NCBI GenBank assembly: GCA_963969495.1
Contig: OZ018321.1
Location: forward strand, 138,036,685-138,100,684
DNA: 64,000 bases
From: Ceratothoa steindachneri
Taxonomy: Eukaryota; Arthropoda; Malacostraca; Isopoda; Cymothoidae
Direction of reading: 5' to 3'
Shown here: one piece after another, positions 1 through 64,000 of the stretch
Layout of the letters: each line of letters starts with the position of its first letter
How positions within the stretch are numbered: the stretch's first letter is position 1
Position numbers and translations under genes: made by a program
Notes under the pieces: generated by a model
What the model was told of the DNA's origin: nothing
Seen by the model: only the letters and a program-made list of their open reading frames with translations
Databases searched by the model: none

Positions 1-1329
1 TTATCTTTTTTTAGGCTGGTAGAAGCCTAGTAGTATAAGAAATAAATGTATTAATTATAATTTGAATTATAATTAAATACATATATAAAATATTTTTTTC
101 GTTACTATTGAATGATTTTTAAAATAACCTAGCTCTTACTAAACATCATTTTTCTTCTTAGCACAGGTTTGTGCAATGAAGCATGGTAGTATTACAAATT
201 TCTTTTGACCTGTGCCAAAAAGTCTGAAGTTACCCGTGTTTGAGTCTTTGACTTCAAGTTTTTTGCCTTTGAATTCTCAGTCCTCTACATCAAGCGTGTC
301 CACCAGAGAAAAACTCACAATCGCTTCGATGAGCTTGTGTCCCGGCCCATTGGACTCTCTGTCCACTTCGACTGTGATGGTTACCCTGTCACTGGTTAAC
401 CTTGGTCACCTACTAAGGATATATCTGGGAGGATCTTCTTTAAATGTTCATCAGGTGAACCAGCTTCGTGAGAACCATCCGATGCCAGAAGGTGAAAAAT
501 TTCCAGTGGACACGGAAGGGCAACACTTTCGCTGAGAATGGCTGGAGATGTTCAATTGGCTTGGTTATGCCAAAGAAATCAACGGGTCGCTCTACATTCT
601 TTGTACTATATTCCAAAAATAAACTGCCGAAGTCAGAGGAAAATACCAGCCACACGCCCAGCTAGTCACGTGTGTGCTAAGAGACCTAAAAAGGGGCAAT
701 GGAATACTCCAAAAGCATGGCAAATCAGCCACACATCTTGCTTGCATTGAGCGTGCATGACTGCATTGACTACACACTGCTGATAGTGATTAGGCCATCG
801 ACCTTCAACTTTGAACTTTTGTTCTGCAGTCGTCAAAATGATTCATAAGGTACTGCGGCAGTCATTTGGTGAAATGTTTGTTAACTTCCTAATGGTGATT
901 AATTCACTAATTTGTGCCAATTATAATTAATACAATAAAGACTATGTTCAAGTGTGTATTGTGTATCTCTTCTTCATGTAACAATAAAAAATAATTCTCT
1001 GTTTCATTCTGTTCTGACTTTCTTCACTTTTAAACTTGAGAAGTTAACCGCTGATAGTATTAATCTGGACCATAAAACCATCGATGCTAGATGAAATCAA
1101 GTAATTGAAGTGAAGATTTAATTTGAGCAAGTGAAGAAGTTTGTTTCTCTAATCAAATAAAAATTCTAGGTTTCACCCCATGGGCCTAAAATGTGTGAAC
1201 CATAAATCAGCCTTTCTTTGCAGTAGCTTTATGGTGTGGCCAAGAACAGAGTCAAGTTATTATCCTTCATAAATCTGTTTACAAACAATGAAAGACTGAC
1301 TTAAGACATTTATGTATTTTAATTAGATG
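1..1329. other. AT-rich segment without a recognised gene
   Basis: I recognise no family here. A 107-codon open frame (212-535, +) and overlapping short frames lie in a less AT-rich island (about 170-780), which could be remains of an old exon or repeat. The translation has no motif I know. The rest is AT-rich DNA with runs such as TATAAT and AATAAA that are expected by chance. Confidence 0.3.
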
Positions 1330-1429
1330 ATTAATCACTAACATAAGAGTTTACAATGAAAGTTGATGAATTATGTAGCACTGAAGCAACCTTGAAAGGA
1401 CCTCAGGCAACTAATGGGTTAAGGGGGTT

Positions 1430-1560
1430 ACACCTATCTATACCAAGTACACTGCATTTGCTTATGATAAATTCCATTTGCCATAACTCAGCAACAGAGT
1501 CAGACCTGGTAAACTTGCTCACGTCACTATCTATACCCAAGATAATTAATATAAATCAAA
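1430..1560 (-). pseudogene. Short CR1-like LINE RT scrap
   Basis: Read on the minus strand, the stretch around 1435-1500 resembles the CR1-B segment near 27000-27060 that encodes the KWQMxFNxxKCSVL part of the reverse transcriptase. It has substitutions and no long frame. It lies directly before a plus-strand CR1-C 3' end, so this is a patch of old LINE debris. The similarity is short and judged by eye. Confidence 0.35.
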
Positions 1561-1564
1561 GGCA

Positions 1565-2160
1565 ACAAAAATAATACCTTCCATAAAGCACCTTGAATAT
1601 GAGATAGACTGAGGGTACTAAATATGTCATCATTTGAAAGGTGTGTGAGATGAGATATACCTAATTGAGCCTTTAAAATCTGTTCTCAGATAGATAAGTA
1701 ATTTGATTTTGCAAAGCTATTTGAGTTGGAAAGTAGTAATGGGACTAGGGGTAACCATTTGAAAATTTAAAAAAACAGAGGTGCAGGTTGGATGTAAGAG
1801 TATTTTTTCATCAACAGAGTGGTAGATTACTCGAATAGTTTGCCACCTGAGAGTAAACAGTCCAAACTTAAATGTTATCAAACGTAGATTGGATTATTAT
1901 ATGGGGAAGGTGGATTTTTTTTAGGGGGTTTATTCTGGACCCATTCCTATAAATGCAGTTTTTTATTATTATATATTATGGGTGATTTGGATTTTGACCA
2001 GATTCCTGGGGATAGTTCAAATTGTATATTGTAGATGCATGATCTGACACAATCCTATAGACGCAGTTTGTGTGAGGGTTTTGATGGATGCTGATGAGCT
2101 TTGAAAGGCCTTTGTGGCCTTTGTCATCTGTGAAATTGTTATGTTATAAATATATCTATT
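1565..2160 (+). pseudogene. CR1-C LINE 3' end, 5'-truncated
   Basis: This matches the 3' end of the near-complete CR1-C element at 20045-20735: the same order of blocks (CACCTTGAATAT, then ATAGACTGAGGGTA, then TTTGAAAGG) and the same 3' UTR ending in a TTGTGGCxTTTGTCAT block followed by GAAATTGTTATGTTAT. The coding part, the C-terminal region after RT, is broken by frameshifts and stops. A 5'-truncated copy is the usual product of target-primed reverse transcription. Confidence 0.75.
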
Positions 2161-2334
2161 TTGTAAAAATAAGCAAATGCTATATAGTGCATATCAAAGA
2201 TATATACTATATTGCAATTTCACTAATTAAGACACGCAAATTTCTAATTATGATATGACAAAAAATAGATTGGTAGCTATCTTGTCATTGATAGCTTCTT
2301 TTGAGCCATGAAAAGATGGGTTAGGTAGGTTAGT

Positions 2335-3654
2335 TCTTTTTAGGAGATGTTAAGGGAAAAAATTTACATTTATAGCTCTTTCTGGAGTCTTCAACTTAAG
2401 GACTATCACGTTTGATGCTTCAACAAGTCAGCCATCATATGTACATCCTATCTACCCTGATAACATTCTTCCATAACCTTCCAATCTTGGTGTGAAATTG
2501 TTCACCTTGCACGTCGCTAACAGCACCAAGATCATCCGGAAAGCTGGCAAGATGGCAATGCAGAAAATGTAGTTTAATACTCATGTTGCAACCAAGCGCC
2601 TTGTAGCTCTCCAATAGATTCTGAACAATTTCTGTGTAATTACTTGCATGTGTATTTCCAAGAAAGTTCTTGATGTCTTTGAATGATAACCAAGCATTCT
2701 TCTCAAGGCTTGACATAGTCCCAGTGAACTGTTCATCTATGATAAGCTGTCGAATTTGTGTACCATCAAACAGACTGGCCTTTATTTTTTCAATTGACAG
2801 ACCAGGAAATGTCGAGATGATGTACTTAAAACAGTCGCCATCAGTTGGCAATGCCTTTTCAAACTGATTCATGAGATCTATGTGCAGAGGTGGGAATATA
2901 TTTTTCCTGTCAACTAGTAGCTCATGTAGAATGTTGGGATCTCCAGGTTTAAGATCAGATTTTTGAGGCCAATTCGTCTCAACCCAATGCTTTCCTCGAG
3001 AGCTCTGCTATCCCACATACAGAGAAAGCAGGGACACTTTGTGTACTCACGTTGCTGACCAAGAAGGAAGCACACCATTTTAAAGTCAACACAGATTATC
3101 CAATTCTGTTTGTCATATTGCAATAACTCAATGACCCTCTTTATATCTCCATGTTCTTCACAAAGACAGACAGAATGCCCAATAGGGACTGCACCAAATA
3201 AATTGCCATTGTGTAAAAGGACACACTTCAAGCTCCGCTTTGAGCTGTCAATAAACATTCACCATTCATTTGGATTGTAGATTGAAAGCCCTAGTTCCTT
3301 CAGTAAACTAGGAATGTTATGGCCATACATAAAGCCGCTGTCACTTCAAAAGTACTGCAGAAATGTACTTTCTCTGGTTTGAAAGTATGATACTTTCACT
3401 CCTTGTTCAAGTAAGTTTTTCTCATTCAGTCTTGATGCTAGGATTTCTGAAGCTTTTGCACAGTCTGTGCAATACTCATTTTGCTCTCGCCAAACCATTG
3501 GGTTACCAAATGGCAACCGTTCACATGTTCCTTTAGTCAACATCCGTAAACTCTCGACACACTGCCTTGGAATGGTGAAACTGCCACAAATGTAGCAGAA
3601 GGAGTCAGGGTTGTTTAGGCATTTATGTTGAGAAGTTGCAGGAGCAGACATGAT
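2335..3654 (-). pseudogene. Gene-X family pseudogene, copy 1 (uncharacterised metazoan family)
   Basis: The minus-strand reading starts at ATG 3651-3649. It shows a Cys-rich N-terminal block (DSFCYICGSF), then PMVWRE, a VSYFQTRESTF block, then MFIDSSKRSLKCVLLHNGN, then KASLFDGTQIRQLI, WLSFKDIKNFLGN and CNMSIKLHFLHCHL, and finally a Lys/Arg-rich tail near 2345-2390. The same blocks recur in copy X2 at 54.9-59.6 kb. I recognise this as a multi-copy family usually left as uncharacterized in invertebrates; I do not know its function. The copy is dead: the segment between CYICG and PMVWRE is shortened, there is a frameshift near 3345 and an in-frame TGA just before MFIDSS (about 3259). A polypyrimidine tract and CAG at 3655-3657 form a good splice acceptor 3 bases upstream of ATG, so this is a DNA-level copy and not a processed one. 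Confidence 0.7.
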
Positions 3655-3871
3655 CTGAAACAAAGGAAATATATGCCTATATAAATAAAACACTAAGATG
3701 GAATAGTTACCAGCTTTGAAAGTTAAAGAAACAGCATATAACGAAATAGAACATACAACATACTTTTGGTTTCAATAGTGTTATATTAGATTGATAATTT
3801 GATTATCTTGAATTTTTTGATTTACCTACATAGTCTTAACCTAATTATTTTTAATATTCTTTAACTGTATT

Positions 3872-3937
3872 AGATTAATTTATGTTTTAGAACCTGAAGA
3901 TGGGGATACGCCCGAAACATTGTTCCATAAATAAATC
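3872..3937 (+). ncRNA. Hammerhead-ribozyme-like motif (tentative)
   Basis: The order of parts resembles a type I hammerhead. A left arm at 3872-3883 can pair with 3926-3937 with one mismatch (stem I). CTGAAGA (3894-3900) fits the CUGANGA core, a G/C-rich hairpin 3901-3913 would be stem II, GAAA (3914-3917) is the second core box, and A-C/G-T around 3917-3923 could be a two-pair stem III. The closing pair of stem II is a T/C mismatch, which is a weakness. Such motifs are known in Penelope-like elements and retrozymes; no PLE coding sequence adjoins this one. Confidence 0.3.
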
Positions 3938-3984
3938 ACATGTACCTCAGCCTCTTATGTGTCCTTACATTCACTGTGAAATTG

Positions 3985-4090
3985 AAGATTAGACATAAGA
4001 AATTTGGATGCAGTTTGTCATGTGTTTACTTGGATGACCTCTGGACGGCCCTTGCAGCTTTCATCATCAGTTGAATAATCGTATGTTCAG
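3985..4090 (+). repeat. CR1-C 3' UTR remnant
   Basis: The stretch TTGGATGACCTCTGGACGG followed by CCCTTGCAGCTTTCATCATC closely resembles the repeated 3' UTR block of CR1-C (20560-20605 and 20680-20720). It is probably a very short 5'-truncated insertion or a leftover of one. Confidence 0.5.
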
Positions 4091-4674
4091 AGAAGTAGGG
4101 TCTCTGTTCAAGTGACCATTTTTTGGCAATGTTATTCAAATGGAATGCAGACAGAAGAGGAGGAAGTATATTAGACGAGTATAGTACTCAACATATTCAG
4201 TCTACATATACATACTAATTTAGATTAAATAATTTTTGGTGATTTGATATAAAAAAGTAATTAAAAAAGGTAGGCTACAAAAATGTTTATACAAGTACCG
4301 ATTTAAAAAAGAATCTTGTATACTCATCACATTCTAAACTACCTAATAATTGTGCACTTTCTTTTTAGCATACAGGTTAGTCCAAAAGTCTTGTCAGATA
4401 TTTGTTTTAAGATAATACAATTTTTTTAATTTTTAGACAAACTTTCTTAATTCTTAAAATGATGTTCAGCAATGTCATTTTCACATTCCAGAACTAATAA
4501 TAACGTATTCATTTTGGGAAAATATGAAATGTTATATCTGCAGATGATCTGCACTTGCATCTTTTGACATTAGCCAATAATCATGGTTTGTTATATTCCG
4601 GACTGTTCACACATGGCTGTCTCTTTAATTGATATATTAGAATGGGGTGAGGTGGTTGTTGTAAGTCAAAATAA
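4091..4674. other. AT-rich spacer
   Basis: No gene, RNA or repeat family is recognised. The stretch is AT-rich with no open frame of note. Confidence 0.4.
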
Positions 4675-4679
4675 TATGT

Positions 4680-4787
4680 GATTTCTTTGGGGAGGGGGGC
4701 ATCTGGTGACTGCCTGCTTATGCATGTAATCGGACACAACACAGACTACTACTAAGCTATATTAAGAAACAAGTAAAAAAAAACAAT
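4680..4787 (-). repeat. I-like LINE 3' UTR remnant
   Basis: The block GGGGCATCTGGTGACTGCC and what follows it resembles the 3' UTR of the complete I-like LINE (GGGGCTATCTGGCGACTGCC at 8659-8678 and on to about 8740). Further A-rich sequence resumes after the solo LTR at 5667-5715. It seems to be an old minus-oriented LINE tail into which the solo LTR inserted. Confidence 0.45.
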
Positions 4788-4791
4788 ATGT

Positions 4792-5662
4792 TGTGGTGGA
4801 GCGAATGTGAGTGTGTGTAAAAAGGGCCATTCTCCCACCCCTTTTCTCAGTACCCTCTCCCTCCCTCTGTAAGAATGTGTGTGTGTGAGTGGGAATGAGG
4901 TTTTTTTTATATTTTCTCTTTGTATATATATGTATTTGATTTCATGTATTAAAATTGTTTTTTCTTTCTCAGATTGTACTTTGTTTAAAATAATCTTTTA
5001 TCAGATTGTATTGTTTAAAATAATCTTTTATCAAAAGATTATATTTTGAAAGAGTAGTTTTTAGAGTTAAATATTTGGAGAATTGTTGATGCTGAGGATT
5101 GTTTGGATATACATTTAGAGGTAAGATAGTCAATAAATTTACTCGGGTAATGCCCACTTATTAGTTTCCCTTCCATGTATAAGTAAATGGATCATAAACG
5201 GAGGATATATCTCTTCTACAGAGAGTGGAAGCTTGGACGGAGTGCAAGAAGGGTTCTCTAGACGAGTGCTCCACCCAGCCCTGAGACAGAAGGCTTTCAT
5301 ACATCGCTAGACACCTGAACTACCACACCCGCATTGGCTGACAAGCCTGCCTCCTTTTATGTCAGCCTACTACCACCCACCTCCAGCACACAAGTAATAG
5401 CACGTGCCCCTTTTCGTTCGGTTGTTGTTGTTTTTCATTTCGTTGTGTAGATATATTTAAGTAAATTTGTTCTATTCACCCGTTATAAAATTCTTTTGGT
5501 ATCTTGTTGGGATTGGGGAATTTGTCCTCATTTTGAAGTGTGCACACTTCCCTTGTAAATATAAACTATTGTAATTATCATTATACATTTTTTTTTGTAA
5601 GTAAAGGGACTGTATATACAATCCGTTTCATTCTCCTTTGATTTCTCACATCGGCCGCTACA
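4792..5662 (+). mobile_element. Solo LTR of the dual-protease Gypsy family
   Basis: It begins TGTGGTGGAGCGAATG and ends GGCCGCTACA. That is the element-sense orientation of the 852-bp LTRs at 36111-36962 and 44194-45045, which read as its reverse complement on this strand. Shared landmarks are the block with the CTCTCCCTCCCTC run, the paired AATCTTTTATCA copies, the CTCCACCCAGCCCTGAGA block and the AAGTGTGCACACTTC palindrome. Flanking 4-bp repeats ATGT (4788-4791 and 5663-5666) are a target-site duplication. No internal coding sequence remains, as after LTR-LTR recombination. It is visibly more diverged than the LTRs of the intact element. Confidence 0.88.
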
Positions 5663-5715
5663 ATGTAAATAACAGATAATGCTAAAAAAATAAGAAAACA
5701 AAGCAAGGAGGCAGC

Positions 5716-6501
5716 GCACTCGGAGTTCCTCAGACCGCTTAGCCACCCTTATGCTGGACTTCACTCTCCTGGATAGCCTCCAGTATTCGTCAAAGTAACC
5801 CAAGATCTTTGATTGCCAGTACACATATCTCTTCTCCCTAAGCAGTTGGCCGATATCTCAATTAAACCACTTTGGTTGAACAGAAGACCGACGGCGGCAT
5901 TTCAGAGGGATGAAACGCGATTGAAAACTCGTGAATGTGGTTTTAAAACTGTTCCATGAGTCTTTAACAGCATCGCACACTTCTAGCCTCACGTCATTCA
6001 GTCCAGCACGAAGACCTGCAAAGTCTGCTCTTCTCAAATCGAGTTTCCTCGATTTACTAGTTGCAGGCCCTGCCTTCGGGACTTTGACTACAAATCTAAT
6101 TAGTCGGTGGTCACTGCCACCGAGCTTTTCATCAACAGAGAGGTCCTCAACGATGTCATCCTCAGGTGAAAACCAAGTCGAGGATATTGTCTCTCTCACC
6201 CATTGAGTCAGGAACTCGTTCGCGAACTCCAGGAGTAGTGCATTCTCGCCACAGGGTTCTCTGGTTTCCCAGTCAACTTGTGTTGAAATCCCCCATGATG
6301 ATACACACCCTGTCTTCAACAAGTTCTCCTAGTAGCTGGTACAGACAGATCTCTGTCCTTTTCAACGAGTTGGGCAGGAGGTCTATAAAGCACCAGGGTC
6401 CTGTATTTGGCAGGACCTATCTCTATGTCAACACCTAGTAGTTCATGGTCGGATACGATGTTGCAATCCGTCGAGTTGAGAGTATCCTTGACATACAACA
6501 T
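5716..6501 (-). pseudogene. CR1-A LINE ORF2 fragment (endonuclease and linker), copy 1
   Basis: The minus-strand translation gives an exonuclease-endonuclease-phosphatase domain in pieces: GGGLMLYVKDTLNSTDC, VDIEIGPAKYRTLVLYRPP, then GGSDHRLIRFVVKVPK (the conserved SDH box near 6100) and SRKLDLRRADFAGL. The linker towards RT continues to about 5716. The same domain is found at 34723-35373 and 50464-50862. Several frameshifts and stops break it, and the RT is missing because the copy abuts old LINE tail and solo-LTR DNA. It belongs with ORF1 just upstream (6757-7401). In life it would nick target DNA to prime reverse transcription; this copy cannot. Confidence 0.8.
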
Positions 6502-6756
6502 CAGACCGCCACCCTATCTTTCTAGAAGAGCTGCTAACTGGGAATCATGAATTCACCTTCAAAATCTCAGCTTGAAGTTTTTAGCCACGACTCCGTTATG
6601 GCCACCATCTCAGGTTCTTCTGTTGCTACGAGGCCACGGAGCTCTCCCGTTTCCCTGCTTCTCTGTTTTCGTGGTCACACCCTTTTTGACGACCTCCGAG
6701 AAGGTCGTTTCAGAAGTGACACAGGCGCGCTGGCGCACGTCCGCTTTCGCTCTGTT

Positions 6757-7401
6757 TCAAATGCTCCTTTGGGTGCGTTCCACGACATCTTGAATTAGGT
6801 TGGCGAGTACAGCTTTCCCTTTAAAGGAAAGATGCACTCCCTCCCTTTTATACAGGTCGTTTCTCCAGTAGGTGTGGTAGGGGTCAACAAAGAAAACTCC
6901 TTCTGCAGTGCAGAGATCGGCCAACTGTCGGTTTACTGCGACATTTCTCTTGTGAGCGGTTCGAGATGGACCTCTTCTCGGAAGCATCCCAACCACGACA
7001 CATTTTGGGGTTTTAAGCCCAATGTCATCCACAGCTCCCATCACCGTTTGGATGGTCTTGCCACCGAGGCCAACCATACCCCCTCTGAGGTAGAGGTCGT
7101 TGCCACTCACCATCAGAGCGACAACTGAATTCTCAGAAATCTGAGCTTTCTCTGCATCTACTCTGATGTTGTGGTTACCCCGTCCTGATAGGCAGTTTAC
7201 CTTGACACTAGTGCGAAGCCAGGCCACTAGCAGCAGCTGCAGATCCCGTGTTTGCGAGACACCAATGAGGGTGACCTTCAGACACTTGGTCTCTGAAGAT
7301 GGGGTCTTTCCTTGTGGAAGAGTCCTCTCTTTTTCCTCTTTACTCTCCCCATTCTTATCCTTATTTTTCTTATTCCCTTTTTTTTCTTCTTGTTTATGCA
7401 T
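6757..7401 (-). CDS. CR1-A ORF1 remnant, SGNH/esterase-like, copy 1
   Basis: 214 codons. The N-terminus is Lys/Glu-rich and probably coiled or RNA-binding (HKQEEKKGNKKNKDKNGE), followed by an SGNH-hydrolase-like domain: KVTLIGVSQTRDL for block I, VVALMVSGNDL, VVVGMLPRRGPSRTAHKRN, and EGVHLSFKGKAVL for the C-terminal catalytic block. Esterase-type ORF1 proteins are known from CR1-clade LINEs. Compared with copy 2, where block I reads LIADSQAR and the last block DGVHFS, this copy has Val for the Asp of the GDS-like motif and Glu for the Asp of the D-x-x-H motif. It also stops early, so it is probably inactive. The start is uncertain because the 5' part is truncated at about 7401. Confidence 0.75.
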   Translation of the reverse strand: MHKQEEKKGNKKNKDKNGESKEEKERTLPQGKTPSSETKCLKVTLIGVSQTRDLQLLLVAWLRTSVKVNCLSGRGNHNIRVDAEKAQISENSVVALMVSGNDLYLRGGMVGLGGKTIQTVMGAVDDIGLKTPKCVVVGMLPRRGPSRTAHKRNVAVNRQLADLCTAEGVFFVDPYHTYWRNDLYKREGVHLSFKGKAVLANLIQDVVERTQRSI

Positions 7402-7540
7402 TGACTTCTCAAACTTTTAGGGCCAACCAGTTTGACCAAAAATTGACCATGGGTGACCCAGAGCCATAAAAATTGGTACAGTATGTGATGTTATCTCACC
7501 AGACCCAAATTGCATGCAAAAAAATCATCAAAATCATGAC

Positions 7541-8391
7541 CTAGTGACAAGATTTTTCCAAAAAGTGTGTATACTTCACGTAGAATGCCCCAATCCACTT
7601 ATCCATAATTTCAGACTTCCATTCACAACATCTAAACTCATCATACTTACTCAGAATCCTCTCATTCACTAGCAACACTTGCACTCCAGTATCAATCAAA
7701 ACACAGAAGTACCTTTCACCAACTTTCACTCTCGCTTCCATCATATCAGGTCCTCCATGTTCACAATACACAGAAGGAACAACCACACCAACATCAGCAC
7801 TGACATCCACACAGTCATCAACTCCCACATCATCACTCACCACACACTCATCTTAATCCAGACAATCATTCTTTTCCCTCATATACGAACACTTTTCAAT
7901 CACCCAATTGTAATGCACACCACTCAAACACTGCAGATGCACCACATTAGCATTTGAACCCTTGACTTTCTCATCCTTGTACACAATCGGCCTGTCATCA
8001 CAAATGTGCACATATTATAATCACTCCATACAAAGACACACTACAATCAACACTTCCTGAAATGGAAGGACCCCTGGCATACACAATCGCTCTCAATTCT
8101 TTGATAAAGTTCCACACCCTTGCCACGTCAATACTTTCAGGCTTATACATACTTCACTTATTACCTCCTTCCTTAAGTTATCCACACTATCAAGAACTCT
8201 CACATCTACTCTATCACTCTTCAAATCTTGCAAACTATTCCATACGCTCTCAAACAAGGATTCCGCCCCCACCCTTACTCTCCCTTTCGGCAAATACTCA
8301 GGATCACTCACTCCACACACATTTTCATCATTCATACCAGGATACCTTGACATCAAATCAGTCACTCCATTCCATTCACCAGGCGCCCTGA
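7541..8391 (-). pseudogene. Gypsy pol fragment spanning the RNase H to second-protease region
   Basis: The minus strand encodes DLMSRYPGMNDENVCGVSD and the following linker (8093-8365), then VPSVYCEHGGPDMMEARV, VLIDTGVQVLLVNERILSKY and FRCCEWK (7541-7843). These match the intact pol at 37012-42309 between about residues 745 and 1010, including the second protease active-site block. Frameshifts, stops and a deletion after FRCCE leave no functional product. It shows that the extra protease is carried by more than one copy of the family. Confidence 0.85.
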
Positions 8392-8454
8392 GTTCTCTCC
8401 GGGCATTGGAATCTGCATCCCTTGGTTAGCGATATCCAGTCATTCCCCATGAAA

Positions 8455-8637
8455 AATCAGGCAATGCCAAACTGGTAACCATCTTGGATTTTCTTAATTT
8501 TGGGGTATGTTGATACATGTCATAAAAGAACTTCACATGCAAAATTATAGCTGACTTTGAGGCCTCATAAAACATGCAGTTTGAAAGATATAGGTCTGAA
8601 AAGTTCAGGTCCTACAGAATCAGGACCATAGATTCCA
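8455..8637. repeat. Repeat R, copy 1, segment 1
   Basis: It matches the reverse complement of 23455-23690. Landmarks are ATGTTGATACATGTCATAAA, then AAAAGAACTTCACATG and CATAAAACATGC. It is the left part of an older unclassified repeat that was later split by the I-like LINE (8638-15571) and the mariner (15749-21687). No coding potential is seen. Confidence 0.75.
8623..8637. repeat. Target-site duplication of the I-like LINE (left)
   Basis: GGACCATAGATTCCA here is repeated exactly at 15572-15586. Together the two flank the LINE and define its ends. The unoccupied site, with one base difference, is present at 23459-23473 on the opposite strand. Confidence 0.92.
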
Positions 8638-8825
8638 TTTTTATTTTTTTTTATTTAAGGGGCTATCTGGCGACTGCCGACTTAGGCATAAGTCGCCGTA
8701 AACAAACAGCCTAGTTCTAGGCTACTTCAAAAAATGGAACAGGGAACAACAAAAAAGAAATAACAATAACAAAACAATAACAAAAACAACAACAACAACA
8801 AAAACAACAACAAAATTAAGCCTGG

Positions 8826-11800
8826 TTAAAAAAAAGGGAGAAGGCCGGCCTCCCCCAAAAAGTTAGCAAGTCCACCAGTCAAAGTGCACGCACTCGTCCC
8901 GAGTACAAGGGACAGGCGGTAGCGACCCCGCCCCTCCCGGTACCGGGACAGGTGTCGTGCGCGAAGATCACCCAGACTGGGACATTCGACAAGAATGTGC
9001 CGAACAGTCTGGGGGACGACGCAGTCGTTGCAATAGGGCGCAGGCGAGCGCTCCACCAGATAGCGATGCGTCACACGAGTGTGTCCGATTCGGAGACGAC
9101 AGAAAGCAACCTGAAGCCGCCGCGGCATTGGGGGATAGGTCCATGGGAACAGTCGCGGCGCAATGGCACGCAACTTTAAGTTCCCTTCGACCGTCTCCCA
9201 TCTTCTTTGCCAAGCAGTCCGAAGAGCTGCCCGTATTCCTGCCATGTAGTCGGTGTGAGGAAGAGCGAAACGCTGGTCCGGTCGCAGAGTCCTCGCGGAC
9301 TCTTTGGCGCCCTCATCGGCGCGCTCATTCCCCGCAATTCCCACATGTCCAGGAACCCAGCAGAAGATAATCTCGACATCTGCCCGGCTCGCCAAAACCG
9401 TGGCGTCACGGATATCGCGAACCAGGGGATGCGGAGATTCCAATGCCCCGAGAGCACTCAGGGCGCTTTGTGAGTCGCTATAGATCACAATCCGGTCTCC
9501 GAACCGGGCACGTCGCGTAATCTCCCGTACCGAGTGGTGTATTGCCACCAGCTCGGCCGTGAAGACAGACGCAGCGCCTGGTAGAGCCCCGCTGACTTCA
9601 AACAGAGGGGATACGGCGTGGAAGCCGACCCCCTCTTGGGACTTGGAGCCATCCGTATACACTGGCACGGTTCCAGCGTGACACGATGTGTGCTCCAAAA
9701 AGGTCGAACGCAATACTCCCGGCGCAGTACAAGCTTTGGGAGCAGAGGCGTGGCGACAAATAGCCAAATGTGGTACCCTCCAGGGTGGCGTCCTGGGCAG
9801 AACCAGGGGCGCCACCGGCCCGAGAGCTATATCTACCTCTCGAAGGAGTTTCCTGGCCCTAAACCCAAAGGGCTTAGGGTATGACTGGCGTCTCTCGGCG
9901 GCATAGGCAACATCGAGATCAGCTGCGGATGCAGTGAGAGCTGTTGGCGACTGAGGGAGGCGCCGGGCTCGCGCGTACAGGCGAGTGATGCACTGCACGC
10001 GGCGAAGAGCGAGTGGCATCTCCCCAGCATCGACCAACAGGCTCTCAATGGGGGAAGTGCGGAAGGCACCGGTCGCAAGGCGAAGGCCGGTGTGGTGGAT
10101 CGAATCCACCTTCCGCAATAAACGCTCGGCTGCGGATGCATAAAACTCGCATCCGTAGTCGAGCTTCGAGCGAACAAAGGATCGATAAAAAAGTAAGGCG
10201 GTAGCCCTATCAGCGCCCCAAGCGCTGAACGTCACGGAACGGAGAATGTCCATGGCGCGGGTACAAGAGACCCTAAGGCTGCGAATATGAGCCTCCAAGG
10301 TGAGGCGTCGGTCGAATACAAGACCAAGGAAACGGTGCGACTCAACCAAATCCAGGCGCACCCCATTAAGAAACAAATCTGGGTCGGGGTGAAGCCGTGG
10401 ATGGCGGCAGAAGTGCACCACCTTAGTCTTGGCCAAAGAAAACCGAAACCTGTGCGCTTCGGCATAGCGAGAGACGCGGTTCAATGCCTGTTGGAGTCGA
10501 CGCTCCAGAGTTGGCATCTGGGCCGCGCCAAAAGAGATCGAAAGGTCGTCCACGTAGAGCGTAGCGAGAACATCTTCCGGCAGCACCGAGGTGATGCCGT
10601 TGATGCTCAGGGCAAAGAGTGTGACACTGAGGACACTTCCCTGCGGGACACCCTCTTCCTGCTCCTTTGGGCCGGAGAGAGCTCCCCCCACCCGTACGCG
10701 GAATCGACGATCTCGCAAAAATTCAGATATAAACATTGGGAGGCGTCCCCTCGCCCCCATCGTGTAGAGAGTCTCCATGATACCGTATCGCCATGCGGTA
10801 TCATAGGCCTTCTCCAGATCAAAAAACACCGTGGCGTAGTGCTGTCTACGAAGGAAAGCCTCGCAGACGGCATTTTCCAGTCGGAGCAGAGCATCCGATG
10901 TGGAGTGGAACTTGCGGAAGCCGCACTGTGCGGAAGACAGATGGCCTCCGCTGTCCAGGAAAAAAGCTAATCTAACGTTTACCAATTTCTCCATCAACTT
11001 GCACACGCAAGAGGTTAGAGAGATTGGGCGGAAACCGGTCGGAGTAGAGTGATCTCTCCCCGGTTTGCGAAAGGCGAGCACAGTAGCGATTCGCCAGGAG
11101 TCTGGGAGAAGACCTTCCACCCAGATCCTGTTGAACAGATCTAACAGAAAGGCCATGCCTCGCTCACCCAGGTGTCGAAGCATGGCGTACGGGACATCGT
11201 CCGGACCATGGGCGGTGTCCGCGCACGAAGCGAGAGCGGAACGCAACTCACTCACAGTAAACTTGTCGTTGAAGGGTTCTCCGCCACTGGAGGTAAAGTC
11301 CAGCCGGCGGCCTTCCGCGACATCACGACGTGCATTGAATGCTGGCGGAGCAGCATCACGGCTAGAGAATGCGGAAAAAGCGGTCGCTAAGGATTCCGCC
11401 ACGGACGCGGGGTCTGAGATTGCAGTCCCATTCTCCTGGAGAACGGGAGGGGGGTCCTGCGAGAACTTGCCCCGAATCCTTTTGACTCGCTTCCACACCT
11501 CAGCTAAAGGGGTCTTCCCGTTAAGTGAAGACACGTATGCCCGCCAAGAAGAGCGGCGGGCGTGCTTCGAAATATACCGGAACCTAGCCCTAGCCCGACG
11601 AAATTCAGCGACAGTGAAATCGTTCGGGCGGCGCTTATAGCGCATGTAGGCATAACGCTTCTGTTTGAGGGCCGTCTCACACTCGGCCGACCACCATGGG
11701 AGTGGTCGGCGTGCAAAACGGCCAGACGTCCTAGGAATAGTAGTCAGGCCCACGGCGATGAGGTTGCCGGAGAAGAACTCAACGGCCTCATCTACCGACC

Positions 11801-14800
11801 TAAACTCCTCGACTGAGATAGAGAATTCAGTCATTTCCTGAAATGCAGGCCACCGCGCCCGCGCCAAGCACCACCGAGGTGGTCTCTCAGGCGGCAGTTG
11901 CCCTGAAAATGATATTTGAATGGGAAAGTGATCACTACCATGGAGGTCATCGACCACCCCCCAATCAAAATCAGGCTGTGCATCCGAAGAGCACAAAGAT
12001 AGGTCAAGGCAAGAAAATGAAGCGGTTCTCGGACAGTGATGCGTAAACTCATCCACGTTTAGGACACCCATCTCAAGCTCTTCGATCAGATCGGCAAGGA
12101 CTTGTCCCCTGGGATTTATGGAGTAATCTCCCCAGAGAGGATGCCTGCCGTTCAGATCTCCAAGCAAGAGATAGGGCCTCGGCAACCGTGCCACGACGCG
12201 GCGGAAGTCCCCCGCGTCGAAGTCAGCTGACGGTGGAATGTACGCAGAAATGATAGTATACCTCCTATCCAGGTGCAGCTGCACAGCCACTGCCTGAAGG
12301 GAGGTCTCTAAAGAGAAAGGAAGAACGGAGACATCATGCCGGGTGTAAACTGCGCATCCCCCAGCCCGGCCATCCCGCGGTGGTGGGGTCGCAAGACCCT
12401 TATACCCCGGGAGGGCAGGGAGGGGGCACGCACCTAGCATGGTCTCCTGCAAAAAAATAGCTAACGGGGAACGGGACGAGACGAGCCTCCGCAGCTCCTC
12501 CCAGTTGGCCCGGAGTCCACGGCAATTCCATTGAAGGAATATGCCCTCCAGGCCTAGCTCGGAGGAGACGCGGGGGCCCTCCTCGAATTGAAGACCCTCA
12601 CGGGAATGGCCGTACGCTTCCCGGGGGCAGAACCCCGGGCGCTGTTGGCCGGACAAAGCGCTGAAGGCGCTGTTGGCCGGACAAAGCGCTGAAGGCGCTG
12701 TCGCCTTCGAGGACTTATTGGGGGAGGTTGGGCTCGCCATGCGAGTCTTTTTCTCCCTCCGCCTCGAAACCTTAGGCGGGCGTTGCGGCTTCGGAGGCGG
12801 GGGGCCCTCTTTTCGAGGAACCACCGTCTCCGAGCAACTCGCTCCACCTCGGGGCGTGGGCGAAGGAGCCGAAGCTCCTTTGTTGCTGTCCTCCTTTCGG
12901 GGGACAGCTTTAGGAACCCCGGAAGATGGCCTAGCGACCATCTTCAGGGGTGTTGCCTCCTGTGAGTCTAACGACTCGGTGGAGGCGCGTGGCCGTTTCG
13001 CCTTACGGGAAACGGTCACGCTGGGGGAGGAGGGGGGAGCCCTGGTTTTAGCCGGGGCAGGGTATGAACCCTTTTTGCCGCCAGCTTTACCAGGGGAGCG
13101 CCCGGGTTGGGTAGAGCCCGCAGAAGGGCTCCGAATGGGCGCGGAAACAACCGTGCTCGTTGGCCTGGATGGGCCAGGAGCAGAGGGTGCCTTCTTAACT
13201 ATTGAGGCATATGACGTCCCAGGCAGAGCCGGGCGCGCCAGGACCAAGTCCTTTGCCTCGCGGAATGAGAGTCGATCCTGGGCCTGAACGGCCAGGATTT
13301 CTTTCTCAAGGAGATATGCACCACATTGCTTCGAAGAAGCAGGGTGCGGCTCTCCGCAATTGACACACTTGGCCACACACGATTTGGACTTATCGTGTGC
13401 GACCTTGGAGCAATTTACACAGACTTCGGGTGACCCCGACTTTGCACGTCTACATGAGCGATTCGTATGGCCGAAGCGGTGACAGTAATAGCACCGCCGC
13501 GGCAGTGGCACGAATGCCTTCACGCGGTAGCGGTACCAACCGGCACGCACCGACTCAGGAAGCTTGTCACAGTCGAACGTGACGAAGAGTGTAGGGGTGG
13601 GTCTCGAGGCCCCTCCCTGTTTTCTCATCACACGTTCGACCCTGACCGCTCCATGGTCGGCCAGCTCTAAGGTGATGTCCTCAATGGAGTAGTCAACGAG
13701 TTCCCTCGCATAAACTACTCCTTTCACAAAGTTCATGGTAGAGTGCGGCGTCACACTCACCGGGGTGCCATGAAGTGTCCGAAGAGCACTAATCTTGGCC
13801 GCCTCGGCGGGATTCGCCGCATTCGCCAGAAGGCTCCCGTCCGAGAAACGGGTTACCTTCGGCTCTCTACCAATTGCACTAGCTAATCCTCTCCTCTGAT
13901 GGATCATGTTGCCCTTGGACAACATGGTGCCATCAGTGGAGCGAATAACGAGGAAGCGTTTGAAGCCAGCGGGCTCGAAAACGCCAGGTAACCTCTGAAT
14001 GAGGGGCCCCGATGTCATCGAGGCTCCGCCCTGTGCACTCTTGGTATTAGTCTTCTTTGTCAGGGGCTCCGCAACCGGGGGGGCAGAGGGGGCGGATGTG
14101 CCGATCTTGGCTTGGTCGCTTGCCAGAGTGGCAGCAGACCCATCCGTCCCCGCAGCCCCCGCGGATGGAGAGGAGCCCCGAGTCTTTTTTGTCTTTTTAG
14201 TCTTTTTCTTTTTCTTTTTCGGAGAGGAGGGCGGGGAATGAACCCGCTTTTCACCTCCGCCGGCAGAAGTCCCCAGGCCAGATGGACCAGCCTCAGCCAG
14301 GTCCCTCTCCGAAATGGAGAAGGTCCTGGTTGTCGTAGGGGCACCTGTCGGAGGAGATCCCTCCCCTCCTTTTATTGCCTCGGAGCCCTCAGCCATTTGA
14401 GGAGGACCTTGCATAGGGGCGGATTCGGGTTCGGTGCTTGGCGCCGAGCCCGAACTCCCCCCCATGGAAGGCCCTACCGTCTGAGGCTGGGTCTCCTCAA
14501 GAACCATGTCTATCACAGGAGGGGCCTCCAGTTGGCCATCCCCTCCCAGGACATCGCAGGTCCCCTTGGCAGTATTGTCACTAGTCAGGTGGTGTGGAGA
14601 GGCACAGGCCTTGACCCCAGCAAGGTTTAAAATTCTTGCCAGCAGGTCTTTTGAGGGAAGCGACCGAAGGGGCCTGGCTTCCATCTCCCCCCTAAGGGGG
14701 TTTGCCCTACCGAGCCGCTTGCACGAGGGGCGGTCGGCAATGGGCTGCCTGCTGGCTTTCTTGGCAGTCCCCTTAGAAAGCAAAGGAGGGACTGCCGCTG

Positions 14801-15041
14801 GAGATAGGGAGGTGCCCGAAAGCACCTCCAGAGAAGGGGGTGAGGGGGAGTCCCCTACACCCGTAGGCGTAGGAGAGGAGTAAGCCTCCTCTCCGGTTAA
14901 AGAATTATGGAGGGTCCCTTGCGCAAGCACAAGGGGGGGGACCTCCATTTTCTCGGTGGAGCTGCCCGAGGGCGGCTCCGTCGATTTTCTTGGGGAAGTT
15001 GGGGGTTGGGTTTTTTGTTGTTTTTTTTTATTCATGGGCAT
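8826..15041 (-). CDS. I-like LINE polyprotein: gag-like ORF1 fused to EN-RT-RNase H
   Basis: 2071 codons. Residues 1-330 are low-complexity Pro/Ser/Lys-rich with a KKKKKKTKKTKK basic run. About 350-510 is a gag-like RNA-binding domain. Three zinc knuckles follow near 517-570 (CYYCHRFGHTNRSC, CVNCSKVAHDKSKSC, CVNCGEPHPASSKQC). The endonuclease starts near 832 (FLQWNCRGLRANWEE, GDLNGRHPLWG, GSDHFPI). RT has [26 protein letters not shown] and the catalytic YVDD near 1500. RNase H has VYTDGSK near 1795, AELVAIH, YSDSQSAL and WVPGHVGIAGNERAD. A Cys-His cluster (CNDC...HILVEC) lies near 2005. The usual two frames are joined: a 28-bp tandem duplication (12641-12696) shifts frame exactly at the ORF1/ORF2 junction. 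The start is the first ATG of the frame. Confidence 0.93.
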   Translation of the reverse strand: MPMNKKKQQKTQPPTSPRKSTEPPSGSSTEKMEVPPLVLAQGTLHNSLTGEEAYSSPTPTGVGDSPSPPSLEVLSGTSLSPAAVPPLLSKGTAKKASRQPIADRPSCKRLGRANPLRGEMEARPLRSLPSKDLLARILNLAGVKACASPHHLTSDNTAKGTCDVLGGDGQLEAPPVIDMVLEETQPQTVGPSMGGSSGSAPSTEPESAPMQGPPQMAEGSEAIKGGEGSPPTGAPTTTRTFSISERDLAEAGPSGLGTSAGGGEKRVHSPPSSPKKKKKKTKKTKKTRGSSPSAGAAGTDGSAATLASDQAKIGTSAPSAPPVAEPLTKKTNTKSAQGGASMTSGPLIQRLPGVFEPAGFKRFLVIRSTDGTMLSKGNMIHQRRGLASAIGREPKVTRFSDGSLLANAANPAEAAKISALRTLHGTPVSVTPHSTMNFVKGVVYARELVDYSIEDITLELADHGAVRVERVMRKQGGASRPTPTLFVTFDCDKLPESVRAGWYRYRVKAFVPLPRRCYYCHRFGHTNRSCRRAKSGSPEVCVNCSKVAHDKSKSCVAKCVNCGEPHPASSKQCGAYLLEKEILAVQAQDRLSFREAKDLVLARPALPGTSYASIVKKAPSAPGPSRPTSTVVSAPIRSPSAGSTQPGRSPGKAGGKKGSYPAPAKTRAPPSSPSVTVSRKAKRPRASTESLDSQEATPLKMVARPSSGVPKAVPRKEDSNKGASAPSPTPRGGASCSETVVPRKEGPPPPKPQRPPKVSRRREKKTRMASPTSPNKSSKATAPSALCPANSAFSALSGQQRPGFCPREAYGHSREGLQFEEGPRVSSELGLEGIFLQWNCRGLRANWEELRRLVSSRSPLAIFLQETMLGACPLPALPGYKGLATPPPRDGRAGGCAVYTRHDVSVLPFSLETSLQAVAVQLHLDRRYTIISAYIPPSADFDAGDFRRVVARLPRPYLLLGDLNGRHPLWGDYSINPRGQVLADLIEELEMGVLNVDEFTHHCPRTASFSCLDLSLCSSDAQPDFDWGVVDDLHGSDHFPIQISFSGQLPPERPPRWCLARARWPAFQEMTEFSISVEEFRSVDEAVEFFSGNLIAVGLTTIPRTSGRFARRPLPWWSAECETALKQKRYAYMRYKRRPNDFTVAEFRRARARFRYISKHARRSSWRAYVSSLNGKTPLAEVWKRVKRIRGKFSQDPPPVLQENGTAISDPASVAESLATAFSAFSSRDAAPPAFNARRDVAEGRRLDFTSSGGEPFNDKFTVSELRSALASCADTAHGPDDVPYAMLRHLGERGMAFLLDLFNRIWVEGLLPDSWRIATVLAFRKPGRDHSTPTGFRPISLTSCVCKLMEKLVNVRLAFFLDSGGHLSSAQCGFRKFHSTSDALLRLENAVCEAFLRRQHYATVFFDLEKAYDTAWRYGIMETLYTMGARGRLPMFISEFLRDRRFRVRVGGALSGPKEQEEGVPQGSVLSVTLFALSINGITSVLPEDVLATLYVDDLSISFGAAQMPTLERRLQQALNRVSRYAEAHRFRFSLAKTKVVHFCRHPRLHPDPDLFLNGVRLDLVESHRFLGLVFDRRLTLEAHIRSLRVSCTRAMDILRSVTFSAWGADRATALLFYRSFVRSKLDYGCEFYASAAERLLRKVDSIHHTGLRLATGAFRTSPIESLLVDAGEMPLALRRVQCITRLYARARRLPQSPTALTASAADLDVAYAAERRQSYPKPFGFRARKLLREVDIALGPVAPLVLPRTPPWRVPHLAICRHASAPKACTAPGVLRSTFLEHTSCHAGTVPVYTDGSKSQEGVGFHAVSPLFEVSGALPGAASVFTAELVAIHHSVREITRRARFGDRIVIYSDSQSALSALGALESPHPLVRDIRDATVLASRADVEIIFCWVPGHVGIAGNERADEGAKESARTLRPDQRFALPHTDYMAGIRAALRTAWQRRWETVEGNLKLRAIAPRLFPWTYPPMPRRLQVAFCRLRIGHTRVTHRYLVERSPAPYCNDCVVPQTVRHILVECPSLGDLRARHLSRYREGRGRYRLSLVLGTSACTLTGGLANFLGEAGLLPFF
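12641..12696 (-). repeat. 28-bp tandem duplication at the ORF1/ORF2 junction
   Basis: Two adjacent perfect copies (12641-12668 and 12669-12696) beginning GCTGTTGGCC. Because 28 is not a multiple of three, removing one copy would put ORF1 into a different frame that ends at a TAG near 12551-12553, while the endonuclease frame would begin without an ATG ahead of the catalytic block. The duplication therefore creates the single long frame seen here. Confidence 0.9.
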
Positions 15042-15571
15042 GGTGACCCTCTTTTGATTACGGGACGCAATAGCTCATCACCTCTCGCAGTTGCCCGCAC
15101 TGCGAGAGGTGCTTACAAGCCCGGCAGAGCCAGGCGCCGCCATTCGGGACCACCCCTCCCGCCTGGTGGCCTGGCAGTCCTTTGGCATGGCGGCTCCACC
15201 TTGGACACGGCGTAAAAAATATAGGTTGTGAAGAGGAGAGGAAAAGGGATGTGAGGAAGATGTGGGTGGGGATGAAGCAGGTTGTTAAAAAACCCCCATC
15301 CCGAACCGGAGCTCAGGGGTTAGGGAACAATGTCCCCTCCCCCCTCAGCCCCGATCCGGGGTGGTTGGCTTGAGAAGAAGGTCAGCATTCTACCCTGTGA
15401 AATTAGAGGCTGACCAGAGAAAGTTGTGGGAGAGGTTGTATGAAAAGCGACGAGGTAGGGGAGAAATCGGGCTATCTGAAGGAAGGAAGAGAGGCTAAGC
15501 TGGGGCCGGACGGAGTGCTGGATCCCGTCAGCACGGCGGCCAGGATGGCAAATCGCCGCGCCCCTTACGGG

Positions 15572-15586
15572 GGACCATAGATTCCA
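15572..15586. repeat. Target-site duplication of the I-like LINE (right)
   Basis: An exact copy of 8623-8637. Confidence 0.92.
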
Positions 15587-15748
15587 AAGAAGCCATCAAA
15601 ACCATTCTATCTCTAACCATCAAAGAGTTATAAGCTAGCAAAAACTGAAATATTGAACAAATCTGTCACATCTGAACCAACTTCCGATTTAAAATATTCA
15701 TACTTAGAAACAATACTAAAAGTTATAACTGAGAGGATATGATGATAC
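15587..15748. repeat. Repeat R, copy 1, segment 2
   Basis: It matches the reverse complement of about 23295-23460. Landmarks are CTCTAACCATCAAAGAG, then TTATAAGCTAGCAAAAAC and AAAAGTTATAACTGA. It continues R segment 1 after the LINE and ends at the TA where the mariner inserted. Confidence 0.85.
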
Positions 15749-15750
15749 GA

Positions 15751-15923
15751 GGGACAGTCAATAAGTTTGGCAATTCGGATATGAGGAAAAGTGTTCTATT
15801 ATTTTTCAATATAACGACCCTCAACTTCAATGCACTTGCGCCACTTGTCCCTGAGGCTTAGAATTCCTGACAACCAGAAATCTCCCAACAGCACGTGTTT
15901 CGTAGAGCTCTCGGAATATGTTG
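15751..15923 (-). pseudogene. Mariner 3' part: terminal repeat and transposase C-terminus
   Basis: The outer end reads CGAGGGACAGTCAATAAG next to a TA dinucleotide. It is the inverted counterpart of the end at 21665-21687. The minus strand then encodes KWRKCIEVEGRYIEK and a stop near 15800-15850, the typical mariner C-terminus, preceded by FRELYETRAVGRFLVV with at least one stop after it. The rest of the gene lies 4.8 kb away at 20739-21542 because a CR1-C LINE was inserted between them. Confidence 0.85.
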
Positions 15924-16324
15924 TATTTTGATTATTTGCTATACTTTGGTATTTGATAGAATTTTTTACGCAAAATAGTATTACGTATAGTCTAGTGACA
16001 TAGTAAACATAAATATTAAGTTATTAGATCGTATATTTTGTTAATATAATGATGTTGTTTAGCATTGTTATTTTTTTGGCCAGGTTCTTTTGTTTACCTT
16101 ATTTTGCGCGGGAAAGTATGTAGTAGCTAAATTAAATTAGTGTTTTGAAACCTCGTTTCTAGGTTGACGGTTTAATTAGCGACTGATTTGGACTGTGTTG
16201 TGCCTTAAATCTCATTTTGGTCTGTTGATTTATTTTTCAGATTTTTCACCACAGAATCAGCGAAAGCTAAGTTGCTCTTTTTTTTTTTCTTATTACTACT
16301 TAAGTTCTTTCTTTGTTTGAATAA

Positions 16325-17516
16325 GTGATGGAGTTCGGGGATGAAAGTGAGCATGAGTGTCGGAATGTATGCATTGATTGTGGTGTAGTTGGTGAGGGGT
16401 ATACATGTGTTGTATGTGGGCTGCGTGAATGCATTGTAGATTTAGAGGGGATGAGAAGGCAGGATTTAGACAGGATATGTAGGCTGGAGGGGTTAGTTGC
16501 TGAGCTCAGGAGGGAACTTAGTGTTAGGCCTAGAGCTGGGAATAGGTTAGGTGGTGAGGTAGGCCAGTTAGATGTTTCAGGTGAAGGTAGAGGGCCAGTT
16601 AGATGTTTCAGGTGAAGGTAGAGGGCCAGTGGAGGAGGTAGGATGTGATAGTTCTAGTGATAGTGAAGTTAGCCCCCTTAGATTAGTTAGAAATAGGCCT
16701 AGTGAGGATGGGGGACAGTGGAGAGTGGTTAGGAAACATGAAGCTAGGGAGGCTTCTCCTGTTCTTTGTGAGAATAGGGTTGCCTCTGTTGAGGTGGTTA
16801 GCCAGGGGGAGAATAGGTGTGTGAGTCAGAGGGACACAGATCCTATTAGCTTGACTAATAGATTCAGTGCCCTAAGAGAGGAAGTAACTGGAAGTGATAT
16901 GACTAATGGGGGTGGGGGTGGAGTTCGAGTGACTGGTAGTTTGAATGAGAATAGGAGTGGGGATGGAGTTAGGTCTGTGGGGGTTAGGAATAGGAGTCTG
17001 ACTGAAGTGCTTGTGATGGGTGATTCGCGAGTTAGATATTTAGATAGGAAGTTGAATGCAAGTAGATTGAATGGTTTGAGGGTGTGTTTGCCGGGTGCTG
17101 GAGTGAGAGATCTGTCTGATAGGTATGAGGAACTGGTGTCTGGCTGTGCAAGGGATGCGGTTGTGATTACACATGTAGGAGTGAATGATGTGAAGAAAGT
17201 GGGTGCATGTGAGTTACGTGAGAGGTACAAGAGGTTGATTGAAAAGGTGAAAGAAAGTAGAATGAAAGGTGTTGTGACAGGTGTGCTTCCAAGAATGGAT
17301 GTTGGGGTAGAATGGATGTCTCGTGCAATTGGGCTGAATGATTATGTGAGGAGGATGTGTGAGATGGAAGGTGTCATGTTTGTGGATGTGTGGGATAGGT
17401 TTGTTGGAATGAAAGAAATGTATGCGATGGATGGACTGCATTTGAGTAGGAGGGGGGTAGATGTGTTGTGGGAGGAGTATGATCGTGTTATTAGGTCTTT
17501 GCGGGTGGGAAACTAG
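16325..17516 (+). pseudogene. CR1-C ORF1, zinc-finger plus SGNH esterase, frameshifted
   Basis: The first part (16325-16615) has a Cys-rich block CIDCGVVGEGYTCVVCGLREC, then a Leu-rich likely coiled coil (DLDRICRLEGLVAELRREL). After a frame break it resumes to 17516 with a linker and an SGNH-hydrolase-like domain: VLVMGDSRVRYLD (nucleophile Ser in GDS), VVITHVGVND (Asn block), VVTGVLPRMD, and MDGLHLSRRGVDVL (Asp and His of D-x-x-H). All four blocks look intact. The break comes from a perfect 31-bp tandem duplication (16562-16592 and 16593-16623); with one copy the two halves would be one frame of about 387 codons. In CR1 elements ORF1 binds RNA and may act on lipids or membranes; that role is inferred from the family. 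Confidence 0.83.
16562..16623 (+). repeat. 31-bp tandem duplication in CR1-C ORF1
   Basis: Two perfect adjacent copies starting GGCCAGTTAGATG. The unit length is one more than a multiple of three, so it shifts the frame. A third partial start (GGCCAGT) follows because the unit begins with those bases. Confidence 0.92.
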
Positions 17517-17539
17517 ATACTAATAGTGGTCAGGGAATT

Positions 17540-20411
17540 ATGAGAGGACATTATAGTACTGAAAGTAGAATGGACTTGGCAGATAACAGAAATAGGTTCC
17601 AAGGCGATAGAGGTGAGGTCATTCAAGTTTCAAGAGGTGCTTCAGGGATAGGGGGGTTAAATTGTTTCTATACAAATGCTCGTAGTCTTAGAAACAAGAA
17701 GGATGAGCTATTTAGTTATATTAGCAATGAGGATATAGATATATTATGCGTTACTGAATCATGGGTTAATGAAATAGAATTTAGTGACACTATAAGTGAA
17801 TTTGATTTTCAGGGCTATAATATGTACATTAGTCAAAGGACAGGTAGGATTGGTGGAGGAATAATTATCTATATAAAAAACAACATTGTTTCAAGTTTAA
17901 ATACTTCAATAAAGCAGGATGGAGTTGAGTCACTTTGGATAGATATTAGGTTCAGTAAAAATAGAATGGTGCATTTGGGAGCTTTTTACAGGCCACCTGG
18001 GCAGACTGATGATATAGATGAACTAATGATAAGGGAAATAAGTAAGGGATGTGAAACAGATGCAGTTATTATTGGGGACTTCAACTTAAACTCTGTGGAC
18101 TGGGAAAATATGATAGGTAGGGATAGAACAAGTGGCAGGTTCATAGAATGCTTTGAGGATAATTTTTTGAATCAATTTGTTAACGATTCAACGAGGGGGG
18201 ACAATATATTAGATTTAGTACTTTCTAACAGCGATCATTTAGTTCAAGAATTGACTGTTGGGGAAGCATTGGAAAATAGTGACCATCAGATAGTTCGTTT
18301 TAACTTGGGAATTAAGAAGGGTAAAATAACCGAGAATGCTGTAAAAGTTCCAAATTTTCATAAGGAAGACTATGTAAAACTTTGAAGCTTGCTAAATTTG
18401 GTAGACTGGGATGTAGAATTCAGAGGTAAAAATGCTTATGGGATGTGGGATACTTTCAAGCATATAATAAATGTAGTCCAAGAGCAATGTATCCCAATGA
18501 AAGGTATTAGAAATAAAAGTAGGAAACCATTATGGTGGAATCAGGAGATAGCTAGAAAAATTTCAGAGAAGAAAAGGGCATATAAAAAATTACAGGTAGA
18601 AAATAATATTCAAAATTTAAGTGATTATAGAATGGCTAGGAATGAGTTAAATAAGATTCTAAAGAAGAACAAAAGGGTGTCAGAAATTAAATTAGCTCAG
18701 GATAGCAACAAAGATCCTAGAAAGTTCTTTAGTTACTATAAAATTAATAACAAGTCTGGCAGAGTTAAAATAGGACCTATCAAATATGAAGAGGTTGTGA
18801 GAGAAACTGATGAGGAAATAGTTGAGGTACTAAATGGTCATTTTGCATCAGTATTTACAAAGGAGAAACTAAATAGTCTTATGTATAGTACTCATGGGTC
18901 AGGGAAAGAGGTGTTTACTAACATTAGTGTGGATTTGGAGGAAGATAAAAGGACTAATAGGTGAGTTAGATGCTACCAAGTCCTCCGGCCCTGATAATAT
19001 TCATTCTAGGATACTTAAAGAAGGGGTAGAAAGTATCTCCATAGCTCTGGAGAAGTTGTATACTAGGTCACTGGAATATGGAGAAATACCCAATGATTGG
19101 AAGAGAGCGAATGTAGTCCCCATTTTCAAGAAGGGTAGTAAAGAGGATCCAAATAACTTTAGACTGGTTAGCCTAACTCCTGTAGTCTGTAAAATTCTTG
19201 AGAAAATAGTTAAAAAAGGGATTTGCCAACATCTAGAGAGGGAGGGGTTAATCAGCGATGCTCAGCATGGGTTTAGATCAGGTAGATCATGTTTGGCTAA
19301 TTTACTAGTCTTTCTGGAGTTCGTAACAAATCAAGTAGATAAGGCAGAAAATGTAGATGTAATTTACTTGGATTTTAGTAAAGCATTTGATAAGGTACCA
19401 CATAGGAGACTAGTTCATAGATTAAAAATGATCGGGATATGTGGGGGTGTTTCAAATTGGATAGCTGAGTGGCTGAAAGACAGGAAGCAAAGGGTAGTGC
19501 TAAATGGTGTAAAGTCAGAGTGGAGGGATGTTATCAGTGGGGTTCCTCAGGGATCAGTTCTCGGTCCATTATTATTTGTCATCTATATAAATGATCTTGG
19601 GGAGGCAGTAAATAATAAAGTGTCAATTTTTGCGGATGATACCAAATTAGCAGCTGTAGTTAAAGATATTGATGATAATTTTAAAGTGCAGGGGGATTTA
19701 AATAAATTGTTATCCTCGGCACATAGTGGCAAATGACTTCCAACCTTGATAAGTGCAAAGTTATTAACATGGGAAAAGATAAAAGAGAATTTAACTATGA
19801 AATGGATGGGCATTGGCTGAGCTCAGTAGAGGATGAGAAAGATCTAGGAGTAGTAATAGATAAGTCATTAAGGTTTTCTAAGCAGTGTATTGAAGCAAGA
19901 AATAGGGCAAATAGAGTGCTGGGTTTCATTAAGAGAAATGTCAGTTACAAAAGTAACGAGGTTATTCTAAAACTCTATAACTCTTATGTTAGGCCACATC
20001 TAGAGTACATTTTAGACAAGATATTAACCTTCTCAAGCCAGTGCAACAAAGATTATTTCTTCCCTGAGGCACCTTGAATATACAGATAGACTGAGGGTAT
20101 TAAATATGTTCTCATTCGAAAGGAGGCGTGTGAGAGGGGATATGATTGAGCTCTTTAAAAAAAATTCTGGGATAGATAAATTGGATGTTAGCAAGTTTTT
20201 TGAGTTAGATGATGGAAATCGGACTAGAGGTCACCACTTGAAAATTAAAAAGCAAGGGTGTAGGTTGGATTTAAGAAACTATTTTTTCACCAATAGAGTG
20301 GTAGACTTCTGGAACAAATTGCCGCCGAGGGTAGTAGGTAGTCCAAATTTAAATGTATTTAAGAGTAGGTTGGATGAGTTTATGGGGAGGGAAGGTTGTG
20401 ATGGTTCCTAA
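17540..20411 (+). pseudogene. CR1-C ORF2, endonuclease plus reverse transcriptase, broken
   Basis: EN at about 17650-18330: NCFYTNARSLRNKKDEL, ILCVTESWVNE, HLGAFYRPPG, IIGDFNLNSVDW, ENSDHQIVRFN. A TGA at 18383-18385 then interrupts the same frame. The linker continues at 18389 (KPLWWNQEIARKISEKKRAY). A frameshift near 18950 precedes [71 protein letters not shown] and the catalytic FADDTK (about 19630-19650). Another shift near 19735 leads into LDKCKVINMGKD, a third near 20080 into the C-terminal block with FFTNRVVDFWNKLPP, and the frame ends at 20411. Intact elements would encode one protein for target nicking and reverse transcription. Confidence 0.88.
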
Positions 20412-20738
20412 GTTTTGTATATATTAATATTGTTTATATATATCTATAGCTGCATGATTTAGTTCTTGACAAGCCTTGATTGGTGATACCTTTGCTTCTG
20501 GACGCAATCCTCTGGATGTAGTTTTCTTGGGAGTTTGGGTGCCTTAAAAAAGAGGCCGTTTGACTTGGATGACCTATGATGGGCCCTTGTGGCTTTTGTC
20601 ATGTTATATTATATTATGGGGGACTTTGATTTTGTCTTTCCCTGGCGATGGTGCTTTTTGTGGGTGGGTTTTGATGGATGCGGATGACCTTTGATAGGCC
20701 CTTGTGGCTTTTGTCATCCGTGAAATTATGTTATGTTA

Positions 20739-21542
20739 TGTTATGCTGTTCAATCCCCTCCTGGACGGCGAGCTGGACATCTTCATCATCCCCAAACTGG
20801 CGTCCATGCAGTGCAGCCTTGAGCTGGCAGAATAAAAAGTAGTCGCTAGGGGCCAGATCTGGACTGTAGGGGAAAAGGTTGAGCCCCTCAAATCCGCACT
20901 CACGCAGGGCAGCTTGTGCAACTCTGGCCTTGTGGACAGGGGCATTGTCGTGGAGGAGCAGGACACTGTGTGTCAACTTGCCACGCCACTTCTGACGGAT
21001 GCACTTCTTCAACCCAGACCGTTCCTCAGCGTAATATTGGCCTGTGATGGTCCTTCCACGTGGTGCACCCTGAATACTCCCTCAGAATCCCAGAAGATGG
21101 CGTGACTCGAAGTCACGCATAGTGACTTCGTGAGGCATGAGGTTTTGTGAGGTTTCTAGGGACCCAACAGGCAGAGACCTTGGCCATGGTTAACTGTCGT
21201 GGATGATGTTCATAACACTTCCATGTGATATTACAAGTTCTCGCTCGATTTCTTCGACCTTCACCTGTCAATTTTCGAGGATCATCCTCTCCACACGAGC
21301 CACATTGTCCTTGTGGTCACGTCTGATGGGCATCCTGGATGGGGGTCATCTTCAAGGGACTCACAGCCATGGTGGAACTCCCTATTCCAGCGAGCAATGG
21401 TTGCATAGGAAGGGGCAGTGTCGGTGTAACCTGCAACCATGCATTCATGGATCTCTTTTGCATTCTTGCCTTCCTTGGTCAAAAATTTTATCACTGCACG
21501 GTGCTCAACCTTCTCCATTGTTGACAAATTTGTGACTGACAA
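20739..21542 (-). pseudogene. Mariner transposase (DD34D), N-terminal and catalytic part
   Basis: The minus strand starts at MSVTNLSTMEKVEHRAV (ATG at 21542, or a second ATG at 21518). A helix-turn-helix region follows (IKFLTKEGKNAKEIHECM), then YATIARWNREFHHG and DDPHPGCPS. After frameshifts come ILENRQVKVEEIEREL, FWDSEGVFRVHH (first Asp), LLLHDNAPVHKARVAQ (second Asp) and FPYSPDLAPSDYFLF (third Asp). I count 34 residues between the last two Asp, which marks the mariner family. The frame is cut after VQEGIEQ by the tail of the CR1-C LINE; the missing end is at 15751-15923. Frameshifts and stops make it inactive. Confidence 0.88.
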
Positions 21543-21664
21543 TCTGCGATTAGCTACTGCTTCTTAAATAGACGAGGCAGGAGTCTGCTGCTGCAGGTCC
21601 TGACTTGTCCTAACACCTCCACAAACAGCCATCCCCCTTCCTCTCTTTTGCCCTACCGATTTGC

Positions 21665-21687
21665 AAAACTTATTGACTGCCCCTCGA
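21665..21687. repeat. Mariner terminal inverted repeat (right end)
   Basis: AACTTATTGACTGCCCCTCG is the inverted match of the end at 15751-15770. It is followed by TA and then by repeat R sequence, which fits TA-targeted insertion into R. Confidence 0.88.
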
Positions 21688-21905
21688 TATGTCTTTTATT
21701 GTATTTAAAACCATTTCTGGCAGAGAAACATACATAGCAGCTGAGAAATAGTGTTTCAAATATAGTCAATTTTCATGATTTTCAGAAAATGACTGACCTT
21801 TTTGACCCTGTGGAAACATGAGGACCCTCTTCAACTTTTTTGTGCTTGAAGGGAAAGGTCTATACACTAGCTATACTAAATATCTTATTTGTTCCATCCT
21901 TTATT
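21688..21905. repeat. Repeat R, copy 1, segment 3
   Basis: It continues R copy 1 beyond the mariner and matches the reverse complement of about 23135-23290. Landmarks are TATGTCTTTTATTGTATTTA, ACATACATAGCAGCT, CATGAGGACC and CTAGCTATACTAAATATC. The two copies diverge after about 21905. No coding sequence is seen. Confidence 0.82.
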
Positions 21906-22102
21906 CGTGCATATTAGGACAGACCATTTCACCAGTGATTTAGCTAATTTACTTATTGTATTTACACACCTCCCTGATATTGTATGTGCCACAAAATACC
22001 AGTATATCTATGTTATAACCATAAAATTAACAAAAACACTAACAGTATAACTATATCATCATGCAGGTAGTTCCTTTCTAAACAGATTGATTAATCAGAT
22101 AT

Positions 22103-22400
22103 CTATGATTTCTCACAGTATTGCAGGACTCTTTGCAAATCGGAATTCAACAAGAAATACTGCCTGTCACTTGCTCCTTGGGCACTAGGGACATCAACTG
22201 TGCAGATTACATCACTTTCATGGCCATGAAAGTGACTGCTCGGTTGCACCCTTCTGCATGAAGTTGACAAGCAAGTTATGCTGTTCATCAGTGATCTTCT
22301 ACAATCCCAATATACAAGTCTTCGTCATACATGCAAGCTACCTCAAAAGCACTATCATCTTGTGGCTTGATACCCTGCAAGCCTCCCATCTGAACTGTTT
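22103..22400 (-). pseudogene. Fragment of an uncharacterised conserved domain
   Basis: The minus strand reads FEVACMYDEDLYIGIVED, then after frame breaks LLVNFMQKGATEQS and DVICTVDVPSAQGASDRQYFLL (in shifted frames) with a C-terminal DLQRVLQ. The pattern (short beta-rich block, NFM.PKG-like core, RQY.L..DL tail) resembles a small domain I have seen at the C-terminus of uncharacterised invertebrate proteins, some linked to transposons. I cannot name it. It is broken by stops and is not expressed as read. Confidence 0.35.
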
Positions 22401-22495
22401 TAAAGATGGTGTCTACTGAAATTCACCAAATCTCAAGTTTCATGTCCCCAACTGGCACAAAACTATGATGGGAATGTGTACCTGGGACTGTAGAC

Positions 22496-22866
22496 ACATA
22501 AGAACATAAGAAAAGAAGGAGACTGCAAAAGACCATTCATGGCCTACACTTGGCAGCTCCTGTTCCATTCAACACACAAAAGATTTCTTACCAGAGAAAA
22601 GTCATCAACATTGTCACCCTTTACAGGAGTTCGTCAGATCTAATCTACAATATACATAAAATGCATCCAGAGGATTATGTCCATTCATGCAACCGCAAAA
22701 TATAATCTCTCCACTCCTTAGAAAAATATATACATATGTACATAAAAAAAAGTCAGTCCCATCTAGCAGCTTCATCCATATATTTATCTAATCTATTCTT
22801 AAAACTATCCAGAGAGGAGGCTTCTATCACATGTCTAGTGAGCCTATTCCATTCATCTACCACACC
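22496..22866 (-). pseudogene. CR1-B LINE 3' end, short 5'-truncated copy
   Basis: Nearly identical in sequence and order to the last part of the CR1-B copies at 24695-25063 (+) and 26084-26455 (-). It includes the C-terminal coding scrap (the region encoding MDEAARWD) and the 3' UTR ending, in LINE sense, CTTTTCTTATGTTCTTATG. It stops at about 22866 where other CR1-B copies continue into RT, so it is 5'-truncated. Confidence 0.85.
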
Positions 22867-23124
22867 TTTCCTCTAATACAGCATTTGCTAGACTCAGCTT
22901 TTGCATCAGCCATCCTGCAAAACTCATCCTGCTAAGCAAATTGGAATTTCAATGCTAACATTGAAGTATCATTACAACCATCCCTAACTATCAGCCCAAT
23001 ACATTAGAAGCCAAAGATATCAGAGGTTTCAAATATTAGAAACCATATTATACAGAATTCAGGATATAAAGGGACACTGCTGTAACACTGATAGTGTCCT
23101 GAATTCAGCATTGTGAAAATGAAG

Positions 23125-23683
23125 GAAGGAATAATGGAACAAATAAGATATTTAGTATAGCTAGTGGATAGACCTTCCCCTTCAAGCACAAAAAATTTGA
23201 AGGGGGTCCTCATGTTTCCACAGTCAAAAAGGTCAAAAGCTGCTATGTATGTTCAACTGCTAGAAAATGTTTTAAATACAATGAAAGACATATCATCATA
23301 TCCTATCAGTTATAACTTTTAGTATTGATTCTAAGTATGAATATTTTGAATCAGAAGTTGGTTTAGATGTGACGATTTGTTCAATATTTCAGTTTTTGCT
23401 AGCTTATAACTCTTTGATGGTTAGAGATAGACTGTTTTTTATTGCTTTTTTGGAATCTATGGCCCTGATCTTTTCAGACCTATATCTTTCAAACCGCATG
23501 TTTTATGAGACCTCAAAGTCGGGGATTTTGAAAAATCGACTTAGTCTCTAAAAATACCCAAAAATTACATGGGCCATATCTCCGGAACTGTTTGAGGTAC
23601 TGAGCTATAATTTTACATGTGAAGTTCTTTTATGACATGTATCAACATATCGAAATTTGCCTGATTTCATGCAGAATTACCCA
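23125..23683. repeat. Repeat R, copy 2 (uninterrupted)
   Basis: In reverse orientation this matches the three R copy 1 segments end to end. At about 23459-23473 it has the single, unoccupied version of the I-like LINE target, and near 23290-23300 the unoccupied TA of the mariner (GATATGATGATATGTCTTTC in the opposite strand). It therefore serves as a natural empty allele for both insertions. The repeat class is unknown to me. Confidence 0.82.
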
Positions 23684-23865
23684 CAATTAATATTGATAAT
23701 ACTTCTCATATTCAGGGCGCATGGTAGATGGTGCTGTTAGTAGGCTACAATAGTTTTTTTTATGACGTCAGACGGTAGCTTCAGATGTAACCAATCACGG
23801 TGTTATATTTTTTTTTTGGGGGGGGGGGGGATTTGTAATTTTTAGTGTATTATTTACTAAATATA

Positions 23866-25063
23866 GTATAGATGGAGTTAAATCTGAGTGGGGGTGTGTT
23901 AGCAGTGGAGTTCCTCAAGGATCTGTTTTGGGTCCCTTGCTATTCTTAATTTATATTAATGATCTTGACATAGGTATAAGTAGTGACCTGAGTAAATTTG
24001 CTGATGATACTAAGCTAGGTAGGGCCATTAGGGCTGATTCTGATGCTGTTGTAATGCAGGAGGAATTGACCATTCTGTCCAATTGGGCCGAGAAATGGCA
24101 AATGAAGTTTAACATAGACAAATGTAGTGTACTTAGTATAGGTAGAAATAATCCATTGAATAGTTATAAATTAAATGGCAGAATTTTAGGGAGGACTGAT
24201 TGTGAGAGAGACTTGGGTATTTTGGTAAGTTCGGACCTTCGTCCTAGAAAGCAATGTCTGGATGCTAAGAATAAAGCTAATAGGATATTGGGATTCATTA
24301 GGAGGAGTGTAAGCAATAAGAGTGCTGAAGTCATTCTAAAACTGTATCTGGCGCTAGTTAGGCCTCATCTAGACTATGCAGTACAATTTTGGTCACCATA
24401 TTATAGGAAGGATATTGATTTGCTTGAGTCTGTGCAGAGAAGGATGACAAAGATGATTGGTGGGCTAAGGAACTTACCCTATGGTGAAAGGCTCAGAAAA
24501 CTAAATCTACATACATTGGAAAGGAGAAGAGTCAGAGGGGAATTGATTGAAGTCTTCAAATGGGTAAAAGGATATAATAAAGGGGATCTGGGTAAGGTTC
24601 TTATACTTAGTGAACATGACAGGACACGTAGCAATGGGTTTAAGCTTGATAAGTATAGGTTTAGGAAGGAGATTGGGAGGAATTGGTTTACAAATCGTGT
24701 GGTAGATGAATGGAATAGGCTCACTAGGCATGTGATAGAAGCCTCCTCTCTGGGTAGTTTTAAGAATAGATTAGATAAATATATGGATGAAGCTGCTAGA
24801 TGGGACTGACTTTTTTTATGTACATATGTATATATTTTTCTAAGGAGTGGGAAGATTATATTTTGCGGTTGCATGAATGGACATAATCCTCTGGATGCAT
24901 TTTATGTATATTGTAGATTGGATCTGACGAACTCCTGTTAAGGGTGACAATGTTGTTGACTTTTCTCTGGTAAGAGGTCTTTTGTGTGTTGAATGGAACA
25001 GGAGCTGCCAAGTGTGGGCCATGAATGGTCTTTTGCGGTCTCCTTCTTTTCTTATGTTCTTAA
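23866..25063 (+). mobile_element. CR1-B LINE, 5'-truncated, nested in T copy 1
   Basis: The insertion begins inside RT and ends TTCTTTTCTTATGTTCT. Comparison with T copy 2 (TTATTAAATATCTGCCCC near 28327-28344) shows TAAATAT on both sides of the LINE (before about 23866 and from about 25064), a probable short target duplication. Confidence 0.8.
23928..24809 (+). CDS. CR1-B reverse transcriptase, C-terminal 293 codons
   Basis: An open frame beginning MGPLLFLIYINDLDIG, i.e. right after the SGVPQGSVL block, which is also readable just upstream (about 23903-23935). It contains the catalytic FADDTKLG block near residue 25, NWAEKWQMKFNIDKCSVL, the GRILGRTDCERDLGILVS thumb region, RPHLDYAVQFWSPYYRKDI and the C-terminal block RNWFTNRVVDEWNRL. 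The EN and N-terminal RT are absent through 5' truncation, so the copy cannot move. The frame is intact and differs little from the copy at 26335-27100, which suggests recent activity of the subfamily. Confidence 0.87.
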   Translation: MGPLLFLIYINDLDIGISSDLSKFADDTKLGRAIRADSDAVVMQEELTILSNWAEKWQMKFNIDKCSVLSIGRNNPLNSYKLNGRILGRTDCERDLGILVSSDLRPRKQCLDAKNKANRILGFIRRSVSNKSAEVILKLYLALVRPHLDYAVQFWSPYYRKDIDLLESVQRRMTKMIGGLRNLPYGERLRKLNLHTLERRRVRGELIEVFKWVKGYNKGDLGKVLILSEHDRTRSNGFKLDKYRFRKEIGRNWFTNRVVDEWNRLTRHVIEASSLGSFKNRLDKYMDEAARWD

Positions 25064-25651
25064 ATATCTGCGCCTCTGCTTGTTTATAGTTTTTTCTAAG
25101 TTAGGTAAGGTTTCTTGATATCTTTTATTGTTTTATTTCCATATTTTTTGTTTGCCCTGAACGATAACAGCTTCTTACTGGCAACGTCGTAGTTTATAAA
25201 TAGGACCCATTTTGCAAATATTTTTGTTTCGTTATGGTGTTTTCGTGCTCTCCATGTGCTTCTTCGTTATTCGAATTTAGCTTTATTTTGTATAATCGCG
25301 AAAAACTTTTAGATTAACTAGAGGCGCATAAACTATTCAAGAAACCTATAAAAGTAAGTATTGTGTTATTAGGTTAGGTTTTTCTGCCAGTAAAAAGCTG
25401 TTGGGGGGGAAAAAAAAACAACAGTAAATTCAAGGGGACTGCTCATGGGGGAGATATAACTGCAGGGGGTCCACCCTGCAATGATCCCGAGTTTCAATCA
25501 ATTGGGGGGCAGTATATACTCATATACAAAAAAAAAAAAACTCTGTAATTGTTCACATCTGACGCTACCGTCTGACATCATGACATATATTGTAGCCTAT
25601 AAACAGCGCCACATACCGTGCACCCTGAAACTGAAGTGTTACCTTAATATT

Positions 25652-26083
25652 AAGTAGGTAGCTTAGAAGATATCTTAAAATTATTTTAATTTATATATTG
25701 AAGACATAAATGATGTTGGTATCTGAAAAATATACATTAATTAGTTAAGGATTAATGAAAGGCAGTTAAAGACTGCTTTTCGTATTACATTGATTTGGCA
25801 AGATTACCTATATAAGGTAGGTACCTAAGTATGTATATAAGGTGTACATAGGCAGTGATGTAGTATTTATTGATTCAAAAATATTATATAAGAGGTATAT
25901 AGGCCATGTCATAGTTAGGACTTACGTAGGTATGTGATATCACCATAATTTCTGGGTCAATAATACTTTTAGTAGGTATACCAGTGTCACATAATTGCCC
26001 ATAGATTCTAAACCCATGGAGATCCCATTTTTATTTTTTATGGAGCTATAGAGGATAGGAAAAGATGATGGTGAATGCTGTAC
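25652..26083. other. AT-rich spacer
   Basis: No gene or known repeat is recognised between the right T target duplication and the CR1-B copy that follows. Confidence 0.4.
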
Positions 26084-27103
26084 ATAAGAACATAAGAAAA
26101 GAAGGAGACTGCAAAAGACCATTCATGGCCTACACTTGGCAGCTCCTGTTCCAGTCAACACACAAAAGATTTCTTACCAGAGAAAAGTCATCAACATTGT
26201 CACCCTTTACAGGAGTTCGTCAGATCTAATCTACAATATACATAAAATGCATCCAGAGGATTATGTCCATTCATGCAACCGCAAAATAATCTCCCCACTC
26301 CTTAGAAAAATATATACATATGTACATAAAAAAGTCAGTCCCATCTAGCAGCTTCATTCATATATTTATCTAATCTATTCTTAAAACTACCCAGAGAGGA
26401 GGCTTCTATCACATGTCTAGTGAGCCTATTCCATTCATCTACCACACGATTTGTAAACCAATTCCTCCCAATCTCCTTCCTAAACCTATACTTATCAAGC
26501 TTAAACCCATTGCTACGTGTCCTGTCATGTTCACTAAGTATAAGAACCTTACCCAGATCCCCTTTATTATATCCTTTTACCCATTTGAAGACTTCAATCA
26601 ATCCCCCTCTGACTCTTCTCCTTTCCAATGTATGTAGATTTAGTTTTCTGAGCCTTTCACCATAAGGTAAGTTCCTTAGCCCACCAATCATCTTTGTCAT
26701 CCTTCTCTGCACAGACTCAAGCAAATCAATATCCTTCCTATAATATGGTGACCAAAATTGTACTGCATAGTCTAGATGAGGCCTAACTAGCGCCAGATAC
26801 AGTTTTAGAATGACTTCAGCACTCTTATTGCTTACACTCCTCCTAATGAATCCCAATATCCTATTAGCTTTATTCTTAGCATCCAGACATTGCTTTCTAG
26901 GACGAAGGTCTGAACTTACCAAAATACCCAAGTCCCTCTCACAATCGGTCCTCCCTAAATTTCTCCCATTTAATTTATAACTATTCAGTGGATTATTTCT
27001 ACCTATACTAAGTACACTACATTTGTCTATGTTAAACTTCATTTGCCATTTCTCAGCCCAATTGGACAGAATGGTCAATTCCTCCTGCATTACAACAGAG
27101 GAA
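26084..27103 (-). mobile_element. CR1-B LINE, 5'-truncated, opposite orientation
   Basis: The minus strand carries a 261-codon frame (26335-27120) whose residues after about position 8 match the plus-strand CR1-B protein nearly exactly (VVMQEELTILSNWAEKWQMK through YMNEAARWD). The first residues (MTECKYS) come from the flank, since the LINE sequence begins at about 27103. The 3' UTR lies at 26084-26334 and ends CTTATGTTCTTATG in LINE sense. Together with 23866-25063 it forms a large inverted pair about 1 kb apart. Confidence 0.87.
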
Positions 27104-27114
27104 TATTTACACTC

Positions 27115-27620
27115 AGTCACTAGTTAGGCCACGCCTTGAGTACTGTATTCAGGCTTGGTCACCATATGCCAAAAGGAAAATAAGGAAACTTGAACAAGTT
27201 CAATGAAGAGCAACCAAACTAGTCCCGAATCTGGCGGAATTGCCATATGAAGAGACACTTGCCCAGCTGGGTCTCATAACACTTGTAGAGCAGAGAACCA
27301 GAGGGGACATGATTGAAACTTTCAAGATCCTGAAGGGTTTCAACAAGGTTGGTGATGATAACTACTTACAGCTAGCTCCTCGAGACCAGAACATCCAGAC
27401 TAGAAGACATAGCTTGAAACTCATAAAGCCACGTCACAGGACATCAAAAAGTAACAAGTTTTTCAGTTCTAGGGTAATAGATAAATGGGACAGTCTGAGT
27501 GAGAGTGTAGTCAGTAGCACAAGTGTAAATATGTTAAGTGTTAACATGAAGAACCATACCCAGCGAGCCGTCCCTCAGGAACAAGTAATAATACAAGTGA
27601 ATCGCAGAGTTGGGTGAAAC
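27115..27620 (+). pseudogene. CR1/L2-like LINE C-terminal fragment, another family
   Basis: Translation gives VRPRLEYCIQAWSPYAKRK, a stop, then RATKLVPNLAELPYEE and a 125-codon frame (27240-27617) with LVEQRTRGDMIETFKILKG and KFFSSRVIDKWDSLSESVV. These are the C-terminal landmarks of CR1/L2-type ORF2 proteins after the RT domain. It differs from CR1-A, B and C. The catalytic domains are absent and the 3' end beyond about 27620 is unclear. Confidence 0.75.
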
Positions 27621-27935
27621 ATTGGGAAGTGGAAGAAATATTATGGGAATGCGAGTGGGAAAGCTCACGGGGTATGGATCTTTAGAATTACCCAAGATTG
27701 AATGTAAAGAAGTATGCATTCCCCTGGAGGGTGGTGAATTGGAATCAGCTTTCTGAGTAGGCAGCTGCAGCAACCTCGATACATCAGTTTGAGTCTAGGC
27801 TGGATAAATTTTGGATTAATCAAGAATTAAAATATAATTATAACAAATAAACCACCACACGCCTCTACAAGTTGAATATTTGGCTGGAGTCACGGGTGTA
27901 AGCCTCTTCTAGAAATCTTCTGTATCTACAAATAA

Positions 27936-28011
27936 GTGAATAAAAGTTCATACTGGAGTATTTCTGCCAAAACGTGAATAAAAGTTCATACTGGAGTATT
28001 TACGCCAAAAC
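27936..28011. repeat. 38-bp tandem repeat, two copies
   Basis: Units at 27936-27973 and 27974-28011 start GTGAATAAAAGTTC and differ at one or two positions (TTTCTG versus TTTACG). The surrounding region 27620-28154 has no other recognised feature. Confidence 0.8.
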
Positions 28012-28162
28012 TGAGAGCTCGGCTGCCGAGAGTTTTAGTGATCGTACAAAAAAATTTGTGAAAAGGCATCAAAAACGTACCTCAGTATAAAAAAAATTAG
28101 TTATACGGTATAAATAATAGTTCTTTTATTTTTTCTTAACTAATTAATGAACAATTTATTTT

Positions 28163-29197
28163 GGTAATACTTCAGATTAGGGGCGCACGGTAGGTGGCCC
28201 CGTTACTAGGCTACAATTTTGGGCTACAATATATTTCTTATGACGTCATACGGTAGCTTCAGATGTGACCAAACATGGCGTTATATTTTTTTGTTGTTTG
28301 GGGGTTTGTAACCTTTATTCTGTATTATTTATTAAATATCTGCCCCTATGCTCATTTATAGTTTTTTTCTAAGTTAGGTAAGGTTTCTTGATGTATTTTA
28401 TTGTTTTTTCCTTTCTTTTTTTTATTTCGTATTTATTGTTTCGCTGCGAACGATAATAGTTTTTTTACTGGCAACGCCGTAGCTATAAATAGGACCATCT
28501 GTGGCAGTATTCCTGTTTTGTCACGGCTTCTTCGTGCTCTAGTTGTTCTTCTTCGTTATTCGAATTCGGGTTTATTTTGCATGACCGCGAAAAACTTTTA
28601 GATTTTTTAGAGGCGCATAAACTAATCGAGAAAACTATAAAATGCCCGAAATGAGTGCGAAAATTTAATGTTTCGTTATGATAAAATATTTATATGTAAA
28701 CGAAAACAATAAGCGACAGCAGCGCCGTTTCAAACAATCAGCCACTAGGGGTACATTTTCCGTGGGTTCCCATTTAAGTTTAAAAGAAATTGTTCAAATT
28801 TCATATTTTTTCGTAATTAATCGTTTTTACGTAAGTAAGTAAGTATTATTTGCCATTAGGCTACCAGTTTTTTCTGCCAGTAAAAAGCTGTTGTCGTTCG
28901 CAACGAAACAAAAAATACGAAAAATAAAATAGGAAAAAAAACAGTAAATTCAGGGGGACTGGTCATAGGGAAGATATCACTGTGGGGGGACCACCCTAAG
29001 ATGATCCTGAGTTTCAATCAATTGGGGGGTCTGGGGGAACAGTCCCTCAATATATACTCATATACAAAAAAATATATAACGCCGTGATTGGTCACATCTG
29101 AAGCTACTGTCTGACGTCATAAGACATATATTTTAGCCCAAAATGATAGCCTTCAAACAGCGCCACCTACCGTGTGCCCCTAAACTGAAGTGATACC
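28163..29197. mobile_element. Foldback DNA transposon T, copy 2 (1035 bp)
   Basis: It is flanked by a perfect 8-bp duplication TTTATTTT (28155-28162 and 29198-29205). The ends are long imperfect inverted repeats: from GGTAATACTTCAG at the left and, inverted, GGTATCACTTCAG at the right, through GGTAGGTGGC, TTTTGGGCTA and TATGACGTCA. A second inverted block (TTTACTGGC near 28465-28475 versus GCCAGTAAAA near 28875-28885) shows that most of the element can fold on itself. It has no transposase. The class is uncertain: the duplication length suggests hAT, P or Merlin relatives. Confidence 0.87.
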
Positions 29198-29205
29198 TTT
29201 ATTTT

Positions 29206-29590
29206 TATTCAGATATCATCAGAAGTCAAAATATTATTTATTCGAGTTCTTAATTGTTAATTTAATAACTCAGAGAGGTAATTTTTTTTCAATAGTATAT
29301 ACAGTTATTAACAAAACAGTTGTTATCGTATGTATATGATTGACAGAATAGGATATGAAAACTATGTTTTCAATATATTTCATTATTTTATCTGTTCAGT
29401 TCAACATATTTAATATATATTTACAGTATATATCAAAATAATATTATTTCAAATATTCAAAATCATTGAAATGAGACATATGTACTAACTAAATGAAAAT
29501 AGATTGTGAAATGACAATGTTAATATAACTAAAGTACTCTAAATATCATGAGAAAAATAAAGATTTCTTTCAATTTAAATATGATGAAAT
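29206..29590. other. AT-rich spacer
   Basis: No gene, RNA or repeat family is recognised. Confidence 0.4.
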
Positions 29591-29600
29591 CATAGCTGAG

Positions 29601-29735
29601 TGCGACTTTAATTTTTTCAGGTGCGACTTTGACTTTGGGAATTTGCCGCCGGATCTGGTGCGACTGTGACTTTGTGATTCCCCCCCCCCCCATGCCACTT
29701 ACGACTGCGACTTTGTTTTCTCAGTGCGACTCCAC
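29601..29735. repeat. Clustered GTGCGACTTTG motifs
   Basis: Five or more imperfect copies of a (G)TGCGACTTTG or TGCGACTCC motif are packed here, and a second cluster lies at 30138-30205. A hAT transposase end lies between the clusters. Clusters of short motifs near the ends are typical transposase-binding subterminal repeats of hAT elements; that function is inferred. Confidence 0.6.
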
Positions 29736-29982
29736 TAAATTACAAAGAAAACTTTAGCGCGGTAACAGAAACATGCTTTTATAAGGAAGAAAAACATTGA
29801 TTTATTTTTAGTTAAAACACAGCCTAAACTAATATCTACAGGTCATTCTTCTCATGTCCTAAATTACAAAGAAAACTTTAGCGTGGTAACAGAAACATGC
29901 TTTTATAAGGAAGAAAAACATTGATTTTTTTTTAGTTAAAACACAGCCTAAACTAATATCTACAGGTCATTCTTCTCATGTC
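29735..29982. repeat. 124-bp tandem duplication
   Basis: Two near-identical copies (29735-29858 and 29859-29982) starting CTAAATTACAAAG. They include GCGCGGTAAC versus GCGTGGTAAC and a small difference in the T-run. No coding sense is seen. Confidence 0.9.
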
Positions 29983-29984
29983 CT

Positions 29985-30130
29985 CCTGGCCCATCTTCTC
30001 CTCCAGGAGGTCCATGTTCCCTTTGAGGAACACAAGCTCCTCAAGTTGACCTCATCTAGGAAGGACCTCTTGGCCCTGAGGACGTCCCCGGCCGTACTGA
30101 ATAGCCTCTTTGTTCCTGTTCAAAGTCGCG
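29985..30130 (-). pseudogene. hAT transposase C-terminal dimerisation fragment
   Basis: In one minus frame the strand reads TKRLFSTAGDVLRAKRSFLD followed by EVNLRSLC. This is the hAT C-terminal dimerisation signature (RLFSTAGDVLRAKRS). Upstream the frame is lost in the GCGACTTTG cluster, so only the end of the gene remains. The continuation in an adjacent frame (NLEELVFLKGN) fits the usual end of such proteins, which implies a frameshift. Confidence 0.75.
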
Positions 30131-30312
30131 GATAATTAGCAGTGCGACTTTGCTTAGTCCGACTTTTTCAAAACGTTTGCGACTTTGAAATTCATATTGC
30201 GACAAAGTAGCAACTCGTTGCCGCAACGCCCAGCTTTTGAAATAATTAATAGCTCCTAAAACAATATTTTTTTCCAATTCCGTTTTTACTAGCTACTTAT
30301 ATGTCTTTGCAT

Positions 30313-30582
30313 TTAAAATGAATCTCCAGCTTCTATATTTCTCTTTGTATTCCAATGTTTTTCGTGTAGATTGAGGCAAAGCTTTCTAGGTGGAGCCCAT
30401 GAAATGCAATTTATATTATTAAGCAATGATTTTGATCGCAATAGTGCGTTTAATGTTGTTGTCTTTAAGGTGTTTCGATTTTTCGTTTTAATGTTATTAA
30501 GAAGAGAAAATACTCTTTCTGCAGCGGCAGAAGAATGAGGTAGCGACATGAGCTCCATAATGAATTTGGATAATAATAGCAA
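30313..30582 (-). pseudogene. Second hAT transposase C-terminal fragment
   Basis: An 89-codon frame with LPHSSAAAERVFSLLNNIKT and KNRNTLKTTTLNALL, the alpha-helical dimerisation end of hAT-type transposases. Its sequence is clearly different from the fragment at 29985-30130, so it derives from another hAT family. No DDE catalytic part is found upstream. Confidence 0.75.
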
Positions 30583-30859
30583 AGATCGCGCAGGTTATCT
30601 CATATGTAATTAGTGACTATACGTAATGTATTGAACTACAATTCGTAAAAATCATATCAAAGATATATTAAAAATCTATATACAAATTCATTCCCATGTC
30701 TCAATAAATTTTTAGTTAATTTATAAAAAAAATATGGTAACTTGGTAACCATACGTTAGTTCAAAGTTTCAAGAAGTCTGAATTCTACGTCTTCGTGAAT
30801 GATATTTATATATGAGCTGACCGATAACTTATTACTTCAAAATATGCATTCGTACCAGA

Positions 30860-31415
30860 AGACTCGTCGATCACTTAGAGGGAAATTCGTTCTACAACGA
30901 ACAGCAATACGGCTTCAGTAAGAGGAGAAGCACCAAGATGGCAATAAATGTCATCACGAAAAAGATTGCTCAAACGAAGAAAAACAGGAGCTATATCGGC
31001 ATAGTATGCAGGGACGTGTCAAAGGCATTCCCTAAAGTATGACTAAGAGGGATGCAATACAAGATCCTCCAGCTGGGTTTAAGCGCAAAACTTTAAAAAA
31101 TCCTCTGTGATTATGTCATGGAGAGGTGGGCGTGCATCAGTATAGGGCGCACGAACGGTCCTACCTTTAATCTACAGGGAGGATTGCCTCAAGGCGGGTG
31201 CCTCAGCCCAACCTTATACTCGATATATACAGCCGACACCCTAGAGCTAATCTACCCCACTAGCCTAAGCATACAGTTCGCCGATGACATAGGTCAGCTC
31301 ATAGTTAGTAGATATAGAAACGTGCCTTTGCAAGCTCGAATGACTGCCGAAGAAATAAGAAAAGTCAACGAATATGAATCAAAATGAAAAATCCGAACTA
31401 ATGACAAAAAAGTAA
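30860..31415 (+). pseudogene. Jockey/CR1-type LINE reverse transcriptase fragment
   Basis: Translation in one frame: NEQQYGFSKRRSTKMAINVI, then a YIGIVCRDVSKAFPKV block, a stop (TGA near 31040), more stops, then 31118-31387 open with GLPQGGCLSPTLYSIYTADT and the catalytic region IQFADDIGQLIV. The order matches motifs 3-5 of non-LTR RTs. EN and C-terminal parts are missing. It is a different family from the CR1 copies around it. Confidence 0.75.
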
Positions 31416-31524
31416 AGATCGTCACATTGGGGAGAAGAAAAACAGGAAATGTGAGAGTGGGAGATACGCGTTATCCCTACAAGAACGAGTGCAGGTCACT
31501 TCTAACGAGTACAGGAAGCACGTC

Positions 31525-32235
31525 ACGGCGCTTTCTGCAGGAGTTTCCAGACCTTACCCTTCCAAGTTCCACCTTCGAAGGATAGGGCCATTAAACATGA
31601 CGTTGTGCATCGGATCGAGACAACAGGAGGACCTGTAATCTCGCGACCTCGTTGTCTAGCCCCAGATACTTTCTGCAATGCGTGGTGAATTTCAATTCAT
31701 GATGGAAGCTGGCATTTGTAGGCCTTTCTCTTCACCTTGGGCCTCCTTACTCCATATCGTTCTCAAATCCACCCCGGGGGAATTCAAAGCAGTTGGGGAT
31801 TACAGAGCCCTAAACACGATAACAAACCCGGACCGTTATTCGTTGCCTTACATAGCGATTTGACTTCATCTCTTTCTGTCTGTACAATCTTTTCTCACTT
31901 GGATCTGGTTGTACTTACAACCAGATCCCTATTCACTTAGACGATAATTCAAAGACTATCATCACCACTCCGTTTGGTTCTTTTGAAATGGTTAGAATGC
32001 CCTATGTTTTGCGAAATTCTGGACAGACCTTCCAGCATTTCATGGACCAAGTTCTGTGAGCTATTTCCTTTGTTATTTGCTACATTGACGACCTGTTAAT
32101 AGCATCTTTCGAGCTCGAGAAATGCCCTTCTCACCTTCGTCAGGTTTTTTTCTCTCCTTCAAGAGTACGATATCGTGATCAACACTTATAAGTGTTTTTT
32201 GTGGTGTCTTGCAACTCTCCTTCTTGGGACACCAT
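31525..32235 (+). pseudogene. Gypsy-type pol fragment, reverse transcriptase, decayed
   Basis: The reading includes LLQEFPDLTLPS, HDVVHRIETTGGPVI (in a shifted frame), RPRCLAPDT, then an open piece 31678-31863: FMMEAGICRPFSSPWASLLH and EFKAVGDYRALNTITNPDRY. The next blocks (FGSFEMVRMPYVLRN, and the active-site region FVICYIDDLL near 32070-32100) need frame changes. These are RT blocks of Gypsy elements unlike the dual-protease family in this window. There are many stops and no protease or integrase. Confidence 0.82.
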
Positions 32236-33385
<1,150 letters not shown>

Positions 33386-33774
33386 ATGGAATTTAAGTAT
33401 TTGGTATTTATGTGTACTAGTTATTATATGGTTTACCTAGATAGCATATAAATACAATATCCTGTACACACAAATTAGATTGATACAAATGAAGGTTGAA
33501 TTTTAAGATTTGGGCTGTGTGACGGAATTCGACGAACACGATGTGTTTGAATAGACAATCGTAGAAAAATATAATACATTTTATAATTAACAAGTGTAAC
33601 ACAAATACCTGATTGGTTATATAATAGATGTAAATTAGAATAAGAGTTATTAATTAATAGATACGTAAAAGAATTAAAAATGGCAATTCACAGGATAATA
33701 ATTGATAATCGAATTAATAGTAACAGATAATCAAATAGATGTTAATACGATATATAATGTTAACAGGATATTAA

Positions 33775-33955
33775 GTAGATGTAAAAGTTTTTTTATTATA
33801 ATATTAAGAGAACAAAGAATGTAAAGGGGTGTGAAAGGAATTAATATGATATTAAGAGAACAAACAATGTAAACGGGATGCTAAAGGAATGTTAAAGAAA
33901 TTTAATAGGATATTAAGAGAACAAACGATGTAAAAGGGATGTTAAGGAATCACAA
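33775..33955. repeat. Imperfect tandem repeat, unit about 60 bp
   Basis: Three imperfect units built around GATATTAAGAGAACAAA followed by AATGTAAA and GGGATG/GGGGTG. Weaker relatives extend upstream to about 33700. The flanks 33386-33774 and 33956-34188 contain nothing else I recognise. Confidence 0.75.
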
Positions 33956-34184
33956 TGGTAATAAGTAAATTAGAGTCTTTAATAATGAAAATATATATAT
34001 AAGTACAGTGTTCACACGTTTGAGACGAATTAGTTAATCTGAATTGTGGAACACTTATTTAACAAACCCTTAGAGGCGAGAGCGTAAACACAATGAGGAA
34101 GAGCAAAGTTGGTTTGAAAATCTTTTAAGCAAGGCGGTTCCAATATTGTTCGGCAATTTAAGAGTTGGCCGTAACTCTCTCGAG

Positions 34185-34290
<106 letters not shown>

Positions 34291-34722
34291 TATTATATAT
34301 ATATTTACAATACAGATGCCAGTTACGTGGAAGGATAACAAATTGAATTTAATTATTTTGGGAGTACTACAGAAATGATTATATACACGTACATTATTTT
34401 GTTTAATTAGTTTAGGAATACTACAAAAAACATTATATACACGTACATTATTTTGTTTATTTTGGGAGTACTGCTGATTATAAAAATCTGGCAGTGCTAC
34501 AAATACTCCCCACCAAAGAAAGTTACCCCGCCCCCCTCTATTCTGAAAAATGGTATTACTAGTCGTGATATGGCCGCTGTCTCCTTAGGACGCGACCGGA
34601 GCGTGTCACAGTGTCAGTGGTTTGGCTGCAAGCACAGGTTCACATATTCGCTGTGGCAGTGCCAGTTGTGTTGAGTGAGGCAACGACACGAGTGGAGTTT
34701 CTTTGTTCCTTCAGAGATGCCG

Positions 34723-35373
34723 TCAAGCGTGACGAAGGCTTTTCAAAGAGATGAACCATGATTGAAGACTCATGAACGTAGTTTTGAATCTATTGCACGA
34801 ATTTTTAACATCCTCGCACACTTCTAACCTCAAATCAGTCAATCCAACACAAAGATCTGCAAAATCTGCTCTTCTCAAATCAAGTTTCTTCGATTTACCA
34901 GTCGCAGACTCTACCTTGGGGACATTGACTACAGAGAGATCCTCAATGATGTCATCCTCAGAGGTGAAAACCAAGTCGAGGGTATTATTGCTTCTCGTTG
35001 GCTTTCTCACCCATTGAGTGAGGAACTCGTCGTTCGCGAACTCCCAGAGAAGTGCGTTCTCGCCACAGGGTTCTCTGATTTCCCAGTCAACTTGGGTGTT
35101 GAAGTCTCCCATGACGATACACACTCTGTCTTCAACAAGTTCACCCAGTAGCCGGTACAGCTCCCTGTCCTTTTCAACGAGTTGGGCAGGGGGTTTATAA
35201 ATCAGCAGGGTACTGTATCTGGCAGGACCTATATCTAGGTCTACACCTAGGAGCTCGTGGTCGGATATAATGTTGCAGTTCATCGTTTTGAATGTATCCC
35301 TAACATACAACATCACACCGCCACCCTCTTTGTCTAGCCTATCTGTTAGAAAAAGTTGGTAGCTAGGAATCAT
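34723..35373 (-). pseudogene. CR1-A LINE endonuclease domain, copy 2
   Basis: A 216-codon frame: GGGVMLYVRDTFKTMNC, LLGVDLDIGPARYSTLL, CIVMGDFNTQVDWEI (the GDFN active-site block), LLLVxSE-type strands and SKKLDLRRADFADL. Compared with copies 1 and 4, the segment with GGSDHR, the catalytic SDH box, is missing between EDLSVVN and VPKVESAT. This deletion would kill the nuclease. The frame ends at 34723; RT is absent. Upstream on the same strand lies its ORF1, split by the Gypsy element. Confidence 0.82.
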
Positions 35374-35535
35374 GAATTCTCCCTAAAAATCTCGTTTGGA
35401 GGTTTTTATCCATGACTCCGTTATGGCCACTATCTCGGTTTCTTCCGTTGTACAAGGCCACGAAGTTCAAGAAACTTGTTTCTGATTGACCTCCCATTGA
35501 ACAGAAGAACTTTCAGGGAGTCCCCGAATGTAAGA

Positions 35536-36110
35536 CTATTTACCCTCTTCCGTTTCCGTGCTTGCTGTTGGCGAGGTGTCACTCCTCTTAGCGACCTCCG
35601 AAAAGGTCGTACCAGGAGTGACTCGAGCGTACTGGCGCACGTCCGCTTTCACTCTGGGCCGGACACTCATTTGGGTCCTCTCTACGACATCCTGGATCAT
35701 GTTCGACAGAAAAGATTTTCTTTTAAATGAAAAATGTACCCCATCCGTTTGGTAGAGATCATTCCTACCATAAAAGGTGCGGTATAGGTCCTCAAAAAAG
35801 ACCTCTGCCGTACAAAAATCTGACAGGCGCTGGTTTAAAAAGACGTTAGTCGAGTGAGCGGTGGGTGTTGGACCTCTCCTCGGGAGTATCTCGACCACAA
35901 CACGCATGCGGGCTTTCAGCACACAGTCGTCCACGGTACCCATGACTGTGCGGAGGATTTTATCCGTAGGGCCTACCCTACTTCCTTTCAGGTAGAGTTC
36001 GTTGCCACTTACCATCAGAGCAAAAACTGAGCTCTCAGCAATCTGAGATTTCTCCGCCTCTACTCTTATGTGTCGGTTACCCTGTCCCGGCAGGCAGCTT
36101 ACCTTCACAC
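35536..36110 (-). pseudogene. CR1-A ORF1 (esterase), 3' part, copy 2
   Basis: It continues the ORF1 reading from 45050 after the Gypsy insertion: KVSCLPGQGNRHIRVEAEKS, FALMVSGNELYLKG, VVVEILPRRGPTPTAHSTN, VFFEDLYRTFYGRNDL and TDGVHFSFKRKSFL (Asp and His of the SGNH D-x-x-H block), ending with a 50-residue tail beyond where copy 1 stops. Apart from the insertion, this ORF1 reads openly here, so it was probably intact when the Gypsy landed. Confidence 0.82.
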
Positions 36111-36962
36111 TGTAGCGGACCGAAAATAGATCTCTAATCCCAATCGATAATCGATCCAACCCGCTTCCTACACTGTCCGGACGTGAGAAATCGAGGGAGA
36201 ATAAAACGGATTGTATATACAGTCCCTTTACTTACAAAAAAAATACAATGATAGTTACAGTTTATATTTACAACAATTTTATATTTACTAGGGAAGTGTG
36301 CACACTTCAAAATGAGGCTAAATTCCCCAATCAAAATACGATACCAAACGAGAATCTTATAACCGGCGGATACAACAATTTACTTATATTCTACACAAAA
36401 CAAAAAAAACACAACCACAACCGAATGAAAAGGGGGCACGCGCTATCACTTGCTGGAGGTGGGTGGTAGTTGGCTAACTTAGAAGGAGGCAGGATTGTCA
36501 ACGAAGGCAGGTATGGCGGTTCAGGTGGTTAGAGACACGAAAGCCCTCCTCTCAGGGCTGGATGGAGCACTCGTCTATAGAACCCCTCTTGCTACCAGTC
36601 CACACTTCCACTCTCTCTTTCCAGAATAACGCTTTGATAAAAGATTAATTTAAACAAAGTACAATCTTATTATAGTGATATCTCAAAATTAGCTACTATC
36701 TTTCCAGAATAACGCTTTGATAAAAGATTAATTTAAACAAAGTACAATCTTATTATAGTGATATCTCAAAATTAGCTACTATCTTTCCAGAATAACGCCT
36801 GGAAAGAAAGAAAAACATGGTAATCATTTTATACATGAAATAAACAAAAATAAAACAAACCCATTCCCATTCACACACATTCTTACAGAGGGAGGGAGAG
36901 GGTACTGAGAAAAGGGGTGGGAGAATGGCCCTTTTACACACACTCACATTCGCCCCACCACA
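36111..36962 (-). repeat. 3' LTR of the dual-protease Gypsy
   Basis: 852 bp. In element sense it starts TGTGGTGGGGCGAATG and ends CGGTCCGCTACA, a TG...CA structure. It includes an internal tandem block of about 85 bp with the TCTTTCCAGAATAACGC motif in two full copies and a third start. It differs from the 5' LTR at single bases such as GGACCG versus GGGCCG and CAACGA versus CATTGA. Confidence 0.95.
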
Positions 36963-36975
36963 CCCCTCCTTCCCT
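36963..36975 (-). other. Polypurine tract
   Basis: In element sense AGGGAAGGAGGGG lies directly before the 3' LTR, the position used to prime plus-strand DNA synthesis. Confidence 0.9.
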
Positions 36976-37011
36976 AAGCCATTTGACCAGCCACTCACTA
37001 AACCCTTTCAA

Positions 37012-40000
37012 TCACTCTCCACGGTACCACTTGTGCTCAATCGCACCCTTCTGCACCCATTCACACTCTTCTACTGGTCCCTGGCTACGCGTAGCAATTA
37101 GTCGGGGTTGTTCGTCAGTCGTCCTGTCAGTCTCATTGTCACTATTTATCATCTCATCAACCATACTCTTAGCCCTCATTACCAGTTCTCCCATCTCACG
37201 ACAGAATTCTTTCATACTCTTCCGTTCAGAACCCTCACTCTTCATACCCCCATTCATCAGCTCCTCACTCACAGCTCTCATCCAACTCAAGGTACATTCT
37301 TGCGAAACAGACAGGTCACTCACATCCCCTGTATTCTCAACAGGCATACCAGAAACCCCTTCGACTGGTTCCCACCAGAAACCTGAAAAATCAGCCACTT
37401 CATCATTCACTACATCAAACTCACCCCTACTATTACCATTCATAAAACCCGAAAAATCAGCCACACTAGGTTCATTCTGCCCAAACACACTATCATTCAT
37501 ACTGTTCCCAAAACCAGAAAAATCAGGCACAGGCAGCTCACTCACTCGTCTACTTATACCAGCCAAATCACTCACCTGTTTACGCAAAAACTCAATCTCC
37601 CTTTCAAGATCCCCCATACCAGAAACACTCTGCTCAGACTTACTTTCATTCGTACTTGCATTCTTCCTTTCACCCTTCCTTGTACGCTTTCTACCCCTCG
37701 AGACTAAGACTAGCTCTTTCCCAGACAGATCCATACTATCACATTCAATCTCATCATCATGCACTTTACCTCTCTCTCTACACAGTCCATACACCGGATG
37801 GCTCACCAGGTAGTCAGGAGGTTCTCTCCATCTCCTTAACTGACTCTGATGAGCCCGCACTCTCTCAGTCATGCCGTCATTCAAACTCTCCAAAACATAC
37901 GTTACCCCATTTTCCCAAACTCTCACAACTCTATAAGGTCCATCAAACTTCTCACTCATCTTTGATACATTCAACCTACCCTTCACTTCTTTCACCTTCA
38001 ATACTTTTGTACCTAATTCAAATGAACGGAACCTTTCATGCGCCTCACGCCATACACTCTGCTCACTTTCACTCAAACGAAACCTATCTTTCACTCGCCT
38101 TTCAAAATTCATCACAAACTGACATGGGGACATTCCAGTTGCACTATGCACAGTTGAATTATACGCCCACAACACTCTCCCCAGACACACATCCCAGTCA
38201 TTCACTGTCGTACTCATCATTCTCAACATCTCACACAAGGTTCTTATAGTCCGTTCAGCCAATCCATTTGAAGACGGTACATACGGAGTTGTTCTCACAT
38301 GCTCCACACCATTCTCTCTCAACATTTGCTCAAACACTTCCCCTACAAATTCAGGACCATTATCACTCAGACATCTTCTAGGCTTCCATACACACATAGG
38401 AAAAAACAACTGCTCAACCACACGCGCAACAGTCACACTCCTTTTATCTCTCACAGGCGCTGCATACACAAACTTACTTTTATGGTCAACCATCACAACC
38501 ATACCAACATTCACAGCTCTCGTACGCGGCAAAGACACACAATCAATCACTACCAATTCAAACGGTTCTTTCGCATCAACTTTCAACATCGGTGGTTTCA
38601 CTTGCACACCTTGCACCTTTCGCTTCTGACACCTTTCACACGGGGTTGCAACATCATTCACAACAGTTCTCAGAAACGGGTGGAACACATGCTCCTTCAT
38701 ACACTCCCACAGCTTAAACTTACCCATATGCCCATAATTATCATGCACAACCTTCACCAGACCAATCATACCAACTAAGGACATCACAGGTACATACATA
38801 TCATCACCACCCTTCACATGCCTCACAAAATATACAACATCCATACAAACAACAAAATCCTTAGCATACCTTTTAAAATCACTTAAACACTCTGGCCATT
38901 CATTCAAATCAACACGCATCATTACACACCTCTTCAACTCACTAACAAAAGGACACATCTCTTGCATCTCTAGAATATAATCATCACTTAAAATCTCGTT
39001 CTCATCATCCATGATCAACTCAATCATACCGCAAAACTTGACAACATTCTTTGCACACTCATTCAACCTCATCACCTCACATTCACCTTTCATAAGACGA
39101 TCCTTATCAGCATCCAAAGACGAATCATTCAATCTCATAAAGTCTACACCAAGCAAGAAACAACAAGGCATTTGCTCACCTTTCAGAATCACAAAGTCAT
39201 GCTTCACATTCACACCATTACCCAAACTCACTTTCAGACTAACCTGTTCCCATGCCACTATCATGCCATTCCCTAATCCACTTATCCGTAACTTCACAGG
39301 TTTATGCTCGCAACATCTAAACTCTTCATACTTACTCAGAATATTCTCATTCACTAAAGACACTTGCGCTCCAGTATCAATCAAACCACAGAACAACCTT
39401 TCACCAACTTTCACTCTCGCTTCCATCATATCAGGTCCACCATGTTCGCAATACACAGAAGGAACAAGCACACCAACATCAGCACTGATATCCACACTGT
39501 CATTAACTCCCATATCATCACTCAACACACACTCATCTTCATCCAGACAATCATTCTTCTCTCTTATATATGAACACTTTTCAATTACCCAATTGTAGTG
39601 CACACCGCTCAAACATTGCAGATGTACCACATTAGGATTCAAACCCTTCATCTTCTCATCCTTGTACACAATCGGCCTCTCACCACCAAAGTGCACATAA
39701 ACAATCACTCCATACAAACGACTCACTACAATCAACACTTCCTGAAATGGCGGGACCCCTTGCATACACATCGCTCTCAATTCTTTCATGAAGTTCCGCA
39801 CCTTTGCCATACCAATGCTTTCAGGCTTCCTACACACTTCATTCATTACCTCCTTCCTTAAATCATCTACACTATCGGGCACTCTCACATCTACTCCATC
39901 ACTCTTCAAATCTTGCAAGCCATTCCATACACTCTCAAACAAGGAATCACCACCACCCTTACTCTCTTTTCCATTCATAATTCCTTTCGGCAAATACTCA

Positions 40001-42309
40001 GGATCACTCACTCCACACACATTTTCATCATTCGTACCAGGATACCTTGACATCAAATCAGCCACTCCATTCCGTTCACCAGGCACATACTCAATCACAT
40101 AGTCAAAGTCACTCAAATCTTCCAAAGTCCTTGCAATCCTACTATCAGCCCACTTCATACGCTGCAGATACATAAGAGGTTGATGATCGGTTTTTATCAC
40201 AAACCTCACACCATACAAAAATGGACGCAACACTTTCAAACAATATCTTATCGCAGCCAGCTCTCGTTCCACAGTCGAATACTTTCGTTCTGCAACATTC
40301 ATAGCCTTGGATACATACCCAATTATTCGCCTGACATTCTCTCCATTCAAACGCTGCTCTTGCATCAGAAAACCTCCCATACAATACCCACTCGCATCTG
40401 TATACAATTCAAGCATTTTAGCATTTACACTATAATCTGGGTAAGCCAATTCAACATCTTCAGCCGCTGCCTCTTTCAGTCTCTCATACGCCTCATTCAT
40501 CTTATCATTCCACTTGACAACCGTACTACCTTTCTTGCCCATCCACTCAGTCAGAGGCTTACTCACACCAGAACAATCACGTATAAACTTTCGCTGGAAC
40601 TCAATCAAACCCAAAAATGACTTCAGTTGCTTCACAGTCACCAGTTTAGGAAACATTCGCACCTTCTCAACATACTTCGATGATTTTCGCAATCCATTCT
40701 CACTCACCATATGCCCAAGGAATTCCACTTCTTTCGCAAACCATTCACACTTCGCCACTTTCACCTTCACACCAACACTCTCCAACGTTCTCAACACATC
40801 ATTCACCAATCTCATATGCTCCTCAAAAGTCTCAGTCATAATCAAAATATCATCTATAAACGCAATCACATTCTTACTCGCAAACTTACTCAACACAACA
40901 TTCATTGCCCGCTGGAAGGCTCCGGGAGCATTAGCCAACCCAAAGCTGAGGTTCCGGAACTGGTAATGCCTCTTTGAGGAAGAGAAGGCAGTTACTGGCC
41001 GGCTCTCCTCAGCAATGGGCATCTGGTAATACCCCCATACCAGATCCAGCTTCGTAAACCACTCCATCCCATGCATACTATACACACACTCAGATACCAC
41101 ACACATCGGAAACCTTTCTTTCACAGTCCTTTCATTCACCTTTCGATAATCCACACACAGACGCAATCTTCCATCCGGCTTACGTACAGGTACAATTGGA
41201 CTATTCCATGCACTCTCGCTCTCTTCAATCACCCCCAATTGCTCCAATTCCAAACACTGCTCCTCAATCTCATCAGCAACCGGACGTGGGAAATGCCTCG
41301 GCCGCTGATAGATTGGGGAGTCCTCCTTCAGGACAATCTTGAATTCCGGGAGCTTTGCAACCCCGAAATCCAGATCACCCTTACTGAGGGCTCCCTTTCG
41401 CTCAAATATCATTCGATACACATCCTCCCTTTCATACTCAGTCAAACATCCATCCAATTTCACCATGTCCTTCACCTCATTATACATCCATTCACATGTC
41501 TTTTCATTCGCAACATTCACCCTGATATCCGTACTATCATCCATACCTACCTCATCAACAGTGGAGAGGTGGCCCAGTACATCTCCGACTTGGATTCCCC
41601 TCACCTGCCCTTTCACACTGGGGTCCGCCTGCACACATACAAAAGGATCATTCATTCTCATCAAGCCATCAAACACACAAGCAACACGCCTTACCTTATA
41701 ACACGCATCTGTTCCATCCAATATCACAGTGTTCTCACTCACATTCAAACTAACATCCTTACTCCAACTCACTCTAACAGACACCCTTTCACCCTTCACA
41801 AGCCTTACATTCTCCATAGCAGTCACCTCAATACCAGTAAACACACTCCTCAAAACGCTACCATCTTTCCCTACATACAACTTATACACCCCATTTTTAC
41901 CAATCTTTCTCTCAATCTGATCACTCGCAGGATGCACAACCATACGATTCATTTTCATAAAATCATAGCCCAAAATCACACCATACTCACTACTCACCTT
42001 ATCAATCACAGAAAATTCACATTCATTCATCATCATACCATGCATTCGAACAGCTGACCTTATCATTCCAATCACAGGCACTCTCCTATTACCAATACCT
42101 ACCAAACTACCCTTGCACTCAGACAGGAGGGCTTTCTCGCTAAACTTGTCATACACATCTTTATACACCAAGCTCGCCTTGCATCCAGAATCTATTAAAG
42201 CCAAACACTCAATTCCATTCAACTCCACCTTCACACTCAGACACTCATACTTCCTACCAGACAGCACTTTCACACTAGACAGACTTACCAACACATTACT
42301 CACACTCAT
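37012..42309 (-). CDS. Gypsy Pol polyprotein with PR1, RT, RNase H, PR2 and integrase
   Basis: 1765 codons without a stop. PR1: CLALIDSGCKASLVYK with Asp near 40 and GVILGYDFM. RT: about 320-510, WFTKLDLVWGYYQMPI and active site FIDDIL near 485. RNase H: LYTDASGY near 636, through DLMSRYPG near 750. PR2: a second retropepsin-like domain, FCGLIDTGAQVSLVNENIL (Asp near 977), ISGLGNG and FLLGVDFMRLN. Integrase: H2C2 zinc block near 1189-1223 and D,D35E core with VVIDCV (about 1255), LSDNGPEF (about 1316) and GLAERT (about 1352). The C-terminal tail carries three DFSGF motifs. The frame is -1 to gag and opens just before the gag stop; internal ATG 42309 is probably not the real start, since a frameshift at 42351-42357 would fuse it to Gag. 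Confidence 0.95.
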   Translation of the reverse strand: MSVSNVLVSLSSVKVLSGRKYECLSVKVELNGIECLALIDSGCKASLVYKDVYDKFSEKALLSECKGSLVGIGNRRVPVIGMIRSAVRMHGMMMNECEFSVIDKVSSEYGVILGYDFMKMNRMVVHPASDQIERKIGKNGVYKLYVGKDGSVLRSVFTGIEVTAMENVRLVKGERVSVRVSWSKDVSLNVSENTVILDGTDACYKVRRVACVFDGLMRMNDPFVCVQADPSVKGQVRGIQVGDVLGHLSTVDEVGMDDSTDIRVNVANEKTCEWMYNEVKDMVKLDGCLTEYEREDVYRMIFERKGALSKGDLDFGVAKLPEFKIVLKEDSPIYQRPRHFPRPVADEIEEQCLELEQLGVIEESESAWNSPIVPVRKPDGRLRLCVDYRKVNERTVKERFPMCVVSECVYSMHGMEWFTKLDLVWGYYQMPIAEESRPVTAFSSSKRHYQFRNLSFGLANAPGAFQRAMNVVLSKFASKNVIAFIDDILIMTETFEEHMRLVNDVLRTLESVGVKVKVAKCEWFAKEVEFLGHMVSENGLRKSSKYVEKVRMFPKLVTVKQLKSFLGLIEFQRKFIRDCSGVSKPLTEWMGKKGSTVVKWNDKMNEAYERLKEAAAEDVELAYPDYSVNAKMLELYTDASGYCMGGFLMQEQRLNGENVRRIIGYVSKAMNVAERKYSTVERELAAIRYCLKVLRPFLYGVRFVIKTDHQPLMYLQRMKWADSRIARTLEDLSDFDYVIEYVPGERNGVADLMSRYPGTNDENVCGVSDPEYLPKGIMNGKESKGGGDSLFESVWNGLQDLKSDGVDVRVPDSVDDLRKEVMNEVCRKPESIGMAKVRNFMKELRAMCMQGVPPFQEVLIVVSRLYGVIVYVHFGGERPIVYKDEKMKGLNPNVVHLQCLSGVHYNWVIEKCSYIREKNDCLDEDECVLSDDMGVNDSVDISADVGVLVPSVYCEHGGPDMMEARVKVGERLFCGLIDTGAQVSLVNENILSKYEEFRCCEHKPVKLRISGLGNGMIVAWEQVSLKVSLGNGVNVKHDFVILKGEQMPCCFLLGVDFMRLNDSSLDADKDRLMKGECEVMRLNECAKNVVKFCGMIELIMDDENEILSDDYILEMQEMCPFVSELKRCVMMRVDLNEWPECLSDFKRYAKDFVVCMDVVYFVRHVKGGDDMYVPVMSLVGMIGLVKVVHDNYGHMGKFKLWECMKEHVFHPFLRTVVNDVATPCERCQKRKVQGVQVKPPMLKVDAKEPFELVVIDCVSLPRTRAVNVGMVVMVDHKSKFVYAAPVRDKRSVTVARVVEQLFFPMCVWKPRRCLSDNGPEFVGEVFEQMLRENGVEHVRTTPYVPSSNGLAERTIRTLCEMLRMMSTTVNDWDVCLGRVLWAYNSTVHSATGMSPCQFVMNFERRVKDRFRLSESEQSVWREAHERFRSFELGTKVLKVKEVKGRLNVSKMSEKFDGPYRVVRVWENGVTYVLESLNDGMTERVRAHQSQLRRWREPPDYLVSHPVYGLCRERGKVHDDEIECDSMDLSGKELVLVSRGRKRTRKGERKNASTNESKSEQSVSGMGDLEREIEFLRKQVSDLAGISRRVSELPVPDFSGFGNSMNDSVFGQNEPSVADFSGFMNGNSRGEFDVVNDEVADFSGFWWEPVEGVSGMPVENTGDVSDLSVSQECTLSWMRAVSEELMNGGMKSEGSERKSMKEFCREMGELVMRAKSMVDEMINSDNETDRTTDEQPRLIATRSQGPVEECEWVQKGAIEHKWYRGE

Positions 42310-42347
42310 GCACCCAGAGGATACTTCAGCAGGTACCCTCTTACCAT

Positions 42348-44057
42348 TCAGTTTCCCGCTTCAGACTTTCCATTCACACCTTGCGCTCTCACTCTAATCC
42401 AACACTTTTCACTTGAATGTCCTTCCATCGCACAATAGCTACATACATTCCTCTGGTCACGACACATCCTTGCATAATGACCAGCCTTTCCACAATTACC
42501 ACATGCATATTTCATACTTTCCCCACCAGTTGCTCCACCATTCAACCTCGGACAATCTTTCTTCAAATGGCCTATTTCTTTACACTCGAAGCACTCTTTC
42601 ACACTTTCCTGGCAATCCTTTATCATATGCCCTTTCTTACCACACCCAAAACATGCACCAGATGTCCACCTACATTCTGCCAACATATGACCTTTCCTTC
42701 CACACCGACGACATTCCTCAATCTTTCTCCCACCACTCAGTCTCTCATTTGCTGGGACATACCTCGGTTTCTCTCTCATATATCCGTTCCCACGCTTGAA
42801 ATTCATCTGCCTCCTTCCATTCGACCACCCTCCATTTGCCCATCCATTCTGCCGGCCCAGGAAGTTTGACATCACTCCAGCTGGTGCAGCCTTCAGGGCA
42901 TCCCTGTAGCTGACAAACTGATGGAGTGGATGAAAGCTCCTGGGCTTCTTACCTCCAACATTCACACTGTACCATCCATCCTCTTCTAGATCGCTTTCAT
43001 CATCAAATCGTCCATCTTCTAACAGTTCCAACACATCCTCCCACATCAACCGTTCACCTGTCAGTCTCACTCTCTCTTTCCTCTTTCCACTCAGCCATTC
43101 ACTCACCTTTCGCGGGATCGTGTCCAAAAACTTCCTCATGAGTGGTTTACATTCATTTACATCATCATCACCATACCTCGTTCTTGCCATACTCTCAAGC
43201 CTATGTGCATACATATTCACACTTTCACTCTTCCCCATTCGAGCCTTCTCAAATTCATTCACCCTTTTATACTTCACACTCTTTTTCATTCGTTTCACCT
43301 GCCCAATCAATCTCTTCTTCACTACATCGTACTTTGGCTCTCCCACACTCGTTATCACTCGCAAGAACTCCAACACTTTCCCATCCAAACAATCTCCCAG
43401 AACACTCACCCAGTGACCCTTGTTCTGCGGGTACTTGAGCTTGCAGTACCGCTCAAAATCCCCGAAGAACTCATCCATACTCTTTCCCCCATGCAATCTA
43501 AACTTATCAATCCTTGGCACTTCCCTAATCAAAATTCCTTTCCCCACGTTCACTTCACTCTCCGAAGAGCTACTCTCGGTCTCACTCATTCCAATCATAT
43601 TGTCACTCTCTCCCTCATCTGAGTATAGCGAATCCACACTCTTCCCTCTCGCCTTCCTATCCTTAACCTTAGAACCATGCTTACTTCCTCTCTTACTTTC
43701 CACTCTCTTCCATTCACCCCCTTTCCTACCACTCTCAGTATCTTCTTTAGACTCAATCATACTGCCATCCATTCCATTTAGCGGAGTCCCTTCAGTAGGA
43801 GCAAGGGTCAGGGTTGTAGGTCCTGGGGCTGATCCAGCCCCTATCATCATGTTATACAGGTCCTGCATCCGTCGGTCCGTCTGATCCTGTCGGTCTCCCA
43901 TTTCCTTCTTCATCCTATCAGTCTTTTCATTCATCCCTTTTATTTTATTCTCCATTCCCTCCATCATTCCCCGCAACATTTCACACTCCTCTTCTTTCTT
44001 TCTCAACTCCAGTCTCAATCGCACTACTTCTTCATTCAACGTTTCCGCTACAGCCAT
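42348..44057 (-). CDS. Gypsy Gag protein
   Basis: 569 codons from ATG 44057 (NNACAATGGCT context); an in-frame ATG at 44099 would add 14 residues. The N-terminus is a heptad-rich coiled coil (NEEVVRLRLELRKKEEECEM through MQDLYNMM), followed by an acidic/Ser-rich linker. A capsid-like retrotrans_gag region comes next (FRLHGGKSMDEFFGDFERYC, HWVSVLGDCLDGKVLEFL, VNEFEKARMGKSESVNMYAH). It ends in five zinc knuckles between about 42420 and 42720: CRRCGRKGHMLAEC, CFGCGKKGHMIKDC, CFECKEIGHLKKDC, CGNCGKAGHYARMC, CSYCAMEGHSSEKC. It packages element RNA into particles. The last sense codons GGA AAC are part of a slippery heptamer directly before the TGA stop. Confidence 0.93.
   Translation of the reverse strand: MAVAETLNEEVVRLRLELRKKEEECEMLRGMMEGMENKIKGMNEKTDRMKKEMGDRQDQTDRRMQDLYNMMIGAGSAPGPTTLTLAPTEGTPLNGMDGSMIESKEDTESGRKGGEWKRVESKRGSKHGSKVKDRKARGKSVDSLYSDEGESDNMIGMSETESSSSESEVNVGKGILIREVPRIDKFRLHGGKSMDEFFGDFERYCKLKYPQNKGHWVSVLGDCLDGKVLEFLRVITSVGEPKYDVVKKRLIGQVKRMKKSVKYKRVNEFEKARMGKSESVNMYAHRLESMARTRYGDDDVNECKPLMRKFLDTIPRKVSEWLSGKRKERVRLTGERLMWEDVLELLEDGRFDDESDLEEDGWYSVNVGGKKPRSFHPLHQFVSYRDALKAAPAGVMSNFLGRQNGWANGGWSNGRRQMNFKRGNGYMREKPRYVPANERLSGGRKIEECRRCGRKGHMLAECRWTSGACFGCGKKGHMIKDCQESVKECFECKEIGHLKKDCPRLNGGATGGESMKYACGNCGKAGHYARMCRDQRNVCSYCAMEGHSSEKCWIRVRAQGVNGKSEAGN
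42351..42357 (-). promoter_or_regulatory. Programmed -1 ribosomal frameshift heptamer GGGAAAC
   Basis: In element sense G GGA AAC is followed immediately by the gag stop TGA (42350-42348). It fits X XXY YYZ. A -1 slip reads GGG AAA CTG and enters the pol frame, which is closed by a stop only a few codons upstream, so this is the narrow window where the slip must happen. Whether a downstream pseudoknot exists was not computed. Confidence 0.75.
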
Positions 44058-44173
44058 TGTTCCCAAGTTAGTAAAAAGATAGGAGAAGGGAAAAATCAAT
44101 CAAACTACTTGTCACACTAATTGGGTATGGACTGCAATCCAATCCAGTCACGCTCCCAGTTTCGAAGTCTCAC

Positions 44174-44191
44174 GCCCCTATTCGGGCGCCA
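44174..44191 (-). other. Primer-binding site, tRNA-Lys-like
   Basis: Two bases inside the 5' LTR the element-sense strand reads TGGCGCCCGAATAGGGGC. It differs at two positions from TGGCGCCCGAACAGGGAC, the well-known site complementary to the 3' end of tRNA-Lys(UUU). Confidence 0.8.
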
Positions 44192-44193
44192 AA

Positions 44194-45045
44194 TGTAGCG
44201 GGCCGAAAATAGATCTCTAATCCCAATCGATAATCGATCCAACCCGCTTCCTACACTGTCCGGACGTGAGAAATCGAGGGAGAATAAAACGGATTGTATA
44301 TACAGTCCCTTTACTTACAAAAAAAATACAATGATAGTTACAGTTTATATTTACAACAATTTTATATTTACTAGGGAAGTGTGCACACTTCAAAATGAGG
44401 CTAAATTCCCCAATCAAAATACGATACCAAACGAGAATCTTATAACCGGCGGATACAACAATTTACTTATATTCTACACAAAACAAAAAAAACACAACCA
44501 CAACCGAATGAAAAGGGGGCACGCGCTATCACTTGCTGGAGGTGGGTGGTAGTTGGCTAACTTAGAAGGAGGCAGGATTGTCATTGAAGGCAGGTATGGC
44601 GGTTCAGGTGGTTAGAGACACGAAAGCCCTCCTCTCAGGGCTGGGTGGAGCACTCGTCTATAGAACCCCTCTTGCTACCAGTCCACACTTCCACTCTCTC
44701 TTTCCAGAATAACGCTTTGATAAAAGATTAATTTAAACAAAGTACAATCTTATTATAGTGATATCTCAAAATTAGCTACTATCTTTCCAGAATAACGCTT
44801 TGATAAAAGATTAATTTAAACAAAGTACAATCTTATTATAGTGATATCTCAAAATTAGCTACTATCTTTCCAGAATAACGCCTGGAAAGAAAGAAAAACA
44901 TGGTAATCATTTTATACATGAAATAAACAAAAATAAAACAAACCCATTCCCATTCACACACATTCTTACAGAGGGAGGGAGAGGGTACTGAGAAAAGGGT
45001 TGGGAGAATGGCCCTTTTACACACACTCACATTCGCCCCACCACA
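44194..45045 (-). repeat. 5' LTR of the dual-protease Gypsy
   Basis: 852 bp, the same length and nearly the same sequence as 36111-36962. It is the presumed promoter of the element. It ends next to the ACAC duplication at 45046-45049. Confidence 0.95.
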
Positions 45046-45049
45046 ACAC

Positions 45050-45735
45050 TAGTGCGAAGGCGGGCCGCTAGCAAGAGCTACAGACCCCGTGCTTGAGAAT
45101 CAGCAATAAGGGTGACCCTTGCACATTTGTCTGCAGACGATTGAGTCTTCCCTTTTGGAAGCGACTTGCCGGTTTCCTCTTTTTTCGCTACATTTTTTAC
45201 TTCATTTCTTGTCTTCCTTTGTCTTCTCTTCTTCTGTTTATCGTTTCTTTTCTTCTATTTCTACTTTATCGTTCTCCGTTTCCACTTTCTTTTCTTCTCT
45301 TTCTACTTTCTCTTCTTCTCTTTCTAATTTCTCTTTTTTCTTCTTTCCTTTCTTCCTCTTTCTTTTCTTCTTTTTGGCTCGTTGAGCCAGTCCTGAAGCA
45401 GAAGACTCCTGCTTTTGGACGTCGGAGGCCTTCTCTCCGTTGCACCTCTCTGATTTTAAGAGGTGAACCTCCCTTTTGAGGAGAGAGTTCTCCTCTTTCA
45501 GTTGAGCGATGATTTCGCCCAGGCGCTTCTCCAGTTCGCAGAAGTCAAGGACAGTAACAGTATTTGTGAGATCCTTGCAGCTCTTGCCTCCGAAGTCTTC
45601 ACTCCATCTAATAAACTTTGCAGGTTGACTTGCGGAACGGAGGACGATTCTTCTCCGCCATCTTAAAAGCCCGGGGACCATATGCATTAAAAAAGGAGGG
45701 GTCTTGTGTGTGTGATTTTCTTTCGCACTAACCAC
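45050..45735 (-). pseudogene. CR1-A ORF1, 5' part, copy 2 (cut by the Gypsy)
   Basis: The frame 45735-45238 begins MVSAKENHTHKTPPF. It has a Leu/Glu heptad-type coiled coil (LEKRLGEIIAQLKEENSLLK), then a long Lys/Arg/Glu tract (KKKKRKRKKGKKKKEKLERE). In adjoining frames towards 45050 it reads GKSLPKGKTQSSADK, CARVTLIADSQARGL (the GDS-like nucleophile block) and RLRTSV, where the Gypsy interrupts. The reading resumes at 36110 (KVSCLPG). A small frameshift lies near 45235. The sequence upstream of 45736 is probably its 5' leader. Confidence 0.78.
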
Positions 45736-46560
45736 ATCCGCCTATTTCCCGGATGTTTTCGGTCATTCGGCTAACAGAAACCCTTTGACCACTCACACCA
45801 ACCCTAAAGTCTCCCTTGAGTCAGACGTCCCCAATCGTGCCGCAGCTCCCAACTGAGCAGCACGAGAGCCCCAGTATACTAGATCTCTGATTTTTCGACA
45901 GGGGTGCTTGAGGCGTAACTGTCTTCCTACTAAGCTCTACTAATCAACTAAAAACGGCCAGACTTAAGGCAAATAGTAAAGCTAATTGCCCACGACTTCA
46001 TCCGAGATCTTTAGCTGATCTGGCAACCAGCAAGGCACAAAAGCTCTTTCACCAAGAGCAGTTGAGCCTTTGTTCACCAAGTAGCGGTCACAAGGGGCTG
46101 GTCCGGCCAATACACGTTAGGAGAAAGCTTCTAAGAGGTACCTAGCATTTCTCCATTAATCGTATCCCAAACGCCTGATATCCCTTCAATCTCAGTCTCT
46201 TGCAACCTATGAGTGTTCCAAGGCATTATTTAAAGAGGTTCCAAAGCCCTCTTCTTACACGGCATAGGGTAGCTGGTGAGGCTGTTATGACTAAATAACT
46301 TATTTGTAATAGAGATGAATGTTTTTTTTTTGTTGTTGTTTTTTGACAGTTGAAGAGAGTTGGTGCAACTTAGGCCTAACAGAATCGAAGAGGTTAGTAG
46401 GGGGATACAAGGAGGCGCATCAATGAAGTGGTAGTGAAGTTCGACAACCCTTAGTCTAGATTCTACTAAAGCTACCTTACTGGCATGGGTGACCCTGCTG
46501 GACTAAAAGTCCCCCATCTTAACTAGCTTAACTCAAGCAGATCGCGCAAGCTCTCTCACC
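45736..46560. other. Probable CR1-A 5' leader and spacer
   Basis: No long frame is seen. It directly precedes CR1-A ORF1 copy 2 and is less AT-rich than the spacers, so part of it may be the LINE 5' UTR. I cannot define its end. An AG-rich tract follows at 46568-46602. Confidence 0.35.
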
Positions 46561-46639
46561 GACGGCAAGGTGAGAGAGAGAGAGAAAGGGAGTAGGAGAG
46601 AGAGTTAACAAGGAATAACAAGTAAAAGAGGTACCCTAG

Positions 46640-46985
46640 TAGACCTTACGATGCATTCAAAGAGGGTACCTTTAAGTGAACACTTGAGAAGGCGCAGTCC
46701 TCTAAAGGGTCAGATTGACGTTCTAGAAGAGAACTCACGCCACACTTCAAGTCTCCAAACGGCTATTTATCAAGACTTTGTCCAGTCTCGACTTGAACTG
46801 TTCAACAGAGTCGCTGTTGACAACTTCCACTGGAAGTGCATTCCAATGGCCGCAGATGCTATATGTGAAAGATTTTCCACACAGATCACGCTGGTAACGA
46901 TTCAGTTCAAGTTTGTAGCAGTGATTTCTTGTTCTGCCCTGACTAAGCTGGAAAATATCACTCTGGGCATTCCTATAATAAAAAA
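46640..46985 (-). pseudogene. CR1-A LINE 3' end, copy 3, part 1
   Basis: The minus reading gives QGRTRNHCYKLELNRYQRDL, CGKSFTYSICGHWNALPVEV and VNSDSVEQFKSRLDKVL, the same C-terminal block as 48555-48938. The sequence is cut at 46985 by a (TA)n tract and about 0.8 kb of unrelated AT-rich DNA, then resumes at 47835. Confidence 0.78.
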
Positions 46986-46996
46986 CTCCTTGGAAA

Positions 46997-46998
<2 letters not shown>

Positions 46999-47062
<64 letters not shown>
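46999..47062. repeat. (TA)n microsatellite
   Basis: An AT dinucleotide tract of about 64 bases at the left edge of the insertion in CR1-A copy 3. Confidence 0.97.
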
Positions 47063-47067
<5 letters not shown>

Positions 47068-47834
47068 ATTATTATGTAAAATTCATATTATGCAATCCTT
47101 TAACTTTGTCAATTTAATCGTTCAATAATTTCACTTAACTTTTGTAAATTAAATAATTTTATGTACAACTTAATAATTAATTCATTCATTTATTTTACTT
47201 GTCAATTCATTAAACGTAATACTGTTCCAAACATCTCTTAAAATTTCACACACAAACAAACAAACACCTGCTTTCACCATCGCCTAAATAGCACACTATC
47301 TGCCAAAGTCAACTCGCAGCTTTCTTCGTATAAAGGTCGGTAATCATTCTTTCTACAATTAGTCATTTACCTCCAAACAAATCATACTTAGTTAATTCCA
47401 CTTTTAGATTCTTTGCAAACGACCATACGAGAGTAGGTCTTAATTATATTACTTCTCATTGCAGCCCCTAATTCACAGTCCATCACAGTCACTATATTAT
47501 TATTTCACCATATTATTTCATATTTATTTCACGTACTTCAATTCTCTTCGCATCTTGTTACTGTAAATCATAAGTTAAAATATCTTACATTGTATACCTA
47601 ATCTACTTATCTCATTGTACATTCGTTGATTCTATAAATATATTTATATTTGTTTAATTGTTTTTCTTAAAACCCAGTTCATTATTTCAAAATTTATTTC
47701 GCTGTCGTCTTAGGCCTAAAGCTATCAGCAGACAACTTCGATCAAGCAAATTTATGGTTATGGTTTTCGAAACGCTATTTAGGCTGATTTATTAACAGAA
47801 AATAAATCACATGAATAACCATATTATATAGTCT
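47063..47834. other. AT-rich insert in CR1-A copy 3
   Basis: About 770 bases of AT-rich DNA without a gene, placed exactly between two adjoining parts of one LINE copy. With the (TA)n tract it looks like an inserted element of unknown type; I saw no clear terminal repeats. Confidence 0.45.
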
Positions 47835-48312
47835 ACAATGTCAAAGCCTCGAATTAATTTGAACACTTCGATAACCTGACCACGCAGTCTCCGGGTCTCA
47901 AGCGAGAACAAGTCTAATTCCCGTAATATATCTTCATAACTCTTGTGTCTGATAGAGGGAATCAGTTTGGTTGATCTGGCTTACACACGTTCTAATCTTG
48001 CGACATCCTTTCGAAGCGAAGGACTCCAAAATTGTACGACATACTCCAGGTGCGGTCGGGCAAGGGAGTTATACAAACACAGGACTATCTCCTTGTTTCG
48101 ATATACAAACTGTCACTTTATATAACCTAGCATCTTTTGGGCTTTCTTCTCCGCTTCAATACCCTGCCTCGAGAACTTGAGAGCATTAGTTATAGTTACA
48201 CCCAAGTCCTTCTCAGTGTCGGTGGGTTTAAGAGCAGTGCCCTTAAGGATATACTGTGATTGGGGGTTTCGGTGGCCGATATGCATCACTTTGCATTTGT
48301 TCACATTAAGAA
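47835..48312 (-). pseudogene. CR1-A LINE RT C-terminal part, copy 3, part 2
   Basis: The minus strand has MNKCKVMHIGHRNPQSQYIL, KPTDTEKDLGVTITNALKFS, KKAQKMLGYIK, then after shifts LEYVVQFWSPSLRKDVARLE and SIRHKSYEDILRELDLFSLE. This matches the plus-strand copy at 51247-51720 block by block. Several frame breaks. It is 5'-truncated at 48312, where a minisatellite starts. Confidence 0.8.
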
Positions 48313-48445
48313 ATAGAGATAGAGATAGATACAGAGAGATAGAGACAGATACAGAGAGATAGAGATAGATACAGAGAGATAGAGATAGATACAGAGAGAT
48401 AGAGATAGATACAGGGAGATAGAGATAGATACAGAGAGAGAGAAC
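48313..48445. repeat. Minisatellite, unit about 20 bp
   Basis: At least five near-perfect units of ATAGATACAGAGAGATAGAG with few substitutions, between the truncated end of CR1-A copy 3 and the 3' tail of copy 4. It may have grown from the LINE tail. Confidence 0.88.
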
Positions 48446-48449
48446 GCGC

Positions 48450-50110
48450 TACAAGGAGATACAAGGATAAGAAGTACCCTAGAAGACCTTACGGTCTGTT
48501 CAATGAGGGTACATTTGGACTAGCAGTCGATCAGGAACAGTTCTGCTCAACGGCTTACATGCCCAAAGGGCCACTTTTCAAGACTTTGTCCAGTCTTAAC
48601 TTGAACTGATCAACATAATTGCTGTTGACAACTTCCACTGGAAGTGCGTTCCACCTATCACAGATGCTGAATGTGAAAAATTTCCGACACAGATCGCGGT
48701 GGTAACGATTCAGTTCAAGTTTGTAGCCGTGATTTCTAGTTCTGCCCTCACTAAGTTGGAAAACATTAGTGAAGTCTACATTGTCGAAGCCTCGAAGTAT
48801 TTTAAACACTTCGATAAGCTGACCACGTAGCCTCCGGGTCTCCAACGAGAACAGATTTAATTCCCTTAATCTATCGTCGTAACTTTTGTGTCTGATAGAG
48901 GGAATCAGTTTGGTTGCCCTGGCTTGCATACGTTCCAATCTCGCGATATCCTTTCGAAACGAAGGACTCCCAAATTGTACAGCATACTCCAGGTGCGGTC
49001 AGACAAGTGAATTGTACAAACATAGTACAATTTCCTTGTTTCAATACCCAAACTGTCGCTCTATATAACCTAACATCCGTTGGGCTTTTTTCTCCGCCTC
49101 TACGCACTGTTTCGAGAACTTGAGGTCACTAGTGATCGTTACACCCAAGTTCTTCTCGGTATCAGTGCGTTCGAGAGCAGATATACCGTGATTGAGGGTT
49201 TCAGTGGCCGATATATATTACTTTATATTTATTCACGTTAAAAATAGTTTTCCACGTGTCCGACCACTCTCCAATCTTCTAGGAGATCTTCTTGTAGGCG
49301 CGTAGTGTTTCCTTCATTGGCAACGTTCATACTAAGCTTGGTATCGTCGGCAAATTTAGAAATCTTGGCAACCATGTCGCCGTCCATGTCGTTGACGTAG
49401 ATGATGAAGAGTAGTGGTCCCAGGACAGAACTTGAGGTACCCCGCTAGTAACGGGCACCCACTCAGAAGCCTGTCCATTCACCATCACCCGTTGCCGTCT
49501 GCCACTTAGCCAGTTCTCTATACAACTTGCTACATTTCCGGCTATGCCCAGCGCATGCACTTTCCGAGGAGGCGGAGGTGTAGTACCTTATTGAAGGCTT
49601 TTTTAAAGTCTAAGTACAAACATCCATCGCCTTATCCCGGTCGTCCTCACTGAAAATGAAGTGGAGGAATTCCACAAGATTCGTTAGGCATGACCGTTGC
49701 CTTCGGGACACGTGCTGGGAACTCCTCAATTCCAAGTTGGACTCTAAATATGAAGTCATTTTGTCCACCATGATGCTTTCCATGAGTTTACCGCCTATTG
49801 AAGTTAAGCTAATAGGTCGGTAGTTCGACGGCTGGCTAGGGTCTCCTTTCTTGAAGATACGACTCTCCTCCGCTTCACGCCAGTCTCTAGGAACGCATCC
49901 GGCCCGGATTGACATGTTGAAGATTGTGCTTAGATGTCGTGATACTTGATCGCGCACTTCTTTCAACACTTTAGGTAGAAACTGGTCCGGGGCAGACAAC
50001 TTATTCGTCTTTAGATCAGTGATCTTTTTTTCTATTTCTCTTTGGGTGAAGTCCATTTCCTCCAGCTCTCCCCCAAGTAAGAATCTGTGTGTTTGGGTAT
50101 GGGACCACAC
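48450..50110 (-). pseudogene. CR1-A LINE reverse transcriptase to 3' end, copy 4
   Basis: In LINE order: 50110-49610 has KITDLKTNKLSAPDQFLPKV, SIRAGCVPRDWREAEE, IFKKGDPSQPSNYRPISLTS and QRSCLTNLVEFLHF. 49560-49327 has NWLSGRRQRVMVNGQASEW and SGVPQ followed by a frameshift (a base is missing in GGxTCTGTCC), so the YVND and FADDTK blocks are out of frame. 49107-48555 has the C-terminal FEILRGF-like and CDRWNALPVEVVNSNYVDQF blocks. The 3' UTR ends at about 48450 with TACAAGGA-type repeats. Inactive. The endonuclease part follows at 50464-50848. Confidence 0.85.
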
Positions 50111-50848
50111 TCTTCAGTAAACACTGAAGAGAAGTAGTCGTTCAGAAGGCTAGAATCTTTTGCATCTTAGTGCTTTAATGTCCTCCCCTCTTTCACCAAA
50201 GGGTCAATCGTGCGATGTAATGGTTTACTGTTGTTTACATAACCAAATAACTCCTTGGGATTTCCCTTGCAAAGTCTCGCCACTCGGAGCTCCTTGGCAC
50301 GCTTTGCCGCCCTTATGCTCGACTTCTATATCCTAGCTAGCCTACGATACTCGTCAAAGTCAACAGAAATCTTTGACTGCTGGCACACCGTTCTTTTCTC
50401 CCTCAGCAGTTTACCAATTACTCGATAAAACCACTTTGGTTGAACAGAAGACTGACGAAGGTTTTACAAAGGGATGAATCGTGATTGAAGACTCATGAAC
50501 GTAGTTTTGAATCTATTCCATGAATCTTCAATATCCTCGCACACTTCTAGCCTCAAATCAGTCAATCCAGCATGAAGACCTGCAAAGTCTGCTCTTCTCA
50601 AATCAAGCTTCCTCGATTTACTAGTCGCAGAATCTACCTTGGGGACCTTGACTATAAATTTGACTAGACGGTGATCACTGCCACCGAGCTCTTCGCCTAC
50701 CGAGAGATCCTCAACGATGTCATCCTCAGAGGTGAAAACCAAGTCGAAGGTATTATTGTCTCTTGTCGTCTCTCTCACCCATTGAGTCAGGAACTCGTTG
50801 TTTGCGAACTCCAGGAGCAGTACGTTCTCGCTACAGGGTTCTCTGTAG
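50111..50848 (-). pseudogene. CR1-A LINE endonuclease and linker, copy 4
   Basis: Frame 50862-50464: EPCSENVLLLEFANNEFLTQ, DLVFTSEDDIVEDLSVGEE, LGGSDHRLVKFIVKVPK (the SDH box is intact here) and SRKLDLRRADFAGLHAGL. The linker (RAKELRVARL, KGNPKELFGYVNN in LINE sense) runs on to 50111. The copy is 5'-truncated inside EN at about 50848, exactly where the plus-strand copy 5 begins, so the two meet head to head. Confidence 0.83.
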
Positions 50849-52056
50849 CAAGAGCGGGACAAGGCGGTGGATGTGGTCTACTTAGACTTTCAGAAAGCCT
50901 TTGATAAGGTACCACACCGCCGCCTTCTCCGGAAAGTGCGAGCACTGGGCATAGACGGAAAAGTAGCAGGCTTGATAGATAACTGGCTAAGTGGCAGACG
51001 GCAATGGGTGGTGCTGAATGGACAGGCTTCTGAGTGGGTGCCCGTTACTAGCGGGGTACCTCAAGTTCTGTCCTGGGACCACTACTCTTCATCATCTACG
51101 TCAACGACATGGACGGCGACATGGTTGCCAAGATTTCTAAATTTGCCGACGATACTAAGCTTGGTATGAACGTTGCAAAGGATGGAAATACTGCCCCCCT
51201 GAAAGATGATCTTTGGAAGATTGGGGAGTAGTCTGATACGTGGCAAATGCCTTTCAACATGAACAAATGCAAAGTGATGTATATCAGCCACCAAAATCAC
51301 CAATCACCCTATATCCTTAAGGGCACTACTCTTGTAAACACCGACACTGAGAAGGACTTGGGTGTAAATATCACCAGTGACCTCAAGTTCTCGAAACAGT
51401 GTATTGAGGTTGAGAAGAAAGCCCAAAGGATTTTAGGGTATATGAAGCGACAGTTTGGATATCGGAACAAGGACATAGTACTGTGTCAGTATAACTCCCT
51501 CGTCCGACCGCACCTGGAGTATGCCGTACAATTTGGAGTCCTTCGTTTCGAAAGGACATCGCGAGATTGGAACGCGTCTAAGCCAGGGCAACCAAACTGA
51601 TTCCCTCTATCAGACATAAAAGTTATGAAGATAAATTAATGGAATTAGATATGTTCTCGTTGGAAACCCGTAGACTGCGTGGTCAGCTCATCGAAGTTTT
51701 CAAAATACTTCGAGGGTTCGACAATGTTGACTACAGGAATATTTTCAGCCTTAATAAGAGCCGAACACGAAATCATGGCTTCAAACCTGAGCTGAAGCGT
51801 TATAACCGCGATCTATGTTGGAAATTTTTCACGTACAGTATCTGCGGTAGTTGGAACGCACTTCCGATGGAGGTTGTCAACAGCAATTATGTTGACCAGT
51901 TCAAGGCAAGACTAGACAAAGACTTGAAAAGTGGCCATTTAGGGAGGACGTAAGGCAATTGAGCGGGGATGTGCCCGCTCGACAGCTAGTCCAAAGGTAC
52001 TCTCATTGAATGGACCGTAAGGTCTTCTAGGGTATTTATTTTCCTTGTTACTCCTT
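50849..52056 (+). pseudogene. CR1-A LINE RT and 3' end, copy 5 (inverted relative to copy 4)
   Basis: Plus frames: 50867-51169 has [39 protein letters not shown] and SGVPQ with the same one-base loss as copy 4. In the shifted frame one reads MVAKISKFADDTKLG. 51247-51600 has MPFNMNKCKVMYISHQN and TDTEKDLGVNITSDLKFSKQ. 51639-51953 has the C-terminal block CGSWNALPMEVVNSNYVDQF. The 3' UTR ends at about 52056 with TTACTCCTTGTTA, the CR1-A tail. EN is absent. Confidence 0.85.
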
Positions 52057-52185
52057 GTTACGACATCCTGTATCATGTTACAGAGTACAGCCTTTTCTTT
52101 AAAGGAAAGATGCACTCCATCCCTTTGGTAGAGATCGTTTCTAACATAAAAGGTGCGGTAAGGGTCCACACAAAAACCCTCCGCT
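52057..52185 (-). pseudogene. CR1-A ORF1 3' scrap
   Basis: The minus strand reads FCVDPYRTFYVRNDLYQRDG, then GVHLSFKEKAVLCNMIQDVV, the last esterase block of CR1-A ORF1 with Asp-Gly-Val-His intact. It abuts the tail of copy 5 on one side and an AG tract on the other. Confidence 0.8.
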
Positions 52186-52247
52186 GAGAGAGAGAGGGGG
52201 GGAAGAGAGAGAGAGGGGGGGGAGGAGAGAAAGAAAGAGAGAGAGAG

Positions 52248-52278
<31 letters not shown>

Positions 52279-52290
52279 GAAATATTGAGA
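52186..52290. repeat. (AG)n-rich microsatellite
   Basis: GAGAGA and GAAAGA repeats with G-rich interruptions over about 105 bases. Confidence 0.93.
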
Positions 52291-52625
52291 GAGAAGGACA
52301 AATACACATTTTGCCAGATCGAATTATCAAAGGTGAAATGTAGGAGCAATAAAATAAGGTCGTTTGGAGACAGTTTGTGAATCAGCGGAATCTGATTAGA
52401 ACATCTGGATTGAAGCCCGACCACAATTTAAGCCTATCGTACACGAGTGTGAGAACATATGGGCAAACAGAGTAATTAAATATGTCTGGACTGGTGAACA
52501 GAATCGGCAACAAAAGATGTTTCACCTTAATGTAAAATTTGATAAGGTCATCTTGTAGCTGTAAACAAACGGAGTCTCTGTGATACCCTCGCAGGGGAGA
52601 GAACCCCAAATTAAGATACGAAGTT
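52291..52625. other. Spacer without recognised gene
   Basis: No frame or repeat family is recognised. Confidence 0.35.
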
Positions 52626-52629
52626 GAGA

Positions 52630-52768
52630 ATTTCATCCAATCACAGTCTAGACTCCAACCAATCACAGGCTCCGCTGGACTGATTGGTAACTAAGCAACG
52701 CCTCAGCGACCCAAGGAAGGCGGAGCTACGGGTCGCCTCCAAAATGCTGCCTGGTATAAATAAGAGAA
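52630..52768 (+). promoter_or_regulatory. Promoter-like segment with CCAAT boxes and a TATA box
   Basis: CCAATCACAG at about 52636 and 52660, the inverted ATTGG near 52682, a GC-richer stretch (GGCGGAGCTACGGG) and TATAAATAAG near 52755 occur in the order of a Pol II core promoter. No coding exon is recognised downstream before the Penelope-like remnant (which is on the other strand). It may be the promoter of an element or of a lost gene. Confidence 0.35.
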
Positions 52769-53097
52769 CATTTTATTCAAATGATGATTATTAACACATT
52801 ATTGATTGATTCATTTAGTTATTCATTGATCAATTATTAAACTCTTAATTCACCGCTCAGCGAATCTCCATTATTTTTGCGCTTGCCATTATAACTTGAT
52901 TTAGCATATTCCTTGAGCAAATTAAATCTTTACTGTAAGTGTAAACATTTCAAAGTGGTATAAAAATACAAGTGTTTAATTCCTTCACAAAGGAGCCTTT
53001 TACTTACAAACCTTGATCGGTTAATACCTCTCAGACCGTACGCCAAGAAACCTGTAAGCAAGCCACTTAACCAAACCCTTATAGGATCGCCTTGCAA

Positions 53098-54480
53098 TCA
53101 AAAAAGGACTACTTTCGCCCACCCCATAATAGGCAAACGTATAGTTTTACCTACGTAGCGAGTTTGGCAACTCTCAAACATAAATAGAGAAACAAGCGAT
53201 GACCTGAGTAGCAAGCGTAGTCTCTCCTTATGAGACAAGTAGGTTTTAAGAGGGACATTATTAACTGGGATACAGTAGAATTTGATTTGTGGATAAACTT
53301 TAGATAATAATTGTTGTAAGTCTAAGATGAGTTTGTTTGTCAGCGAGCCTATGTAGGGTATTTTTAGATATATTTTCTGTTTTGGTACATTAAATTTAAC
53401 GAGAGGAATAACGTGTATTTTAGTTAGGAAACTTTTGATCAATTTGTCGAGTAATGATCCTAGTAATAAATTTAATCTACAAAATTGTTTGAAAATAGTT
53501 CCAGTCAGAGCATAATCTAAAAGCACGGTTTATTCTGCAGCTTACTGATTATATTTTGAAGCAGTTTGTCAAACACGAGAAATAATTAGTACCAAGCAGA
53601 CTGGAGGCAGGTTTTCTATTTACTGAAGTGGAAATTTTGTTATCTGACCGAGTAATCTTGATGCCCAAAAAGGAAAGAGAGTTGTTAGTTTCATGGTCCA
53701 GTGTAAATTTAATGTTCTGATGCTGGGAATTTATGTAGTTTGAAAATGGAAGGCATGACTCTTATTTTTAAAATGAACGAAACAATCGTCGATGCATCTT
53801 TGATAGAGTTGGCTTTGAACTGTTGTGGGCAATTGGACATCCAGTCCTGTTATAGTTTATCCAGAAAGGCATTTTCAAACGATAGACCCAGAGGTGATCC
53901 CATTGCCATCCCATCCCTTTGTTTATAAAGGCTGTTGTTAAATATAAATATTGTGTCTTTAACGGCTAGTTTAACAAGAACTGTGCAATTATTGTTAAAA
54001 TGTTAATTACATATTATGTTACAGATTTCAAGAACAGGAATATTGGTAAAATGTAATTCAACATCGAAACTAGTCATGTGATACTAGGCAAATCTAGAGG
54101 AATTAATTAAATCTACGAATTCAAAGAAATCACGTATAGTAAAATCATTTTTAATAATAGGCTCTATTATGAGTATAAAAAAAATACAAATATTATAAGT
54201 AGGTATCCTAATTGCCGAAAGGATCGGACGAAATGTCAATCCGACTTTATGGATTTTGGGAAAAGTCTATGGGAATGTTATTCAGACAATTCTTAGAAAG
54301 TTTTTAATTTTATCCTCTATCCTAATGACATCTTGAAATGGATCACAATCAACTTTAAGAAATTTAGAAGAATCATTCAATATAGAATTAATTTATCCAC
54401 ATAATCAGTCTTATTTAACAATACAACATTCCTGCCTTTATCTGGTTTACATATAACCAATCTGGACGTTTTAAGTTCTT
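53098..54480 (-). pseudogene. Penelope-like element: RT and start of GIY-YIG
   Basis: Minus-strand reading across frames. KGRNVVLLNKTDYVDKI and GLTFRPILSAIRIPTYN come near 54250-54440, then FFEFVDL and a MTSFDVE-like block. GMAMGSPLGLSFENAFLDKL lies near 53855-53915, then a YVDD-like region, INSQHQNIKFTLDHE-like and SFLGIKI-like strands in the neighbouring frame. The open piece 53526-53098 has LKIPYIGSLTNKLI, FKDR-like HKERLRLLL and FESCQTRYVGKTIR, the beginning of a GIY-YIG endonuclease. These blocks in this order are diagnostic of Penelope-like elements. Many stops; the nuclease is cut off after YVGKT. Confidence 0.83.
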
Positions 54481-55137
54481 TAAAATATTAATATCAGAAA
54501 AACTGATGACAGGATTAAAATTCTTAACGTGTTAAACTTATGTAAATATGAGTGTGCTAGAGACTTTATGTTATTAACAACATTAGAAAACTTACACTGC
54601 CAAAGTGGCAAACTCATTATGTGTGAAACTATAAGTTCAAATTTATGAATATAACACAGGGGAACAATTTTAATCACATTTTCTGGTGACTTAGATTTAT
54701 CTGCCAATTTTAATTCGTTTTTTCATGCTGATTTCAAATATATAATCCATTTTTACCTACATGCTATAGTTATTCTGTAATTTCTATTTTCTCGTTTCCC
54801 CGAAAACTGCCCTCCAGACCGACAGAGAGGGTGCTTGTAGAAAGCAAATAGTTCACAGTACATAGTAGTAAGATAGTAATAAGTGTTATTGTGCAAAATA
54901 TTGAGATTATTGTTTCTTTTTCCAGGTCTCATGTTAGAGTGATGGCTTCGTCAAGAGGAAATTGCGTTAATGATCCAGCCACCTTCTGCTACATATGTGT
55001 CTGTTACATGCTAGTTCGTCTAAGGCGCAATATATCAAACTTTGTGATCCGCACTTATAAGGCCTATTTTGATGTTCCTCTTGGCGATCAAGATAAGAAG
55101 TGAGCCCCACATGCTGTTTGCCATAGCTGTGTGGAAC

Positions 55138-56909
55138 TATGGGGGATGGGGGCTCTTGAAGGTCGTTTCAAATTATGGAAGAACCTTGAAGGTACTCGTG
55201 AGGACAACCGAAGAGCCTTGAAAGGGGGACGCTGGTTGCCAGTAATGGGGATAGATTACCGAGTTATCGCGTAATCTTTTGGCAAGGACTCCGGTTGATA
55301 CAGATGACCGGGTTGGTTTGTGTTGCCCTTCCATATTTCCCACGAGAGTTATTTTGTTGATTGCTATGGGGTGCCTTTAGGGAGGGGGGCTCTTTTTATT
55401 ATAACTTTATTTATTTATCAATATCATTCATCTTGTTGATTTTCTGTATTCGTATCTATGTATTATTTCTAGACTGAAGAGGCCCCTTCAAACATTGACT
55501 CCATTTATCTGACTTTTCGTTATCCTTTCTTCCTTGATGAATCTTCCATTTAACTTGCTTTATCTTGATGTGACGATTCCTTCCAAATTCTTGATCACGT
55601 GAAGATTTCTTGATGATTTGATGACGTGATGAGTTCTTCTTGCTTCTTGATGACGTGATGATTTCTTGATTAGTTGAGACGAGTTAGCTCGTGAAGTCGT
55701 TTTCTTTCCGTTTTCCTTGACAGCGGTTTTCTCTTGAGTCGATTTCTTGAGTTGTCCATAAGACGTTTTCCGTTTTCTTCTGGGATCTTCTCCTCAAAAT
55801 TGTGGACTGTGTGGGATCGATCTCGAGGCTTTGAATCCAGAGGCCAGCACTCTACCGTCACGCTACGGCCAAGTCCGTTCTGACTTGGTAATTTAATGGG
55901 CTATTTATATTCTCGCTTTGGAAGGAATTTTCTCTCTGATACATATTCGCACCCCTACACCTTAAGCCGAGGGGCGGTCTTATTCTAGTGACGGGGTCAA
56001 ATTGCGCGGAAGATGGGGATAGACCACACTAGGGTAGAATACCGGTAGTTCGGGAGTTATGTAATCGCGAGAAATTGCGATTAACAAGGAGAATGCGCGA
56101 CGGCTGTTTTCCCGATTAATAAGGCCTTGAAGCAGGAAGATTGAGGAATCTCAGGATATTGAAGTCACCAAAGCAAAAATGGAATCATTATTGAACTAGA
56201 TCTTATTGCACTTTACAAAAGTTCTTTAATTAGGTTTTAAGTTCTAAGTTATGACATAAATTAAATTCGAGGTCAAGGGCAGGCGAGGTCTAAAGGGTGC
56301 GGACGAATAGAGCCTTTAAAAGTTACACCTTAATGTCTGCGTTATGTAGACGACTATATACTAAGATGAATTACGCGAATCCGAGAGATCGGACTAAACG
56401 ATATATAACGCGATATATTGGTATATAAAACAGTAATCTAATTCTCTTTGTTCTGGCTTCACACAGTTATATATTCAATTTAAGCCACGCCCTACAATTT
56501 CCTCGTTCAACTAAGCCAAACCTCCCTCTTATGTACCGGTCTGTTGATTTGTCGGTATTAACATAGCTCGACTTTTGATTGGCTACTGCCGAACATATTG
56601 ATAAGGAATGCACTCCGACTATTGGGTAAAATTCCCTGTGGGCGGTGGCATGTTAAACGGAGACAGCTTCCAGACCTGGCTTCTATTTGTTTAACTGTGA
56701 TAGCATCCGGTTTATTCTGGATTCTGCCTTGATTATAATGTTTGCCTAAAATTGCCTCGACCAACTCTAGCAGAGATAACTGTGCTCTGTTTACTACCTT
56801 GTGACATTCTCGTCAACGGTGCTAACTTTACTTTTTTCTCTCTCTGTACTATATGTGTGTAGCGACTCTCGCGTGTGTCCTATTTTGGACGTACACGCCG
56901 GTCGCTACA
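55138..56909 (-). mobile_element. LTR-like insertion A in gene X2
   Basis: It interrupts the codons after CHSCVE. A 4-bp repeat GAAC (55134-55137 and 56910-56913) flanks it. On the minus strand it starts TGTAGCGACCGG. No coding sequence. Most of it recurs as insertion B at 58102-59237 (CTCTTGAAGGTCGT, GAGTTATCGCGTAATCTTTT, ACTGTGCTC blocks). TG at the start and the 4-bp duplication suggest a solo LTR; the other end (CCCCCATA) does not end in CA. It contains a further insertion at 55378-55959. Confidence 0.7.
55378..55959 (-). mobile_element. Nested 582-bp insertion with TATA box and tRNA-like boxes
   Basis: It is absent from insertion B, which reads GTGCCTTAAGCC at this point. CCTT (55374-55377 and 55960-55963) flanks it. 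On the minus strand it starts TGTAGGGGTGCG. It has TATAAATA (about 55902-55909), then a tRNA-like stretch with a box A (TAGCGTGACGG, 55855-55865) and a box B-like element (AGATCGATCCC, 55813-55823) at tRNA-like spacing. It could be a solo LTR of another family that captured a tRNA-derived piece, or a SINE-containing insert. Confidence 0.6.
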
Positions 56910-58101
56910 GAACATATTCGTGAGTGGATGAAAGGAAAGAGAAATGGTCTTCCTTTTTGAATCCCCATTGTGTGGCGAGAACCAAAGGATCATCCATCAG
57001 ACTGTTATTTTTGTCTGATGAATATTAAAGGGATTGGCAAGAAAAATCGGCACGAGATCGACTACCCCAACATTCCCTAGGCCCTCCGGCCAGTACCTCA
57101 TTCTGAGTCTTTACCAGTTCCGATTTTCAGTGGATATGCTTCCTCCGAGGATGAAAATGATGTACCTGATATGGACGTCCACTGAATGGATTCAGAGTCT
57201 AAAGATTCATCATCAGATGCTGAACAGTCATTAGCTCCTCACTGTTTCAATCAAGAGGATTTGAATCCCTTGATACGTGATTTGGCGCTCTCCAAGAAAG
57301 CTGCAGAACTTTTACCCTCCAGGTTGCGTGAAAGACATATGCTTGACAGGTCGCTACGGGTATCATATTACCGAACAAGGGAGAGTACATTTGTTAAGTA
57401 TTTCTCTGAGGACAAACAAATTCGTAAACTGCCACGATGTTCCTGGTCTGTTTACCGAGTTGGGACTTGTCACCTATAGCCCTGCTGAGTGGAGACTGTT
57501 TTTGGATAGCTCCAAGCGTAGCCTCAAGTGTGTCGTTTTGCATAATGGCAATGACTTTGGCGTAGTTCATCTCGGTCACTCTGTCCATATGCGAGGAACT
57601 CACGATGACATCCGAATGGTCATGGATTTACTTAAGTACCATGAACACAATTGGATCATATGTGTAAACCTTAAGATGGTCAACTTCCTCCATGGCTAGC
57701 AAAAGGGATATACAAAGTTTCTATGCTATATCTGTATATAGGACAGTCGATCTCGTGACAAACACTAGGCCCCCAAAGATTGTCCAGTTCGGGAAACTTT
57801 GGAAACAGGAATGCCAAACATTGTTAATAGGCCAATCGTAAGTCGAGAGAAGATCGTTTTTTCCTCCACTTCATCGCAAACTGGGGTTGATGAAGCAGTA
57901 TGTCAAGGCATTGAGCACTGGCAATAATTGTTTCCAATACATAATATCGGCGTTTCTTGCTCTGTTATACGAAAAAATAAAAGCAGGAGTATTTGATGGT
58001 TCCCAAATCCGAAGAATTCTGAGTGTTTCTAGATTCGTGAACACCATGAATGAAAAAGAGAAGGCAGCCTGGTTCTCATTTTCTGCCGTTGTTAGTAACT
58101 T

Positions 58102-59237
58102 TATGGTGGAGTCTCTTGAAGGTCGTCTCTAATTATGTGGGATCCTTGAAGGAACTCGTGAGACAACACAAGAGCCTTTGAAGGGGGACGCTGGCTGCCA
58201 ATAATGGTGATAGATTAATGAGTTATCGCGTAATCTTTTGGCAAGGACTCCGGTTGATACAGATTATCCGGTTGGTTTGCGTTGCCCTTCCTTATTTCCC
58301 ACGAGAGTGATTTGTTGATTGCTATGGGGTGCCTTAAGCCAAGGGGCAATCTTATTCTAGCAAACGGGGTCAAATTGCGCGGAAGATGGGGATAGACCAC
58401 ACTAGGGTAAAAAACCCCGGTAGTTCGGGAGTTATGTAATCGCGAGGAATTACGATTAACAAGGAGAATGCGCAACGGCTGTTTTCCCGATTAATAAGGC
58501 CTTGAAGCAGGAACGTCAGGATATTGAAGTCCCCAAAGCAAAAATAGAATTATTATTGAACTAGATCTTATTGCACTTTACGAAAGTTCTTTAATTAAGT
58601 TTTAAGTTCTAAGTTATGACATAAATTAAATTCGAGGTCAAGTACAGGCAAGGCCTAAAGGAGGCCGGACGAATAGAGCCTTTAAGAGTTACACCTTAAT
58701 GTCTGCGTTATGTAGACGACTATATACTAAGATGAATTACGCGAATCCGAGAGATCGGACTAAACGATATATATATAACGCGACATATTGCTATATAAAA
58801 CAGTAATCTAATAATCTTCTTTGTTCTGGCTTCACACAGTTATATATTCAATTTAAGCCACGCCCTACAATTTCCTCGTTCAACTAAGCCACACCTCCCT
58901 CTTATGTACCGGCCTGTTGATTTGTTGGTATTAACATAACTCAACTTTTGATTGGGTACTGCAGAACATATTGATAAGGAGGCACTCCGGCTATTAGGTA
59001 AAGTTCTCTGTAGCCGGTGGCATGTTGCTATGGAGACAGCTTCCTGACCTGGCTTCTATTTGTTTAGTTGTGATAGCTATCCGTTTATTCTGGATTCTGC
59101 CTTGATTATAATGTTTGCCTAAAATTGCCTCGACCAACTCTAGCAAAGATAACTGTGCTCCGTTTAGTACCGTTTGACATTCTCGTAAAGGACGCTAACT
59201 TTACTTTTTTCTCTCTGTGTACTTTATGTGTGTAGCA
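58102..59237 (-). mobile_element. LTR-like insertion B in gene X2
   Basis: It matches insertion A without the nested 582 bp and lacks about 45 bases of A's outer end. It interrupts the codons after VVSNF, and the gene resumes at about 59238 (KANNYDN). A possible 4-bp duplication is ACTT versus ACTC. The same orientation as A. Confidence 0.68.
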
Positions 59238-59666
59238 ACTCTCTTGAGATACAAAAAAGCAAATAATTACGACAATCTGGTTACTAATATGCTTTTAGCA
59301 TATCGTGATCTAGGATGCAACATGAGTGTCAAGCTGCATTTCCTAAATAGTCACCTCGACCGATCCCAGAGAATCTGGGAGCCGTGAGCGACGAAGAAGG
59401 GGAACGCTTCCATTAGGATTTGATGACGATGCAAGAGCGCTACCAAGGTAATTGGGATAGACACATGATGGCGGACTACTGCTAGACGATTAGAAGAGAT
59501 CAGCAAGTGAAGACTTACAAGAGAAAGAGTTACAAACGCAAAGTTTTGCCCGATTGAAATCAAGAAGAGGTCACCCAGCCTGATGTACGGTCATTAATAA
59601 ATTAGCATCTATTTGATTACAGTATTTGTAATCCTAATGTGTAATTCAAGTTTTTTCTTATATGCA

Positions 59667-59672
59667 ATAAAA
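59667..59672 (+). terminator. Polyadenylation signal AATAAA
   Basis: AATAAA lies about 110 bases after the end of the X2 reading, followed by an A-rich stretch. Its position suits the gene-X transcript end, but AT-rich DNA gives such matches by chance. Confidence 0.4.
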
Positions 59673-59689
59673 TATTTCTGCAAAAAAAA

Positions 59690-60088
59690 CTGCTTTACTC
59701 TAAATAACGCAAAAGGATGATTCAAAATTACTTCAGGGCATGATGATAGGCGTGATTAAATGAAAATTATTGTATAATATTAGTTATTGATATTACGAAA
59801 AATCTGTAGCATTTAGAGAGAATCTGATTTCAAATTTGATTTCAGTATGCTCGAATTAGGTAGGAAAAAGTGCTTTTGTCAATTCACCAAATACATTGTT
59901 TCTGAGTGTAATTAATACGGTTAATTTTAGAGCAAAGCAATTTAAAATCCAATCCTAGAGCCCAAACTTTCTTTTGGTTGTTATTTATCTTGATACGTAA
60001 ACCTGGCAAAGGAACCTTGTTTCTTGGGCCGATACACCGATAGAAAAAATCTCCCTATTTTTCCCAACGCAATGTTGGCAAGTATGAT
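59690..60088. other. Spacer without recognised gene
   Basis: AT-rich, no long frame, no recognised repeat. Confidence 0.4.
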
Positions 60089-60091
60089 ATA

Positions 60092-62486
<2,395 letters not shown>

Positions 62487-62506
62487 CTCGAGGGTCAAGA
62501 GTGAGC

Positions 62507-64000
62507 CTACATTTTGATTTCATATAATTTAAATGATGAGCATTCATCCTGCCACAACTGAAAAATATATTCCCTTATAGAGGGAAAGGAATCTCGATCA
62601 GGCAATGCAGAGTTATCTGGGGGCACAGAGTAGGCTGAACGGGCAAGCTGATCAGCCCTCTCATTGCCCAGGACCCCTACATACCCGGGGACACAACAAA
62701 ATATAACTCGATTTAGGGACGTATTCTGGACTAGCCAGTAGCAAGTTTCTGTGACTAAGGGATGGGAAGTATTAAAAGAGTGAATTGTATGTAAAACATT
62801 CTTAGAGTCGGAGAAAATGACAAAATCTTTGAAAGGTAAAGTTTGGATCAATCTAAAAGCAAAAAGAATGGCTGATAGTTCAGCGGTAAAAATAGAAGAT
62901 GCTGGCGGCAATGAGAAAATTAACAACTCTCCTGAGTAGGTGGCTGTGGCACCCACGCCACGGTCTGATTTGGAACCATCCGTGTATATCGGGCAGTGTT
63001 GTATATGTGAGGTTGCATGCTTGAGGAACAGGCTCTTAAGGGAGCAAGGGTCCACGGACCACTTGCTAAGGCTCCACATGCTGGCAAAAACTGTGGGAGG
63101 TGGAGCACACCCAACTAGGGGTCAGCGACGAGGGAATGGCAAAGACCCTTAGAACACTCAGGTTGGAGAGATGATCTCCAATCTGTAGCCTCAGGGGGTG
63201 GAATAGCTATACACGCATCTGTAAACCTCTGATACAGGGGCCTGCTCTACACATAAGAAATTTCGCATGCAGATTTGGAGTCGATGATAGGGCAAGGGGA
63301 GCACCCCACCCTCACACTATAGGCTGTTAACGGGATAACTGCAAAAGGCTCCACTGGACCACAGTATTTGACGATCACTGCCCCACGACATGTGAGAGTG
63401 GACTTTCAAAATGTCTAAACCTCGCAGACACCCCGTTCAAAGACGGTGTAGGTGTGGTAACCAGGATAATTTGGTATCAAGAGTTACGCCCAGAAACCGA
63501 AACTCAGAAACGAACTCTATCTCTACACCTCATAGAGAGATAGGTGGCGGAACAAGAGCCCCTCTACCCCGGTGGAAATACATTGCCTTAGATTTGCTCG
63601 CGGAAAAGCGGAATCCCCTAAGCTGTGCACTTTTCCAGACCGCATCGACTGCCAGTTGCAGCCGATGTGCTGCTGATGGAAGGCGAGGCAAGGAATAGTA
63701 TAGTGCCAAGTCATCGACGAAATGGGTCGCAGATACACCCTCTGGGAGAGAGGAAATGATATCACTGATCGCGATTAAGAAACATAAAACACTTAAAACG
63801 CTACCATGGGGAACTCCCTCCTCTTGGGGTTGCAAGTCAGAGTAGGTGTCTCCAACACGAACCATAAAGGATCGAGATGCTAACATGCTTTGAATAAAAA
63901 AAGGTAAAATATCTCTCATACCCCAAACGTATAGCTGCTTCAAGACGCCGTATATCTATGTTGTATCATACGCTTTCTCAATGTCCAAAAAATATGGCCA
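62507..64000 (-). pseudogene. I-like LINE fragment: RT and RNase H, runs off the window
   Basis: On the minus strand at the window edge it reads FLDIEKAYDTT, a stop, then YGVLKQLY. 63943-63530 is open with FMVRVGDTYSDLQPQEEGVP, HGSVLSVLCFLIAISDI and the catalytic THFVDDLALYY. The thumb (63100-63530) is broken. 63079-62507 is an open RNase H: CPIYTDGSKSDRGVGATATY, FTAELSAILFAF, VIFSDSKNVLHTI and CCVPGYVGVLGNERADQLA. The arrangement equals the intact element at 8826-15041, but the sequence belongs to another family (PHG for PQG in RT). The frame stops at 62507 next to (TA)n, short of the usual C-terminal Cys-His block. Confidence 0.87.

What the first reader, a model, noticed from the sequence alone, without database searches (positions are those of the whole stretch)
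37012..42309. Gypsy Pol with two separate retropepsin-like domains (PR1-RT-RNase H-PR2-INT)
Seen: the intact 1765-codon frame has one D-S-G protease block with a downstream ILGYDFM before RT (Asp near residue 40), and a second D-T-G block (LIDTGAQVSLVN, Asp near 977) with GLGNG and LLGVDFM between RNase H and the integrase zinc finger. The gap between RNase H and the H2C2 block is about 430 residues. Known: Gypsy elements normally carry a single protease before RT. Both copies keep the catalytic Asp-Ser/Thr-Gly and the hydrophobic-hydrophobic-Gly flap-side motif, so both may be enzymes. I know of no described family with this order, but I could not search.
Basis: partly seen in the sequence, partly recalled or inferred. 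Interest (0 to 1): 0.85.

Follow-up and report, generated by a model that had tools for sequence, protein, structure and literature searches.

The report
Retrotransposon with two proteases and OTU
This jumping gene carries, besides its usual protein-cutting enzyme, a second one of the same type and a deubiquitinase-like fold whose active-site cysteine is a serine, both wedged in front of its integrase, and many related elements share this layout.

Summary

This is a lineage, not one odd copy. Of 184 collected Pol proteins, 139 carry the OTU fold and 105 of them also PR2. Reverse-transcriptase trees fit one gain of OTU and then one of PR2. PR2 keeps its catalytic Asp in 105 of 105, and a C-x-H/C...C...C set in 97 of 105 that is lost together: a predicted zinc site. 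In those 105, OTU has Ser 100, Ala 4, Cys 1; His 105.

Best reading: PR2 is a second working protease, probably serving the integrase side of Pol; OTU probably binds ubiquitin without cutting. No activity was tested. Whether PR2 came by duplication or capture is unresolved. Ten searches of the held papers found no description.

The parts
36107..36110 (.). target-site duplication ACAC (left); the right copy is 45046-45049
36111..36962 (-). 3' LTR, 852 bp, TG...CA; 5 mismatches to the other LTR
36963..36975 (-). polypurine tract AGGGAAGGAGGGG next to the 3' LTR
   Evidence: motif type recalled
37012..42309 (-). pol frame from the first ATG, 1765 codons; the frame is open up to 42360
41857..42252 (-). 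PR1, retropepsin fold, about residues 20-151, catalytic D40 (DSG)
40708..41187 (-). reverse transcriptase, residues 375-534 (FIDD at 484)
40039..40512 (-). RNase H, about residues 600-757
39574..39996 (-). OTU fold, about residues 772-912; GGGDS at 785 (S789 at the Cys position), H904, N906, R818
39055..39459 (-). PR2, second retropepsin fold, about residues 951-1085; D978-T-G; predicted zinc ligands C954, H956, C974, C1050
38614..38757 (-). integrase H2C2 zinc finger, residues 1185-1232
38275..38571 (-). integrase core, residues 1247-1345 (D1256, D1316; E1352 just beyond the Pfam match)
   Evidence: catalytic roles recalled
37927..37941 (-). GPY/F-type motif, residues 1457-1461
   Evidence: motif name recalled
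42316..42341 (-). 9-bp stem-loop, 9 nt downstream of the slippery heptamer
   Evidence: MFE -15.1; z -1.14, not significant
42351..42357 (-). slippery heptamer G GGA AAC, read in the gag frame directly before the gag stop (42348-42350)
   Evidence: frameshift consensus recalled
42348..44099 (-). gag frame, 583 codons, with several CCHC zinc knuckles
44181..44191 (-). primer-binding site TGGCGCCCGAA (lysine-tRNA type)
   Evidence: tRNA assignment recalled
44194..45045 (-). 5' LTR, 852 bp

Best explanation
A recently active Ty3/Gypsy LTR retrotransposon, of a lineage whose Pol gained two extra domains stepwise between RNase H and integrase: first an OTU fold, then a second retropepsin. PR1 does the usual Gag-Pol maturation. 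PR2 is a second, separately folded aspartic protease that works as a homodimer, is stapled by a zinc site joining its N-terminal strand to its core, and most likely cuts on the integrase side of Pol, so that integrase release is controlled apart from the rest. The OTU fold has Ser in place of the catalytic Cys and most likely binds ubiquitin or a ubiquitin-like protein without hydrolysing it, tying maturation or integrase to a host ubiquitin signal. Shown by computation: architecture, folds, residue conservation, nested distribution on trees. Inferred: catalysis and dimerisation of PR2, zinc binding, cleavage sites, ubiquitin binding, the link between the three.
For: Folds: PR1, OTU and PR2. 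OTU relationship by sequence: profile against PDB OTUD3 E 8.7e-9, OTUD5 E 6.4e-7, with Ser opposite the Cys of OTUD3 and H-Y-N opposite H-Y-D. Of 184 proteins, 139 have OTU and 105 of these PR2. RNaseH-to-H2C2 gap, median: 436 residues with OTU and PR2 (n 102), 296 with OTU only (n 31), 65 without OTU (n 28). RT trees: OTU+PR2 rows one clade (99; 100/100), OTU rows one clade (100; 100/100). PR2 Asp 105 of 105, DTG or DSG 97 of 105; CHCC 87 and CCCC 10 of 105; the 4 rows that lost C974 also lost H956 and C1050. OTU in the 105: Ser 100, Ala 4, Cys 1; His 105; Asn 104, Asp 1. In the genome 24 of 27 scored pol copies lack internal stops; all 27 keep these residues; OTU pN/pS 0.11, p 5e-6.
Against: No enzyme, binding or metal test was possible, and the tools gave no model coordinates, so the geometry of the four ligands is unchecked. 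PR2 pN/pS among copies is 0.63, not significantly below neutral (p 0.13). 8 of 105 PR2 domains depart from D-T/S-G. 4 of 105 lost the metal set and yet persist. Ala at the OTU nucleophile position (10 of 139) speaks against essential chemistry; Ser in 100 of 105 beside an intact His-Asn speaks against a plain dead fold. The protein set is not a random sample: 71 relatives came from OTU-directed searches, 112 from the best 120 of 5503 RT matches.
Confidence: 0.55

Rival explanations
1. PR1 and PR2 are two halves of one enzyme: they pair as a heterodimer, each giving one catalytic Asp, and PR2 alone does nothing.
For: Both keep the Asp (PR1 120 of 123 aligned rows, the other 3 being gaps; PR2 105 of 105). 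Retropepsin active sites need two subunits (recalled).
Against: 34 of 139 OTU elements have no PR2 match (three of them end within 65 residues of the OTU match), and the Gypsy rows without OTU likewise have PR1-type domains alone, so PR1 can evidently pair with itself. PR2 has its own conserved metal-type set that PR1 lacks.
Confidence: 0.15
2. PR2 is a non-catalytic binding or assembly domain that keeps a retropepsin fold.
For: 8 of 105 have altered triplets (DGG 3, DMG, DCG, DNG, DIG, DTC); PR2 evolves about as fast as PR1 and faster than OTU, RT or IN.
Against: Asp in 105 of 105 and D-T/S-G in 97 of 105 across proteins about 25% identical to the window's over this region is hard to explain without catalysis.
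Confidence: 0.12
3. PR2 was captured from a host DDI1-like gene rather than duplicated from PR1.
For: The PDB sequence matches of PR2 are DDI1 relatives (E 0.018 to 0.066) and the best protease folds are DDI1. PR2 forms one clade apart from all PR1 (99; 98).
Confidence: 0.2
4. The OTU fold is a working serine hydrolase: Ser-His-Asn replaces the usual Cys-His-Asn.
For: Ser-His-Asn/Asp complete in 100 of 105 OTU+PR2 elements; OTU has the lowest pN/pS of the domains (0.11).
Against: Ala in 4 of 105 with His and Asn intact, in rows scattered over the tree; Thr, Met or a gap in 14 of the 34 OTU-only rows. Cys-to-Ser usually abolishes Cys proteases (recalled). The Asp three before the nucleophile in OTU enzymes (recalled) is Gly here.
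Confidence: 0.15
5. Artefact: a chance motif, an assembly join, or an insertion into one copy.
For: None found.
Against: 27 scored copies in the same genome and 104 other proteins with the same order; fold and profile matches far above shuffles.
Confidence: 0.01

Closest known systems
Ty3/Gypsy LTR retrotransposons (PR-RT-RNaseH-INT)
   Same: LTRs, primer-binding site, polypurine tract, 4-bp duplication, gag with zinc knuckles, PR-RT-RNaseH-H2C2-INT with a GPY/F-type motif; closest solved polymerase is Ty3
   Different: an OTU fold and a second retropepsin between RNase H and H2C2
DDI1 retropepsin (RVP) and retroviral proteases
   Same: fold of both PR1 and PR2; D-T/S-G and hydrophobic-hydrophobic-Gly motifs
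   Different: PR2 lies inside a Pol after RNase H and carries a C-x-H/C...C...C set that the PR1 domains lack
OTU deubiquitinases OTUD3 and OTUD5
   Same: fold and sequence profile; His and Asn/Asp positions
   Different: Ser at the nucleophile position; inside a retrotransposon Pol
Ginger1 DNA transposons and Helitrons/Helentrons with OTU domains
   Same: OTU domain joined to transposition proteins, in Ginger1 to a Gypsy-like integrase (PMC2836005, passages read; Helentrons in PMC6431247, passages)
   Different: DNA transposons; OTU is C-terminal in Ginger1 and described as a cysteine protease; no second retropepsin in the passages read

Membership tests
Ty3/Gypsy LTR retrotransposon | paired LTRs with TG...CA ends, target-site duplication, PBS, PPT | tested here: met
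Ty3/Gypsy LTR retrotransposon | RT and RNase H before integrase; GPY/F-type motif | tested here: met
   motif seen, its meaning recalled
Ty3/Gypsy LTR retrotransposon | placement in a named Gypsy clade on a tree with reference elements | not tested
   no named reference set was at hand
Retropepsin (PR1) | D-T/S-G, fold | tested here: met
Retropepsin (PR2) | D-T/S-G, fold | tested here: met
Retropepsin (PR2) | homodimer and proteolytic activity | not testable with these tools
   needs protein
OTU fold | fold and sequence relationship to OTU domains | tested here: met
OTU cysteine protease | catalytic Cys | tested here: not met
   Ser in the window; among 139 OTU rows Ser 114, Ala 10, Thr 7, Met 2, Cys 1, gap 5
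OTU cysteine protease | His and Asn/Asp of the triad | tested here: met
   window H904, N906; in OTU+PR2 rows His 105 and Asn/Asp 105 of 105, in OTU-only rows His 19 of 34
OTU cysteine protease | deubiquitinase activity | not testable with these tools
   needs protein
Zinc-binding domain (PR2) | four Cys/His ligands, interchangeable and lost together | tested here: met
   CHCC 87, CCCC 10, other 8 of 105; joint loss in 4 of 4 rows without C974, two of them sisters
Zinc-binding domain (PR2) | ligands close in space; metal bound | not testable with these tools
   no model coordinates were given

The most novel reading that the evidence does not exclude
Between RNase H and integrase this Gypsy lineage carries a ubiquitin-gated maturation module: an OTU fold turned into a Ser-His-Asn hydrolase or sensor that recognises ubiquitin-marked Pol or host chromatin, coupled to a zinc-stapled second retropepsin that then releases integrase, so that two aspartic proteases of one element act at different times.
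Probability: 0.12. Interest if true: 0.92.

Novelty: new variant of a known kind. Interest (0 to 1): 0.72.

Why it matters
Retroelement Pol is usually taken to have one protease. A lineage that keeps two, with a ubiquitin-type fold between RNase H and PR2, makes it testable whether maturation of the integrase side can be run separately and whether a retroelement reads host ubiquitin signals. A conserved metal-type set in a retropepsin and an OTU fold that lastingly changed Cys to Ser would each be of interest to enzymologists.

Tried and rejected
Tried without result: single-sequence and profile scans of viral contigs (no confirmed relative). Rfam on the window (none). Pfam on the window's OTU piece (none); only the alignment and the model showed the fold. 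AU tests on the source of PR2 rejected nothing; the tree has 130 columns and long branches. The frameshift stem is not better than shuffles (z -1.14, 27 of 200). Divergent families in the same genome: the query did not complete.

Considered and rejected: chance motif; insertion in one copy; the DDI1 likeness as a sign of capture (PR1 shows it too). My first impression that Ser is invariant (68 of 68) was a bias of a search seeded by that region; the RT-seeded set showed Ala, Thr, Met and Cys. In the listing of viral structures I saw OTU and protease entries but did not check whether any one protein has both.

Full report
WHAT WAS CHECKED. The frame is real and lies on the minus strand at 37012-42309. 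It belongs to a complete element at 36111-45045: two 852-bp LTRs with 5 mismatches, TG...CA ends, ACAC target-site duplication, a lysine-tRNA-type primer site, and a polypurine tract (motif meanings recalled). Gag (42348-44099) has CCHC knuckles. The pol frame is open to 42360 and overlaps the gag end. The heptamer GGGAAAC in the gag frame directly before the gag stop, with a 9-bp stem 9 nt downstream, suggests -1 frameshifting; the stem is not significant against shuffles. A script found the heptamer in the 4 of 6 other-locus files that were oriented to show it (L002, L003, L005, L006); L001, the window's own copy, and L004 are stored the other way round, and for the window the heptamer is seen.

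HOW WIDESPREAD. A search seeded by residues 770-1180 gave 67 relatives, 22-49% identical to the window over this stretch. A search seeded by the OTU of P0068 added 4. To escape that bias, a third search was seeded by the RT of P0068: 5503 matches, of which the best 120 were listed, 112 of them new. Among these 112, 67 have the OTU match and 35 of those also PR2. In all, 139 of 184 have OTU; 105 have OTU and PR2; 34 have OTU without a PR2 match, three of which (P0077, P0159, P0164) end within 65 residues of the OTU match and cannot be judged. The distance from RNase H to H2C2 has median 436 residues with OTU and PR2 (n 102), 296 with OTU only (n 31) and 65 without OTU (n 28), each group with one or more outliers. 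The difference of about 140 is one retropepsin.

HISTORY. FastTree on RT-RNaseH of 176 rows (100 OTU+PR2, 34 OTU only, 42 without OTU) needs 2 changes, the fewest possible; OTU+PR2 is one clade at 99, all OTU rows one clade at 100. IQ-TREE on 58 of these rows gives 100/100 for both, and OTU-only rows form one group in 0% of 200 bootstrap trees. Rooted on the rows without OTU, the simplest history is one gain of OTU, then one of PR2; two or more losses of PR2 are the alternative, and two branches among the OTU-only rows are weak (81/47, 82/23). PR2 domains form one clade apart from PR1 (99; 98), but whether they stem from PR1 of the same lineage or from elsewhere is undecided: none of three placements was rejected (p 0.81, 0.79, 0.85). 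Likeness to DDI1 is shared by PR1 and PR2.

IS PR2 AN ENZYME? Asp is kept in 105 of 105, D-T/S-G in 97 of 105; the others are DGG 3 and DMG, DCG, DNG, DIG, DTC once each. A C-x-H...C...C set (C954, H956, C974, C1050) is present as CHCC in 87 and CCCC in 10 of 105. All 4 rows that lost C974 also lost H956 and C1050; two of the four are sisters. Exchange of His for Cys and joint loss are what a zinc site predicts. PR1 has no such set. C974 lies four residues before the catalytic Asp and C1050 four before the G of LLG; C954 is at the domain's N-terminal edge. From known retropepsins I infer that the metal would tie the N-terminal strand to the core; I could not measure distances.

THE OTU FOLD. 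In OTU+PR2 rows: Ser 100, Ala 4, Cys 1 (P0124); His 105; Asn 104, Asp 1. In OTU-only rows: Ser 14, Thr 7, Ala 6, Met 2, gap 5; His in 19 of 34. R818 is kept in 139 of 139. So the triad is kept where PR2 is present and often lost where it is not, which hints that the two work together; this was not tested against relatedness.

IN ITS OWN GENOME. The window lies in an unnamed 3.93-Gb assembly of 529 contigs; 27 pol copies were scored (of 75437 first-look candidates, so a lower bound), 98-100% identical, 24 without internal stops. All 27 keep the residues named above. Leaving out four of five copies in a tandem array, pN/pS over 23 copies is OTU 0.11 (p 5e-6), IN 0.19 (p 3e-7), PR1 0.39 (p 0.049), RT-RNaseH 0.61 (p 0.050), PR2 0.63 (p 0.13). 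The PR2 value is not evidence for selection within the family; a divergent patch in four copies (L005, L011, L016, L020) contributes to it.

MECHANISM. Likely: PR1 matures Gag-Pol; PR2 acts on the integrase side; OTU binds a ubiquitin-type partner. The order OTU-PR2-INT, the conservation of both active sites, and the lasting presence of PR2 since one gain support two non-redundant proteases. Substrates, timing, metal and ubiquitin binding are inference.

KNOWN OR NEW. Ten searches of the held papers gave no paper on a second retropepsin or an OTU domain in Gypsy Pol; several returned none or only unrelated papers, and they were judged by titles and abstract starts except for the three papers in which passages were read (PMC2836005; PMC11943222; PMC6431247). 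PMC2836005 describes OTU domains in Ginger1 transposases and Helitrons. Repbase and GyDB were not at hand, and unlabelled members may well be in them. I rate it a new variant of a known kind.

Noticed in passing
G000:C9:269671-355148 (L006-L009, L017): Five pol copies about 20,046 bases apart, 99% identical to the window's: a tandem array holding the element.
   Followed up: no
L020, L016, L005, L011, pol residues about 900-1100: A divergent patch over PR2, 17 codon differences in L020 against 0-3 per 100 codons elsewhere: mosaic PR2, probably template switching between subfamilies.
   Followed up: partly
window 8829-15074 minus; 16572-19736 plus; 23766-24806 plus; 34726-35382 minus; 62510-63121 minus: LINE-type pieces: endonuclease-RT-RNase H, 2082 codons; and a GDSL-lipase frame followed by endonuclease and RT frames, CR1/L2-like by recall.
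   Followed up: no
P0124, OTU region: The single Cys at the OTU nucleophile position, nested among Ser rows, in an element whose PR2 reads DGG.
   Followed up: partly
window pol residues 1596, 1618, 1640: Three DFSGF repeats in the C-terminal tail; a D/E-F/Y-S/T-G-F motif in 22 of 85 long OTU+PR2 proteins.
   Followed up: no
P0148, P0175: OTU-only Gypsy Pol proteins named as Bacteroidota and Cyanobacteria MAG proteins, probably eukaryotic contamination.
   Followed up: no
P0017: OTU+PR2 Pol with precomputed SH3-type Pfam domains as well (meaning of the accessions recalled).
   Followed up: no
P0079, P0086, P0089: Named members of the OTU-only group come from the isopod Armadillidium vulgare; the two with Ala at the OTU position keep His and Asn.
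   Followed up: no
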